64,000 nt of DNA from Halichondria panicea (lineage: Eukaryota > Porifera > Demospongiae > Suberitida > Halichondriidae): contig NC_087387.1 in the NCBI RefSeq assembly GCF_963675165.1, positions 6,744,683-6,808,682 of the forward strand, read 5' to 3'. The notes beneath the pieces are model-generated. The model was not told the origin of the DNA and did no database searches. It saw nothing but the letters and a program-made list of their open reading frames with translations. This document shows positions 1 to 64,000 of the stretch, piece after piece. The position numbers and the translations under genes are program-made. Each line of letters begins with the position of its first letter. Positions within the stretch are counted from its first letter, which is position 1.

Positions 1-1
1 A

Positions 2-286
2 TACAGCTCCAGTGGACCTACCTACGAACAAGTTGCCAATGGTAACGAACAAGACCACACCTACTCAATACTTGAATGCAATCAGAACACGAATCGTCGC
101 TCAAATCAGCTCAATCCTATAGACGAGAAACAGAACTACCATGTAGTGGAGAGTGGAAGGTGTGAGGGTGTGGAGGGGGCGGGCTGTGACGGTGTGTACA
201 GTGAAGCTAGTAACTACGAAGTGCCAATGTCAAGCAAAACGGACAGCAAGGTGTGGCTGTGTGAAGAGGAATACACCATTCAGTAA
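2..286 (+). CDS. S1: last exon (cytoplasmic tail A) of an SRCR receptor, cut by window edge
   Basis: The reading frame is open from base 2 to a TAA at 284-286 (94 codons) and matches the cytoplasmic tail exon of the intact receptors S8, S20 and S22. Visible tyrosine motifs are YEQV, then nine residues, then YSIL, followed by YHVV, GVYSEA and NYEVPM. The usual end EEDYSTLKH is changed to EEEYTIQ, so the last YxxL motif is lost. The signal peptide, SRCR domains and membrane helix must lie upstream of the window. Its role as an intracellular signalling tail is inferred from the tyrosine motifs. It could be a pseudogene exon, because the rest of the gene cannot be seen. Confidence 0.75.
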   Translation, partial: YSSSGPTYEQVANGNEQDHTYSILECNQNTNRRSNQLNPIDEKQNYHVVESGRCEGVEGAGCDGVYSEASNYEVPMSSKTDSKVWLCEEEYTIQ

Positions 287-544
287 TAATTGTTATAGAT
301 TAGAGGCTTTGCAATTTGTGTGTGTTTGTGTGTGGGTGTGTGTACACGTGTATTTTTAATGAACTGATTCTTTCCCATTGATTATTATAGATTGCTGTTG
401 TATTGGATGGTTTAGTTGTTATGTGTCTATTATTCTAATTATTAAGAAATCATTTTGGTTCTAGTCCCTGTAATGGTTATATACATGCATGCAGTAGCAT
501 AATAATGTTATAATGCTTTAAAGTGGTTGCTGTGACCTGTATAT

Positions 545-597
545 TCCATAGCGGGTTATTTTCGTGGGCCCCGTAAATATTCGTTATTTTTTATAAA
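545..597. repeat. Partial copy of a short inverted-repeat element (GCGGGTTATTTTCG family)
   Basis: The segment starts CATAGCGGGTTATTTTCG and continues with TATTCG repeats. The same terminal sequence opens the fuller elements at 9739-9925 and 29485-29681. Only one end is recognisable here. Confidence 0.5.
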
Positions 598-599
598 AG

Positions 600-681
600 C
601 AACGCAACAGGAAGTTACAGAAATATATATAACAGGCAGTTAGAAAGCGCCTCAAATAAGACTAGCTAGATCTAGTGAGAT
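600..681 (+). promoter_or_regulatory. Proximal upstream block of A-type receptor genes
   Basis: The bases before the S2 start resemble those before S20 (43988-44092, minus) and before the relic at 18095 (minus). Shared parts are an AACGCAAC / GTTGCGTT stretch, ACAGGAAGTT (ETS-like GGAAGT core), AACAGGCAGTTAGAA, and AGTGAGAT directly before the ATG. Conservation upstream of three copies suggests promoter or 5' UTR function; this is inference. Confidence 0.4.
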
Positions 682-1557
682 ATGAACACTCTGCTACTAT
701 TGATTTCAATCCTCATTGCTCAAGGTAATTTAAAAGTGTATAACTTCTATTAGACTAGGTACAAGTTTACTCCCCCTCAGGCTGCATTGATGGAAAGGTA
801 CAGAGACTAGATGATGGTAGAGTCAATGTTTGTTCTGGTCAAGTATGGAAAACTGTGTGTGAGAAAAACTACCAATTAATGGAGTGTTTATCAAGCTAAT
901 ATTGCTTGCAGACTGCTGGGCTACAATAATAATGGTACATTTCTCAGAGTAATGTATGCTTTGCTAACATTTAATCTTTGGGTCCTACAGGGGCAAGTGT
1001 GAGACGATTATGCTTGGACTCAACCGGTATTGATGTTAGTGAGTGTCGTGGAACTCAGAATACTTTTGAAGAATGTGGAATAACTCCAAGAGATTTTAAT
1101 ACTTGTAGAGGTGGCTGCAGTGGTGCCCGGAGAAGACATCCTGAAATAATGTGTCTATCAGGTAAACATTTTGCTCACAACAGTTTGAGTAAATGCCGTT
1201 ATGAATTGCAGCCGACTGTGCTGATGGAGAGATAAGACTGGTGGGTGGGTCCAGCATAAGAGAGGGACGAGTGGAGGTGTGTGTGGGCGGTCGCTGGGGA
1301 ATTGTGCAAACAAACAATTCCCAACTGATAGAATTTGTTTGCTCTACACTGGGTTTCCCAACTGAAGGTAGGGAAAATGATGGTTGCCATGTGCGTCTAA
1401 TAAATATGTTGTAGATTCAGAAGCAGTCACTACTTTTGGCCATGGAACAGCTCTGACAAGAAGCTGTGTAATAATTAATAGTACCCTCCACTGTGTGGAC
1501 ATTGCAGACCAGTCTGTTGATTCCAACCCAGTATACAATACAAGCATGGAACTATGA
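682..1557 (+). pseudogene. S2: broken A-type SRCR receptor gene
   Basis: Exons by splice signals are about 682-724 (signal peptide MNTLLLLISILIAQG), 781-934, 991-1161, 1212-1367 and 1415-1557. They follow S20 exon for exon. In exon 2 the sequence around 870-890 is four bases longer than S20, which shifts the frame and brings in a stop within SRCR1. Exon 5 runs from the second SRCR half (LHCVDIADQSVDS) straight into NPVYNTSMEL and a stop. The stalk, membrane helix and tail intron have been deleted, joining the ectodomain to a tail-exon fragment. No membrane anchor remains. A sequencing error could explain the four-base change but not the deletion. Confidence 0.8.
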
Positions 1558-1580
1558 TGAACAGGCAAATATATAGCTAG

Positions 1581-1627
1581 CCTCGATCCCAGGCCGCACT
1601 TCACCGTGAAGGCCGGTGAAGAAGGCT
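1581..1627. repeat. Short hairpin repeat (AGCCTCGATCCCAGGCCG family)
   Basis: The bases read AGCCTCGATCCCAGGCCG, then a CTTCACCG-tGAAGGCCGGTGAAG hairpin. The same opening occurs in the inverted-repeat element at 45077-45156. It lies directly after the broken end of S2. No terminal duplication was found. Confidence 0.45.
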
Positions 1628-2497
1628 AATGTATAGTCAGCTTATAGATACTAGCAGTGTGAGTTGTACAGTGAGGCTGTATTTAGGGAATAGATAGGAC
1701 AGGTATAATTTAGAGTGTTTCCTTTCACCCTGCATGGTTTTACTATTACGAGTTGTGACATAGATATAGATAGATGTTATATATACATTCTTTGAGTTGA
1801 GATACCCATCAACTCTGCATGCACGTAGTATGTGTTTATGATGCAGATTGTTTGAATAGAAATAACAAAATTAATGTTGGTTGTGATTGCATCTACAATT
1901 AGAAGGATCCAGGAAGTAGATCTAATCCATGCATTTATTATATGGGACTGCTGCATTTATTATAATTATGACGCTGCTGCATTTATATATATCAGGTAAA
2001 TATACAAATGTACGTGCTGCATTTGTATATGCAACCACTTCATTTGCTATATGCATGCATATGCTGCATTTACATATGGGGCACCTGCATTTTATATATA
2101 TGTATTCATTTATGATGTATACGTGCAATTTGTATTAATTTTGACACAAATGGCACCCCATACTCAACGAATACAAAACTCAACACTTAAATACTAAACA
2201 CCTGTTTCTAGAATGTTCTACTAACAAAACACATGATCTAAAATGTTCTAGAATGTTCTACTAGTGATTACTATAGTACTTGTGGTTTACCACATGATTA
2301 GCAATGTCCTGCAGCGAGACCGTGTCCTCACACTCCGCTTTGCAGGGTCGCCTGATTCTGGGAATTGCTCCACTCTGTATTGCACTCTATCTAGATTGTA
2401 CTCACCTTGTGTCAGTTTGCTCTAGCTGTGTAGTTTGGCAAAAACGGGGATCGGTACGTTCTGACGAAAATCGAAAAATTCGGTAGTTTTTTCAAGT
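1628..2497. other. AT-rich spacer with dispersed CTGCATTT repeats
   Basis: No gene is supported here. Between about 1929 and 2105 the word CTGCATTT (or TGCATTT) recurs at irregular 25-50 base steps among ATATAT runs, which looks like a decayed tandem repeat. Between 2170 and 2270 TAGAATGTTCTA-type short palindromes occur. Confidence 0.5.
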
Positions 2498-2610
2498 TAT
2501 CACTGCTCGGACTGGAAGCGACTTGGCCTATCCAAGTTTTCGCTGGATAATAGGCCCATGGCCATCTGTTAGTGTGTGTAATTAGTTGAATCAGTCTTAT
2601 TTTGTTTGTG
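2498..2610. repeat. Dispersed repeat, copy 1 (second copy at 8465-8592)
   Basis: The stretch with GACTGGAAGCGACTTGGCC, TCCAAGTTTTCGCTGGATA and CCCATGGCCATCTGTTAG matches 8465-8592 over about 100 bases in the same orientation. The second copy abuts the deletion edge of S5, so the repeat may have mediated that break. Confidence 0.6.
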
Positions 2611-2858
2611 CGTTACACGCCCTTTTACCTGACGCACTTTGATGTCTGACGGAGTTCGGCGACTTACTCTAGCTAAAATAATTATTGTCGTGCCATGTTT
2701 ACTTGCATAAAATGTATGCATCTTATTGTATTCCTGAAGTAGTTTAAATACTGAAACCTTATGATCCAGGAAGTGAATCCAGAAAATAATAATAGTTAAG
2801 TAGAGGTCTAACTACATTTAGATTTATTTGAGTCAGTAACAAGAAGCTACAAAAATAC
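2611..2858. promoter_or_regulatory. Upstream region of S3
   Basis: No ORF is supported. A GATCCAGGAAGTGAATCC stretch near 2764-2781 holds an ETS-like CAGGAAGT core like the one before S2 and the three-SRCR genes. No TATA box at a convincing distance was identified. Confidence 0.3.
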
Positions 2859-4310
2859 ATGGAGATCATCAATCTGTTATTTATTGTACTGGTAACACTG
2901 ACAATATTTTCGGGGACTCAAAGTAAGTAGATTAATATCTATACCTATAATAGCACACTTTATAGATCTGTGCTTGTTGGACAGTCTGTAAATTTATATA
3001 ATTTATAGGCTGTTCTCATGGAGATATTCGACTGGAAAGTAGTGATGCTCTACTGACTGATAGTAGTGGTGCTGTACAAGTTTGCTATAGAAACGTGTGG
3101 AAAAGTATCTGTAGACACAATGGATGGTCAAGTGAAGAGGTGAATGTAGTCTGTAATCAGCTTGGATACAGCAACCATAGTATGTGCTTAAATTGATGTA
3201 TCCTTGAGTGAAAACTGTGCATTTTTATTATTATATATAGGTGCTAAACATTCGTATAAATGCCTTCCACCTAATGAAAATGGATACTTCAGAAATGTGA
3301 ACTGTCTTGGCACCGAACACAACTTCTTGAATGTGGCTACGTGAATAACCCTAGTACATGTAACCAAGGTGGAGGTTGCAGTGGTTTGAGGAGAGATGCC
3401 ACTGTGAGCTGCTTACTAGGTAATCTCATAAAAAATAGGTTCCAATTGTCAATTTACACCGTGTAGCAAACTGCAGTAATGGTGAAGTGCGTCTGGTGAA
3501 CTCGAGAGTGGAGTCTTGTCTCAATGATCGGTGGGGAGGAGTATGCAGTGTAGGGTGGACAGAAGCAATGGCAGGTCTCCTTTGCTCCAAACTAGGATTC
3601 TTTAATGGTAAGAATAGTTACAATCATTATTCACATGCGCTGCATGTGTTGCATGTTTACTGCATGCAACTTTACAGTGGCTGTGATGACAACGCTTGAC
3701 CCACAAGCATCTTCACAACTGGAGTGCACAGTATCCGACAACGAGAATGTCAGCTGTACTGCTACGAGTGATTGTGACATGGAATTGGGAGTGATGTGTC
3801 TAGAGCAAGATTTTGTTACCCGACTAGCTATAGCTATAGTGGACCAAAAAGATACTACGAACTGTGAAACAATGTCAACTAGTACGAAAGTTAGTGATCA
3901 TTCGGAAAGTCAGTCAACAGTGCCGACAACTGAGAACGTTTCTCAAGGAAGTAGTCAAAACGGTACCATTGCATCTAGTGCCACAAGCGAAGTAGAACAA
4001 CCCTCTAGCGAAATGTTGGGAAGCTGTCCTATTGCCTCCTTGGGAGGAGTGATTGGTCTTCTGGTGGTTGTGCTCCTAGGACTTGCTATTGGATTGACTG
4101 TAACTTGCTGTGTGTTGTGGAAACGCAGGTCACAGAAACAGCACGCTGAGTGAGTTCATTGAGCATAATTATGTTTCCATTGAGTGCATTGTTGTTTCAT
4201 GAATGTTTGTTGACAAAAGTGCCAGAGGAATAATTTTATTTGAAAGCACTATTTAGCATGTTTTCTTTAAGGCATAATTATTGTATACATTGTCCACTTT
4301 CAGTTCTAAT

Positions 4311-5138
4311 AATAAGTATTATTGCTTTTTAATAAGTGCTGACATCAGCGTTTTACATTCAAATTGCACAGGAAGCGACTCATCACCAAGTGTGCAGATA
4401 TTTTTCCATATCGCACACCCGGAAGTATTATTGCACACTTGTTATTGCACACTAGGAAGTGATTCTTATTTGGAATAAAACGTTTTCAGCAAGTGAGAGA
4501 ACAAGAAAAACATAGTTTACACACTTATAATCATGTTGCAATGTTTATCAGTCTCTTTTCCTGTTTTCTGATGCTCTGTATCACTTCTGTGCTCTTTTTA
4601 CAGTGAAGCTGAGGGTCAGGAGGTTGTCAGTGTTCATATCTAATGCATCAAACAGGCATCAATGTTGGAAGTGGGTGCTTTGAGCAGAGTATTGCACATG
4701 TAGAAGTGTACTGCACTACCATATAAGCCTGTTCAGGCTTGTATAAAGTCGTTTTGGCTTCAAAAACGGTTGTCACACTTTTCTTCAGTTATAGCGGTGC
4801 ATGTTTCCTCTTCTGCTACACTGGAGCATGATAGAAAGCAAGCACATGCTGTTTATTCTTCAGAACTATCCATTTCAAAACGGGTTGCTGGTTGTCAACG
4901 TTTTTCTTGTCTTTTTTTCTTGTCTGCTCTCTACAAAATCTTTAAGTAGCCTTCTGCAAGCTCTCTTGGTGTTCTAGAGTCTTATTTCTTTGTCTTTCTA
5001 GCTGTTTTCTTTCTCTTAAACTCGTCTTCAACTGGGAGAACTCAATTTTGTTGCTACGCGTTCTTCTGGTTGATAAAGCAACCGCATGTTGCGCATGCGC
5101 AGATTCAACCTGCATTTTGGTTGCCAAGCAATAAATGC
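4311..5138. repeat. Long dispersed repeat in the S3 tail intron (copy 1)
   Basis: From ATTATTGCTTTTTAATAAGT onward, this intronic block matches 50797 onward almost base for base over about 700 bases. It has no convincing ORF. It is followed directly by the palindrome at 5139-5261, and the other copy ends in the same palindrome's right arm. The two were therefore probably mobilised together. The class of element is unknown. Confidence 0.7.
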
Positions 5139-5261
5139 ATTATCCCATGGATACTGATGATTATCACTCGTCCGTGCCTAGTAACTGTCACTCGTGCCTT
5201 GCAGGCACTCGTGCAGTTACTGGCACAGACTCGTGATAATCTTCAGTATCCATAGGATAAT
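5139..5261. repeat. Near-perfect 123-bp palindrome (MITE-like hairpin)
   Basis: The left arm begins ATTATCCCATGGATACTGAT and the right arm ends ATCAGTATCC-type sequence (CTTCAGTATCCATAGGATAAT). The arms pair nearly throughout, with the centre at CTTGCAGGCACTCG. A right-arm-rich remnant lies at 51690-51794. Confidence 0.8.
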
Positions 5262-5673
5262 ATCATATGAACACGTGGCTGTTCAATGCAGGTACAATAC
5301 TTCTCAAAGACAAGAGTTCTCAACAATTCAACGACAACTGAACAACCCAGTATACGATACAAGCATGGAACCACACAATGCATACAGCTCCAGTGGACCC
5401 ACTTATGAACAAGTTGCCAATGGCAATCAACAAGACCACACCTACTCAATACTTGAGCGCGATGAGAACACGAATCGTCGCTCAAATCAGCTCAATCCTA
5501 TAGACGAGGAGCAGAACTACTATGTGGTGGAGAGTGGAAGGTGTGAGGGTGTGGAGGGGGCGGGCTGTGATGGTGTGTACAATGAGGCTAGTAACTATGA
5601 AGTGCCAATGTCAAGCAAAACGGACAGCAAGGTGTGGCTGTGTGAAGAGGAGTACTCCACACTCAAGCATTGA

Positions 5674-6565
5674 GAAAACTGAATATTGTGTACTATATTT
5701 TATACTGCATCATGTGACTGTCTTATAGAGACCTTGCAATTCGTGTGTGTCTATTTTTTCTTATTAAAATCAGTGTTTTAGTTAGATATTAGTGACTCAG
5801 AATTTCTATTCTCTCCTTTGATTATACTTTATTACAGTCTCAATGATGTGAGGTAACTACTAATGTGAGTTGTGGTTTGAGTGATGTAATGTGTGTCCAA
5901 ATAAATCTTATTAGTTCTGATTCTCAATCAACATATAAAATGTACAGTCTAAATGGAATTCAGTTCCTAGGTACTATGAGATTAGCGCACATATACACAG
6001 TTATAATTTAGTAGCCCTGGTAGATCACCTGATTTCCTGCATGCCCTTCTCCACTCCATTAACACAGACCTGAAACACTCCAGGCAGTTACCCAGTCCTC
6101 TGGTCCACTCTGCATATATATACGGACATCACCATGGATACAAGCCGTACCTATACAATGGTAGCAAAATGTAATCGAGCTTTTGGATTATGTACAACAG
6201 TTTTTTGACTGAAAAAAAGCGTTTTACAATAAGTTCTTGAGTACAGTGACTGCATAGCCAATGGAGCTTATTCTGTACACAGCAAGTGATACTAGTGTTC
6301 AGTCCCTGAAAACAAAAACATATTCTAAGAATTCTAACAGTTGCTCAATAGCCCTAGAGATAACTTTCAAGAAGACCCAGTATTCATTAATTCTTTGATT
6401 GTTTTCACCTCATGATTCAACTGTGAATTGTGATTACTGTTGTACAATCAGTGTTATGATGCATACACAAAGGTATAATTATGTATTAACTATGTAGCTA
6501 CTATGATGACAGACTGCAAGTGTGTCTCTACACACTATAGCTATATATAACTGTAGTTGCAAGGC
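5674..6565. other. Intergenic spacer between convergent S3 and S4, mirrored at 41.4-42.3 kb
   Basis: No gene is supported. The sequence (for example GCAATTCGTGTGTGTC, ATTCTCAATCAACATATAAA, ATTCTTTGATTGTTTTCACC) is found in inverse orientation between S19 and S20 at about 41,366-42,288. It marks the axis of one inverted duplication. Confidence 0.65.
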
Positions 6566-7873
6566 TCATTCTCCCCCAGCATTATTCCTTTTCTTCTTAT
6601 TGACAGCTACGTACATATGAACCTCTGTATTGAAGAACTCATCTACTTCACTCTTACTGGCCTCAACCTTCACTGGTGGTGGGTTGGCTGGTTTCAGTTT
6701 CTGTTTTTTGTGATCAATGACATCATAGTCACCAATTCCTTCATCGCTTGTAGTCACAGTATTGTAGTTAGGACCTAGTGAACTGTAGCTCGGTTCTATA
6801 GGAGCTGTGTCAGTGTAGCTCTCATTCACTTGTATTAAAACTCTGCATGTTATAGCATATAATTATAGGATGCAAAGTTAGCTTTGTTTTGTTGGAATTA
6901 AGCGCCTTTTCCTACAATCCACCCACGCAATAACTGTCCCTACTTCCAGTATAGCACCAAAAGTCCAATCACTGATCCTAGTGCACTGGTAGCTATTGTA
7001 TCACTGAACGATGGACACTCAACGGCTAAACCTCGAACACATAACCCACTGTCAGTGATGTTCCCACAGCTCAACCTATTGTTGGTATCGACGTTACAGT
7101 TAATTTGTGGGCCAGTTGTATTCATTTCCTTCGCTGCTGCTCCTACAAAAATTGTTTTAATTTGCTGTGAATAAGTTTCTTACCTTGGCTTGGAAATCCT
7201 AGCTGAGAGCAAACATGTCCAGCTAGTGCTTGGTTGTAGCATATTGTACCCCATCGCTTGTTCTGACACACCTCCACTCGTCCTTGTTTTATGTTGGACC
7301 CACCCACTAGTCTTAGGGCTCCATCAGCACAGTTAGCTTAGTTTATGATTAGACTAAAAATCACGTTACCTGGAATGTATTTTACCCATCCTTGTCTGTT
7401 TTTTTCACTCAAATGACAGTGTTCCAATGTATTTGTTGGCTTACACTCTGCTAATGTATTCTCCCCACCAGCACAAGATTGGTTGAACATGAAGAACTTT
7501 CCCATAATGTCACCAAAGCCAATCATCCCTTTTATGGCTCCTGAAATAATAATTATATTACCGTATAGTGTGCTCTGTAGCATACCTTGGTCACTGTAGC
7601 CTATAGCTGTCTGCATACAACATTCGCTTCAACACGCGACCACGATCTAGTACACAGAGTCCTCCAAATACTATCGATGCAGTACTGAACGTAGCTTCTA
7701 TTGTCCGTTGTGTTATGTGACAGTTGAACATGTCCACTATTACAGCCTGCATGCCATGTTTCTGTATATCAGTCTCTATTATAGTGCATGTACTCACTTT
7801 GTGCTATTGCAGAGAGTTGTCCAACTAAAGCAATAGTGACTAGACCTAGTAGTGCTGAGATAATATTCGCCAT
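6566..7873 (-). pseudogene. S4: B-type SRCR receptor, two TA insertions
   Basis: Minus strand. It starts MANIISALLGLVTIALVGQL, then SRCR1 (CNSGHVQLS, YVQYC, SRVEANVVCRQL), its second half (FFMFNQSCAGGENTLAEC), SRCR2 (LRLVGGSNIKQGRVEVCQNK), stalk, helix and tail B (SYSSL, NYNTV, GDYDVI, ANPPPVKV). Two extra TA dinucleotides break it. At 7590-7597 CAGCTAGGC has become CAGCTATAGGC, giving a stop in SRCR1. At about 6949-6955 the helix codon run after IGLLVL is shifted to YWK and a stop. The convergent neighbour is S3. A functional product is unlikely unless both are read errors. Confidence 0.8.
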
Positions 7874-7996
7874 GACTAATATTCAAGCTATAATTATACT
7901 CTTGTGAATGTAAGCAGTAATTTTTAAGTATAGTCTACATGTACTGTGCACAAGCTATATAATGCTGCAAGTTGTTAATTTAGTAGTAATAATTAC

Positions 7997-8118
7997 TTTC
8001 ATGTGTTGCATTTGTCCGTCTTTTGTTGTCATAGTTAACCCACAAACACAACAGTTCTCTAAACTGAGTAGGCGTTGAATGAAAGTGAATGACTTGTAGA
8101 CACAAGGTTTCTTATTCT
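7997..8118 (-). promoter_or_regulatory. Conserved B-gene upstream block before S4
   Basis: Read on the minus strand it gives CACAAGGTTT-side sequence, TCACTTTCATTCAACGCC, CAGTTTAGAGAACTGTTG, TTTGTGGGT, ATGACAACAAAAGACGGACA and ATGCAACACATGAAAG. It sits about 125-245 bases before the start codon. Confidence 0.55.
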
Positions 8119-8204
8119 CCATTTTAGCTGGACAGTATATACTAGGCAGTGTTCTATCACGCCTCGAAGAACGTACGACTCATTCCTCTGCCTGTGGAAC
8201 TGCA

Positions 8205-8430
8205 TGCACTATTATAGTTAGCATAAAATATAGGTGGGCAATAACTGATTTACACATTAGCTGCCGTTAGTGTTTCTCCTTCTAGCAATAGCACAACCAA
8301 TTAGAGTAGGACCACTAGAACACCAATAACTGCTCCCGGTGCCACTGCAAATAGTGCTATCACAATGTTTAGTCGAGCCTGTGAATATTGTACAAATCCA
8401 CTCTGAGACACTGCTCAATAATACGAAACA
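8205..8430 (-). pseudogene. Relic of a C-type receptor: stalk and transmembrane exon
   Basis: Minus strand, similar to 12150-12440 (minus) and 39389-39634 (plus). The helix resembles ALGAVIGVLVVL...CGVVARRRN but is eroded, with a premature end. No signal or SRCR exon is next to it. The insert at 8465-8592 follows. Confidence 0.55.
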
Positions 8431-8464
8431 ATTAAAATTGCTGGTCTGGTTTCTTCTAGTTCAT

Positions 8465-8592
8465 TGGAACTGGGTACAAGTGCTCGGGCTGGAAGTGACT
8501 TGGCCCATCCAAGTTTTCACTGGATAGTAGTCCCATGGCCATCTGTTAGTGTGTGTAATTAGTTTTAATCAGTCTTGTTTTGTTTTCAGGGT
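8465..8592. repeat. Dispersed repeat, copy 2
   Basis: It matches 2498-2610 (GGCTGGAAGTGACTTGGCCC, CCATGGCCATCTGTTAGTGT). It abuts the truncated 3' side of S5. Confidence 0.6.
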
Positions 8593-9349
8593 GGCACCAT
8601 CATCTGTCACTGTACAGTTGGCTTTTGGGTCAATAGAAGAGTTAGTACTATCCTAACATTTTGCATACAGTGCCTGCCAGCACTTCATTGTAACTGATGG
8701 ATGCCCAATATCCCTGCATACAGACGTCCACTCGTCCCTCTCTGTTAGTGGAACCACCCACCAGTCTTATGTCTCCACCGTTACAGTTGGCTGTATAATT
8801 ATCTCATGCAGTATTAACTTTGATTTGCAAAAGTTAATGCTCTTACCTGGTTGATATCTTACCCATCCTGCACTCTTATTACATGTGCTGGTATGAATAT
8901 TGCACTCTCCTATGTTACTTTCCTCTCCAGTACATCTGCCACTAAACATAAAGTAGGCTAGTGGTTGATCAGCTGCTGTTAGCATTGTACCACCTCCTAT
9001 GTTAGCTCCTGAAGATGGTGATGGACTAATTCAAGGACATGTACAACAAACAGAACAAACGTACCTTGGTCGCTGAGTCCCAGTTAACTGCACACAACAT
9101 TGGCCTCCACTCTCATCCAGCTTCCACCACCAGTACACAGCCAATGCCATTCTCCATCATGGCAGTACTGTACATACTTTTCTTTCAGAAGGAAATATCC
9201 TGCTACTGATAGCTTTACAGCTCCATTATTACACACTGCACAATCATAGAGCATAAAATTACTTTATTACTGAAGCACTTACTTTGCCCGTCCGTGACTA
9301 TTTGTCCAACTAGGACAATAGTGAGTAATACCAAGCAGATACTAGCCAT
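8588..9349 (-). pseudogene. S5: truncated B-type SRCR gene
   Basis: Minus strand. It starts MASICLVLLTIVLVGQIVTD. SRCR1 is recognisable (CNNGAVKLS, YVQYCHDGEWHWLC, RVEANVVC), but TGCAGACAA of the paralogues reads TGCAGTTAA, a stop. The second half (YFMFSGRCTGEESNIGEC) and SRCR2 start (LVGGSTNREGRVDVC) follow. The end of that exon, its intron and the start of the next exon are deleted, and everything past DDGATL is lost at the edge of the repeat at 8592. There is no helix and no tail. The nearest relative upstream is S14, which shares the same upstream inverted-repeat insertion. Confidence 0.8.
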
Positions 9350-9447
9350 GAGTATTCTGATACACTTGTGAATGCTAGCAGATCTATTAAGTACTGCGAA
9401 GAGGCTAACACTTGTCGACTTTATTATATAGTTACGTAGCAGTACGT

Positions 9448-9571
9448 ACTTTCATGTGTTGCATTTGCCCGTCTTTTGTTGACATAGTTAACCCACAAAC
9501 ACAACAGTTTTTCAAACTAAGTACGCGTTGAATGAAAGTGAATGACTTGTATATACAAAGTTTCTTATTTC
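9448..9571 (-). promoter_or_regulatory. Conserved B-gene upstream block before S5
   Basis: Minus-strand sequence with TCACTTTCATTCAACGCG, AACTGTTGTGTTTGTGGG, AAAAGACGGGCAAATGCAAC and ACATGAAAG. It lies 100-220 bases before the S5 start. Further upstream (about 9615-9625) is a GCCCTGAGGGC palindrome also seen before other B genes. Confidence 0.5.
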
Positions 9572-9738
9572 TCTTTATGGTGGTGTTTACTTTATCTCAC
9601 ACCCCTATATATATTGTGCCCTGAGGGCCATACATTGTGAGTGGTGTGTGTACTGTACTGCAGAGTGTTCTGAACAATTTTGCATGTGTAATGAATAAAT
9701 GTCTACTCTTGGTAATGACAACCACAATGACAATTACT

Positions 9739-9925
9739 GTATAGTGGGTTATTTTCGTATGGTGGAAATGTTCGTATTTTTTGTCTTATCAGTAGAGCAC
9801 CTCCGAAAAATAAAATTGCAAAATTTTTCTGGCACAATAGGTTTAACGTCACTATCCTGAGCTGTACGAAAATGAAAAAAGGGCAGTTTGTACGAAATTT
9901 TGCACCAAAATTACCTACTATACGG
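9739..9925. repeat. MITE-like element with inverted ends
   Basis: It begins TGTATAGTGGGTTATTTTCG and ends with CCTACTATACGG, and the ends pair as inverted repeats. The interior carries TTCGTA/TACGAAA motifs. The flank TTGGTAATGACAACCACAAT is the inverse of the flank of 29485-29681, so both copies descend from one insertion carried by duplication. Confidence 0.7.
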
Positions 9926-10492
9926 TAACATTTGTACAGTTTTCAGAGTAGGCATGATACGACTGCATGTAGTCATCACTAGATCCATTAGCCATTAAAG
10001 TGACGAACAACAGCAGTTGTAATTTCATTCTTCGTGGACATACAATGAATCTTTGAATACAGTGACTGCATGCAGAGCCAATATGTACACATGCGGCCTG
10101 ATTGTATAATGTATGTACACAGCAAGCGATCTGTTTGTAGTGTTCAGTCCCTGAAAACACAATAACACATTCTAGGTATTCTAACAGTTGCTCAATAGCC
10201 CCACAGATAACTTTCAAGAAGACCCAGTATTCATTACAGTATATATTCCTTACCTTTGTGACTCAAAGATTCATTATGATTGATTGATTATTTTCACCTC
10301 ATGATTCATCTGTGCATTGTGATTACTGTTGTACAATCAGTGTTATGATGCATACAAGGGTTTATGTATTAACCATAATTATAGCTACTTATCTAAGTTG
10401 TCTGTATGATGACTGTGTCTCTACACACTATAGCTAATAGCATAACTGTTGTTGCAAGGTTTATTCTCCTCCAACATTATTATTTTTCTCCT
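9926..10492. other. Spacer downstream of S6, no gene seen
   Basis: It contains pieces also found at 6.2-6.5 kb, 33.6-33.7 kb, 36.7-36.9 kb and 41.5-41.7 kb (for example GGGACTGAACACTA, TTCTTGAAAGTTATC), as expected of 3' flanks copied with the B genes. No ORF is convincing. Confidence 0.5.
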
Positions 10493-11816
10493 TTACTTAT
10501 CAATAGCTGCGTACATATGCTCCTCTGCATTGTAGAACTCGTCATCACTCTTACTGGCTTCAACCTTCACTGATGGTGGGTTGGCTGGTTTTGGTTTGGG
10601 CCTGTTGTGATCAAAGACATCATAGTCATCAATTCCTTCATCGCTTGTGGTCACAGTATTGTAGTTAGGACCTAGTGAACTGTAGCTCGGTTCCATAGGA
10701 GCTGTGTCAGTGTAGCTCTCATTCACTTGTAATAAAACTCTGATATATGATAATAGGACAAGGTTAATTAGCAACTTGTACATGTATGAATACCTTTGTT
10801 TTGGTGGACTTGAGAGCCTTTTCCTTGTGACAGTACAAGCCACCCACGCAATGACTGTCCCTACTTCTAGTAGTACAAGAAGTCCAATCACTGCTCCTAG
10901 TGCACTGGTAGCTATTGTCTCACTGAACGATGGACACTCAACAGCTAAACCTCGAGCACATAACCCACTGTCAGTGATGTTCCTACAGCTCAACCTATTG
11001 TTGGTGTCGATGTTACAGTTAATTTGTGGGCCAGTTGAACTCATTTCCTTCGCTGCTGCTCCTACAAAAATTGTTTTAGTTTGCTGCATGTGAATAAATT
11101 TCTTACCTTGGCTTGGAAATCCTAGCTGAGAGCAAACATGTCCAGCTAGTGCTTGGTTGTAGCACATTGTACCCCATCGCTTGTTCTGACACACCTCCAC
11201 TCGTCCTTGTCTTATGTTGGATCTACCCACCAGTCGAAGAGATCCATCAGTGCAGTTGGCTAGTTTTATAGATTTAGTTGATAAGAAAAACAACTAAAAA
11301 TCACGTTACCTGGAATGCATTTTACCCATCCTTGTCTGTTGTTTTCACTCGTGCGACAGTTTTCCAATGTGTTTGTTGGCTTACACTCTGCTAATGTATT
11401 CTCCCCACCAGCACAAGATTGACTGAACCTGAAGAACTTTCCCATATGAATGTCACCAAAGTCAGTCACCCCTTTTATGGCTCCTGAAATAATAATTATA
11501 TTACCATAGTGTGCTCTGTAGCATACCTTGGTTACTGTAGCCTAGCTGTCTGCATACAACATTTGCTTCAACACGCGACCACGATCTAGTACACAGAGTC
11601 CTCCAAATACTATCGATGCAGTACTGAACGTAGCTTTTATTGTCCGTTGTGTTAAGTGACAGTTAAACATGTCCACTATTACAGCCTGAATGCCATGTTT
11701 CTGTATATCAGTCTCTATTATAGTGCATGCATGTACTCACTTTGTGCTATTGCAGAGAGTTGTCCAACTAAAGCAATAGTGACTACACCTAGTAGTGCTG
11801 AGATAATATTCACCAT
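10493..11816 (-). pseudogene. S6: B-type SRCR receptor with one nonsense codon
   Basis: Minus strand. The signal peptide is MVNIISALLGVVTIALVGQL. In SRCR1 the codon CAA of S19 (HVQLS) is TAA here (plus-strand AGTTAAAC near 11671), a stop. All later exons are open: FFRFSQSCAGGENTLAEC, SRCR2 LRLVGRSNIRQGRVEVC, stalk with CNIDTNNRLSC, helix VIGLLVLLEVGTVIAWV, then RKR. Tail B has SYSSL, NYNTV, DDYDVF, ANPPSVKV, EFYNAEEHMYAAI and a shortened end. It duplicates S4, and S19 is the inverted copy. One substitution separates it from a full frame, so recent inactivation or an allele is likely. Confidence 0.8.
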
Positions 11817-11920
11817 GACTAATTCAAGCTATAATTATACTTTTGTGAAATTAAGCAGTAATTTTTAAGTACTGTGCACAAGCTAATGCTGCAAGTTGTT
11901 AATTTAGTAGTAAATAATTA

Positions 11921-12042
11921 CTTTCATGTGTTGCATTTGTCCGTCTTTTGTTGTCATAGTTCACCCACAAACACAACAGTTCTCTGAACTGAGTAGGCGG
12001 TGAATGAAAGTGAATGACTTGTAGACACAAGGTTTCTTATTC
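11921..12042 (-). promoter_or_regulatory. Conserved B-gene upstream block before S6
   Basis: Minus-strand copy with TCACTTTCATTCACCGCC, AGTTCAGAGAACTGTTG, GACAAAAGACGGACAAATGC and ACATGAAAG, 105-226 bases before the S6 start. Confidence 0.55.
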
Positions 12043-12149
12043 TAGCTGGACAGTATACTAGACAGTGTTCTATCATGCCTCGAAGAACGTATGCAATAAC
12101 ATTCCTCTATATACCTGTGGAACTGCATGCATTATTATAGTTAGCATAC

Positions 12150-12440
12150 TAAAATATAGGTGGGCAATAACTGATTTGCACATTAGCTGCCGTTAGTGTT
12201 TCTCCTCCTATAGCAACAACACCACAGCCAATCAGAGTGATTATTTGTAGGATCACTAGAACACCAATAACTGCTCCCAATGCCACTGTAATGGCGCTGG
12301 CATGATGGTTAGTCGAGCCTGTGAATGTACAAATATTCACCGTGACTCGACACTGCTCAATATGCTCAATAATAATTATAAGGCTGCACACATTTATATC
12401 CTCAAATAAATACATGTACTGAAACTGTAACATGCTCAAA
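12150..12440 (-). pseudogene. C-type stalk and transmembrane relic
   Basis: Minus strand. Residues such as CTFTGSTNHHASAITVALG and AVIGVLVILQIITLIGCGVV form a stalk and helix. At 12207-12214 an extra TA turns GCTAGG of the copy at 39600 into GCTATAGG, shifting the frame. No SRCR exons accompany it. The inverted counterpart is 39389-39634. Confidence 0.6.
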
Positions 12441-13015
12441 AATAACTGTCAGTCCAACACGATATAATTCAAGGACTGTTTTCATTATAACATAATTATG
12501 GCTATATGAAATTGCAACAAGCATAACAAGTCTATACTAATTAATGAATAGCAACACGAATGAAAACTGTATATCACTCTGAAAATACTATTTTTTATGG
12601 TCAACTAGTGGAATCTATCAAATGTATTGTTGGAATTACATGTTTACCTATGGATTTATAGCGTTACTCTTTTTGAAGTATGCCAGGATGAATTATAACA
12701 AGCAAATAAGTGGACATGCCAGGACTTGTACTCAGTCGCAATGGACTCCAATTTTTGAAGAAACCATTAGACCGAGTGCTACCATCACACTATCATCAGC
12801 AATTTTAATTGTATTTGTATAGCTATACGGAACTTCCTGTTATCAGGTTTCACTGTTAGGTCATTGTTGATAATAAGTGGCTGTGTAAACTATAAGTTGC
12901 TAACACATTAATTATGTTAATTAATCAGTCTCTGTTGATTGGGGGGTGGGGGGGGTGATATCTGTTGTTAAGCAATATTTAGCGATTTAGTTGCAAGTTA
13001 GATGCATGTTCTACA
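12441..13015 (+). promoter_or_regulatory. Upstream region of S7, conserved with S18 and S22
   Basis: No ORF is supported. GGAACTTCCTGTTATCAGG (12831-12849) carries an ETS-like core (complement CAGGAAGTTCC) and is kept before S18 (38985-39003 on the other strand) and in altered form before S22 (54430-54455). A G-run GGGGGGTGGGGGGG lies at 12941-12955. The region matches 38.8-39.4 kb in inverse orientation. Confidence 0.45.
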
Positions 13016-15012
13016 ATGGCTAGTATGCTAATCTTTGTGCTAGTGGCTGCATTCATATCACAAGGGACTGCACAAGGTGAATGGAATTTGTTTGAATATT
13101 TGTATTTCATGTGTATCTTAGATACTTGCACTGTCGCTGGTGAGGTCGTGTTGAATCCTGATAGCCCGGTCAGTATTTGTTTGTCTTCACCATTGGGGTT
13201 CAAATGAACCAGCGTATGTTATTCTGGGTGGACTATCACTCATGCAAAACTGGCTTGTAAGCAGAATGGTATGGATTTTCAAGGTACTCACGATAATTGT
13301 TCAAATAGACATCTATAGTTGAAACTGTGAATACAGGATCTCAAGTCATGGATGTATCAGTAAACTCTACAAGTTGTGTAACGTTGCCAGCCTGCAATGC
13401 GAATGAGCAGAACCTAACTGAGTGCTTTATTAATGGACGTCCTGTCACTTCATCATCATCTACCAACCACATAGCTGGATTTACATGTGGTAATAACATT
13501 ATACATATAATTATACTATCACATCGCTCTAAATAATTTATGAGGAAAGCTGTATCTTTATACAGGTTGTTCCGATGGTGATGTTCGATTCAGAGACCAA
13601 CCACCTGAAATAGATGACTCAGTAAAAGGGGTTGTGCAGTTTTGTGTTGATGCATGGAGAGTGGAAAACATTGTGTGCCAGTACTAATTGGTTAACAGCA
13701 AAATCATCCACTATTGCTGCTTCGTACGTAATTTATCGACAACTAGGTTATTCTAAAAGAGGTATATATAAGCTATTTACTAAGCATGTCGCATACATTT
13801 GATGTGATGTATACAGGAGCTACAAGAGGTTCACTCTGTTCATCTCCACCAACACCACCTCATTTCATCAATCCTGCAAGTAATGGAGCTGAAAGAAGCT
13901 TGTTAGAATGTAACAGACCCGGACAAGGAACCACCTGCCCCAGACTGTCCTGTACAGGAAACAGTAACATAAGGGTGTATGGAGCAGTAACTTGTATTAA
14001 AGGTGAATTTATTACCATCTTGTATGTACTTCATTCATGCACTGACAAGATTGCATCATTGGAACCATAAGACTGGTGGGTGGATCCACGCCATGCAAGA
14101 GAGGGACGAGTGGAGGTGTGTGTGAGTGGTTGGTGGGGCACAGTGTGTAGTAGCAATCATCAAGAAATCATCGAGGCTGTCTGCTCTGAACTTGGATTTC
14201 CATCAAATGGTATGCACACTTTAAATTAGCTCGGTATTTTTGATAATTATGTGAGCTGAGTATTGAGGGCAAATCAGATAGCTATTAACTTATGTATTGT
14301 AATATAGGAGTTGAGAAATGGCACTACCACAGAGGCCCAGGTTACACCTGTGTATAGCTGTACACTAACAACCAGCAGTAAGTACTCTGAGTTGCACACC
14401 AACTGTTAACATCAATTGCGATCATTCTATGGATCTTGGTGTTGTATGCAAGACGCACCAAGATGTTATTGGCTCAGTTATTAATAAGACAATCAATCAA
14501 ACCCTTCAGACGTGCCCTGAACAAAACATGAACAATGACATCACACTAGCTAATGAAGTACAAAGCTGTGACGACAATACTGGTAGTCCTATTGCCTCCT
14601 TGGGAGGAGATTGGTCTTCTGATGGTTGCACTCGTGGGACTTGCTATTGGATTGACTGTAACTTGTTGTGTGTTGTGGAAACGCAGGTCACAGAAACAGC
14701 AAGCTGAGTGAGTTCATTGAGCATATGTTTTCATTGAGTGTGTTGTAGTTTCACACTTACTTGTTGACAAACAGCCAGCTGAACAAGTTGATTTAAAGGC
14801 ACTATTATTTTGGCTTTCTGGCTTTTCTCCATGCATGCATGCAATGCAGCAACAGTTCTCAGGTGCAAGAGCTCTCGACAATTCTGAACAACCCAGTGGA
14901 CAATGTTAGCATGGAACCAAACAATGCATACAGCTGCAGTGGACCTACCTACGAACAAGTTGCCAACGGCAATCAACAAGACCACACCTACTCAATACTG
15001 AAAACCAATTAG
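13016..15012 (+). pseudogene. S7: three-SRCR receptor gene, heavily damaged
   Basis: It has the same exon plan as intact S22. The signal peptide MASMLIFVLVAAFISQGTAQ is 13016-13076. Exon 2 has TGA at 13205-13207 where S22 and S18 have TGG (KWTSVC). In the fourth exon (about 13,650) a four-base GCAT-type insertion shifts VQFCVDGEW. In the sixth exon (about 14,090) ATGC is inserted in STPRE. In the helix exon two bases are missing from GGAGTGATTGG. The tail A fragment ends after YSIL at about 15,005, where the sequence changes. At least four independent lesions make function very unlikely. The intact sister is S22 on the opposite strand. Confidence 0.85.
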
Positions 15013-15672
15013 GGATACAAAGTTAGTTCTAGCAAATACAGCTGTAGCCAGTTCTCACATGTTCTCTCTGAATTTAGATCGGAAGAGGTCCATAACCATG
15101 GTAACAAGATAACGAGGGTGAACCCTGCATGACCTTGTTCCGGTGTCCATGCATCCAAGGTTTGTAGACTAAGAGCTGGTGAGTTGGAGCAACATAACAC
15201 GCTAGGGGACATTCTCTATTGTCATAGGTGGCCTGCCATTTCTCATCCTCTATTTATAGTGGTCCCCTTCACCCTGGTTATACTGTGTGGTTGAGTAAAC
15301 TAAGAAATGAATGTGTTGTACGCTTTGGCTCACCATTAATTTTATGAAATACACGGAAACTACAAAGTTATTTAGACTCGGGTAGGAGTTGCCATGGTTA
15401 ACTTATTACAGTGTTGTGGAAACACACGTCGCAAGCTGAGTGAGCCCACTGAGTGTATTATATGTATTCCATTGAGTGTGTTGTCGATATTTGTTGCATT
15501 GAAGCATTTTCAGTTTATCAGTTTATAATAGCAACACATCTATGTCTGTCTGTACACAGCACGATATTTCTCGTCTAATAGTCTATGTCTAAATAGATCA
15601 TCATGAATTGTTGTATAAAAGTCACGGAATTGTGATTTGAACAATCGTTTCAACTATAACTATAATAACAAA
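15013..15672. other. Spacer between S7 and S8, mirrored at 48.2-50.55 kb
   Basis: No gene is supported. The spacer contains CATGTTCTCTCTGAATTTAG, CCATGGTAACAAGATAACGA and TCATGAATTGTTGTATAAAA, all found inverted around 48.3-48.95 and 50.47-50.55 kb. At 15,043-15,060 it preserves the empty target site (ATACAGCTGTAGCCAGTTCT) of the element inserted at 48,928. Confidence 0.7.
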
Positions 15673-17202
15673 ATGATGATTCAACTCATCACAGTATCTC
15701 TTCTGCTTTTAGGAACACAAGTGTCAACACAAGGTACTAGTAGTATTTGGATACTGCATGTAACTATAGCATTGTGTGTAATGTTATAGCTTGCTTTCAT
15801 GGAGATGTTCAATTGGTAAACGATAACAACGTTAACAACATTGTCGAGTTCTGTTATAAGGGGGAATGGAGAAGGATCTGTGTGTCTGCTGGTTGGGGCA
15901 ACGTTGAGGCCAACATTGTCTGCTCTCAACTTGGATACAGCAATCAAGGTGCTACTATAGATAACTCAACAGCTTTTTTTAAGAGTGACATAGTCACTGT
16001 TGTTGCTTTATATAGGTGCTACGACCAGCAATGTTAGTATTAGTGAGAATTCACCCTATACGTTTTTGAGGTTTGTCGACTGTGATGAATCTGACGCTAA
16101 TATTGATGAGTGCTACTATGAAGCTCGTAATGGCTGTAAGAATGTTGATAAACATGCAACAGTTCAATGTTCAAGTGGTAAGCATTCCTTTAGACATTAC
16201 TTAATACATATCATTGTTGTGCGCAGCTAATTGTACTGACAGTGACATTCGATTTGTGGGTGGAGCTACTGACAACGAGGGAAAAGTTGAAATATGTAAC
16301 GATAGTCGTTGGATAGCAATTTGCAGCAACGGATGGACTGAGCAAGACGCTGGACAGATGTGCCAAAAGTTTGGATTTGCTAGCATTGGTAGGTTCATAA
16401 TAATTGGCTCGTTTCACCTATCTCTACTCTTCTGTGCAGGAGCTGAAGTGCTTGTATTCAACCCTCGAAGAGTACCAACCATCAACTGCACTATAAGCAA
16501 TTCTGGCGACCTCTCTTGCAATGAATCATGTGATGATGGCACAACAGACCTAGGGATTCGTTGTGTCAGGCAGGAAGTTCTAGACCAAGAAATAAGTGTA
16601 GAGTCGTCATGTGGTGCTGAGTCAAGCACTACAGCACTGGGGGTATTAGTTGGTTTGTTGGTGACTTTGCTGGTGGTCTTGTTGATTGTTTGTGGAGCAA
16701 TGTGGAATCGCATATCACAGAAAGATAAACAAATGTAAGTTCAAGCTCTACTTATGTTTGTCATTTCAGAGCATTTTTGTCCTGCGAGTTCTATTGTACA
16801 CAGTTATGTAATTCATGCAGCTGTGTCTCGTCAGAATCAAACACACTCTCAACAATTCAACGACAACTCAACAACCCAGTATACGATACAAGCATGGAAC
16901 CACACAATGCATACAGCTCTAGTGGACCCACCTACCAACAAGTTGCCAATGGCAATCAACAAGACCACACCTACTCAATACTGGAATGCGATCAGAATAC
17001 AAATCGTCACTCAAATCAGCTCAGTGCTATAGACGAGGAACAGAATTACCATGTGGTGGATAGTGGAAGGTGTGAGGGTGTGGAGGGGGCGGGCTTTGAC
17101 GCTGTGTACAGTGAGGCTAGTAACTACGAAGTGCCAATGTCAAGCAAAACGGACAGCAAGGTGTGGCTGTGTGAAGAGGATTACTCCACACTCAAGCATT
17201 GA
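15673..17202 (+). CDS. S8: SRCR transmembrane receptor with tail A, intact
   Basis: Exons are 15673-15733, 15790-15948, 16016-16177, 16227-16388, 16440-16734 and 16762/16768 or 16821 to 17202; two acceptors (after TTTCAG or after CATGCAG) both keep frame. The signal peptide is MMIQLITVSLLLLGTQVSTQ. SRCR1 spans CFHGDVQLV, IVEFCYKGEWRRIC, EANIVCSQLGYSNQG and FVDCDESDANIDECYY. SRCR2 is CTDSDIRFVGG through MCQKFGFA and NCTISNSGDLSC. The helix ALGVLVGLLVTLLVVLLIVCG is followed by WNRISQK. Tail A has YQQV, YSIL, YHVV, NYEVPM and EEDYSTLKH. It is a type I surface receptor, probably signalling through tyrosine phosphorylation (inferred). The ligand is unknown. Sister gene: S21. Confidence 0.85.
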
Positions 17203-17430
17203 GAAATTTTGTACACTTGCATTGTGATTACGGCCTTGCAATTTGTATATTTTTAAGGAAGTGTTATGATTCTCTCCTGTTACCTAGCTACTATTATAGT
17301 ATTGGATGGTGTTGTGTTGTTATTTGTGTCTAATTAAGAGATCATATACTATACTCTTGAAATCAGTTCCTGCAATAATTATAACTACAGTAACATAATA
17401 ATTATGTTATAATCCATCTCTTTATCAATT
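17203..17430. other. 3' flank of S8
   Basis: It is AT-rich with no gene. GCCTTGCAATTTGTATATTT resembles the 3' flanks of other tail-A exons. Confidence 0.4.
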
Positions 17431-17446
17431 ACACATGCACACACAC

Positions 17447-17482
<36 letters not shown>

Positions 17483-17485
17483 GCA

Positions 17486-17534
<49 letters not shown>

Positions 17535-17536
17535 AC
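17431..17536. repeat. (CA)n microsatellite
   Basis: About 100 bases of AC dinucleotides with a few GC and GT interruptions (ACGCACGCACGTACAC in the middle). Confidence 0.9.
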
Positions 17537-17565
17537 GAATCAAGGCCTTATAATTATTATCATAC

Positions 17566-18430
17566 TGGGTTTCCCGGCATAATTATGCTAAGAGCCTATA
17601 TGGTGTGATGATAAAAACCATGCGACATATTATACGTGCTTACGTACATAGAATGTAGAATATAATTATTAGCAATTATTGCAATTATGTTGTTGCATAA
17701 AGAGATCTAGGCCTCTATTGCTATCTGAAACCTGACAACATTCAGGAACTGACTTTCAATAAACATCCTGGATATTCATGCAATAGATCTAGATCTATAC
17801 CCAACTTAAAAAGCAAACGCAACAACTCACCTTAAAAGGAAAAGCCTCTATACTAACTATAGTGAGATATGAACACTCTGCTATTGTCCATTGGTAGTTT
17901 TTCTCACATACAGTTTTCCATTCTTGATCAGAGCAAACATTGACTCTACCATCATCTCGTCTCTGTACCTTTCCATCAATGCAGCCTGTGAGGGAGTTAA
18001 CTTGTATCCTAGTCTAACAGAAGTAATACAATAAATTTACCTTGAACAGCTTTAAAAGCAACAAGGAGGATTGCAATCAATAGCAGAGTGTTCATATCTC
18101 ACTAGTTAGTCTTATTTGAGGCGCTTTCTAACTGCCTGTCATTTCTAGCTTCCTTTTAAGGTAAGTTGCGTCGTTTGTTTTTCAAGTTGACAAAAATATC
18201 AGGTGTTGCATGACACGATGGACAACATTGAAACTCAGTTCCTGAATGTTGTTGACAGCAGTTATAACAATTATGTGCATCAGAAAGAGGCCTAATTTGA
18301 CGCAGCATCTTATAACAACATCACGATACTATATTATTATTCGTATTCTATGTACGTAGCAATGTACATACGTAGGATATGGTTTGGTTTTTATCATCAC
18401 ACTCATAGGCCCTTAGCACATGCCGGGAAG
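17566..18430. repeat. Large imperfect palindrome carrying A-type first exons in both arms
   Basis: The left arm (about 17566-17890) starts TTTCCCGGCATAATTATGCT and ends with ATGAACACTCTGCTATTG. The right arm (about 18076-18430) is its inverse and ends in AGCACATGCCGGGAA. Both arms contain the GATGATAAAAACC / GGTTTTTATCATC block and the CTGAATGTTGT / ACAACATTCAG block. The loop holds an A-type second exon on the minus strand. Confidence 0.65.
17893..18095 (-). pseudogene. A-type receptor N-terminal relic (signal exon and half SRCR exon)
   Basis: Minus strand. The signal peptide is MNTLLLIAILLVAFKAVQ, then a second exon CIDGKVQRRDDGRVNVC up to EKNYQW, where it stops abruptly at the inversion junction next to an oppositely oriented copy of its own first exon. 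No further exons follow. Confidence 0.7.
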
Positions 18431-18455
18431 AAACCATTAGATGGATCGCTGACCA

Positions 18456-19228
18456 TCACCAAATCAACCAAGTACTTACCCAACTGTTTCAAATGTCCTA
18501 TCTACTCGAGTGACCTCGACTACAGGCTCGAGTACATGTCCAATTACAGAAATGACTAACGATGACAGCGCCATTACAGTGGCATTGGGAGCAGTTATTG
18601 GTGTTCTAGTGGTCCTATAAATAATCACTTTAATTAGTTGTGGTGTTGTTGCTAGGAGGAAAAACACTAACTCCAACTATCAAGTGTGTGTAACTCAGTT
18701 ATCTCCCAACAATAATATTATTAGTTTATTGTTTATTGTATGCTAACTATATGCATGCAGTTCCACAGGCATGAATGAGAAGAATGAAACATACGTTCCT
18801 TAAATACCGAGGAGGCGTGATGGAACACTTCCTAGTATACCGTCCGGAGGTCATAACTATGCGAATGTTATTATCGCAAATGATGCGGCAATTGACAACT
18901 ATGATACCGTTACTGCATACAGCCAAGCACCCACAAACACAGCCAAAGCTTATCTGTCTCCACGGTGAGGGAAGAAGCCAGTAAGAGAGAAGAGGAATTC
19001 TTTATTGCCGAGGATCACACCTACGCAGTGGTGGATAAATCAAAGAAAATAAAGGTAAGGAAGTCTCAGAACAATGAAGGCACTAGAAGTGATACTGAAA
19101 CAGAAACCAATCACGATGAGCTATTGGTTGAACAACGTACAGCTGCTGTATCAAGCAGCAACGAGGCTCTTATCTCAAACACTGAACCAGACACAAATGG
19201 ACCAACTCTTAGCGGCAGAGATTGAGTA
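18456..19228 (+). pseudogene. C-type receptor relic: stalk, helix and tail C
   Basis: A Ser/Thr-rich stalk (for example TRVTSTTGSSTCPITEM) leads into ALGAVIGVLVVL, where CAA of the 39.5-kb copy is TAA. After an intron, tail C runs HNYANVIIAND, DNYDTVTAYSQAPTNTAKAY, then after a one-base loss near 18963 REEEFFIAEDHTYAVVDK and a long Ser/Thr/Glu-rich end. The tyrosine motifs YANV, YDTV and YAVV mark it as a signalling tail. No SRCR exons are linked. It ends at TGA 19223-19225. A decayed gene of a fourth tail class. Confidence 0.65.
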
Positions 19229-19339
19229 ACAATTTAACATCCTCATTTTGGGAACTAGCTATATACTAACATTGTTCAGAGCCCTCTGCTATTAGCGAGA
19301 GTCAACACACAGTACAATACACACACGCACACTTTGTTA

Positions 19340-19590
19340 TCAGAGTTATGCCCTCAGGGCACCAGAGAGGATAACTAACTTAAAGTAAACATGCAGGCCA
19401 ACATACAGGGGAATAAGAATTAAACCTTTTGTCTACAAGACTATCATGCTTTGAGTGGACTAAAACATGAAAGCAGTACTATATCATCATACATTAACCT
19501 GTGCACAGTACTTATTTTTACAAATAATGTATCGAGAATATATAGTCACGGTTAGCTAGTAACTGTTTGGTGTTGCTCACTGTATAGTTA
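19340..19590 (+). pseudogene. Orphan B-type promoter block and decayed first exon
   Basis: GCCCTCAGGGC, AACCTTTTGTCTACAAGAC and the approach GTATCGAGAATATATAGTCA equal the region before other B genes. The start ATGGCTAGTATCTGCTTGG reads ACGGTTAGCTAGTAACTG here. Nothing of the rest of the gene follows. Confidence 0.55.
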
Positions 19591-19805
19591 AAGTACAGGT
19601 ACATGATAATCTCCATGAAAGGTACGCAACTGTTAGGATTCTTAAAATATGTTATTGTTATCAGGGACCTGACACTAAACAAACTGATGCTTGCTCATTT
19701 TACAAAATAAAATTCCATTGGCTGATACAGGAAACACTATAAAGTAAAAAATAACTCATACAAACCCTATAATTATTCGGAGCATGTTCAGTTCTCTCAA
19801 TGCTT

Positions 19806-20092
19806 GAGTGTGGAGTACTCCTCTTCACACAGTCACACCTTGTTGTCCGTTTTGCTCGACATTGTTTGTTACCTCGCCGCTACTAGCCTCACTGTACACA
19901 CTGTCACACCCCGCCCCCTCCACACACTCACACCTTTCACTCTCCACAACATGGTAGCTCTGCTCTTTGTCTATATCATTGAGCTGTGTTGAGTAACAAT
20001 CTGGGCTTTCATCGCGTTCGAGTATTGAGTAGGTGTGGTCTTGTTGATTGCCATTGTCAATTTATTCGTAGATCGGTCCACTGGAGCTGTGT
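19806..20092 (-). pseudogene. Decayed remainder of tail A belonging to S9
   Basis: Minus strand. Past the frameshift in S9 the old tail is still recognisable: QQDHTYSILERDE, EGAGCDSVYSEAS and the end EEEYSTLKH. A second stop (TAA where the paralogues have CAA after IYE) and the disrupted NYEVPM region show that it is no longer selected as a tail. Confidence 0.7.
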
Positions 20093-21315
20093 TCATCGCG
20101 TGTTTCCGTGCTCACATTGTGTACTGAGTTGTTCGATTGGTTGTAGAATTGTTGAGAGTTCTTGCCTTTGAGAAATGCTGTACCTGTACATCGTCATGTA
20201 TGCATGTATACTTGAAACTGAAGCAAATAATTATGGGGAAAACACTTACTCTGTTTGTTGCTGTTTCTGTGACCTGCGTTTCCCCAACACACAGCAAGTT
20301 ACAGTCAATCCAATAGCAAGTCCTAGGAGTGCAACCACCAGAAGACCAATCACTCCTCCCAAGACTGCAGATATCGAATCACCAACGTGTGTCTTGCATA
20401 CAACTCCAAGCTCAAAGGAATTGTCATCTGCAATGTCCACACAGTGAATGATGCTGTTTATTATTACACAGCTTCTTATTGGAGCTGTTCCATGGCCAAA
20501 AGTACTGACTGCTTTTGAACCTGTATTATTAGTAGTATATAATTAGGCATACATGCAACCATAAATTAAAATCCTCACTGTCCCTACCTTCAGTTGGGAA
20601 ACCCAGTGTAGAGCAAACAAATTCAACCATTTGCAAATTGTTTGTTTGAACAGTTCCCCAGCGACCGCCCACACACACCTCCACTCGTCCCTCTCTGTCA
20701 GTGGATCCATCCACCAGTCTTATAGTCCCGTTAGTGCAGTTCACTGTAATTTGTAATCTCCTAATACATAAGCAATAAACTAAATACAAACCTGGTAGAC
20801 AAGTTATTAGAGGAATTCTTTGCTGACCATTATTGCAATTATTACTTCGACAATCCTCAAAATCGGTTGAGGCTATTCCACATTCTTCGAGAAAATTCTC
20901 AGTTCCATTGCACTTTTGAACTTTAATGTAATTAGTCTGAGCAGTTTTATTTGAGCACATTCGATTCACAGTTGCACCTGTTAATGTTGTAGTTCATCAG
21001 ATAGTGTATACATTAAAGCTATGAATAATTGTGCTATAATTATTACCATTATCTGCGTAGCCGAGCAGCCTGCAGGCGACATTAGTCTTACGGACATTCC
21101 ATCTACCATCAGGGTTTTTCTCACATACAGTTTTCCATTCTTGATCAGAGCAAATATTGACTCTACCATCATCTAGTCTCTGTACCTTTCCATCAATGCA
21201 GCCTGAGGGAGTAAACTTGTTGCTCTGTTAGTCGAAAAATTAAACACAAGTTCATACCTTGAACAGTTTCAGAACTGGCAACAAGAATTACAATCAATAG
21301 TGGTAGAGTATTCAT
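20093..21315 (-). CDS. S9: A-type SRCR receptor with truncated, motif-free tail
   Basis: Minus strand. Exons are 21258-21315, 21047-21202, 20792-20977, 20588-20743, 20250-20520 and 20093-20183. The signal peptide is MNTLPLLIVILVASSETVQ. SRCR1 includes CIDGKVQRLDDGRVNIC, NVACRLLGY and FLEECGIASTDFEDC. SRCR2 includes CTNGTIRLVDGSTDREGRVE, FVCSTLGFPTEG and IHCVDIADDN. The stalk is short. The helix is GGVIGLLVVALLGLAIGL, then KRRSQK. A one-base gain in the tail exon shifts the frame to a TGA about 30 codons in, before YEQV and YSIL. The product would be a membrane receptor without tyrosine motifs, or this may be a pseudogene; both fit. Confidence 0.6.
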
Positions 21316-21790
21316 ATTTATATCTCACTATAGTCTTATTAGAGTCTTCAACTATGAGACAGTGGAGCTTACACTTTTATAAATGTTCATACAACAGTGT
21401 TGCATGAATGTACAACAAAACAATCAGAATGTATACTGCACAATGAATACTGCACACTGTTACTTTTATTGCAAGGCTTGTATACAATAACAGCTATAGT
21501 AATAGCTACAGTGTGTAGAAACACATCATATTAAATATACTAATAACCTTGTTCATGCATCATAACACAAGTATACAGCAATCATGAATTAAGGTTAAAA
21601 CAGTCAAAGAATGTACTGACTGCAGTTAATACTGGGTCTTCGAATTATTTGTGGGACTATTAAGATATAGGTCCACAATAATTTCCATGCCAGGAACTGA
21701 GCAATTTTTACGATTATCGCTTTCCTGTAATCACTGCACTCAATCAATAACAATGAAGCTGCATCTTCATTACTGTAAAGCAAATAAATG
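21316..21790. other. Spacer between divergent S9 and S10
   Basis: No gene is seen. ATATCTCACTATAGTCTTAT directly upstream of S9 resembles the A-gene approach. Around 21600-21740 there are fragments of the B-gene 3' flank (CAGTCAAAGAATG, ACTGGGTCTTCG). Confidence 0.4.
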
Positions 21791-21920
21791 TAGGCCAACC
21801 ATTACCATAAAGGGAAATAAAAGAAACCTTTCGTCTACAATGCCTACTCAGTTAGAAAGCTAGCTGTTATGTTTTGGGGTGAAATGCCAACAAAAGACAG
21901 ACACAAATCCAACACATGAA
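21791..21920 (+). promoter_or_regulatory. Conserved B-gene upstream block before S10
   Basis: It has CCATTACCATAAAGGGAAAT, AACCTTTCGTCTACAA, ATGCCTACTCAGTTAGAAAG and CAAAAGACAGACACAAATCC, ending about 95 bases before the S10 start. The AAAGAGG-like middle is shorter than in other copies. Confidence 0.5.
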
Positions 21921-22013
21921 TAGATAATAACTGAATGTCAACCGCCCATGCATTAGCCTGTGCAAACACCATTAGATCTGCTTGCATTCACAAGCTAGTG
22001 TGTCAGAATAGTC

Positions 22014-23142
22014 ATGGCTAGTATCTGCTTGGTATTACTCACTATTGTCTTAGTTGGACATATACTCGCGGACGGGCAAGGTAAGTTTTTCAGTAATAAT
22101 CATAGATAAAGTAATTTAATGCTCTGCATGTGATTGTGCAGTGTGTAATACTGGAACTGTAATGCTAGTAGAAGGTGAGTATGGTTTCCTTATGAAAGAG
22201 TATGTCCAGTACTGCCATGATGGAGAATGGCATTGGCTGTGTGCTGGTGGTGGAAGCTGGGCGAGAGTGGAGGCCAATGTTGTGTGCAGACAACTGGGAC
22301 TCAGCGGCCATGGTATATGCTAGTTTTGCTTGTTATACATGTCCTTGTTCACAATCCTATATCAGGAGCCAATAAAGGAGGAAGTACAACAGTACCAGCT
22401 GATCAACACCCCTTTGCCTACTTCATAATTGGTGGCACATGTACTGGAAGGGAATATGATATAGGAGAGTGTAAGGGCATTAGTTATCCCAGTACATGTG
22501 ATGATAATAGTAGAAAAGGATGGGTAGACTGCCAACCAGGTAAGAGTTTGTTAAAGTTGATTACTGCATGTATGAGATAATTATACAGCTAATTGCACTA
22601 ATGGAACAGTGAGGTTGGTGGGTGGTTCCACTAACAGAGAGGGACGAGTGGACGTCTGTACACAGGGACATTGGGCATCCATCTGTTACAATGAAGATCT
22701 AGAACTGGCAGGCATCATTTGCAAAATGTTAGGATTTCCAATGCAGGGTAATAAAATGTACAACACCATATTTAAAATGAAGTTTAAATGTACGAATGTT
22801 TATACAGGAGCAATGGCGAAAAGTACTACTTCTATTGATCCAAAAGTTAACTGTACAGTGACAGATGATGGCACCACCCTGAACTGTGTAGACACTATAC
22901 AGTCGCACATATGTGATATTCCAACAAGCTGGAAGTGCTATAATTTTTTCCTCAGTAACAGAATTCTAACGAAAGTGAATGAGAGTTACAATGGGACATT
23001 CCTAAAACAACCAAACGTAAGCTCACAAGATCCTAACTACGATACTGTGACCACAGGAGATGAAGCCGTTGGTGATTATGCTGTCATTGATAATTTCAAG
23101 CCCAAGCCGAGAACACTCCAGATATCCAACCCACACCAGTGA
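22014..23142 (+). CDS. S10: two-SRCR B-type gene without transmembrane helix
   Basis: Exons are 22014-22080, 22142-22312, 22366-22539, 22589-22747 and 22808-23142. The signal peptide is MASICLVLLTIVLVGHILAD. SRCR1 includes YVQYCHDGEWHWLCAGGGSW, VVCRQLGLSGHG and CTGREYDIGEC. SRCR2 includes LVGGSTNREGRVDVCTQGHW and NCTVTDDGTTLNC. After SHICD a deletion removes the helix and the donor site and joins to the last bases of the tail intron, and the frame stays open into NRILTKVNES and tail B-short (YDTV, DYAVI). A two-base loss ends it at SNPHQ. Predicted product: a secreted SRCR protein with a vestigial tail; alternatively a young pseudogene. Confidence 0.55.
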
Positions 23143-23612
23143 CGGTGGAAGCCAGTAATTAAGGAGAAAAGGAGTTAACAGTCATGACTATAGTTGCAGA
23201 GACGCATAATACAAGCAACTTATATACGAAACTAAAACATTTGTGTATGATTAATTATTATATAAAACTGATTGCATGTAAATGCACAATAACATTAATT
23301 AGTTCAATTTATACTATCGCTCTTTAGGCCATCTGTGAACCGAACCATTAAATCAAAACAATAAAAAATGTCCATTCAAGGAACTAAGCAAATGCCTAAA
23401 CATACAACCAGACTGGATTTTGTGTACACATTCCTAAAGTCACTGTATTTACAGATTTATCGAGCTAAAAAATACTTGTTTGTCTGTTTGAAATTACAAC
23501 AACTGCTGTTCTTCACTCTAATCCAGCGTACTTTGAGAGCTGTACACTAACATTGTTCAGCTATTAGTTACAGTCAGTCAACACACGGTACACATGCACA
23601 CACATTACACAA
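23143..23612. other. 3' flank of S10 and spacer
   Basis: No gene is seen. The first 40 bases match the downstream tail region of other B-short genes (AAGCCAGTAATTAAGGA). Confidence 0.4.
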
Positions 23613-23740
23613 TGTAACACAACCATTACAATAAAGGGAAAAAAGAAACCTAATGTCTACAAGGCTTTCGCTTTTATTCAATGCTGTTATGTTTGGCTGG
23701 ACTATGACAACAAAAAGACCAGCAATCGTACACATAAAAC
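23613..23740 (+). promoter_or_regulatory. Conserved B-gene upstream block before S11
   Basis: It contains ACCATTACAATAAAGGGAAA, AACCTAATGTCTACAAGGC, TTTCGCTTTTATTCAATGC and GACTATGACAACAAAAAGAC, ending about 90 bases before the start codon of the intact gene S11. Confidence 0.5.
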
Positions 23741-23827
23741 TAATAATGTCAACCACCCATGCATACAGTTGCTTGTGCACAGTGCTTAACAAGATCTGCT
23801 TGCATTCACAAGTGTGTCAGAATAGTC

Positions 23828-25264
23828 ATGGCTAGTATCTGCTTGGTATTACTCACTATCGTCCTAGTTGGACAAATACTCGCGGACGAGCAAGCTGGCG
23901 GTAAGTGCTTTACAGTAATAATTATCGATGATTTTAATGCTCTATAGGTGCAGTGTGTAATAATGGAACTGTACAGCTGGTAAGAGGTTTCCTTATGAGA
24001 GAATATGTCCAGTACTGCCATGATGGAGAATGGCATTGGCTGTGTGCTGGTGGTGGAAGCTGGACGAGAGTGGAGGCCAATGTTGTGTGTAGACAACTGG
24101 GATTCAGCGGCCAAGGTATGCTAGTTTTGATGATATCATCATACATGTCCTTGAATTATCACAATCATCAGAAGCCAAAAAAGGAGGAGGTGGTACAACA
24201 CCAAAAACTAATCCACCCTACTTTATGTTTGGTGACACATCCTGTGCTGGAGGGGAAAGTAGCATAGGAGAGTGCAACATTCATACCAGTCCATGTAATA
24301 AAAGTAATAGTAGAGCAGGATGGGTAGAATGTCAACCAGGTAAGAGTATTAACTTTTGCATATCAAAGTTAATGCTGAGTGCTATACAGCTAGTTGCACT
24401 AATGGAACAGTGAGACTGGTGGGTGGTTCCACTATCAAAGAGGGACGAGTGGACGTCTGTACACAGGGACATTGGGCATCCATCTGTTACAATAAAGATC
24501 TAGAGCTGGCAGGCACTGTTTGCAAAATGTTAGGACTTCCAATACAGGGTAATTCACAAGTCTAATTAAGATGAACATTAAATTTATGTATATGTTGATA
24601 CAGGAGCAATAGCGAACGTTACTAGATCTATCTCTTCTATCGACCCAAAAGCCAACTGTACAGTGACAGATGATGGCACCACCCTGAACTGTGGAGACAC
24701 TATACAGCCGCACATATGTGGTGCAGGAAGCTTAGTTATCACATGTCAAACCTTCAGCTATGCTGTACATACTCTAGCAACACCCACAACCACTTCCATG
24801 GAAAATTACCAGGCAACAAGCCCAATCACCAGTGCACTAGGAGCAGTGATTGGACTTCTTGTACTACTAGAAGTAGGGACAGTTATTGTGTGGGTGGTTT
24901 GTACCATCACAAAGAAGAAAAGACTCTCAAGCTCACCAAAACAAAGGTATTAAATTACAAATTGTTAAAAATGTGTCCTATTATTTGCTATAACAGAGCT
25001 CTATTACAAGTGAATGAGAGCTACACTGACACAGCTCCTATAGAACCGAGCTACAGTTCACTAGGTCCTAACTACAATACTGTGACCACAAGCGATGAAA
25101 GAATTGATGACTATAATGTCCTTGATCACAACAGGCCCAAACTGAAACCAGCCAACCCACCACCAGTGAAGGTTGAGGCCAGTAAGGATGAGTTTTTCAA
25201 TGCAGAGGAGCATATGTACGCAGCCGTCAATAAGAAGCATGCAACAATGGTCGGAGGAGAATAA
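23828..25264 (+). CDS. S11: SRCR transmembrane receptor with tail B, intact
   Basis: Exons are 23828-23900, 23954-24115, 24172-24339, 24390-24548, 24604-24946 and 24997-25264. Phases run 1,1,1,1,2. The signal peptide MASICLVLLTIVLVGQILAD is followed by EQAG. SRCR1 includes CNNGTVQLVRG, YVQYCHDGEWHWLC, TRVEANVVCRQLGF, YFMFGDTSCAGGESSIGEC and WVECQPG. SRCR2 includes CTNGTVRLVGGSTIKEGRVD, CKMLGLP and CTVTDDGTTLNC. The helix VIGLLVLLEVGTVIVWVV has a buried glutamate, then KKKR. Tail B: SYSSLGPNYNTV, DDYNVL, ANPPPVKV and EEHMYAAV. It is probably a surface recognition receptor signalling through SH2-binding tyrosines and possibly SH3 ligands (inferred). Confidence 0.88.
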
Positions 25265-25877
25265 ACCTTGTAACAACAGTCATAGCTATAGTGTGCATAC
25301 AGATGCATTATAAAACTTGAACATAATGTATAGTGTGCATGTATCATAACACTGATCGTACGATAAAACCGTTTAACGGAATGATGTGAAGGTATAAAAT
25401 AAGCTGTTGAATAATCAATTAATTATAGAGAATATAAATACTCTATGTATAGTGCACCAAACCGAGTGTCTCAGTATGTACGTATTCATGCTATAATACT
25501 ACTACAGTTTTACAGCCAAACATGCACATCTAAAAAGAAGGCAAAGAAATGAAGGCAACAAAAAATAGTAAGTGCATTTTTTTAAAATACTGATTGTCTT
25601 CTATATACAGACACAACAATGTGTATGCATGCAGCAATGACCTATAGGGGAATATAATAGCAAATAGTACAAGTGGTAAAAGCGTTACCGTACATGGAAA
25701 GCACCTCTGTCTAATTTACTATGTTTGCATGCATTGAACTATACCAACCAAACAGACAAATGCAACACCTAAAAACTATCATCAACTCCATTATACCTTG
25801 AACCTACTTAACACTGCACGATCATAGGTATAATTATTTACATGTATAGATCTGTTTGCATTCACAAGAATATAGTC
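25265..25877. other. Spacer before S12 with degenerate B upstream block
   Basis: No gene is seen. About 25695-25775 GCACCTCTGTCTAATTTACT, AACAGACAAATGCAACAC is a weak version of the conserved upstream block. Confidence 0.4.
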
Positions 25878-27325
25878 ATGGCAAATATCAGTTCGCTGCT
25901 TGTCACGCTTGCTTTGGTTGGACAACTATCGGCGGACAAGCTCGGTAAATATGTATATATACTGTAACTTAATCCTCTGTGATACTTTGCACATGCAGCG
26001 TGCAATAATGGAATTCTACGTCTAGTACGTCTTGATGATCAAGTGACTAAAAGCTACGTCCAGTACTGCCTTGATGGAGAGAATGGCGTTGGCTGTGTGG
26101 CAAACCATTTTCCCGAGTGGAAGCCAACGTAGTGTGTAGACAGCTCGGTTACAGTGACCAAGGTCAGTGACTGTTAGCATTGCTCTATATACTACAATAC
26201 AATACTACTACTTACGTGCAGGAGCCACAAAAGGGTTTAATAGGAATCTAGCATCGATGTCTATCAGTGGCGGTTTCTTCAGGTTCAATTTCGGCTCATG
26301 TTCTGGCAGGGAGAATGCATTAGCAGAGTGTGAAAGAATTGAAGCTTTATCTAATTGCAACAGTAATCAACAAGGATGGGTAAAATGCAATCCAGGTCGG
26401 CTATTATCTCTAAAACTAGTGGTAGCTATCTATAATAATTATAGCTGATTGCACTGATGGAGCCGTACGACTGGTGGGCAGATCCAACATAAGACAAGGA
26501 CGAGTGGAGGTGTGTCAGAACCAGCGATGGGGTACAATGTGCTACAACCAAGTACTAGCTGGACATGTTTGCTCTCAGCTAGGATTTCCAAGCCAAGGTA
26601 AGAACCGAGTATGATCAGGTCAAGCAAACATTTACATACGTAAAGTATACGTTTCACAGCAGCAGTGTCAAACGTAATCAGCACGACAAGCCCACAAGTT
26701 AGTTGCACCATGGATACCAACAATAGGTTGAGCTGTGGGAACATCACTGACAGTGGGTTATGTGCTCGAGGTTTAGCCGTTGAGTGTCCATCGTTCTGTG
26801 AGACATGTCCTAACTCATCGACATTATGCATGGCACCCTCTGACATAATCGAAGATCAAACTACCGCCAACAGCAGTGATCCACCAATCCCAAGCAGTAG
26901 TATCTCAACCAGTGCTGTACAGAATACAACCATGCATCCAAGAAGCCCAATCACCAGTGTACTAGGAGTAGTGATTGGGCTTCTTGCACTACTAGAAGTA
27001 GGGACAGTTATTGCGTGGGTGGCTTGCACTGTCACAAGGAAAAGGAACTCAAGTCCAACAAAACAAAGGTATAATAATTAATTACATGTATGGAGGTGCT
27101 ATAATTGTTTGGCTCAGTAACAGAATTCTAACAAAAGTGAATGAGAGTTACAATGGGACATTCCTAAAACAACCGAACGTCAGCTCACAAGATCCTAACT
27201 ACGATACTGTGACTACAAGCAATGAAGCAGTTAGTGACTATGATGTCATTGACAATTTCAAACCCAAGCCGAGAGCACTCCAGATATCCAACCCACCACC
27301 AGTGACTGTGGAAGCCAGTAATTAA
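25878..27325 (+). pseudogene. S12: B-type SRCR receptor with two-base insertion
   Basis: Exons are 25878-25944, 25999-26162, 26222-26395, 26445-26597, 26660-27068 and 27124-27325. The signal peptide is MANISSLLVTLALVGQLSAD. In exon 2 (about 26082-26088) GATGGAGAATGG of the paralogues reads GATGGAGAGAATGG, an extra GA that shifts the frame to a stop. The correct frame resumes as WRWLC, SRVEANVVCRQLGYSDQG. Everything after is open: FRFNFGSCSGRENALAEC, SRCR2, a long Ser/Thr/Pro stalk, helix VIGLLALLEVGTVIAWVACT and tail B-short (NYDTV, SDYDVI, SNPPPVTVEASN). A single lesion; error or recent loss. Confidence 0.75.
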
Positions 27326-27840
27326 GGAAAGAGAGGTTCGGAGTAACAGTCATAGCTAGTGTGCAGAGACGCATAATATTACAGAATACGTAACTAATTA
27401 TTACAACCTATGTGTGGAATAATTATGTACAGAATTCCGGCATGCTGAATACTATAATCAGGAGTGCATGCACTAGCTCCTATACTATGGTTGTTTATAG
27501 GCCATCGGTGAATCATCCCTTCAAGAAAGTAAAGAATTGTGTAAACATGCATGCAATATACATAAATTATAATAACAATCAGGTCGCATTACCGTGTTCT
27601 AACTATGTTTCAGTATAATTATGATGTTAGATCTCATACAAATGGACCAAATCCTAGCACATTAGCAATTTAACATAAATTATATAAGTTTTTGAGAACT
27701 GTATACTCAGAACACTTTTCTATTAGCTACAGTCAGCACACAGTATATACACAATGGCATAATTATATGCACACTTTGTTATCAGAGTTATGCCCTCAGG
27801 GCACGAGAGAGGATGTGACTTAAAGTAAACAAACATGCAG
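27326..27840. other. Spacer between S12 and S13
   Basis: No gene is seen. At 27,758-27,775 GGCATAATTATATGCACAC has an extra AATTAT-like unit against ACACATGCACAC at 34,993. GCCCTCAGGGC at 27,791 recurs before other B genes. Confidence 0.4.
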
Positions 27841-27970
27841 GCTAACCATTACCATAAAGGGGAATAAGAAACCTTGTGTCTGCAAGGCTATCAATGCCTA
27901 CTCAGTTTAGACCGCTGTTTATGCTTGTGGGTGGGTGGGTGGACTATGACAACATAAGACAGGCAAGCAT
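27841..27970 (+). promoter_or_regulatory. Conserved B-gene upstream block before S13
   Basis: CCATTACCATAAAGGGGAAT, AACCTTGTGTCTGCAAGGC, GCCTACTCAGTTTAG, TTGTGGGTGGGTGG and CTATGACAACATAAGACAGG, about 90 bases before the ATG. Confidence 0.55.
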
Positions 27971-28055
27971 ACTACCAAATTAATGTCAACGTCATGCATT
28001 AGCCTTTGCACAGTACCTAATAAATCTACTTGAATTGTATCGAGAATATATAGTC

Positions 28056-29322
28056 ATGGCTAGTATCTGCTTGGTATTACTCACTATTGTCCTGGTTGGA
28101 CAAATAGTCACGGACGGGCAAAGTAAGTGCTGCTTCAGTAATAATTTGTATAATATGGTTGTGCAGTGTGCAATAATGGAGCTGTAAAGCTATCTGAGGA
28201 AGGAGGTTTATTTCCGAATGAAAAGTATATGTCCAGTACTGCCATGATGGAGTGTGGCATTGGCTGTGTACTGGTGGTGGAACATGGACGAGAGTGGAGG
28301 TCAATGTTGTGTGTAGACAACTGGGACTCAGTGGCCAAGGTATGGGATATAGATTATATACATGTCATTGAATTATTATTACAATCACCAGGAGCCAAGA
28401 AAGAAGGTGGTACAGCACCAACAGCTAATCCACCCTACTTTATGTTTGGTGGAACATCCTGTAATGGAGGGGAAAGTAACATAGGAGAGTGCAACATTCA
28501 TACTAATATAGTACATGTAGTGATAGTAATAGTAGAGCAGGATGGGTAAAATGTCAACCAGGTAAGAGCATTCATTTTTGCATATCAAAGTTGATACCGA
28601 GTGCTCTACAGCTAATTGCACTGATGGAACAGTTAGGTTGGTGGGTGGTTCCACTAACAGAGAGGACGAGTGGACTTCTGTACACAGGGACATTGGGCAT
28701 CCGTCTGTTACAATGAAGATCTAGAATTGGCAGGCACTGTTTGCAAAATGTTAGGATTTCCGATGCAGGGTAATAAAATACACAACACTATATTTAAGAT
28801 GAAATGTACGTGTTATACAGGGGCAATGGCGAAAAGTACTAACTCTTCTATTGATCCAATAGTCGACTGTACAGTGACAAATGATGGTACCACCCTGAAC
28901 TGTGGAGACACTATGCAGCTGCACATATGTGGTGCAAGACGCTTGTCTATCACATGCCAAACTTTCAGCCATGCTGTACATATACTCTAGCAGCACTAGG
29001 AGCAGTGATTGGACTTCTTGTATTACTAGAAGTATAGGGACAGTTATTGCGTGGGTGGATTGTACCGTCAAGGAAAAGGCACTCAAGTTCATTAAAACAA
29101 TGCTATAATTGTTTCCTCTGTTACAGAATTCTAACAAAAGTGAATGATAGTTACAATGGGACATTCGATCCGAACGTCAGCTCACAAGATCCTTACTACG
29201 ATACTGTGACCACAAGCGATGAAGCAGTTGGTGACTATGATGTCATTGATAATATCAAGCCTAAGCCGAGAGCACTCAAAATATCCAACCCACCACCAGT
29301 GACGGTGGAAGCCAGTAATTAA
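28056..29322 (+). pseudogene. S13: B-type SRCR gene with multiple TA insertions
   Basis: It starts MASICLVLLTIVLVGQIVTD. Exon 2 has AAGTATATGTCC (28226-28230) where S17 has AAGTATGTCC. Exon 3 has AATATAGTACATG (28507-28511) where S16 has AATAGTACATG. Exon 4 lacks one G in GAGAGGGACGAG. The stalk near 28,978 has ACATATACTC for ACATACTC, and the helix has GAAGTATAGGGAC (29033-29037) for GAAGTAGGGAC, a stop in the middle of LLVLLEV. The tail B-short (YYDTV, GDYDVI, SNPPPVTV) is open. At least five frame lesions, mostly inserted TA, show a dead gene. Confidence 0.88.
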
Positions 29323-29484
29323 GGAAAGAGAACACTTCTTCAGAGTAACAGTCATAGCTATAGTATGCAGAGACGCATAATATAGTACGAAACTAAGATT
29401 GTTACATGCAGTCATAATTATATTATGCGTACTCTGAAAACTGTACAAACTTTGATATCCTGAGTTTACAGTAGTTTATGTGTT

Positions 29485-29681
29485 ACCGTATAGCGGGTAA
29501 TTTTCGTAGGTGCAAATTTTCGTACGAACTATCCTTCAATTTTCGTACAGAGTTCTAGATTGAAATAGTGACGTTGAATCAATGTACCAGACCAATTTAG
29601 CAGTTTTAATTTTTGGAGATGCTCTACTGATAAGAAAAATACGAAAATTTCCACCATACGAAAATAACCCGCTATACGATA
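29485..29681. repeat. MITE-like element with 20-bp inverted ends
   Basis: It begins CCGTATAGCGGGTAATTTTC and ends with CGAAAATAACCCGCTATACG. The interior repeats TTTTCGTA. The right flank TGTCATTGTGGTTATCATTA is the inverse of the left flank of 9739-9925. A related empty site lies near 36,995-37,015 (CTAATTGTCATTATGGTTAT) before S17. Confidence 0.75.
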
Positions 29682-29841
29682 ATTGTCATTGTGGTTATCA
29701 TTACCAATCTAGAACTCATGCCATTACACAAATATTCAGAACACTCTGCACACTGTAGTGCAAAACACACAATTTTGTGTAATGAATTATGCCTCCAGGG
29801 CACAATAGGGGTGTGACTTATAGACAGTAAACGCAAACAAG

Positions 29842-29942
29842 CCAATCTATTACCATAAAGGGAAATAAGAACTTAACTTTGTTTCTACAAAGCCTTCACT
29901 TTCATTCAACGCCTACTCAATTTAGAAAGCTGTTATAATTAT
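29842..29942 (+). promoter_or_regulatory. Conserved B-gene upstream block before S14
   Basis: CTATTACCATAAAGGGAAAT, TTGTTTCTACAAAGCC, TTCACTTTCATTCAACGCC and CTCAATTTAGAAAGCTGTT. The downstream half (GTTTGTGGGT..GACAAATGC) is replaced by ATAATTATGCACTATTG. Confidence 0.5.
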
Positions 29943-30016
29943 GCACTATTGTGCCATGCTTAGCCTGTGCAAACACCATTAGATCTACTTGCATTCACAA
30001 GTGTGTCAGAATAGTC

Positions 30017-31453
30017 ATGGCTAGTATCTGCTTGGTATTACTCACTATTGTCTTAGTTGGACATATACTCGTGGATGGGCAATTAAGGTAAGTTTTTCAG
30101 TGCAATAAATCATTCATCATTATGACTATATGATATGATTGCAGTGTGTAATAATGGAACTGTAAAGCTATTTGAACGTAATGATAATTTGGCTAAAAGA
30201 TATGTCCAGTACTGCCATGATGGAGAGTGGCATTGGCTGTGTGCTGGTGGTAGAAGCTGGACAAGAGTGCATGGAGGCCAATATGTTGTGTGTAGACAAC
30301 TGGGACTCAGCGGCCAAGGTATGTTATAGTTCCTATACTCATGCCGTTAATTATATGATTTCATCATGATTAGGAGCAATTAAGAATAGTAGTACACTCA
30401 CAGTAAATGGACCATATTTTATGTTTGCTGAGTCATCTTGTGATGGAGGAGAAAGTAACATACGGGAATGCAGGGAGAGTATATATTCACCTACTACATG
30501 TGCAAATGATAAGATAGGATGGGTTGTATGTCAATCAGGTAAGGGCGACTGGCAATCATTTTGATACTATTATGGCATGGCATAATACTATACAGCTAGT
30601 TGCACTGATGGAACAGTGAGACTGGTGGGTGGTTCCACTATCAGAGAGGGACGAGTCAACTTCTGTGCACAGGGACATTGGGCAACCGTCTGTTACAATG
30701 AAGACCTAGAGCTGGCAGGCACTGTTTGCAAAATGTTAGGACTTCCAATGCAGGGTAATGATGCACAAGATTATTTAAGAAATCTACGAATGTTTATACA
30801 GGGGCAATGGCGAATAGTACTACCTCCTCTATTGACCCAAAAGTCAACTGTATAGTGACAGATGATGGCACCACCCTGAACTGTGTAGACACTATACAGT
30901 CACACATATGTGATATGGCAAGCTTAGTCATCACATGTCAAACTTTCAACTCTGCTGTACATACTCTAGCAATCAACGGAACATGCCCTAGTCCACCTGA
31001 CAATACACCAGACTGCAACTGCAATCCAGCTATCCCTAGCAGTAGCCCACCCAGTACCACAACACCAGCGTGCACTGACACTCACAGTAATCCACTAGGA
31101 GCAGTGATTGGACTTCTTGTATTACTAGAAGTAGGGACAGTTATTGCGTGGGTGGCTTGTACTGTCACAAGGAAAAGGAACTCAAGTTCACCAAAACAAA
31201 GGTAATTCAAACATTGGAGGTGCTATAATTTTTTTCCTCAGTAACAGAATTCTAATAAAAGTGAATGAGAGTTACAATGGGACATTCCTAAAACAACCGA
31301 ACGTTAGCTCACAAGATCCTAACTACGATACTGATCACAAGCAATGAAGCCGTTGGTGACTATAATGTCATTGATAATTTCAAGCCCAAGCGGAGAGCAC
31401 TCCAGATATCCAACCCACCACCAGTGACGATGGAATCCAGGAATGAGAGGACT
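30017..31453 (+). pseudogene. S14: B-type SRCR gene with altered splice end and tail frameshift
   Basis: The signal is MASICLVLLTIVLVGHILVD. The exon 1 end is GGGCAATTAAGGTAAGT instead of GGGCAAGGTAAGT, four extra bases, so splicing to exon 2 meets a stop. Exon 2 itself is open with two added codons (VHGGQYVVC for VEANVVC). The second SRCR1 half, SRCR2, a proline-rich stalk (PSSSPPSTTTPAC) and the helix VIGLLVLLEVGTVIAWVACT are open. In the tail GATACTGTGACC has become GATACTGATC, two bases lost, ending at NYDTDHKQ. Two lesions; probably non-functional. Confidence 0.78.
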
Positions 31454-31879
31454 TCTCTATACAATACTAACAGGCGTAGCTAGTGGTGTATCATACAAAC
31501 ACGTACCTTAAATTAATACGAGATTATTACTATACATCAATTATTTTATAACACTGATTGTACACAATATGATTTGTTCACGATGATTATGCTGTTTAAA
31601 CTATAATTACTTGTGGTACCAATGAAGTAAAAAATGAATTAAAACATATTCCCTCAAGGATCTATAACCATAATTATCATGTTATTGACAGTTAACTATC
31701 AGACAGCGTATATTCGTCTTGTACCATTGAATTGGCTCTACAGTCACTGTATTCACAGATTTATCCAACTAAAACTGTCCACGAAAACGAAGCAAACAGT
31801 TCTGGCTGCAGTTGTTCATCGCTCTATAATGGCTATATCGTGTTTGATAGAATCGACATAATTATTATTGTCAAAACAC
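31454..31879. other. Spacer between S14 and S15, no gene seen
   Basis: Fragments of the copied B-gene 3' flank are present (TTGGCTCTACAGTCACTG, TTCACAGATTTATCC). No ORF is convincing. Confidence 0.4.
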
Positions 31880-31981
31880 TCTTGTGTCTACAAGGCATTC
31901 ACTTTCATTCAACGCCTACTCAGTTTAGAGAACTGTTATGCTTGATACGGCAAAAGACAGACAAATGCAACACATGAAAGC
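31880..31981 (+). promoter_or_regulatory. Conserved B-gene upstream block before S15
   Basis: CTTGTGTCTACAAGGC (a small hairpin), TTCACTTTCATTCAACGCC, CTCAGTTTAGAGAACTGTTA and CAAAAGACAGACAAATGCAA, then CACATGAAAG; 71 bases before the start of an intact gene. Confidence 0.6.
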
Positions 31982-32051
31982 AAATGTATTGAATCATAGC
32001 CAGAGTACGTATAACAAATAACCAGCTAATAGATTTGCATTGCGAATAGTC

Positions 32052-33431
32052 ATGGCTAGTATCTGCTTGGTATTACTCACTATTGTCTTAGTTGGACATA
32101 TACTCGCGGACGGGCAAGGTAAGTTTTTCAGTAATAGATAAAGTAATTTAATGCTCTGCATGTGATTGTGCAGTGTGTAATAATGGAGCTGTACAGCTAG
32201 TAAGATATGGTAGTTTCAATGAAGAGTATGTCCAGTACTGCCACAATGGAAAATGGCATTCCCTGTGTGCTGGTAGTGGAAGCTGGACGAGAGTGGAGGC
32301 CAACGTTGTGTGTAGACAAATGGGACTCAGCGGCCAAGGTATGCTAGTTTTGCATTTCATCATACATGTGACCTTGAATTTCAGGAGCCAAGAAAGGAGG
32401 AAGTGATACACCAAGAGCTAGTCAACCCTACTTTATGTTTGGTGACATATCCTGTGCTGGAGGGGAAAGCAGCATAGGAGAGTGCAGAATTCATACCAGT
32501 AGTACATGTAGTTATAATAGAGAAGGATGGGTAAAATGTCAACTAGGTAAGAGGATTAACTTTTGTGTATCAAAGTTGATACTGAGTGCTACTACAGCTG
32601 ATTGCACTAATGGAACAGTAAGGCTGGTGGGTGGTACCACTAACAGAGAGGGACGAGTGGACTTCTGTATACAGGGACATTGGGCATCCATCTGTTACAA
32701 TGAAGATCTAGAGCTGGCAGGCACCTTTTGCAAAATGTTAGGATTTCCAATCGAAGGTAATAATGCACACGATTATTATTAAGATGGATGAAATCTACGT
32801 ATATGTACATTATATATACAGAGGTAATGGCGCAAAGTACTAATTCTTCTATTGATCCAAAAGTTGATTGTACAGTGACAAATGATGGTACAAAACTGAG
32901 CTGCAAAGACTCAGTGCAGATGCCTACAAGAGGCCTGGCAAGCTTAGTCATCAAGTGTCAAACTCACAACTATGCTGTACAGAATACAACCAGTGCACTA
33001 GGAGCAGCGATTGGACTTCTCGTACTACTAGAAGTAGGGACAGTTATTGCGTGGGTGGCTTGTACTGTCACAAGGAAAAGGCTCTCAAGCTCACCAAAAC
33101 AAAGGTATTCAATTTTACTATACACAAGTTGCTAACTTTGTCTTAAATTATCAGAGTTCTAACACAAGTGAATGAGAGCTACACTGACACAGCTCTAATA
33201 GAAGAACCAAGCTACAGTTCACTAGGTCCTAACTACAATACTGGGACCACAAGCGATAAAGGAATTGGAGGCTATGATGTCATTGATCACAACAAACAGA
33301 AACCGAAACCATCCAACCCACCACCAGTGAAGGTTGAGGCCAGTAAGAGTGAAGATGAGTTCTACAATGCAGAAGAGCATATGTACGCAGCTGTCAATAA
33401 GGAGAAAAAGAATAATGTTGGAGGAGAATAA
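32052..33431 (+). CDS. S15: SRCR transmembrane receptor with tail B, intact
   Basis: Exons are 32052-32118, 32174-32338, 32385-32546, 32598-32756, 32822-33104 and 33155-33431, with phases 1,1,1,1,2. The signal peptide is MASICLVLLTIVLVGHILAD. SRCR1 includes CNNGAVQLVRYGSFNEEYVQ, SRVEANVVC-like TRVEANVVCRQMG, YFMFGDISCAGGESSIGEC. SRCR2 includes CTNGTVRLVGGTTNREGRVD, CKMLGFP and CTVTNDGTKLSC. The stalk is short. The helix AIGLLVLLEVGTVIAWVACT again has a buried Glu. Tail B: PSYSSLGPNYNTG (the second motif is weakened, V to G), GGYDVI, SNPPPVKV, EFYNAEEHMYAAV. Same proposed role as S11. It is the most downstream complete gene of the tandem row. Confidence 0.88.
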
Positions 33432-34134
33432 ACTTTGCAACAACAGTTATAGCTATGGTGTGTAGAGACACATTCATCATACAGACATCTTAATTTAGTA
33501 GCTATGGTTCATACAACCTTGTGCATGCATAATTATCATAACACTGATTGTACAGTAATCACAATACACAGTAAAACCACACGCAGTCATAAATGTCAAA
33601 ACAGTCAAAGAATACACTGGTAGAACATGTTATTGTGTTTTCAGGGACTGACAATAAACAAACGTATCATTTGCTGTGTACAGAATAAGTTCCATTGGCT
33701 ATGCAGTCACTGTACTCAAGAACTCATTGTAAAACGCTTTCTATCAGTTAAAAAATATGAACTGCTGTGGAGTGATAGGTCTGTGTTAATGGAGTGTGCA
33801 GGGGATCTATACCAGGACCAATATGCGCTTACCTATAATAGTGCCTAGGAACTGAATTCCAAGAACATCATTTGGACTGTATATACATTTTATACGTTGA
33901 TTGAGAATCCAGAATTAACCAATAAGATTTATTTAGACACACATTACATTACTCCAACCACAACTCACATTACATCAATGTACCAATTACTGAGACACAT
34001 GATAAAGTATTCAATGGTAATTAACTATACTAGATTTACTAAAGACTGATTACAAACACACACAAATTACAAGGTCTCTACGAGTCACATGATGCAGTAT
34101 AAAATATAATACACAAAATTAATGTTCAGTTTTC
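33432..34134. other. Spacer after S15
   Basis: No gene is supported. GGGACTGACAATAAACAAAC and TTCCATTGGCTATGCAGTCA repeat the flank at 41.6 kb, and GGAACTGAATTCCAAGAA with the following stretch repeats 41.98 and 46.3 kb. Confidence 0.5.
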
Positions 34135-34486
34135 TCAATGCTTGAGTGTGGAGTGCTCCTCTTCACACAGCCACACCTTGCTGTCCGTTTTGCTTGACAT
34201 TGGCACTTCGTAGTTACTAGCTTCACTGTACATACTGTCACAGCCTGCCCCCTCCACACCCTCGCACCTTCCACTCTCCACTACATAGTACTTTTGTTCC
34301 TTGTCTATAGGATTAAGCTGATTTGAGCAACGATTAGTGTTCTAATCGCATTCCAGTATTGAGTAGGTGTGGTCTTGTTTATTGCCATTGGGAACTTGTT
34401 GGTAGGTGGGTCCACTGGAGCTGTATGCATTGTGTAGTTCCATGCTTGTATCGTATACTGGGTTGTTCAGTTGTCGTTGAATTGTT
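34135..34486 (-). pseudogene. Orphan tail A exon
   Basis: Minus strand. It is almost complete: QRQLNNPVYDTSM, YSSSGPTYQQV, DHTYSILECD, then TAG for the CAG seen in S8, then CSNQLNPIDKEQKYYVVE, NYEVPM and EEEHSTLKH, where the last tyrosine is changed to histidine. No upstream receptor exons exist on this strand. The adjacent 34.5-kb sequence is the upstream region of a three-SRCR gene, so this is a rearrangement fragment. Confidence 0.75.
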
Positions 34487-34519
34487 ATAGTTTATCGCCA
34501 CTTATATACAAACAGTGAC

Positions 34520-34917
34520 CTTAACAGCTAGTGAAACCTGAAACAGGAAGTTCCATAATAGTTAAGGCGACACTTTTATCATTACGAAGCCAGAGCCCAG
34601 AGGTTGGGAGGTAGACAAAATTAATTGTGCCAATGCTACATACAGCCAGGCACCCACAAACACAGCCAAAGCTGATCTGTCTCCACCGGTGAGGGAAGAA
34701 ATCAGTATGAGAGAAGAGGAGTTCTTCATTGCCGAGGATCACACCTACGCAGTAAAAAAAAAGAAAGGCAAAACAGCCGCAAAAGAATGAAGACACCAAG
34801 ACGGAACAGAGACCAATTACAATGAGCTATCCTACAGCTTTTGTATCAAGCAGCAACGAGGCTCTGATCACAGACACTGAATCAAATGGACCAAATCTTA
34901 GCGTCAGAGATGAATAA
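34520..34917 (+). pseudogene. Fusion of an S7-like promoter piece with a C-type tail exon
   Basis: The left part holds ACCTGAAACAGGAAGTTCC (upstream element of S7, S18 and S22). From about 34,630 tail C follows: ATYSQAPTNTAKADLSPPV, REEEFFIAEDHTYAV, then a poly-A/lysine stretch and a stop, with the Ser/Thr/Glu end continuing out of frame to 34,917. No helix or ectodomain. Confidence 0.6.
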
Positions 34918-35064
34918 TAAACCGTATTTTGAGAACTATACTAACTATTATCTACAGTCAGCACACATACAATACAGATATGCGTATACACACATGCACA
35001 CTTTGTTATCAGAGTTATGCCCTCAGGGAACGAGAGAGGATATGACTTAAAGTAAACAAACATG

Positions 35065-35190
35065 CAGGCTAACCATTACCATAAAGGGAAATAAGAAACC
35101 TTGTGTCTACAAGGCTATCAATGCCTAGTCAGTTTAGAAAGATGTTTATTTGTGTGGGTGGGTGGGTGGGTGGGTTGACTAAGACAACAA
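35065..35190 (+). promoter_or_regulatory. Conserved B-gene upstream block before S16
   Basis: CAGGCTAACCATTACCATAA, AACCTTGTGTCTACAAGGC, TGCCTAGTCAGTTTAGAAAG, a (GTGG) run and CTAAGACAACAAAAGAC, about 65 bases before the ATG. GCCCTCAGGGAAC precedes it at 35,019. Confidence 0.5.
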
Positions 35191-35255
35191 AAGACTATGC
35201 ATTAGCCTTTGCACAGTACCTAACAAATCTGCTATGGAGAATATATTATATAGTC

Positions 35256-36543
35256 ATGGCTAGTATCTGCTTGGTATTGCTCACTATTGTTATAGTTATA
35301 CACACACTCGCGGACGGGCAAGGTAAGCTAGTGCTTCAGCATAATACTTTAATGATCTGTATATGTTTTTGCAGTGTGCAAAAATGGAACTGTACGGCTA
35401 GTAAGATATGGTAGTTTCAATGAAGAGTATGTCCAGTACTGCCATGATGGAGAGTGGCATTCCCTGTGTGCTGGTGGTGGAACATGGTCAAGAGTGGAGG
35501 CCAATGTTGTGTGTAGACAACTGGGACTCAGCGGCCAAAGTATGGGATATAAATTATACATGTCATTGAATTATAATTACAATCACCAGGAGCCAAGAAA
35601 GGAGGTGATACAACACCAACAGCTAATCCACCCTACTTTATGTTTGGTGACACATCCTGTGCTGGAGGGGAAAGTAACATAGGAGAGTGCAGAATTCATA
35701 CCAATAGTACATGTAGTGATAGAGCAGGATGGGTAAAATGTCAACCAGGTAAGAGCATTCATTTTTGCATATCAAAGCTGATGCTGAGTTGCTATACAGC
35801 TAATTGCACTGATGGAACAGTGAGACTGGTGGGTGGTTTCACTAACAGAGAGGGACGAGTGGACTTCTGTACACAGGGACATTGGGCATCCATCTGTTAC
35901 AATGAAGTGCTGGCAGACACCGTTTGCAATATGTTAGGATTTCCAATGCAGGGTAATAATGCACAACACTATATTTAAGATGAACTTTAAATGTACGAAT
36001 GTTTATACAGGAGCAATGGCGAAAAGTACTACTTCTTCTATTGACCCAAAAGTTGATTACAGTGACAGATGATGGCACCACCCTGAACTGTGGAGACACT
36101 ATACAACTGCCACCTATACGTGATGTAGGAAGCTTAGTCATCACATGCCAAACTTTCAGCCATGCTGTACATACTCTAGCAGTACTAGGAGCAGTGATTG
36201 GGCTTCTTGTACTACTAGAAGTAGGGACAGTTATTGCGTGGGTGGTTTGTACTGTCACAAAGAAAATGCACTCAAGTTCAACAAAACAAAGGTATTAAAT
36301 TACATGCATGGCATGTGCTAGAATTGTTTCCTCTGTTACAGAATTCTAACAAAAGTGAATGAGAGTTACAATGGGACATTCCTAAAACAACCGAACGTCA
36401 GCTCACAAGATCCTAACTACGATACTGTGACCACAAGTGATGAAGCAGTTGGTGACTATGATGTCATTGATAATATCAAGCCCAAGCCGAGAGCACTCCA
36501 GATATCCAACCCACCACCAGTGACGGTGGAAGCCAGTAATTAA
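35256..36543 (+). pseudogene. S16: B-type SRCR receptor with two-base deletion in the stalk exon
   Basis: The signal is MASICLVLLTIVIVIHTLAD. SRCR1 (CKNGTVRLVRYGSFNEEYVQ, SRVEANVVCRQLGLSGQ, FGDTSCAGGESNIGEC) and the first half of SRCR2 (LVGGFTNREGRVDFC) are open. In exon 5 near 36,055 GATTGTACAGTG of the paralogues reads GATTACAGTG, giving TGA within SRCR2. After it the frame is open: DDGTTLNCGDTIQ, helix VIGLLVLLEVGTVIAWVVCT and tail B-short (NYDTV, GDYDVI, SNPPPVTVEASN). One lesion only; error, allele or recent loss cannot be told apart here. Confidence 0.72.
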
Positions 36544-37134
36544 GGAAAGAGAGGACTTTTTCAGAGTAACGGTCACTAGTGTGCAGACACGCATAATACA
36601 TGAATACATCATTACAACCTATATATAAATTATAACACTGATTGTATAATAATTTGTTCAATAGTACAAAATTACGGCAGCTGAATACTATATGGCTGTT
36701 TTGGCCATGTGGATCAAAACATATTCCCTCAAGAAAGAATTGCGTAAGCATATACAACAATCAGGCAGCATTGCCATGTGTGTATAGTATACATTCTATT
36801 GGCTCTGCATGAATGCAGTTGCTGTATTCAAAGATTCATTGTCTGTCCACAAAGGATGAAATTACAAATGCTGATGTTCGTCCCTCTAATGGATCTAGTG
36901 ATGACTATAGTCCTATCTGTTCATGTGCATGTATATACTCGCTGAAAATTTTACGAGTTTAAATTACTTCGGTATCCTGTATTTTATGTGCTAATTGTCA
37001 TTATGGTTATCCATGGAACCAAGAGAGTAGAACTCTTGCCATCACACAAACAATGTTCAGAACACTCTGCAGTGCAACACACAGTACACACACCAAACAA
37101 TGTATTATATAGGGGTGTGATATAAAGTAAACAA
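36544..37134. other. Spacer between S16 and S17
   Basis: No gene is seen. About 36,780-36,910 resembles 10.0-10.1 kb inverted (TTCAAAGATTCATTGTCTGT, GGATCTAGTGATGACTA). About 36,995-37,060 is an empty site for the element found at 9739 and 29485. Confidence 0.5.
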
Positions 37135-37250
37135 ATAGAAACCTTGTATCTACAAAGGCTTCACTTTCATAACGCCTACTCAGTTCACACAACTGTTGTG
37201 TTTGTGGGTGAACTATGACAACGAAAGACTGGCAAATACAACACATGAAC
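37135..37250 (+). promoter_or_regulatory. Conserved B-gene upstream block before S17
   Basis: AACCTTGTATCTACAAAGGC, TTCACTTTCATAACGCC, CTCAGTTCACACAACTGTTG, TTTGTGGGTGAACTATGACA and ACATGAACG, about 90 bases before the ATG. Confidence 0.5.
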
Positions 37251-37337
37251 GTATTACCCAAACTAAGTCACAACAAGTGTAAGCATTTGCAGTACTCATT
37301 AGATTTGCTTGCATGCACAAGTGTATGGAGAATAGTC

Positions 37338-37695
37338 ATGGCTAGATCTAGTATCTGCTTGGTATTACTCACTATTGTCCTAGTTAGACAAATACTCGCC
37401 GACGAGAAAAGTAAGTGCTTCAGTAATAATTATTTATTATAATAATATGATTTTGCAGTGTGTAATAATGGAACTGTAAAGCTATTTGTGGCAGGAGCTT
37501 TACTTCTGAATGAAAAGTATGTCCAGTACTGCCACAATGGAGAATGGCATTGGCTGTGTGCTGGTGGTGGAAGCTGGACAAGAGTGGAGGCCAATGTTGT
37601 GTGCAGACAACTGGGACTCAGCGGCCAAGGTACGTTACAATTTTGCTCGTTAATGAATTAGCTATCACAATCTTATATCAGGAGCCAATAAAGGG
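37338..37695 (+). pseudogene. S17: N-terminal fragment of a B-type gene, cut by inversion breakpoint
   Basis: Exon 1 (MARSSICLVLLTIVLVRQIL) and exon 2 (CNNGTVKLFVAGALLLNEKY, VVCRQLGLSGQG) are open. Exon 3 starts GGAGCCAATAAAGG as in S10, then at about 37,696 the sequence switches to a minus-strand SRCR exon of S18 (ATTGATACTACACACTGTAC). Everything downstream of the first SRCR half is missing. Confidence 0.85.
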
Positions 37696-38817
37696 ATTGA
37701 TACTACACACTGTACCCCAGCGACCACCCACACACACCTCCACTCGTCCCTCTCTAGTCGTGGATCCACCCACCAGTCTTGTGGTTCCGTTAGTGCAATC
37801 TTGTCAGTGCATGAATGAATTACATACAAGCAGTTTGGTAATAAATTCACCTTTAATACAAGTCACTGCACCATATGTTTTATCGTCTCCTGTACAGGAC
37901 AATCTGGGGCAGGAGTCTCGACTGGTTCTGCTACATTCTAACAGGCTTCTTTCAACTCCATTACATACAGGATGACTGAAATGAGGTGATGTTGGTGGAG
38001 ATGAACAGACTGCACCTCTTGTAGCTCCTGTATACATCACATCAAAATGTATGCGACATGCTTAGTAAATAGCTTATACCTCTTTCAGAATAACCTATAG
38101 TTGTCGACAAATTACGTGCGGGACAGCAATGGATGATTTTGCTGTTAACCAATTAACGGCACACAATGTTTTCCACTCTCCATTGTCACAAAACTGCACT
38201 ACCCCTTTTACTGAGTCATCCATTTCAAGTGGTTGGTCTCTGAATCGAACATCACCATCGGAACAACCTGTATAAAGATACAGCTTTCCTCATAAATTAT
38301 TTAGAGCGATGTGATAGTATAATTATATGTAATGTTATTACCACATGTAAATCCAGCTATGTGGTTGGTAGATGATGATGAAGTGACAGGACGTCCATTA
38401 ATAAAGCACTCAGTTAGGTTCTGCTCATTCGCATTGCAGGCTGGCAACGTTACACAACTTGTAGAGTTTACTGATACCTCCATGACTTGAGCTCCTGTAT
38501 TCACAGTTTCAACTATACCTGTCTAGAACAATTATTGTATACGTATACCTTGAAAATCCATACCATTCTGCTTACAAGCCAGTTTTGCATGAGTGATAGT
38601 CCAGCCAGAATAACATACGCTGGTCCATTTGAACCCCGATGATGAAGACTGACAAATACTGACTGAGCTATCAGGATTCAACTCGAGCTCACCAGCGACA
38701 GTGCAAGTATCTATAATTATTAAGATACACGTGAAATACAAACAAATTCCATTCACCTTGTCCAGTCCCTTGTGTTATGAATGCAGCCACTAACACAAAG
38801 ATTAGCATACTAGCCAT
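37696..38817 (-). pseudogene. S18: 3'-truncated three-SRCR receptor gene
   Basis: Minus strand. It starts MASMLIFVLVAAFITQGTGQ. SRCR1 is open (FKWTSVCYSGWTITHAKLAC keeps the Trp lost in S7; then CVTLPACNANEQNLTECF). SRCR2's first half has CAACTATAGGTTAT at 38094-38100 where S7 has CAACTAGGTTAT, an added TA that stops the frame. The second half (SLLECSRTSRDSCPRLSC) and the first half of SRCR3 (LVGGSTTREGRVEVCVGGRW) follow, then the breakpoint with S17. No helix and no tail. It is an inverted copy of S7. Confidence 0.85.
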
Positions 38818-39388
38818 TGTAGAACATGCATCTAACTTGCAACTAAATAGCTAAATATTGCTCAACCACAAATATCCCCCCCCCCCGCAAATCAACAGAG
38901 ACTGATTAATTAACATAATTAATGTGTTAGCAACTTATAGTTTACATAGCCACTTATTATATCAACAATGACCTAACAGTGAAACCTGATAACAGGAATT
39001 TCCGTATAGCTATACAAATACAATTAAAATTGCTGGTGATGGTGTGATGGTAGCACTCGGTCTAATGGTTTCTTCACACAAATCTAAGTCTTGTTCACTT
39101 ATTTGCTACATCCTGGCATACTTCAAAAAGAGTAACGCTATAAATCCATATATGTAAACATGTTGCAAAGAATTCCAACAATACATGCATAATATAACTT
39201 TCTTGATTCTACTAGTTGACCATAAAAAATAGTATTTTCAGAAGACGATCGAGTGATACAGTTTCATTCTGTGTTGCTATTGACTACTGATTGGTAGACT
39301 TGTTATGTTTATTGCAAGTTCTATAGCCATAATTATGTTATAATGAAAACAGTCCTTGAATTGTATCGTGTTGGACTGACAGTTATTT
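38818..39388 (-). promoter_or_regulatory. Upstream region of S18, mirror of the S7 upstream region
   Basis: A C-run at 38,878-38,887 mirrors the G-run before S7. ACCTGATAACAGGAATTTCC at 38,986-39,005 is the counterpart of the ETS-like element, here with one change in the core. No ORF. Confidence 0.4.
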
Positions 39389-39634
39389 TTGAGCATGTTA
39401 CAGTTTCAGTACATGTATTCATTTGAGGATATAAATGTGCGCAGCCTTATAATTATTATTGAGCAGTGTCGAGTCACAGTGGATATTTGTACATTCACAG
39501 GCTCGACTAACCATCATGCCAGCACTATTACAGCGGCATTGGGAGCAGTTATTGGTGTTCTAGTGGTCCTTCAAATAATCACTCTGATTGGTTGTGGTGT
39601 TGTTGCTAGGAGGAGAAACACTAATGGCAGCTAA
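39389..39634 (+). pseudogene. C-type stalk and transmembrane relic (best-preserved copy)
   Basis: The open stretch includes CTFTGSTNHHASTITAALG, AVIGVLVVLQIITLIGCGVV, then ARRRNTNGS and a stop. The helix is related to the B-type helix but has Gln where B has Glu. No SRCR exons and no tail C follow; the next block is the S19 promoter. Isolated fragment. Confidence 0.6.
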
Positions 39635-39779
39635 TGTGTAAATCAGTTATTGCCCACCTTTTAGTTTATTGCTATAATAATGCATGCAGTTCCACAGGCA
39701 GAGGAACAAATCGTACGTTCTTCGAGGCGTGATAGAACATTGCCTAGTATATACTGTCCAGCTCAAATGGAGAATAAAA

Positions 39780-39890
39780 AACCTTGTGTCTACAAGGCAT
39801 TCACTTTCATTCAATACCTACTCAGTTTAGAGAACTGTTGTGTTTGTGGGTGACTATGACAACAAAAGACGGACAAATGCAATACATGAA
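39780..39890 (+). promoter_or_regulatory. Conserved B-gene upstream block before S19
   Basis: AACCTTGTGTCTACAAGGC, TTCACTTTCATTCAATACC, CTCAGTTTAGAGAACTGTTG, ATGACAACAAAAGACGGACA and ACATGAAAG, about 125 bases before the start. Confidence 0.55.
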
Positions 39891-40012
39891 AGTAATTATT
39901 ACTACTAAATTAACAACTTGCAGCATTATATAGCTTGTGCACAGTACATGTAGACTATACTTAAAAATTACTGCTTACATGCACAAGAGTATAATTATAG
40001 CTTGAATTAGTC

Positions 40013-41365
40013 ATGCGAATATTATCTCAGCACTACTAGGTCTAGTCGCTATTGCTTTAGTTGGACAACTCTCTGCAATAGCACAAAGTGAGTACATTCA
40101 CTATATATAATATAGAGACTGATATACAGAAACATGGCATGCAGGCTGTAATAGTGAACATGTTCAACTGTCACTTAACACAACGGACAATAGAAGCTAC
40201 GTTCAGTACTGCATTGATAGTACTTGGAGGACTCTGTGTACTAGATCGTGGTCGCGTGTTGAAGCGAATGTTGTATGCAGACAGCTAGGCTACAGTGACC
40301 AAGGTATGCTACAGAGCACACTATACCGTAATATAATTATTATTTCAGGAGCCATAAAAGAGGTGACTGACTTTGGGGATATTCATATGGGAAAGTTCTT
40401 CATGTTCAATCAATCTTGTGCTGGTGGGGAGAATACATTAGCAGAGTGTAAGCCAACAACAACATTGGAACACTGTCGCCGTTTTTATATGCGTGAAAAC
40501 AACAGACAAGGATACATTCCAGGTAACGTGATTTCTACTAAACCTAAACTATATTATTATTATAGCTAACTGTACTGATGAATCCCTAAGACTGGTGGGT
40601 GGATCCAACATAAAACAAGGACGAGTGGAGGTGTGTCAGAACAAGCGATGGGGTACAATGTGCTACAACCAAGCACTAGCTGGACATGTTTGCTCTCAGC
40701 TAGGATTTCCAAGCCAAGGTAAGAAACTTATATTCACAGCAAATCAAAGCAATTTTTGTAGGAGCAGCAGCGATGGAAATGAATACAACTGGCCCACAAA
40801 TTAACTGTAACATCGACACCAACAATAGGTTGAGCTGTAGGAACATCACTGACAGTGGGTTATGTCCTCGAGGTTTAGCCGTTGAGTGTCCATCGTTCAG
40901 TGATACAATAGCTACCAGTGCACTAGGAGCAGTGATTGCATTTCTTGTATTACTGGAAGTAGGGACAGTTATTGCGTGGGTGGCTTGTACTGTCACAAGG
41001 AAAAGGAACTCAAGTCCAACAAAACCAAGGTATTCAATTTGCTAAATTTGCCCTATTAAAAAAGCAAAAAATTATCCCGTAACATGCAGAATTCTATTAC
41101 AAGGGAATGAGAGCTGCACTGACACAACTATATAGAACCGAGCTACAGTTCACTAGGTCCTAACTACAATACTGTGACTACAAGCGATGAAGGAATTGGA
41201 GAATATGATGTCATTGATCACAAAAAACAGAAACTGAAACCAGCCAACCCACCACCAGTGAAGATTGAGGCCAGTAAAAGTGATGATGAGTTCTTCAATA
41301 CAGAGGTTCATATGTACACATGCAGCCGTCAATAAGGAGAAAAGGAATAATGTTGGAGGAGAATG
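40013..41365 (+). pseudogene. S19: B-type SRCR receptor, start and tail damaged
   Basis: The start reads ATGCGAATATTATC where S4 has ATGGCGAATATTATC. The missing G puts the signal peptide out of frame. SRCR1 is fully open here (CNSEHVQLS, YVQYCIDSTWRTLC, SRVEANVVCRQLGYSDQG), as are FFMFNQSCAGGENTLAEC, SRCR2 and the helix VIAFLVLLEVGTVIAWVACT. In the tail, ACAACTATATAGAACC gives a stop before SYSSL, and ATGTACACATGCAGCC has extra bases against ATGTACGCAGCC. It is the inverted copy of S4 and S6 and shows which of their lesions are private. Confidence 0.8.
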
Positions 41366-42288
41366 AACCTTGCAACTACAGTTATATACATAGCTATAGT
41401 GTGTAGAGACACACTTGCAGTCTGTCATCATACAAAGTACTTACATGATTAATGCATAAACCTTTGTGTATGCATCATAACACTGATTGTACAACAGTAA
41501 TCACAATTCACAGTTGAATCATGAGGTAAAAACAATCAAAGAATGAATACTGGGTCTTCTTGAAAGTTATCTCTAGGGCTGTTGAGCAACTGTTAGAATA
41601 ATGTTATTGTGTTTTCAGGGACTGACACTAAACAAACGTATCACTTGCTGTGTACAGAATGAGTTCCATTGGCTATGCAGTCACTGTACTCAAGAACTTA
41701 TTGTAAAAAAGATGAAATTACAACTGCTGATGGCTATAATAATTATAGGGATGACACAGTTGTACAAAATCCAAAAGCTCGATTACATTTTGCTACCATT
41801 GTATATGTATCCATGGTGATGTCCGTATATATATGTAGAGTGGACCAGAGGACTAGGTAGCTGCCTGGAGTGTTTCAGGTCCATGATGTTAATGGAATGC
41901 GGAGAAGGGCATGCAGGAGATCAGGTGATCTACCAGGGCTAATATACCTGTGTACGTGTGTGCTAACCTCATAGTGTCTAGGAACTGAATTCCAAGAAAA
42001 CCATTTAGACTGTACATTTTATATGTTGATTGAGAATCAGAACCAATCAGATTTATTTGGACACACATTACATCACCTGAACCACAACTCACATTAGTAG
42101 TTACCTCACATCCTTGAGACTGTGATAAAGTATAATCAAAGGAGAGAATAGAAATTCTGAGTCACTAATATCTAACTAAAACACTGATTTTACTAATGAA
42201 CAAACAGACACACACAAATTGCAAGGTCTCTATAAGACAGTCACATGATGCAGTATAAAATATAATACATGCACAATATTCAGTTTTC
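41366..42288. other. Spacer between convergent S19 and S20
   Basis: No gene is supported. It mirrors 5674-6565 in inverse orientation (TATGTTGATTGAGAATCAGA, CTGAAACACTCCAGGCAG complement) and shares GGACTGACACTAAACAAACG with 33.6 and 46.05 kb. Confidence 0.6.
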
Positions 42289-43987
42289 TCAATGCTTGAG
42301 TGTGGAGTAATCCTCTTCACACAGCCACACCTTGCTGTCCGTTTTGCTTGACATTGGCACTTCGTAGTTACTAGCCTCACTGTACACACCGTCACAGCCC
42401 GCTCCCTCCACACCCTCACACCTTCCACTCTCCACCACATGGTAGTTCTGCTCCTCGTCTATAGGATTGAGCTGATTTGAGCGACGATTCGTGTTCTTAT
42501 CGCGCTCAAGTATTGAGTAGGTGTGGTCTTGTTCATTGCCATTGGCAACTTGTTCGTAGGTGGGTCCACTGGAGCTGTATGCACTGTGTACTTCCATGCT
42601 TGTATTGTATACTGGGTTGTTCAGTTGTCGTTGAATTGTTGAGAGCTCTTGCACTTGAGAAGTATTGTACCTGCATCGATACAGAGGTGTTCACTTATTA
42701 TTGGAACTGAACGTGGACAATGTATACAATACACCTGAATAAAAACATGCTACATGTATATAGTGCTTTCAAATAAAATTATTCAGCTGGTTCTCTTGTC
42801 AACAAATAATTATTCATGAAACAACAACACACTCAATGGAATACATATGCTCAATGAACTACTCACTCAGCTTGCTGTTTCTGTGACCTGCGTTTCTCCA
42901 ATACACAGCAAGTTACAGTCAATCCAATAGCAAGTCCCAGGAGTGCAACCACCAGAAGACCAATCACTCCTCCCAAGGCTGCAATAGGGCTACCAGCATT
43001 GTCACAGCTTTGTACTTCATCAGCTAGTGTGATTGTGGTTGGTTCAGGACACGTCTGAAGGGCTTGTTCTATTGTTATTTTAATAACTGAGCTGATAACA
43101 TCTTGGTATGTCTTGCACACAACACCAAGATCCATGGAATCATCAACAGACTGGTCTGCAATATCCACACAGTGGAGGACACTATTCATTATTACACAGC
43201 TTCTTGTTGGAGCTGTTCCATTGCCAAAAGTAGTGACTGCTTCTGAACCTATAACATAATTATTAGATGCACATGGCAACCATCACTGTCCCTACCTTCA
43301 GTTGGGAAACCCAGTGTAGAGCAAACAAATTCAACCAGTTGGGAATTGTTTGTTTGAACAGCTCCCCAGCGACCGCCCACACACACCTCCACTCGTCCCT
43401 CTCTCACGCTGGACCCATCCACCAGTCTTATGGTCCCGTTAGTGCAGTCGGCTACAACTCATAAACATTATTATACTCAGCTGTTTTTAACAAAATATTT
43501 ACCTAATAGACACATTATTTCAGGATGACTTTTCTCGGTACCACTGCAGCCACCTCTGCAAGTATCAAAATCTCTTTGGTTGATTCCACATTCTTCAAAC
43601 GTATTCTCTGTTCCACTACACTTACTAACATCAATGTAATTCAGACCGGTTGAGACAAAGCATGATCGTTCCACACTTGCCCCTGTGGGACCCAAAGAAC
43701 TAGCAAAGCATACATTGTACTGACAAATGTACCATTATTATTGTAGCCCAGCAGTCTGCAAGCAATGTTAGCTTGATAAGCACGCCATTGGTAGCCTTTC
43801 TCACACACAGTTTTCCATTCTTGATCAGAGCAAACATTGACTCTACCATCATCTCGTATCTGTACCTTTCCATTGATGCAGCCTGAGGGAGTAAACTTGC
43901 AATCTAATCATAGAAGTATACAAGAACTTTACCTTGAACAGCTTTAGAAGCAACAAAGAGGATTGCAATCAATATCAGAGTGTTCAT
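42289..43987 (-). CDS. S20: A-type two-SRCR transmembrane receptor, intact
   Basis: Minus strand. Exons are 43933-43987, 43733-43882, 43503-43682, 43295-43451, 42867-43248 and 42289-42670, with phases 1,1,1,1,2. The signal peptide is MNTLILIAILFVASKAVQ. SRCR1 includes CINGKVQIRDDGRVNVC, NIACRLLGYNNNG, CSGTENTFEECGI and CRGGCSG. SRCR2 includes CTNGTIRLVDGSSVREGRVE, FVCSTLGFPTEG and LHCVDIADQSVDD. A stalk of about 60 residues precedes the helix GGVIGLLVVALLGLAIGLTV, then KRRSQK. Tail A: YNTSM, YEQVANGNEQDHTYSIL, NYHVV, NYEVPM and EEDYSTLKH. This is the reference gene for tail A: a paired YxxV/YxxL motif plus a terminal acidic YxxL. Ligand unknown. Confidence 0.88.
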
Positions 43988-44092
43988 ATCTCACTAGCTA
44001 TAGTATTATTTAAAGCACTTTATTCTAACTGCCTGTTATTTCTGTAGCTTCCTTTAAATTGCGTAAGTTGCGTTTGCTTTTCAAGTTGACAA
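43988..44092 (-). promoter_or_regulatory. Conserved A-gene upstream block before S20
   Basis: Read on the minus strand: CAAACGCAACTTACGCAA, AGGAAGCTACAGAAATAACA, GGCAGTTAGAAT and AGTGAGAT before the ATG, matching 600-681 and 18096-18180. Confidence 0.5.
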
Positions 44093-44189
44093 ACATCAAT
44101 CTATAAATTATTGTATGAATCACTATATTATGGATTGTCACAACATAATGAAACTGAGTTCCTGAATGTTGTCAGGTTTCAGACAGCAG

Positions 44190-44660
44190 TTAATGTATAG
44201 TGTAGAGGGGATTATGACAGTAAACCTCCCGACTACAAGGGCGTAAAGGAAAAGAGAGCTTGTCCACACCAGGGCTGCTGTCCACACTCAAATCCTTGCG
44301 CAGGGACAGAATATGAGCAGCCAGCCCCTCCCTCAAAGCGAACGGTACAGAGCCACTCCCCCCTCTGTTCAATTAGTCAGCCTCTCCCTCCACTTACTGC
44401 GCAGCAACCAGCCAGCTAGCTCTAGATGGTGTCTAGACCAGCTCTCTCTTCAGCTATGCCAGGCTAGTCACAAGGCAAGCAAAGGTAAGCTTAAAATAGC
44501 CACTCCTATATTATTACTAAACTGGCTTCTTTTTATTTAAATACAGAAGCTGAACTAGTGCTAGTGAGCAAGGCTCAGCCTGAGCCCTAGCCCTCTCCCA
44601 GAGTGTCTCTAAAGCAGCTCCTTCTGCAAGCACACAGCAGAATTTTTGATGAACTAGTCT
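44190..44660. other. GC-rich island, function unknown
   Basis: It is distinctly richer in G and C than its surroundings. A donor-like AAAGGTAAGC at about 44,480 and an acceptor-like TTTAAATACAG at about 44,547 suggest a plus-strand spliced non-coding transcript or a 5' UTR exon. No protein family was recognised in any frame. It could also be part of an inserted element. Confidence 0.3.
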
Positions 44661-45076
44661 ACAGACTACACCCTCTGTCTCTATGTTTTCATTTATGTTA
44701 TGACATTTTGTTTCTCATGCAAGACATTTTCATTCATCGAAAACACCATTAACTGCATATGTTTGAGGTGCCAATTTATGAGCCATAAATATTATTTTCC
44801 CTTGTAGCCCGCAGTTCAATAGTATATGCTGTGGTATATTTTGAGAGATCATGTTGGTTCAAATTTAATATAATTATATTCGGCATGTGCCGGGAAACCC
44901 ATGCAGTGTGATAAGGTTGATTCGTGTGGTGCATGTGTGTATGTGTGTGTGTTTATTATAATGTAATGCATGTATAATAAGTGTCACTTTGATTTTGCGT
45001 AGTATTGTATACACAGCAACTACCAAAAATGAGATGCAATATTCTTTATAATGATCTCGGTTACTGTAAGCATACC

Positions 45077-45156
45077 TGCATATAGCCTCGATTCCAGGCC
45101 GCTGAGAAAGGCCACTATTCAAGGGGCTGGAGTCGAGGCTAACCTGTATATTGCAG
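45077..45156. repeat. Short inverted-repeat element (80 bp)
   Basis: The ends TAGCCTCGATTCCAGGCC and GGGGCTGGAGTCGAGGCTA are inverted relative to each other. It belongs with the fragment at 1581-1627. Target duplication not resolved. Confidence 0.6.
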
Positions 45157-45261
45157 GAACTGATTTTTCCATTGAATTTGAACAAACATGATCTCTCAAA
45201 ATAACAACACCATCGAATACATGCAGTTATATATCAATGGGAGAGAACAAGAGTGCTTTTG

Positions 45262-45402
45262 GAGAGAATCAATAAGTTATTATTGCCCAGCACGAGTGCA
45301 ACATGCCATTGCAGCCCTCGGGCATTATGTTGCTCCAGTGCAATAATATGGCATGTTGCATGAGGGCGCCTGCAATAACTAACTTGTTGCCCAATGACGT
45401 CA
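45262..45402. repeat. Imperfect palindrome (hairpin repeat)
   Basis: GTGCAACATGCCATTGCAG pairs with the inverse of TGCAATAATATGGCATGTTG, and the outer parts GTTATTATTGCC / GCAATAAC also pair. A CRE-like TGACGTCA lies just outside. MITE-like. Confidence 0.5.
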
Positions 45403-45756
45403 AACTTTTCTGGTTGGCCAAGTTCTTCCCTAATAAAAGACATGTGTTGTGAGTGGATATTATATTATAGTGTATTCATGAATTCCGTAGTAAATTCTTA
45501 GGTTTCTTTCCACAACTAATGGAAAGGTAGTAGCCTATAAAAGGGACCAAATGAGTTATTGGGTGGGTGTGGGGGAAAACACAGTGCAAATGCAGTGGAA
45601 TATATGGTTGCTATGGTAGTGATACAAAATGCTATATACAGAGCACTGGATTGATTTGATCTGCCCACTCACTGGGCAACAACACTTGATACATACACAC
45701 ACGAATTGCAAGGCTTCTATAATTATCAGGTAATCACAATGCAAGTGTACACAATT

Positions 45757-46030
45757 CTTAAATGCTTGAGTGTGGAGCACTCCTCTTCACATAATGACAT
45801 AGCCACACCTTGCTGTCCGTTTTGCTTGCCATCGGCACTTCGTATAGTTACTATAGAGACTCATTGTAGAAAAAGTCACAGCCCGCCCCCTCCACACCTT
45901 CCACTCTCCACCACATGGTATATAGTTCTGCTCCTCGTCTATAGCACGATTTGAGTGATGGTTTGTTTATGTCGCATTCCAGTATCGAGTAGGTGTGGTC
46001 TTGTTCGTTCCCATTGGCAACTTGTTATTG
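45757..46030 (-). pseudogene. Eroded orphan tail A exon
   Basis: Minus strand. Pieces QVANGNEQDHTYSILECD and the C-terminal MASKTDSKVWL are recognisable. Extra TA units (plus-strand CGTATAGTTACTATAGAGAC and GGTATATAGTTCTG against CGTAGTTACTAG and GGTAGTTCTG) and deletions break the frame repeatedly. No upstream receptor exons. Confidence 0.7.
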
Positions 46031-46463
46031 TGTTTTCACTTTTCAGGGACTGACAATAAACAAACAGATTGCATACAGAAATTTGGCTCTACAGTCACTG
46101 TGCTCAAGATATTATTGTAAAGCGCTTTCTATATCTAAGTCAAAAAGTTAAAATTACAACTAACTGATGGCTTTATAATTTCATAGGATGACTACTAACA
46201 GTCGAAATAATTATACCATTGTATAGGAATAGTTTGTAGAACAGTATGCAGGAGATCAGGTGATCTATACCAGGGTTAATATGACTGTGTACATATGCGC
46301 TGACGTACCTATAGGAACTGAATTCCAAGAAAACCATTTAGACTGTACATTTTATAATTATGTTGATTGAGAATCAGAACCAATCAGATTTAGACACGAT
46401 TACATCACTCCAACAAAAACTCACATAGTAGCCTACCAAAAGTATTCAATAAATATAATTATA
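46031..46463. other. Spacer downstream of S21
   Basis: No gene is seen. It repeats the 3' flank found at 33.6-33.9 and 41.6-42.05 kb. At 46,308-46,315 CCTATAGGAAC has an added TA against CCTAGGAAC, and at 46,349-46,360 TTATAATTATGTTG has extra bases against TTATATGTTG. Confidence 0.5.
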
Positions 46464-48211
46464 TTATAGAGTTTCTGAGTCCCTATATTGAATATACATA
46501 AACAGACACACATGAATTGCAAGGTCTCTATATAACACCGAAGTTTGGAACCACATTTTAGCAGCTTCACACAGCCACACCTTGCTGTCCGTTTTGCTTG
46601 ACATTGGCACTTCGTAGTTACTAGCTTCACTGTACACACTGTCACAGCCCGCCCCCTCCACACCCTCACACCTTCCACTCTCCACCACATAGTAGTTCTG
46701 TTCCTCGTCTATAGCAGTGAGCTGATTTGAGTGACGATTTGTATTCTGATCGCATTCCAGTATCGAATAGGTGTGGTCTTGTTGATTGCCATTGGCAACT
46801 TGTTGGTAGGTGGGTCCACTGGAGCTATATGCATTGTGTAGTTCCATGCTTGTATCATATACTGGGTTGTTCAGTTGTCGTTGAATTGTTGAGAGTGTGC
46901 TTGTTTCTGACGACATACATGCAGCTGCATGTACAACATATATTAACTGTGTACAGTAGACGTAGGACAAAAATGCTCTGAAATGACAAACACATAAGTA
47001 TGAACTTACATTTGTTTATGTTTCTGTGATATGCGATTCCACATTACTCCACAAACAATCAACAAGACCACCAGCAGAGCCACCAACAAAGCAACTATTA
47101 CCCCCAGTGCTGTAGTGCTTGACTCAGTACCACATGACGACTCTATACATGTATATATAGAGGTTACTGTATCTGTGGACATAGCATTACCCTGTACATG
47201 GCTAACAGAGGGACTAGCTGTTGTATTACAGTAATCACACGAGAATTCACAAGTCTGGTTTGTTTGAATTGTGGAATTATAAACTGAAGTTACGTTGTCA
47301 CAAGGAGTGCTTATTTGATTCAGAACTTCCTGCCTGACACAACGAATCCCTAGGTCTGTTGTACCATCATCACATGATTCATTGCAAGAGAGGTCGCCAG
47401 AATCGCCTATAGTGCAGTTGATGGTTGGTACTCTTCGTGGGTTGAATACAAGCACTTCAGCTCCTGCACAGAAGAGTAGATTGATTAAATTGACAATTAT
47501 TATGAACTCACCAATGCTAGCAAATCGAAACTCTTGGCACATTTGTCCAGCGTCTTGCTCAGTCGATGCGTTGCTACAAATTGCCATCCAACGGCGATCT
47601 GTACACATTTCAACTCTTCCCTCGTTGTCAGTAGCTCCACCCACCAGTCGAATATCCCTGTCAGCGCAATTAGCTGCGTACAACAAGGATAGTTATGATA
47701 ATGTTAAATGAATGCTTACCACTTGAACATTGAACTGTTGCATGTTTATCAACCATATTACAGCCATTACGAGCTTCATAGTAGCACTCATCAATATTAG
47801 CGTCAGATTCATCACAGTCGACAAACCTCAAAAACGTATAGGGTGAATTCTGACTAATACTAACATTGCTGGTCGTAGCACCTATATATATAAAGCAACA
47901 ATAGTGACTATGTCTACTCTTAGGAAAAGCTGTTGAGTTATCTATAGTAGCACCTTGATCGCTGTATCCAAGTTGAGAGCAGACAATGTTGGCCTCAACG
48001 TTACCCCATGTATCAGACACACAGATCCTTCTCCAATCCCCCTTATAACAGAACTCGACAATGTTGTTAACGTTGTTGTCGTTTACCAATTGAATATCTC
48101 CATGAAAGCAAGCTGTAACATATTAGATATGTAGTTACATGCAGTATCCAAATACTACTGTATACCTTGTGTTCCTAAAAACAGAAGAGATACTGTGATG
48201 AGTTGTATCAT
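46464..48211 (-). CDS. S21: two-SRCR transmembrane receptor, tail A with replaced C-terminus
   Basis: Minus strand, sister of S8. Exon 1 is 48166-48211 (MIQLITVSLLFLGTQ). SRCR1 includes CFHGDIQLV, EANIVCSQLGYSDQG and CDESDANIDECYY. SRCR2 includes CADRDIRLVGGATDNEGRVE, MCQEFRFA and CTIGDSGDLSCNESC. The stalk is about 57 residues longer than in S8, with four extra cysteines (CEFSCDYC). The helix is ALGVIVALLVALLVVLLIVC, then WNRISQK. The tail exon keeps YQQV, YSIL, YYVV and NYEVPM, but after VWLCE the EEDYSTLKH end is replaced by about 33 residues read from former 3' UTR (AAKMWFQTSVLYRD...). Open throughout, so a variant receptor lacking the terminal YSTL motif. Confidence 0.78.
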
Positions 48212-48920
48212 TATTTTGTAATCCTGTCAGGTTGAATTTCTAAGTTGCTTATAATCAGTATAGTTTATAGCTGAAACGATTTCAAAGTCACAATTCCGTG
48301 ATTTTTATACAACAATTCATGATGATCTATTTAGACATCTATTAGACGATAAATATTGTGCTGTGTACAGACAGACACACATGTGTTGCTATTATAAACT
48401 AATAAACTGAAAATGCTTCAATGCTATTGTCAACAAAATTAATATCGACAACACACTCAATGGAATACATATATTCTCAGTGGGGTCACTCAGCTTGCGA
48501 CGTGTGTTTCCACAACACTGGAATAAGTTAACCATGGTAACTCCTAAATAACTTCGTAGTTTCAGTATCTTTCATAATTAATGGTGAGCCAAGCGTACGT
48601 ATACAACACATTCATTTATTAGTTTACTCAACCACAAGCATGCAATCATAGTGTTTGGCACCACAATTACATGCATAACAGAACAGTTGAACCAGGTGAA
48701 AGGAATCACTACAATATTATAGGATGAAGAATGGCAGGCCACCTATGACAATAGAGAATGTCCCGGCCCTAACGTGTTATGTTGCTCCAACTCACCAGTT
48801 TGATTATCTCTTAGTTTACAAACCTTGCATGGACACCGGAACAAGGTCATGCAGAGTTCACTCTCGTCATCTTGTCACCATGGTTATGATCTAAATTCAG
48901 AGAGAACATGTGAGAACTGG
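48212..48920. other. Upstream region of S21, mirror of 15.0-15.67 kb
   Basis: No ORF. CACAATTCCGTGATTTTTAT just upstream of S21 mirrors the approach to S8 (GTCACGGAATTGTGATT), a candidate promoter element for this receptor pair. Confidence 0.45.
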
Positions 48921-48927
48921 CTACAGC

Positions 48928-50467
48928 CATAGATAGTAGAGGAAGGGGATTGTGAACGAGATCACGTGCGCTATAGATCATACATGAGAGCTGAGGTCTA
49001 TCCGCGTTAGACCGCGAATTGACTAATTTTGAGCGGGCTAAAGACTTTTCAGAGTTTTACTCGGTTCTAAAGGTAAGAAACGACTATCTAAGAGCTTTAA
49101 TGTCAGTAGTAATCTATACTAACAATATTTTGAGCGTTTTAAGTAATAAGATATACCTGTTGAGCTACAAGTTAGCTATGACTCACCATTTACCTGTTTT
49201 TAGCACTGTTTGGGGAGAATCTAGTTTCTGATACACTTTTAGAAGCTAGTAAGCATATTGGCTGTTTCCTTGACTTGAGCTTTAACAGGATAGCCCCTTT
49301 TTTTGATATGTAAGCTTTTTGTTGTTCTCCAGTGTTGTGAAATAAGTCGAATGGGGTGCCTTCTTTGTGTGGGGTGTCCTGATCTGACTGTTCACAATTG
49401 AAAGTTTTAGTGTGAATTTTCTGATTCTTTTAGCTTTACTCTATGAGAATAGCTATTACATAGTAGCTGTACTAACTCGAAAGAAGAATTTTTCCTCAAT
49501 GAAAAAGTGTGAAAATGTCATGTTGCTCTTTTCCCACACAGGTGTGATTGTAAACAATGGGCATGGGAAGTCAGAAATTGCGTTTTTTTCAGCAAAAGAA
49601 AAGCAAGAAGCAGCAGACATCCCCCGTCTGCTCTCATCAGCCTTTACCTGAGTCGACCAGCAACTCTTGAATCTCTCCACTTCTTGGTTGCCAAGTCAGT
49701 GTTGAACTAATTGCCGTCAAGAACGTGCTCACCATTGTCAAGCTGCCAAGAGTTGATGTCATCGTCACCTCGTGTGTTCAGTGCCAGCTCATTTGGAATT
49801 TGTCAGTACGTTCTGAATATACCCTTACACCCCCTCTCTCCTCATCACTCCAGTTCTTTCAACCTAAGTTACCAGCGTGCTGTGCTATTTTGATTGAGAT
49901 ACATCGATTCCCTGAACTTTTGTGATGAAAATCCTGGCCTTAAATGTTTAATTAGATTTGTGAAAGCATTACTCTTCTACACTTATTATATAGTTGATCA
50001 GGTAAGTTCTGTCAAAAAATTGTTCACGAACCGTTACCCAAACGCAGAAGACCGGACTCTGACAACACATTCTGACTCATATCGTTCATAATGTACGTGT
50101 ATCTTTACAATGTCATGGCTTGTCTGCAGTTCATAATAATGTTATATAGATGATGAGTTGTCATGGATATTTTATATTGTATGATTGTAGAGCATGGACA
50201 CATTTCCAGAGTAGAAAGAACCTACAAAAAAAAGAATTTCAAAACTAAAAGCTTGCATACACACATAGCTCAGAGTCCCTACTTCCTTGATATGTCTTCA
50301 CTAGCAGGAGGGCCCACAGAGGAGGCTGCAACCATACCCAGCAACACAGATCTATATACTTCCTGTCTACTTCCGGCCATTCTGCTAATGCTTCCGTCTA
50401 ACACGGACAGTCCATGAAATTGAGTTCACGTGATCTCGTTCACAATCCCCTTCCTCTACTATCTATG
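48928..50467. mobile_element. 1,540-bp inverted-repeat transposon with 7-bp target duplication
   Basis: The ends are perfect 41-base inverted repeats starting CATAGATAGTAGAGGAAGGG. CTACAGC is present on both sides (48921-48927 and 50468-50474), and the uninserted site survives once in the paralogous spacer at about 15,043-15,060. The inside has no recognised transposase. Short ORFs (49412-49651, and a run beginning MGMGSQKLRFFQQKKSK at about 49,555) are unassigned. An extra G beside the duplication makes 7 or 8 bases equally possible. Probably a non-autonomous DNA transposon, perhaps hAT- or P-like by target size (inference). Confidence 0.85.
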
Positions 50468-50796
50468 CTACAGCTGTATATGCATCTGTATGTACAGTGG
50501 TCTGCTTTAATTACAGACTAACTTTGTATCCCTAAAATTGGTTTTCAGTACAGCTCTTGAGTGACGTACATCAACCGTTAGTAATAGTTTAATATGGGCT
50601 TAATTAGAGATTTTTTTTCGAAATAACACCGTCAACAATCTACTATAAACTTATACTTTATTCATGCATGGGTATTTGAAGGTAACGAATTTACCGTCTT
50701 TCTTCTAATTACATCGCCACACAAAATTAATTAGTGACAAGAAATAGAAAAGAAAAAAATTATTATAGTTTTACCTCTATAGTGGAGTATGACTCT

Positions 50797-51794
50797 TTAT
50801 TGCTTTTTAATAAGTGCTGACATCAGCGTTTTACATTCAAATTGCACAGGAAGCGACTCATCACCGACTGTGCAGATATTTTTCCATATTGCACACCCGG
50901 AAGTATTATTGCAATTGCACACTAGGAAGTGATTCTTATTTGGAATAAAACGTTTTCAGCAGTGAGAGAACAGAAAAACATAGTTTACACACTTATAATT
51001 ATGCATTGCAATGTTTATCAGTCTCTTTTCTTGTTTTCTGATGCTCTGTATCACTTCTGTGCTCTTTTTGCAGTGAAGCTGAGGGTCAGGAGGTTGTCAG
51101 TGTTCATATTTAACGCATCAAACAGGCATCAGTGTTGGAAGTGGGTGCTTTGAGCGGAGTATTGCACATGTAGAAGTGTACTGCACCACCATATAAGCCT
51201 GTTCAGGCTTGTATAAAGTCGTTTTGGCTTCAAAAACGGTTGTCACACTTTTCTTCAGTTATAGCGGTGCATGTTTCCTCTTCTGATACACTGGAGCATG
51301 ATAGAAAGCAAGCACATGCTGTTTATCCTACTATCCATTTTCAAAACGGGTTGCTGGTTGTCAACGTTTTTCTTGTCTTTTTTCTTGTCTGTTCTCTACA
51401 AAATCTTTAAGTAGCCTTCTGTAAGCTCTCTTGGTGTTCTAGAGTCTTATTTCTTTGTCTTTCTAGCTGTTTTCTTTCTCTTAAACTCGTCTTCAACTGC
51501 AATGTTTATCAGTCTCTTTTCTCGTTTTCTGATGCTCTGTATCACTTCTGTGCTCTTTTTGCAGTGAAGCTGAGGGTCAGGAGGTTGTCAGTGTTCATAT
51601 TTAACGCATCAAACAGGCATCAGTGTTGGAAGTGGGTGCTTTGAGCGGAGTATTGCACATGTAGAAGTGTACTGCACCACCATATAATAATTCACTCGTC
51701 CAATGTGCCTAGTAACTGTCACTCGTGCCTTGCAGGCACTCGTGCAGTTACTGGCACAGACTCGTGATAATCTTCAGTATCCATAGGATAATAT
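50797..51794. repeat. Long dispersed repeat, copy 2, with internal duplication and palindrome remnant
   Basis: It matches 4311-5055 over about 700 bases. At 51,498 the copy jumps back and repeats the segment equivalent to 51,009-51,192 (CAATGTTTATCAGTCTCTTT ... TGTACTGCACCACCATATAA). It then continues into the right part of the palindrome of 5139-5261 (TAACTGTCACTCGTGCCTTG). It lies between S22 and the transposon-bearing spacer. Confidence 0.75.
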
Positions 51795-52061
51795 CATAGT
51801 ATATAATTATGCATGTCTGTTATGCACATTACCTCTGAGGAACTGAATTCCAAACCCATTTATAGACAGTTAAGAGAATCAGAACCAATTAGACAAAACT
51901 ACATCACTCCAACCACAACTCACATCATTAAAACATGTGATAAAGTATTCAAAATAGTATGATATAATAATTATTATAGTGACTCAGATTATATGTACTT
52001 GAAATTTCTAAGTTTTGATCAAAAGCAAGTGTATGATTTTATACACAAATGTTCAGTTCTC

Positions 52062-54344
52062 TCAATGCTTGAGTGTGGAGTAGTCCTCTTCACACAGCCA
52101 TACTTTGCTGTCCGTTTTGCTTGACATTGGCACTTCGTAGTTACTAGCCTCACTGTACACACCGTCACAGCAGCCTGCCCCCTCCACACCCACACACCTT
52201 CCACTCTCCACCACATGGTAGTTCTGCTCCTCATCTATAGGATTAAGCTGAAATGAGCGATGATTTATGTTCTTATCGCGCTCAAGTATTGAGTAGGTGT
52301 GGTCTTGTTTATTGCCATTGGCAACTTGTTCGTAGGTGGGTCCACTGGAGCTGTATGCACTGTGTAGTTCCATGCTTGTATCGTATACTGGGTTGTTCAG
52401 TTGTCGTTGAATTGTTGAGAGCTTTTGCACTTGAGAAATGTTGTATCTGTGTACAGTCATGCAGACATGCAGACAGGTGTTCATACTTAATATTGGAACT
52501 GAAAGTGGACAATGTATATGCAATGTACGCCTGAAAGAAAATAAGCTGAATAGTGCTTTCAAAATAAACTTATTCAGCTGGCTCTTTTGTCAACAAGCAT
52601 TTATCAACACACTCAATGGAACACATACGCTCAATGAACTCACTCAGCTTGCTGTTTCTGTGACCAGCGCTTCCCCAACACACAACAAGTTACAGTTAAT
52701 CCAATAGCAAGTCCTAGGAGCACAACCACCAGAAGACCAATCAATCCTCCCAAGGCAGCAGTAGGACAGCTTCCCATCATTTTATTATTAGCTAATGTAA
52801 CGAATTGGTCTACTTCACTGGTGGTGGGGGCTGGCTGATTTGTTCCGCTGGTCGTGGTTGGTTCAGGGCATGTCTGAAGGGTTTGATCGATTGTCCTATT
52901 AATAACTGAGCCAATAACATCTTGGTGTGTCTTGCACACAACACCAAGATCCATGGAATGATCGCAATTGACGTTAACAGTTGGTGTGCAACTCAGACTA
53001 CTGCTGGTTGTTAGTGTACAGCTATACACAGGTGTACCCTCTGTAGTAGTGCCATTCCTCAAAACTTCAACTCCTATATTACAATACATAAGTTAATAGC
53101 TATCAGATTTGCCCTCAATACTCAGCTCACATAATTATCAAAAATACAGAGCTAATTTACAGTGTGCATACCATTTGATGGAAATCCAAGTTCAGAGCAG
53201 ACAGCCCCGGTGATTTCTTGATGATTGATACTACACACTGTGCCCCACCGACCACCCACACACACCTCCACTCGTCCTTCTCTTGGCGTGGATCCATCCA
53301 CCAGTCTTGTGGTTCCAATGATGCAATCTTGTCAGTGCATGAATGATTACATACAAGATGGTAATAAATTGTTCACCTTTAATACAAGTCACTGCACCAT
53401 ACGCTCTATTGTCTCCTGTACAGGACAGTTTGGGGCAGGTGGTTCCTTGATTGGTTCTGCTACATTCTAACAGGCTTCTTTCAGCTCCATTACACATAGG
53501 ATTAATGAAATGAGGTGGTGTTGGTAGAGATGAACAGACTGAACCTCTTGCAGCTTCTGTATGTACACATGATAACAGATAGCATGCTAGATATTATACC
53601 TCTTTCAGAATAGCCTAGTTGTCGACAAACCACATATGGAGCGAAAATGGTATTTGAAATTTGTTTTAACCAATTATTTTTAGTTGCACACAATGTTTCC
53701 CACTCTCCATGGACACAAAGCTGCACTGCTCCTTTTACTGAGTTATCCATTTCAATTGGTTGGTCTCTGAATCGAACATCACCATTGGAACAACCTGTAA
53801 ACGTCTTGCCTCATAATAAGAGTATATATAGAGAGCTATAGACAGTATAACTTTCTTACCACACATAAATCCAGCTAAGTTACTGCTAGTAGTTGATAGC
53901 AGATCAAAAGAGTGTCCACGAATGCATTCAGTCAGGTTCTGTTCATATCCATTGCAGTCGGGGAACGTTACACAAGTTGTAGGGTTCCCTTTATCAACCA
54001 CTGCTACCTGAGCCCCTAATATGTTCACAGACATAATTATGATTATTTGAACACTTATTGTACGTACCTTGAAAATCCATACTATTCTGTTGACAAGCCA
54101 GTTTGGCATGAGTGATAGTCCATCCAGAAGAACATACGCTGGTCCATTTTAAACTTAAACTTGAATTTGAAGACAGACAAATACTGACTGAGCTATCAAG
54201 ATTCAACTCGAACTCACCAGCGACAGTGCAAGTATCTGTAATCTATTCACGTTAATACAAATATTCAAACAAAATTCATTCACCTTGTGCTGTCCCTTGT
54301 GTTATGAAAGTAGCTACTAGCACCGAGATCAGCATACTAGCCAT
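52062..54344 (-). CDS. S22: three-SRCR transmembrane receptor with tail A, intact
   Basis: Minus strand. Exons are 54284-54344, 54068-54235, 53860-54015, 53600-53794, 53377-53556, 53172-53327, 52644-53073 and 52062-52446. The signal peptide is MASMLISVLVATFITQGTAQ. SRCR1: FELNLDSSVSICLSS, KWTSVCSSGWTITHAKLAC, CVTFPDCNGYEQNLTEC. SRCR2: CSNGDVRFRDQ, VQLCVHGEWETLC, VVCRQLGYSERG, ERSLLECSRTNQ. SRCR3: IGTTRLVDGSTPREGRVEVC, AVCSELGFPSNG, SLSCTPTVNVNC. A Thr/Pro-rich stalk (TTTSGTNQPAPTTSEV) leads to GGLIGLLVVVLLGLAIGL. Tail A: YEQVANGNKQDHTYSIL, NYHVV, NYEVPM and EEDYSTLKH. It is the intact member of the S7/S18/S22 group. Confidence 0.88.
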
Positions 54345-54480
54345 TGTAAATTTCAGACTGACTAATTTTGTGTAGCAACTTATATCGTTTACAATAGCTA
54401 CTTATGCAAACAGTGACGAACAGTGAAACCTGAAACCTGATGACAGGAAGTTTCATTTGTGTTCTAGCTATTTACAAAAT
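54345..54480 (-). promoter_or_regulatory. Upstream element of S22
   Basis: AACAGTGAAACCTGAAACC, TGATGACAGGAAGTTTC contains the ETS-like ACAGGAAGT core shared with the S7 upstream region and the fragment at 34,530. Confidence 0.4.
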
Positions 54481-54800
54481 TAGACACAAACTATATGGTT
54501 TGAACAATAACAGCATCCATATGTATCTGCGGCACACATTACACATTGTTTATTTACCAACTAAAAACTGCTAAAATGAAAAATAGTGGCTATTGTTAGC
54601 ACAGAGATACTGATTACTGTCATTAGCTATAATTATGTAGGTACTGTTAACAGAGATTGTTTTATTGGCATTACAAGTGATTGTCATTTACATATAATTA
54701 CAGTATTAAATACAGCAATAATTATTGTAAGCTCTACATGGGGAATCTACTGCACACAAAACACTCACTATGACTGAAGACAGAATAAAAGCTCAGGAAA
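54481..54800. other. Boundary between the receptor cluster and the E2F locus
   Basis: No gene is supported. AT-rich, without SRCR-derived sequence beyond about 54,600. Confidence 0.4.
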
Positions 54801-54839
54801 ATAATTCTGGCTGTAAACATGACTTGAGCTGTACTTGTG

Positions 54840-55005
54840 TCCCCATCGGGCTGCATTCTGCGCACGTGCAATCGCTCCAGGGATACTGTACGGGGAGGGG
54901 CTGGTCATCTGCCATGTGGCCGAGTGCCACGCCCCCATCATCGTTTGATTGGTCAACTCATGATTCTGGTGCTGGCGGGTTCCAACATATAGCGGGAATT
55001 TCTTG
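54840..55005 (+). promoter_or_regulatory. Candidate promoter of the E2F7/8-like gene
   Basis: This GC-richer stretch holds a CACGTG E-box (GCGCACGTGC, about 54,860), GGGGAGGGGC, an inverted CCAAT box (TGATTGGTCA, about 54,948-54,957) and AGCGGGAATTT at 54,991-55,001, whose GCGGGAA matches the E2F core. Feedback by E2F factors on E2F7/8 genes is known in other animals. The transcription start is not visible. Confidence 0.5.
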
Positions 55006-55242
55006 TAGACTTTAAAGAAGCTATTGAATGCTAATACAGGCACTGAGAAAAAGAGAGAAAGAGGAAAACTGAGAAAAGAAAGAAGTAGGTTTTGTTCTGT
55101 CTAGTTTTGAACTAGAAACTTGAGTTTGTTCACTTGTTCCTTGCCAACTAGTTTTACTTCCTGCTTTACTAGACTCTATATAAATACTGTACTACAACAT
55201 GTACAATGTCAAGTTCACTTTCTTACTAGAGCTTGAATATTG

Positions 55243-55277
55243 TCTTACACACACACACACACACACACGCACGCACG

Positions 55278-55315
<38 letters not shown>

Positions 55316-55327
55316 ACACGCACACAG
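55243..55327. repeat. (CA)n microsatellite
   Basis: CA dinucleotides with a CGCACGCACGCAC interruption, immediately upstream of the E2F start codon at 55,332. Confidence 0.9.
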
Positions 55328-55331
55328 GTAA

Positions 55332-57840
55332 ATGAGCGGACCTAACGCTAGTGTTTCATCTGATCCAGCAGCTACCAAGGCTACCAGTGTTGGCATTACC
55401 TCATCCCTAACTATGGACCCTAACACACCACACAAGACGGGGCACACTCCAGGTGAACATGAGTGCACATGACTACATGTTAGACTGGCGGCGACAGCCC
55501 CTCGTGTACCGCGAGGGACTGGCAAACTGTCTATCAGTCACTCGTCTCAGCTGCAACGAGCATTGCAGCCTATCAGATTGCTCAACGTCATATTAGCCCT
55601 GTAATTGTAACCGCACTTACACTTCAGGGGATTCAGTGCATTCCATAGTAGCTGAATCTCATAGCAAAATTTAACCACATTATCTATAAAGATATTCATG
55701 TTTAGTAGTGTCATACGATCTATTACACTTCCGCTGAGACGAGTGACTGAGAGGCAGTTTGCCAGTCGCTCGCGCTACACGCTCGGGCGGCTGTCGCCGC
55801 CAGTCTAACTACATGTGTAGAGTTGATACGAAAGCGAACGCATATCATATCGTATATCACCTGATTTTAGTATTGTGTGATTGTTGTTCATAGTATTGGT
55901 GAACCACACACACCATACACCCACACACACACCACGCACACCACACATACCACCACACATCACACAGGTCCACCCATGACGCCCACCACCAACCTCAAGG
56001 TCCTGGTAGCGGCTGCAGCAGCCGAGCGTGCCATTGACAGAGAATACCAAATAACCACTCACAAGAAGTCCAAGGTAAGAGACTTCACTAGCTCTAACAT
56101 GCACAAGGCCAGGGAGACATGTACCACATAATTATGTCCTCTGCTCCTCTTCTGTTTGAATGGGTGCAAATTGAGGGAATTTTTGCAAAGCTTTGAGCAA
56201 ATAAAGATAATAAAGTTGCACTAGAACAAACTGTTTGACAATCACAACACATAATTATACTATGTATTTCCCAGCACTGATATAACAGTATTTCCCCTGG
56301 CGGTACAGGTGAAGCGTCCATCATCTGGTGGGGGTGATGGTGTGGAGGGTGTGGCTTGTGAGGACGAGCAACCAGGACGCAAGAACAAGTCACTCTCGTT
56401 GCTCTGTCAAAGGTAATCTCATACCTCCATACAACTAGTACAATGTGACGTGTATTGTCTTATAATACATGTACAGTCTATTATACTTGCGCCCATAAAT
56501 TACAGTTCTATATTCATTTGTTTTGTGTACTAGCTGGTACATTCATAGTCTAGTATGACGTAATTATTTACATGTAGTTTCTCACAATTACTATACAATG
56601 TCTTATAATGGATGTTGCTTGCACCATTCTCTTCCTGCCTCAGATTTCTCACGATAGTTGAGACTGATGTTGGTGTGGGATGTGAGTTCAGCCTGGAGAC
56701 TGTGGCCGCCACTCTCGGCACTAACAGGCGGAGGATCTATGACATCATCAACGTGCTCGAGAGCTTGGAGATGATCGTCAAGCAGTCTAAGAACTGGTAC
56801 ATGTGGTTGGGACAGGACTGCCTACTGGTCACACTCGCTAAACTAAAGGTACAGAGTTAACAAGCATGCTGTTCATGTGTAGCAGATTTATGGTTGAGAT
56901 TTGACAAAAAAGCAACCAAAACAACCACACTTGTGTACACTGTGCATTACGTGTGTGTGCGTGTGCGTGCGTGCTGTGCGTGTGCGTGCGTGTGTGCACG
57001 TGTGTGCGTGCGAGTATTCACAGTGTACACTAACAGTCACACACTCTTGACCTCTTAATTGCTTCATGTTAACAGTATACATTTAGTGTACCCGTACTTC
57101 CTTGCTAAACAGCATATACCCGATACCTGTGCATGCTTACTGGGGCCCATTCCCATTCCAGGCCATGGCACGAGATGATTCTGATTTCCGCTCACTGTAC
57201 GAGTTTGAGGGGGTGGATGCACCTGAGCTGAGTGAGGGTGTGGAGAGTGTGATGTGTGAGGACGGCCCTGTGAGTCGCTGGGACAAGTCACTGGGCGTGC
57301 TCTGTCAGAAGTTTGTCATGCTCTTCCTCATAACACCCGTACGTAGGTCAATCTACGAAAGAAATATCCATTAACATACCTGTAAATTAACTAAATTAAC
57401 TGTTGTTGAGACTGTAGCAATAACAACCAGAATTGATTATAAATGTGGTAGCATTGTCATATGATTGTGTGATACAGTGTGCACTGTATAAGTAAACCAC
57501 CTCCATCTTTGCTGCCTCCCATACGTCATCTCTCTCTACCTTTGTTACCTCCCAGAGCCATGAGGTGACCCTGGAGTGTGCTGGTAGTCTACTCATGCCT
57601 GACAACTACGACTCCACCTCGGGTGGAACACAACCCACCAACAAGAGTGAGTGCTAGCTCCTACTGTACACTTCAATGTTGACTGCCCATAACTATTGTC
57701 CGATTGTCATAACTAGAGCTACAATAATTACGGTGTGTTTAGATTAATTTCAGGCAAATACACGTTTCTTTTTGTGAGAAATAAACATACGTATAATTAT
57801 AGTGATATGCGTACAGTCGTTAATATTATACTCTATGATT

Positions 57841-57876
<36 letters not shown>

Positions 57877-58895
57877 CCAAAGTTCGAAGGTTATACGACA
57901 TAGCCAATGTTCTCACCACTCTCAACCTGATACGTAAGAAGACGTTCCTTGCTCCCAACCATCGCAAGATGCCCGGCTATTACTGGTGTGGTCCGAGCCT
58001 CGAACAGATCGACGTGTTGCGTGAGTTCAACAACATGCAGTACCAGAAATACTATAGTTGCTAAGTGCTTGTTATCACAACACAGCGTTATAAACCCGTG
58101 CTGGTTTCAATCTGTTTGCGGCTTCATGGTGTCACCACAGTCCAATCTATAATACCTTAAACAACCCCTCAAATAATGCATGCCAAAACTTAGTTCCTAT
58201 ACTCAACATAAATCAGAAGCCATAATTGACCATAGAACTTCTGGAGCCAAATTTATTACCTGACAGTGTTCCATGCAATAGAGACAAACAGTCAAACTTT
58301 ACTCATTGTTATTTATTCCTCATGCAGCTGTGACCCGCAAGAGTGACTGCCCCACCTCTCTCTTTACTGCCAAGTCCTCCCTCTCTGGGGTTGCTCTCAC
58401 AAGACGGCCCTCATTCGGGAAGAACCGCCCGTTTATCCATCAGTACGAGGTCAAGGGTCAATCCAGCAAGCCCAGCTCTGCACCTGCGACCCCTGTGAAG
58501 GTTAAGGAGACTGGTTTCAAGAGAAGTATATCGTTTGGGGGCGGGGCTAATCCGAAACGCCCAGCTGGTAGTGAAAGGATAGACACCACAGCAGCAGCTA
58601 CTAGCAAAGGTACTCTATTGCAAGGGACAGTACACTTACTTAATTATTCCCCTAAAATTGAAATTTATATGCCAGTAATGAAGTGTGCTTAGTTTGAAAC
58701 CTTCACTGTACATGTGCTAAATGTATCAAGTCAGTGTAGTAATGGTAGACCTAGAATGGCGTTCTAATCTCTCTGTGTGTGTGTGTGTTTTCAGGTGCTC
58801 CTAAAGCTACCGACTATTTCTCTGAGATACGAGAATTTGAGGCTGAGATGATGAAGCACGTTCACAAGTACCCTCATGATATCCTACCACACTAG
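55332..58895 (+). CDS. E2F7/8-like: Atypical E2F (E2F7/E2F8-type) transcriptional repressor
   Basis: Exons are 55332-55452, 55968-56074, 56309-56412, 56644-56848, 57162-57338, 57556-57646, 57877-58020, 58328-58609 and 58795-58895, and all junction phases agree. It encodes two E2F winged-helix domains and no dimerisation or Rb-binding region, the mark of E2F7/8. Domain 1: GRKNKSLSLLCQRFLTIVE then NRRRIYDIINVLESLEMIVK and SKNWYMWLG. Domain 2: SRWDKSLGVLCQKFVMLFL then TKVRRLYDIANVLTTLNLIR and YYWCGPSLEQ. Both carry the RRIYDI/RRLYDI DNA-contact motif. The proteins bind TTCCCGC-like sites as dimer-independent repressors of cell-cycle genes (family knowledge). Exon 7 ends at the GTGAGT donor; reading past it gives a short truncated form. 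The stop at 58,893 may be bypassed (see 59,095-60,344). Confidence 0.88.
55481..55807. mobile_element. 327-bp MITE with 9-bp target duplication in E2F intron 1
   Basis: The ends TAGACTGGCGGCGACAGCC and its inverse extend as imperfect inverted repeats for about 75 bases per side. ACTACATGT flanks both ends (55472-55480 and 55808-55816). It has no coding capacity. The 9-base duplication fits Mutator- or Merlin-like families (inference). Confidence 0.85.
56945..57016. repeat. (GT/GC)n microsatellite in E2F intron
   Basis: Alternating GTGTGC and GTGCGT units over about 70 bases. Confidence 0.85.
57842..57876. repeat. (CA)n tract forming the acceptor of E2F exon 7
   Basis: Seventeen or so CA units run directly into the CACAG acceptor. 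The tract replaces the usual pyrimidine tract, so its length may affect splicing of the exon encoding the second RRLYDI motif. Confidence 0.8.
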
Positions 58896-59094
58896 CAGTC
58901 ATGTCAACTCCCTGCATGTTGTAGCTTAGCCTCACTACATGCATGGTGTGGGTGTGATACTTCCTGCATGCCATTCAGTACTTCAACTACGTACAGTATA
59001 TTGCACTTCATTGTATGTTTAGAGCTGAAGTATATAGCACTGCTATTTTAAGTTGTCTATCTGGCTTTAATACTACTGTATTTGTTTATCACTT

Positions 59095-60344
59095 GCATGC
59101 TGTGTGTGTGTTCCTTGACTTCTTCTATACTGGCTCCATTGTTCCGTGAGTTCGTGCAGCGCTACACTTCCACTGTCGAGACTGTGTTTGGTGGTGGACG
59201 TACCATCCGACCTAAACCTGCCACGCCTCCATTTGGCAAGACCACACCCATTTTATCGGCCACCCCAATACCACCGTTATCTATGGACCCCTTCCATAGA
59301 GCTACTAATTCAATGGCACCCCTCCTTTCCAGTGCAACGACCAATCAGATAGCAGCGCCAAAGACAAGTATTGAATCGCAAATTCAACCTACTGTGACGA
59401 CACCTCGAATGAACTCTGACCCTATAACTAAACCTGCAGCTGATGAGCCGCCCTCACTAGTAGGAGTCACCCAAACTGCCAAGGACCTCATGCTGATGAT
59501 GGGAAATCTACTCACCAAACTAACTCCTGACCAGCTGCCATCGGAGACACCTCCTGTGATTCTCGAGTGCCCCGAAATGATTACTACTGTTGGATATTCT
59601 AAGCGCTACGAAGAAGAGAAACAATTGCAAATGTCCACCACCAGTTTGATGAAACCTGCTGTATCTGATCTTGGATCCGGACCTGGCATATCTGGCATAC
59701 CTGGAATGGAACCTGGCCTGAAAACATCAATGGCTCCTATGTGTATACCGTTGTCCTCTCAAGTTCTAAGTTCGCTTGTATCGCAAAAATCGATTCCAGT
59801 GATAAATGAACGGACTGGACAACCGAGTGTTTCGATTCCCAACCACATCTCTAACTTTAGCAATATTTCCCAAAGTGCTCTACTAGCTGGCCAAATTGTC
59901 ACCTGCCTTCAACCGAACGTTGACATTACTGCAACAACTTTGAGCAATCAAATCCCCATCTCTTGGCTGCCCCAACTCAGCTCCCTGCTCCTGCCTACTG
60001 TTGCTAACCACACACCTATACCTAACTCTAACAGCCCAACTATTGGAACAGTGAAAAATGGAACCACCTCTCAGTCTCAGTATAACTTGCAAGCTAGCAA
60101 GGAGAAGATGGTGGGAACTGCGAGCAATGCAAATAATAGAGTGCCTTTAGCGTCTGTGCAAAAGGCACAATTTATGGTACCACAATGTTCACGAAAAGAG
60201 GCTCTTAAATGCACGGAGGATAATCATGCCCAAGAGAATGCGATGCCTTCCCCGAAGAGGTTCAAGTTGAGTGCTACAGGTTCACAGCGGCAATTTCCTG
60301 TGAAAGATAGTCAACCGCTGGCTCAGCTCAGGAGAGCCAACTAA
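59095..60344 (+). CDS. Long open exon, probable C-terminal part of the E2F7/8-like protein
   Basis: The frame is open from about 59,052 to TAA 60,342-60,344, and the first ATG is at about 59,095. The product is Ser/Thr/Pro-rich with no recognised domain. Near the start is LFREFVQRYTSTVETVFGGG, and near the end SPKRFKLSATGSQRQF. A possible acceptor after TTCCGTGAG or GTGCAG at 59,140-59,160 fits an exon start, but no donor in exon 9 gives a certain phase match. E2F7/8 proteins elsewhere have long unstructured C-termini, which supports an alternative last exon. A separate gene cannot be excluded. Confidence 0.5.
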
Positions 60345-61053
60345 CAGAGCTTACTAGAACTAAACTAGGAGATTAATTCAATAAGTGTGGTTCTGTTGTA
60401 CTGAGAATTATTAATGTGTGCAGTATACTGTGGCTATAAGTGTACGTGATTGTGTTGATGACCCTATTGTTGACAATAACAATGAAATTAATTGTCTCGA
60501 GTCCTGGCCGCGGATTAGTCCTTATATGCTGGTGGTTCATTGTGCATCTGTAGGGCACTAGTAGATTCTGTAGGGCTTCAGTACAAGCCTATAGCTGATA
60601 TCAAAAGTCTGATACAGAGCAACTGCAAGCAAGGAGAGCGATATACTGTTAATCTGCTATACAAGTAAGATACCAAATGCAGTGAATGTGCTGCTCCATG
60701 CAAGTGAACTGAGTTGCTAGGTAGAGCTTTATTGTACTGTGGCTGTACAGTGCAAAACTTTAGGGTGGTATAGTTTTAGTTTAGTGGTGTTTCAGCATGA
60801 GAAACTTACAGTGCATGTGCTTCTCATAATAAGTGCTAACTTAATCCTATACTTTTGTCAACCATGCATACGATGCCTAATAGACACTAGTTGATATAGC
60901 TAGATCTATATAATTATGTTATACATGGGAAGTATACATGGGAAAAGTGCCTCAGAGGAGGTGTACTATGGGACTTAGTATATACCTATATACAACCAGT
61001 TACTTAGTATCCCGTCAAACTTGTTGTATTACACTAGTATCTAATTCTCAAAT
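60345..61053. other. Spacer downstream of the E2F locus
   Basis: No gene is seen. CTCGAGTCCTGGCCGCGG at about 60,497 is a faint match to the CCTCGATTCCAGGCCG repeat. Confidence 0.4.
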
Positions 61054-61166
61054 TAGACACTTTTTTGGAGGTGTCCATGCATGTGATTTAGAAGCCTTCA
61101 GGCATGCGTAGTACCCTCACTACACTCGGGATACTCTCATAGACACCTCATAAACAGTGTCTAACT
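61054..61166. repeat. Short inverted-repeat element upstream of the GPCR
   Basis: ATTAGACACTTTTTTGGAGG at the left pairs with CCTCATAAACAGTGTCTAA at the right, with further pairing GGTGTCCATG / TAGACACC. About 110 bases, non-coding, MITE-like. Confidence 0.6.
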
Positions 61167-61349
61167 ATCTCATAAATGCCGACTGGGATATTTTGTTATT
61201 GCAAGTGCAACATTATAATTCCCTTGTGGTTATTACCATAATTGGCCAGGGTTCGTGTATACTTTAAAGCATTCCACCCACCAACTAAACGAACTTTCAT
61301 AACATATGTTTTCACTCATACAGTTTCACTGATTAACGCCCTGAACTTC

Positions 61350-61376
61350 ATGTACAAGCCAAGTATCGATGGCTAG
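61350..61376 (+). promoter_or_regulatory. Upstream ORF overlapping the GPCR start codon
   Basis: ATG at 61,350 opens MYKPSIDG and stops at TAG 61,374-61,376, five bases past the main ATG at 61,369. Ribosomes starting here would terminate past the receptor start, so it could lower or gate its translation, provided the mRNA begins upstream (inferred). Confidence 0.5.
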
Positions 61377-63663
61377 CTTCCAAATATTTGTTGCTTACAT
61401 TCTCGCTACCACATTGGTACTGACTGCAGCTGGTGCCAAGAACAGAACATTACATATCCTTTGTCTATTACCGTACAACGAGCCTCCATTCTATCCATCG
61501 TGGGATGATGGACCTCAGATCAGATTAGCACTGGAAATGGCCAAAGAGGAGATCAATAATCAGACAGCAATACTACCAGAATATCGTATAGAACTGATTC
61601 ACAACAACAGTGGATGTCAGCACACAAGTAAAGCTTATGAGGCGGTGTTTGCCAATGTCTATTCTCAATTTGCTCCCAAACGAGTGGTTGGTATTATAGG
61701 TCCTGGTTGTTCGAGTTCATCAGCTGCAGTAGGTTCGTTGCTAGGTCGTGAGCAGCTGTCATTAGTGACAGTTCATAGCGGAGGCAGCCTGATACTGGCC
61801 AATAGAACTACATATCGTTACGCTCTGAGCTCTATCAGCTCATCGGAAAAATTTGCTAAATTAGCCGTGGAACTAATGATAAAGAACAGCTGGACCAAAG
61901 TGGGAGTATTATTTGAAGAAACTCGTACATTTTACTCATCAATTGCCAGTGAAGTCCAAAAACTTGTATCACTAAACAGAACACTTAGTATTGTTTCTAC
62001 ACCTGTGTTCAATACCTACATACCACTAAGAGAACTGGTACGAAAAAATGGCCTTCGGATAAACTTCTTGCTAACAGCGAAGAACATCACGCAACGAACT
62101 CTTTGTCTAGCACAACATTTCGGGATGGTATATCCAGCCTACCAATGGATTGTCACCGTCAACACATTCGATGAGATTGCTAGTAACGTGAGCTTCTATT
62201 ACGAGGGTAAAAAATACACATGTTCCGAAAAAGACATTAAAACTATTGCTCTCGATAGAAGTTTATTTCTTGTCTATCGATTATCAGCAATCAACGAGTC
62301 GTCACCGTCAACCTATTCTAGACATTCATTCAACGAATACGATCAACTCATTCAAAAAGGAATCGAGGAAAGCAATTTGCAGAGCGGCCTACTTAACAGG
62401 CCCGCTATCGAGTATTCCGTATGGACCTCGTACTTTTACGATTCACTGTGGGCGTGGTCTGTTGTTTTAGACAACCTTACAGAAAGTCTTGACCTCAGAA
62501 CTTACAAATACGGAAATACAACCGTGTCGGATATGATTTTAGACGAGTTCTATCGCTTGGATTTTAAGGGTGTGTCAGGAAGAATTGCGTTTGACAATAA
62601 GTCGGGATTTGGGTTGAGATCTGTTTCTGTGCTACAGGTGACAAATGGCATATCAAAAGCTGTTGCTTATCTTAAGAACGGAAACACGCTTATACCGATA
62701 GACAATCTGTTGGAATCAATACCTGACAAGTTTGATTCTGCAGATACAGTGAGCAATGAAGTTGTTGGTATCTTCTTCACTATTACAATCATAGAACTGG
62801 TGGTATTGGTGGTGCTAAATCTTCTCACGTACAAATATCGGACCCATCCGTCCGTTAAAGCATCATGCATCAAACTAAACCAAATCATGTTCGTCGGATG
62901 CTACTGTTTCATTCTAACAATATTTTTCTTCACTCTGCAGTCTTCTAAACTACTGAGTAATGTTCCATGGGTAACTGTGGCACTGTGTAACCTGTCTTGG
63001 TACTGGATGCTGCCTCTATCGTTTACACTGACTTTCGGAACAGTGGCTGTTCGAACGTGGAGATTGTATCGCATATTTACACACTATCTGAATCCAGGAC
63101 GCTTCATTACTGACTTCTACCTCATCGTGTTTGTATTCATTTTGTTATTGATAGATGCGCTATTTGGAACAATCCTGACAACACTTAATCCTCAACATTT
63201 TGGCCTAATTAATACAACTTCTATTGATGGAAATGCAACATTTTTATACTATTTCCGGACATGTGGAAGTCGAATTCCAGCGTTAACAATTGGACTAGTT
63301 GTCGGTCCCAAAGCTTTGCTCATGGCAGCTGTGTTGATGCTTACTGTGCTAACTCGGAACATAAAGAGCAAATCCTTCACCACGAAGACTTTACGTATAC
63401 TAATCTATCTAATCATCCCAGTGATGGTGCTGGGATTTGTAATATATTACTTCTTCTATTTCGAGGTACCGACATTGACCGTACCTTTCTACTCATCAGT
63501 GATAACTTTTAACATCATGTTAGTGTTGTTTGTTGCTTTGATATGTTTCCCGCCACTACTGCCCAAGTTACAAGAGGGATTCTACAAAATTGTTCGAAAG
63601 AACAAACCACTGTACGAGGCTCGTGTGGAGATCCAAATTAACAGTTTACCCATATCCTTTTAA
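61369..63663 (+). CDS. GABA-B-like class C G-protein-coupled receptor, single exon
   Basis: 764 codons without introns. The signal peptide is MASFQIFVAYILATTLVLTA. Residues about 28-450 form a Venus-flytrap (ANF-receptor type) domain with VVGIIGPGCSSSSAAVGSLL, the conserved loop that contains the GABA-contact serine in GABA-B1, then LVTVHSGGSLI. There is no cysteine-rich linker, which separates GABA-B-like from glutamate and calcium-sensing receptors. Seven helices run from about residue 463 (VGIFFTITIIELVVLVVLNL) to about 725 (NIMLVLFVALICFPPLLP), with IKLNQIMFVGCY before helix 2. The tail is about 35 residues without the coiled coil used for GABA-B heterodimers. Ligand unknown; glutamate, GABA or another amino acid are options. 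Confidence 0.9.
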   Translation: MASFQIFVAYILATTLVLTAAGAKNRTLHILCLLPYNEPPFYPSWDDGPQIRLALEMAKEEINNQTAILPEYRIELIHNNSGCQHTSKAYEAVFANVYSQFAPKRVVGIIGPGCSSSSAAVGSLLGREQLSLVTVHSGGSLILANRTTYRYALSSISSSEKFAKLAVELMIKNSWTKVGVLFEETRTFYSSIASEVQKLVSLNRTLSIVSTPVFNTYIPLRELVRKNGLRINFLLTAKNITQRTLCLAQHFGMVYPAYQWIVTVNTFDEIASNVSFYYEGKKYTCSEKDIKTIALDRSLFLVYRLSAINESSPSTYSRHSFNEYDQLIQKGIEESNLQSGLLNRPAIEYSVWTSYFYDSLWAWSVVLDNLTESLDLRTYKYGNTTVSDMILDEFYRLDFKGVSGRIAFDNKSGFGLRSVSVLQVTNGISKAVAYLKNGNTLIPIDNLLESIPDKFDSADTVSNEVVGIFFTITIIELVVLVVLNLLTYKYRTHPSVKASCIKLNQIMFVGCYCFILTIFFFTLQSSKLLSNVPWVTVALCNLSWYWMLPLSFTLTFGTVAVRTWRLYRIFTHYLNPGRFITDFYLIVFVFILLLIDALFGTILTTLNPQHFGLINTTSIDGNATFLYYFRTCGSRIPALTIGLVVGPKALLMAAVLMLTVLTRNIKSKSFTTKTLRILIYLIIPVMVLGFVIYYFFYFEVPTLTVPFYSSVITFNIMLVLFVALICFPPLLPKLQEGFYKIVRKNKPLYEARVEIQINSLPISF

Positions 63664-64000
63664 ATTCTTATTCTGCACTGTATTATTATTCATAATCATT
63701 AATTGTACTCATGCATCATAATGCATAACAGTAGTCATGTGTCCCTCGATCCCTCTGTCGTTGGCATACATCAAAAGGGTCCCAGCAGATTCTTAGATCT
63801 TCTGAGTACTCTGCATGGGAAAGCGTATATAAGTTTAATATTTCCAAAACTATAAAGGAGGTTAGCAACGAAAATATTTGTTACTGCACATCGGGATCAT
63901 TAAGACGAAAGTCAAATGAGTTATGTACACATGCAACTGACACACGACATAATTAATATAATCATGATTCTCAGTGTTATCTTGCTGACTTGAACTGATC
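63664..64000. other. 3' flank of the GPCR, no gene seen
   Basis: AT-rich, with ATGCATAATGCAT-type palindromes and no supported ORF or RNA. Confidence 0.4.

Follow-up and report, generated by a model that had tools for sequence, protein, structure and literature searches.

Halichondria panicea possesses a large and clustered family of type I SRCR receptors, which probably signal through Src-type and tandem-SH2 kinases while coupling recognition to uptake through NPxY and YxxPhi motifs. Members of this family are found in the 64,000-nucleotide stretch of contig C11 analyzed here (the window). The sequence-only reading had proposed a candidate recognition-receptor system with ITAM- and hemITAM-like tails. 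A tyrosine-based receptor family is supported by an intact gene, purifying selection, conserved tyrosines, and tandem-SH2 enzymes encoded in the same genome, but the ITAM label does not hold for the gene from which the proposal started.

That gene, S20, is the only one in the interval 42289–43987 and fills it exactly on the minus strand, with six exons encoding a signal peptide, two SRCR domains, a stalk, a transmembrane (TM) helix, and a tail. Exon 1 (43933–43987) supplies the start codon and a hydrophobic signal-peptide-like stretch, judged by eye. The two halves of SRCR 1 come from exon 2 (43733–43882), where PF00530 scores above the cut-off on the ORF 43641–43907, and exon 3 (43503–43682), whose acceptor was set from the paralogue at 679–1521. 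Exon 4 (43296–43451), placed by the splice model and Pfam, encodes the first half of SRCR 2, and exon 5 (42867–43248), placed by the splice model, its second half together with the stalk and the TM helix. The tail, hereafter tail A, is encoded by exon 6 (42289–42670), with NPVY, YEQV-x9-YSIL, NYHVV, NYEVP, and EEDYSTLKH. In the splice model, the coding sequence of 1305 nt is open and all introns are GT-AG, in phases 1, 1, 1, 1, and 2. Another acceptor for exon 3, at the TAG preceding TTCTTTGG, was rejected because it breaks the frame; the true one lies 17 nt further on according to the same paralogue. The spliced protein matches PF00530 with an E value of 1.2e-16 and 61.3 bits (cut-off 26.1), with two SRCR stretches by Pfam, the best at residues 28–111. 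The putative TM helix covers approximately residues 279–297, the most hydrophobic 19-mer starting at residue 279 with a mean hydropathy of 2.66, and the signal peptide, single TM helix, and tail were assigned from hydropathy and by eye. With six compatible exons and an open frame of 434 residues, the SRCR receptor earlier claimed at this place is confirmed. A bacterial or viral origin was set aside on account of the introns and the animal domains.

The nine tyrosines of the S20 tail lie in YNTS, NPVYNTS, AYSSS, YEQV, YSIL, NYHVV, VYSEA, NYEVPM, and EEDYSTLKH. All the motifs quoted by the sequence-only reading are present, YEQV and YSIL being nine residues apart as claimed, and NPVY, which has the NPxY form, was missing from its account. 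The window holds 10 copies of tail A, of which four are full-length and open: S20 itself, 5284–5673 (+; EEEYSTLKH) and 52062–52448 (−), both with a TM-type exon upstream, and 16816–17202 (+), which reads YQQV and stands behind a different TM exon. The copy at 46566–46913 (−) is open and has lost the terminal YSTLKH, and that at 2–277 (+), cut by the window edge, ends in EEEYT. Decayed copies are found at 34138–34485 (−; an in-frame stop and EEEHSTLKH), 19800–20185 (−; stops, several tyrosines lost), and 45797–46024 (−; stops), and a partial one at 14851–15009 (+; NPVD, YEQV, and YSIL). Hence, the statement that the motifs are kept in all intact copies is right for the four full-length open tails but not for the open copy at 46913–46566, and YEQV occurs in every full copy except 16816–17202. 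At 16205–16738 and 47006–47692, the exon ahead of tail A is another type of TM exon (..TTALGVLVGLLVTLLVVLLIVCG..); TM and tail exons are here exchanged as modules. In the whole genome (131 Mb in 39 contigs, for which all counts given here are lower bounds), a search with tail A returned at least 36 matches, all on C11 and many of them identical pairs.

By composition, a single tail A is only moderately unusual, and conservation is the stronger evidence. When one tail A was shuffled, a lax pair of the form Y..[LIV]-x6-12-Y..[LIV] arose in 4.8% of shuffles, at least four YxxPhi sites in 1.1%, and an acidic YxxL in 1.8%. The dN/dS of tail codons across copies is 0.279 (bootstrap 0.158–0.499; seven open copies, counting L009 as open though its tail ends in EEEYT), indicating purifying selection. 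No replacement is seen in the eight tyrosine columns of these seven copies, three columns varying between TAT and TAC only. By contrast, L017, L018, and L019, which are truncated or decayed, lack three tyrosines each. Omega is 0.193 in the motif windows (−2 to +3) versus 0.338 in the rest of the tail, both being point values without an interval. For the ectodomain, in sets that mix copies of different state, omega is 0.45 for exon 2, 0.43 for exon 4, 0.54 for exon 5, and 1.06 (CI 0.68–1.82; seven sequences) for exon 3 paralogues. Of the parts measured, the tail shows the strongest constraint, and exon 3 is the only one that seems to evolve freely or to diversify. A pseudogene array was set aside on the dN/dS.

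Under the strict rule YxxL/I-x6-12-YxxL/I, as worded in the available part of PMC9731471, none of six tail A sequences contains an ITAM. The only pair is YEQV/YQQV-x9-YSIL/YSLL, and since YEQV ends in V, not L or I, tail A is strictly not an ITAM; for S20 the ITAM-like label is too strong. A single YxxL after acidic residues, the hemITAM criterion, is found as EEDYSTL or EEEYSTL in all six tail A sequences tested. The hemITAM consensus form is DEDGYxxL, with acidic residues and a glycine before the tyrosine, so that the resemblance earlier seen in EEDYSTLKH extends to the acidic YxxL but not to the glycine. Receptors of the CLEC-2 type have a C-type lectin ectodomain and DEDG before the tyrosine, whereas tail A has EED or EEE, no glycine, and eight further tyrosines. 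Common to both is the acidic YxxL; in the CLEC-2 type, a single one can recruit Syk when two receptors are bridged (PMC9731471, in part). ITIM/ITSM sites of the form [SIVLT]xYxx[IVL] occur in none of six tail A and none of four tail B sequences. A check for the Draper-like combination of NPxY and ITAM found NPVY in tail A alongside the imperfect pair only. With no strict ITAM in the six tail A sequences, Syk docking may have been lost or altered in the tails of the window.

By motif matching, the textbook ITAM sits in sister clusters outside the window rather than in tail A. The tail A search yielded three weak relatives there, on C11, and one of them, used as a query, recovered at least 76 places, 75 on C11 and a weak one on C1. 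The relatives share the receptor build of the window genes: in L070, of clade C, a single frame holds an SRCR (E 4e-16) followed by a membrane helix, with the tail downstream. These distant tails are 30–36% identical to tail A and share with it NPVY, YSSxGPxYExx, YEVP, and EEYSTLKH. Among the columns of alignment A1 that are fixed in six tail A rows, 6/8 tyrosine columns are kept in all three distant tails versus 16/75 other columns (Fisher p = 0.0037, with rows that are related and not independent). The string EE-N-YSTLKH-stop occurs in at least 23 places, all on C11 (reversed control 0), and the codons of the terminal YSTLKH differ between clusters mostly synonymously. The tails are exemplified by EEYSTLDTSRENHYHTL for clade C, QDYSTLDTDEQEHDYHVL for clade D, and QEYSTLDNTRVDHDYQIL for clade E. 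A canonical ITAM, YxxL/I-x6-8-YxxL/I, is present in 12/14 clade C and 4/5 clade D tails as well as in the fragments examined of L088 and of 3/3 clade E tails, and YSTL-like-x7/8-YxxL in 20 of the 23 distant tails examined, namely, the 12 loci returned by the distant-tail search and 11 further ones chosen from its 76 matches, the remainder of which include tail A, tail B copies, and decayed places. Shuffling a clade C tail produces the ITAM regex in 0.5% of cases (0.1% when the acidic residue is required), and none of the 131 window ORFs of at least 80 aa contains it. NPxY and a canonical ITAM stand together in most clade C and 2/5 clade D tails, and sites of the ITIM form [SIVLT]xYxx[IVL] in 5/5 clade D and 4/14 clade C tails.

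Clade C often has in addition a first pair, YEVI-x9-YDVI, which is an ITAM by the x6-12 rule and corresponds to YEQV-x9-YSIL of tail A and to YNTV-x9-YDVI of tail B. Tail A keeps this upstream pair, NPVY, and the terminal EE[DE]YSTLKH. Alignment A1 sets its NYHVV against the EEYSTL tyrosine of clade C; by eye, YHVVES fits YHTLES of clade C and YHVLES of clade D better, and tail A is therefore judged likely to lack the first half of the canonical second pair. In clade C, constraint on the tyrosine sites exceeds that on the remaining tail only modestly: omega is 0.31 at tyrosines versus 0.44 elsewhere, and 0.37 versus 0.46 for motif windows (no interval). The codon counts rest on 13 rows, L072 having been dropped because its C-terminus is out of register; of 111 tyrosine cells, three are replaced and three are gaps.

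The window contains a further tail type, tail B, exemplified at 33147–33431 (+; YSSLGPNYNTG..YDVI), with additional copies at 6847–6569 (−), 10744–10496 (−), 24995–25261 (+), and 41135–41323 (+) and shorter forms at 27122–27319 (+) and 36340–36537 (+). A distant C11 tail matches the tail B copies weakly (E 0.008–0.5). Tail B was set aside as an ITAM, as even the lax pair is missing in two of four copies. Larger repeats are seen as well. C11 6640575–6667582 and 6764546–6791553 (window 19864–46871) form inverted arms: for five tail copies the coordinates of the paired matches add up to a constant, and flanks of 3.2–3.3 kb show an identity of 100% or close to it (3330/3330, 3309/3309, 3240/3240, and 3268/3270); they reflect either a very recent duplication or an assembly error. 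A direct duplicate, L003 and L004, at C11:6703555 and 6750023 (window 5341), is identical over 3330/3330 bases. Other genes lie nearby, including a single-exon class C GPCR-like gene at 61345–63663 (+; ANF_receptor 4.4e-26, 7tm_3 6.1e-21). At approximately 56609–60344 (+), ORFs resemble by eye an E2F-type transcription factor with two RRIYD-like stretches, and the 430-aa ORF of that region has no Pfam match.

Enzymes and adaptors that could read such tails are encoded elsewhere in the genome. SH2 matches number at least 71, and at three loci two SH2 domains lie beside a catalytic domain. The search for tandem-SH2 kinases, a check suggested by the sequence-only reading, found both a Syk and an SH2-ANK-SH2 kinase, together with an SHP-type tandem-SH2 phosphatase. 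In the Syk gene (C4:4842461–4850506), the second, C-terminal SH2 matches Syk chains at 4.6e-36 and the best chain other than Syk/ZAP-70 at 1.4e-16, the kinase exons have ZAP-70/Syk as best matches apart from one chain labeled EGFR, and HRDLAARN and paired tyrosines (NYY) in the activation loop are visible. At C9:5255018–5259157, SH2, ankyrin repeats, SH2, and a tyrosine kinase follow one another in the build of Shark/HTK16, a type unique to invertebrates according to the available part of a review (PMC10253181). Assignment to the Shark type rests on the ankyrin repeats between the two SH2 domains. The kinase domain alone ranks Src-Abl ancestor and ZAP-70 level, behind the EGFR-labeled chain 9p9u, and within the genome Src-like kinases outscore the short Syk exon, so by this ranking the domain is not nearest to Syk. 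The phosphatase, at C3:8403872–8406287, has the SHP build (SH2, SH2, and PTP). Three SH2-kinase genes at C2:7.25 Mb appear Src-like by score, and one of at least nine PTB matches is of the LDLRAP1 type (5.5e-23, next 3.5e-8). On C11 itself, the region 6008269–6018590 has a tail A copy (6018258) next to same-strand tyrosine-kinase matches at 6008269, 6011989, and 6014550. There is also a very large protein-tyrosine-phosphatase array at C4 0.04–2.6 Mb (at least 174 scored genome-wide, most among the matches listed being on C4), and a single stretch of C1 (15.5–17.4 Mb) holds dozens of protein-kinase matches that resemble one another and score close to 130 bits.

In the model that we infer, in which the ligand and the direction of the signal are predicted along with phosphorylation, docking, and uptake, the members of this large clustered family would expose two or more SRCR domains outside, span the membrane with one helix, and carry a set of tyrosine sites as the tail. 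A ligand would cluster the receptors, and a Src-type kinase would phosphorylate the acidic YxxL/I/V sites. In the sister clusters, a tandem-SH2 kinase, either Syk or Shark-type, would then dock on YSTL-x7/8-YxxL and be activated; with tail A of the window, docking may occur on the YEQV-x9-YSIL pair, or two receptors may be bridged via EE[DE]YSTL in hemITAM style, or both. The SHP-type phosphatase and other PTPs would serve as the off switch, and NPVY could recruit a PTB adaptor, for which the LDLRAP1-type gene is a candidate, coupling recognition to uptake.

The chief rival holds that the tyrosines act mainly in endocytic sorting, YxxPhi for AP-2 and NPxY for an LDLRAP1/Dab-type adaptor, with no ITAM-type signaling. 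YxxPhi and NPxY are indeed ordinary sorting signals as well, every site here has the YxxPhi form, NPVY is found in most copies of tails A, C, and D, and the LDLRAP1-type gene is at hand; moreover, scavenger receptors are expected to internalize their ligand. However, simple sorting needs no fixed spacing, yet in clades C, D, and E, whose linkers differ, the second pair stays at x7-8, which argues against sorting as the whole story, and the acidic EE ahead of YSTL is kept. We regard sorting alone as rather unlikely; sorting as such is compatible with kinase signaling, and the two are not mutually exclusive. The kept YxxL-x7/8-YxxL spacing is likewise not predicted if the tails are general phosphotyrosine docking platforms, RTK- or scaffold-like, for the single-SH2 adaptors Crk, Nck, and Grb2 with no tandem-SH2 system. 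YEVP is a Crk-type site, YEVP or YEIP is present in most copies of tails A, C, and D, and SH2 genes are plentiful, but Grb2-type YxN is found in only 1/29 tails of the main set, and that one is frameshift-like, making this reading less probable still.

An inhibitory role of the ITIM type, exerted through the SHP-type phosphatase, would accord with the SH2-SH2-PTP gene and with the ITIM-form sites of clades D and C; with such sites absent from the six tail A and four tail B sequences, this is very improbable. Least credible, and already disfavored, is a decaying array whose motifs are a meaningless legacy of recent duplication. Stops or truncations do occur in several copies, and some copies duplicate one another exactly, but the dN/dS interval lies below 1, S20 is intact, and conservation extends to the distant clusters, where the terminal YSTLKH has changed mostly synonymously. 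Signaling through Src-type and tandem-SH2 kinases remains the best explanation; against it stand the departure of tail A from the strict ITAM rule, the weakness of its pairs by composition, the modest extra constraint on clade C tyrosines, and the pair often broken in tail B. On a bolder and more tentative reading, which we hold to be possible but somewhat short of even odds, one chromosome of this early-branching animal bears a multi-cluster SRCR complex. Its tails would unite NPxY with one or two ITAMs and a hemITAM at the end, and would be read by the sponge's own Syk and Shark-type kinases. This would be an ITAM immune or self/non-self complex built on SRCR instead of Ig or lectin domains, in which some clusters, as in the window, have lost half of the canonical pair and have possibly been retuned to hemITAM-type signaling.

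Among known systems, the closest functional parallel is Draper, a single gene with a different ectodomain that is not known to contain SRCR, as opposed to the expanded SRCR array here. Draper-I of Drosophila, a single-pass member of the CED-1/MEGF family working with Shark and Src42A, has separable ITAM and NPXY functions, and its readers are a Src-family kinase and the SH2-ANK-SH2 kinase Shark (PMC4503800, in part), a type of kinase also present in this genome. ITAM, hemITAM, or ITIM tails have been reported for Hydractinia alr and Botryllus FcoR, which, as here, are clustered receptors bearing motifs of the ITAM, hemITAM, or YxxI/L/V form in genomes that also encode homologues of Syk and SHP; these cnidarian and tunicate receptors differ in having Ig-type ectodomains, and a polymorphic allorecognition role is shown or proposed for them (PMC12065747, in part). 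Vertebrate CD5 and CD6 share the SRCR ectodomain and tyrosine tail, CD5 with an ITAM-like motif, a likeness drawn from description and not from tail alignment; they are two genes for lymphocyte co-receptors, and each SRCR of CD5 comes from one exon, compared with two here (PMC8158487, in part). The oyster CgIgIT2 is an invertebrate receptor with a classic ITAM, but a molluscan one with five Ig domains (PMC11999971, in part). In sponges, massive tandem arrays are known for the SRCR superfamily of Amphimedon queenslandica, with 296 genes, and tandem arrays are found here too; the words "ITAM" and "tyrosine" do not occur in the main text of that paper as far as it is available (PMC10855680).

Syk-related kinases are known from sponges (PMC9486129 and PMC9601881, in part), and no report of sponge receptors with ITAM- or hemITAM-type tails was found in the open-access literature. 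ITAM-type receptors have been reported from cnidarians upward (PMC12065747, in part), and for the sponge relatives of Syk no receptor was found in the open-access literature. If confirmed, the tails described here would be the missing receptor side. How the Src-ITAM-Syk circuit arose could then be tested directly near the base of the animal tree, and a function would be found for a receptor expansion that is among the largest still unexplained in early animals.
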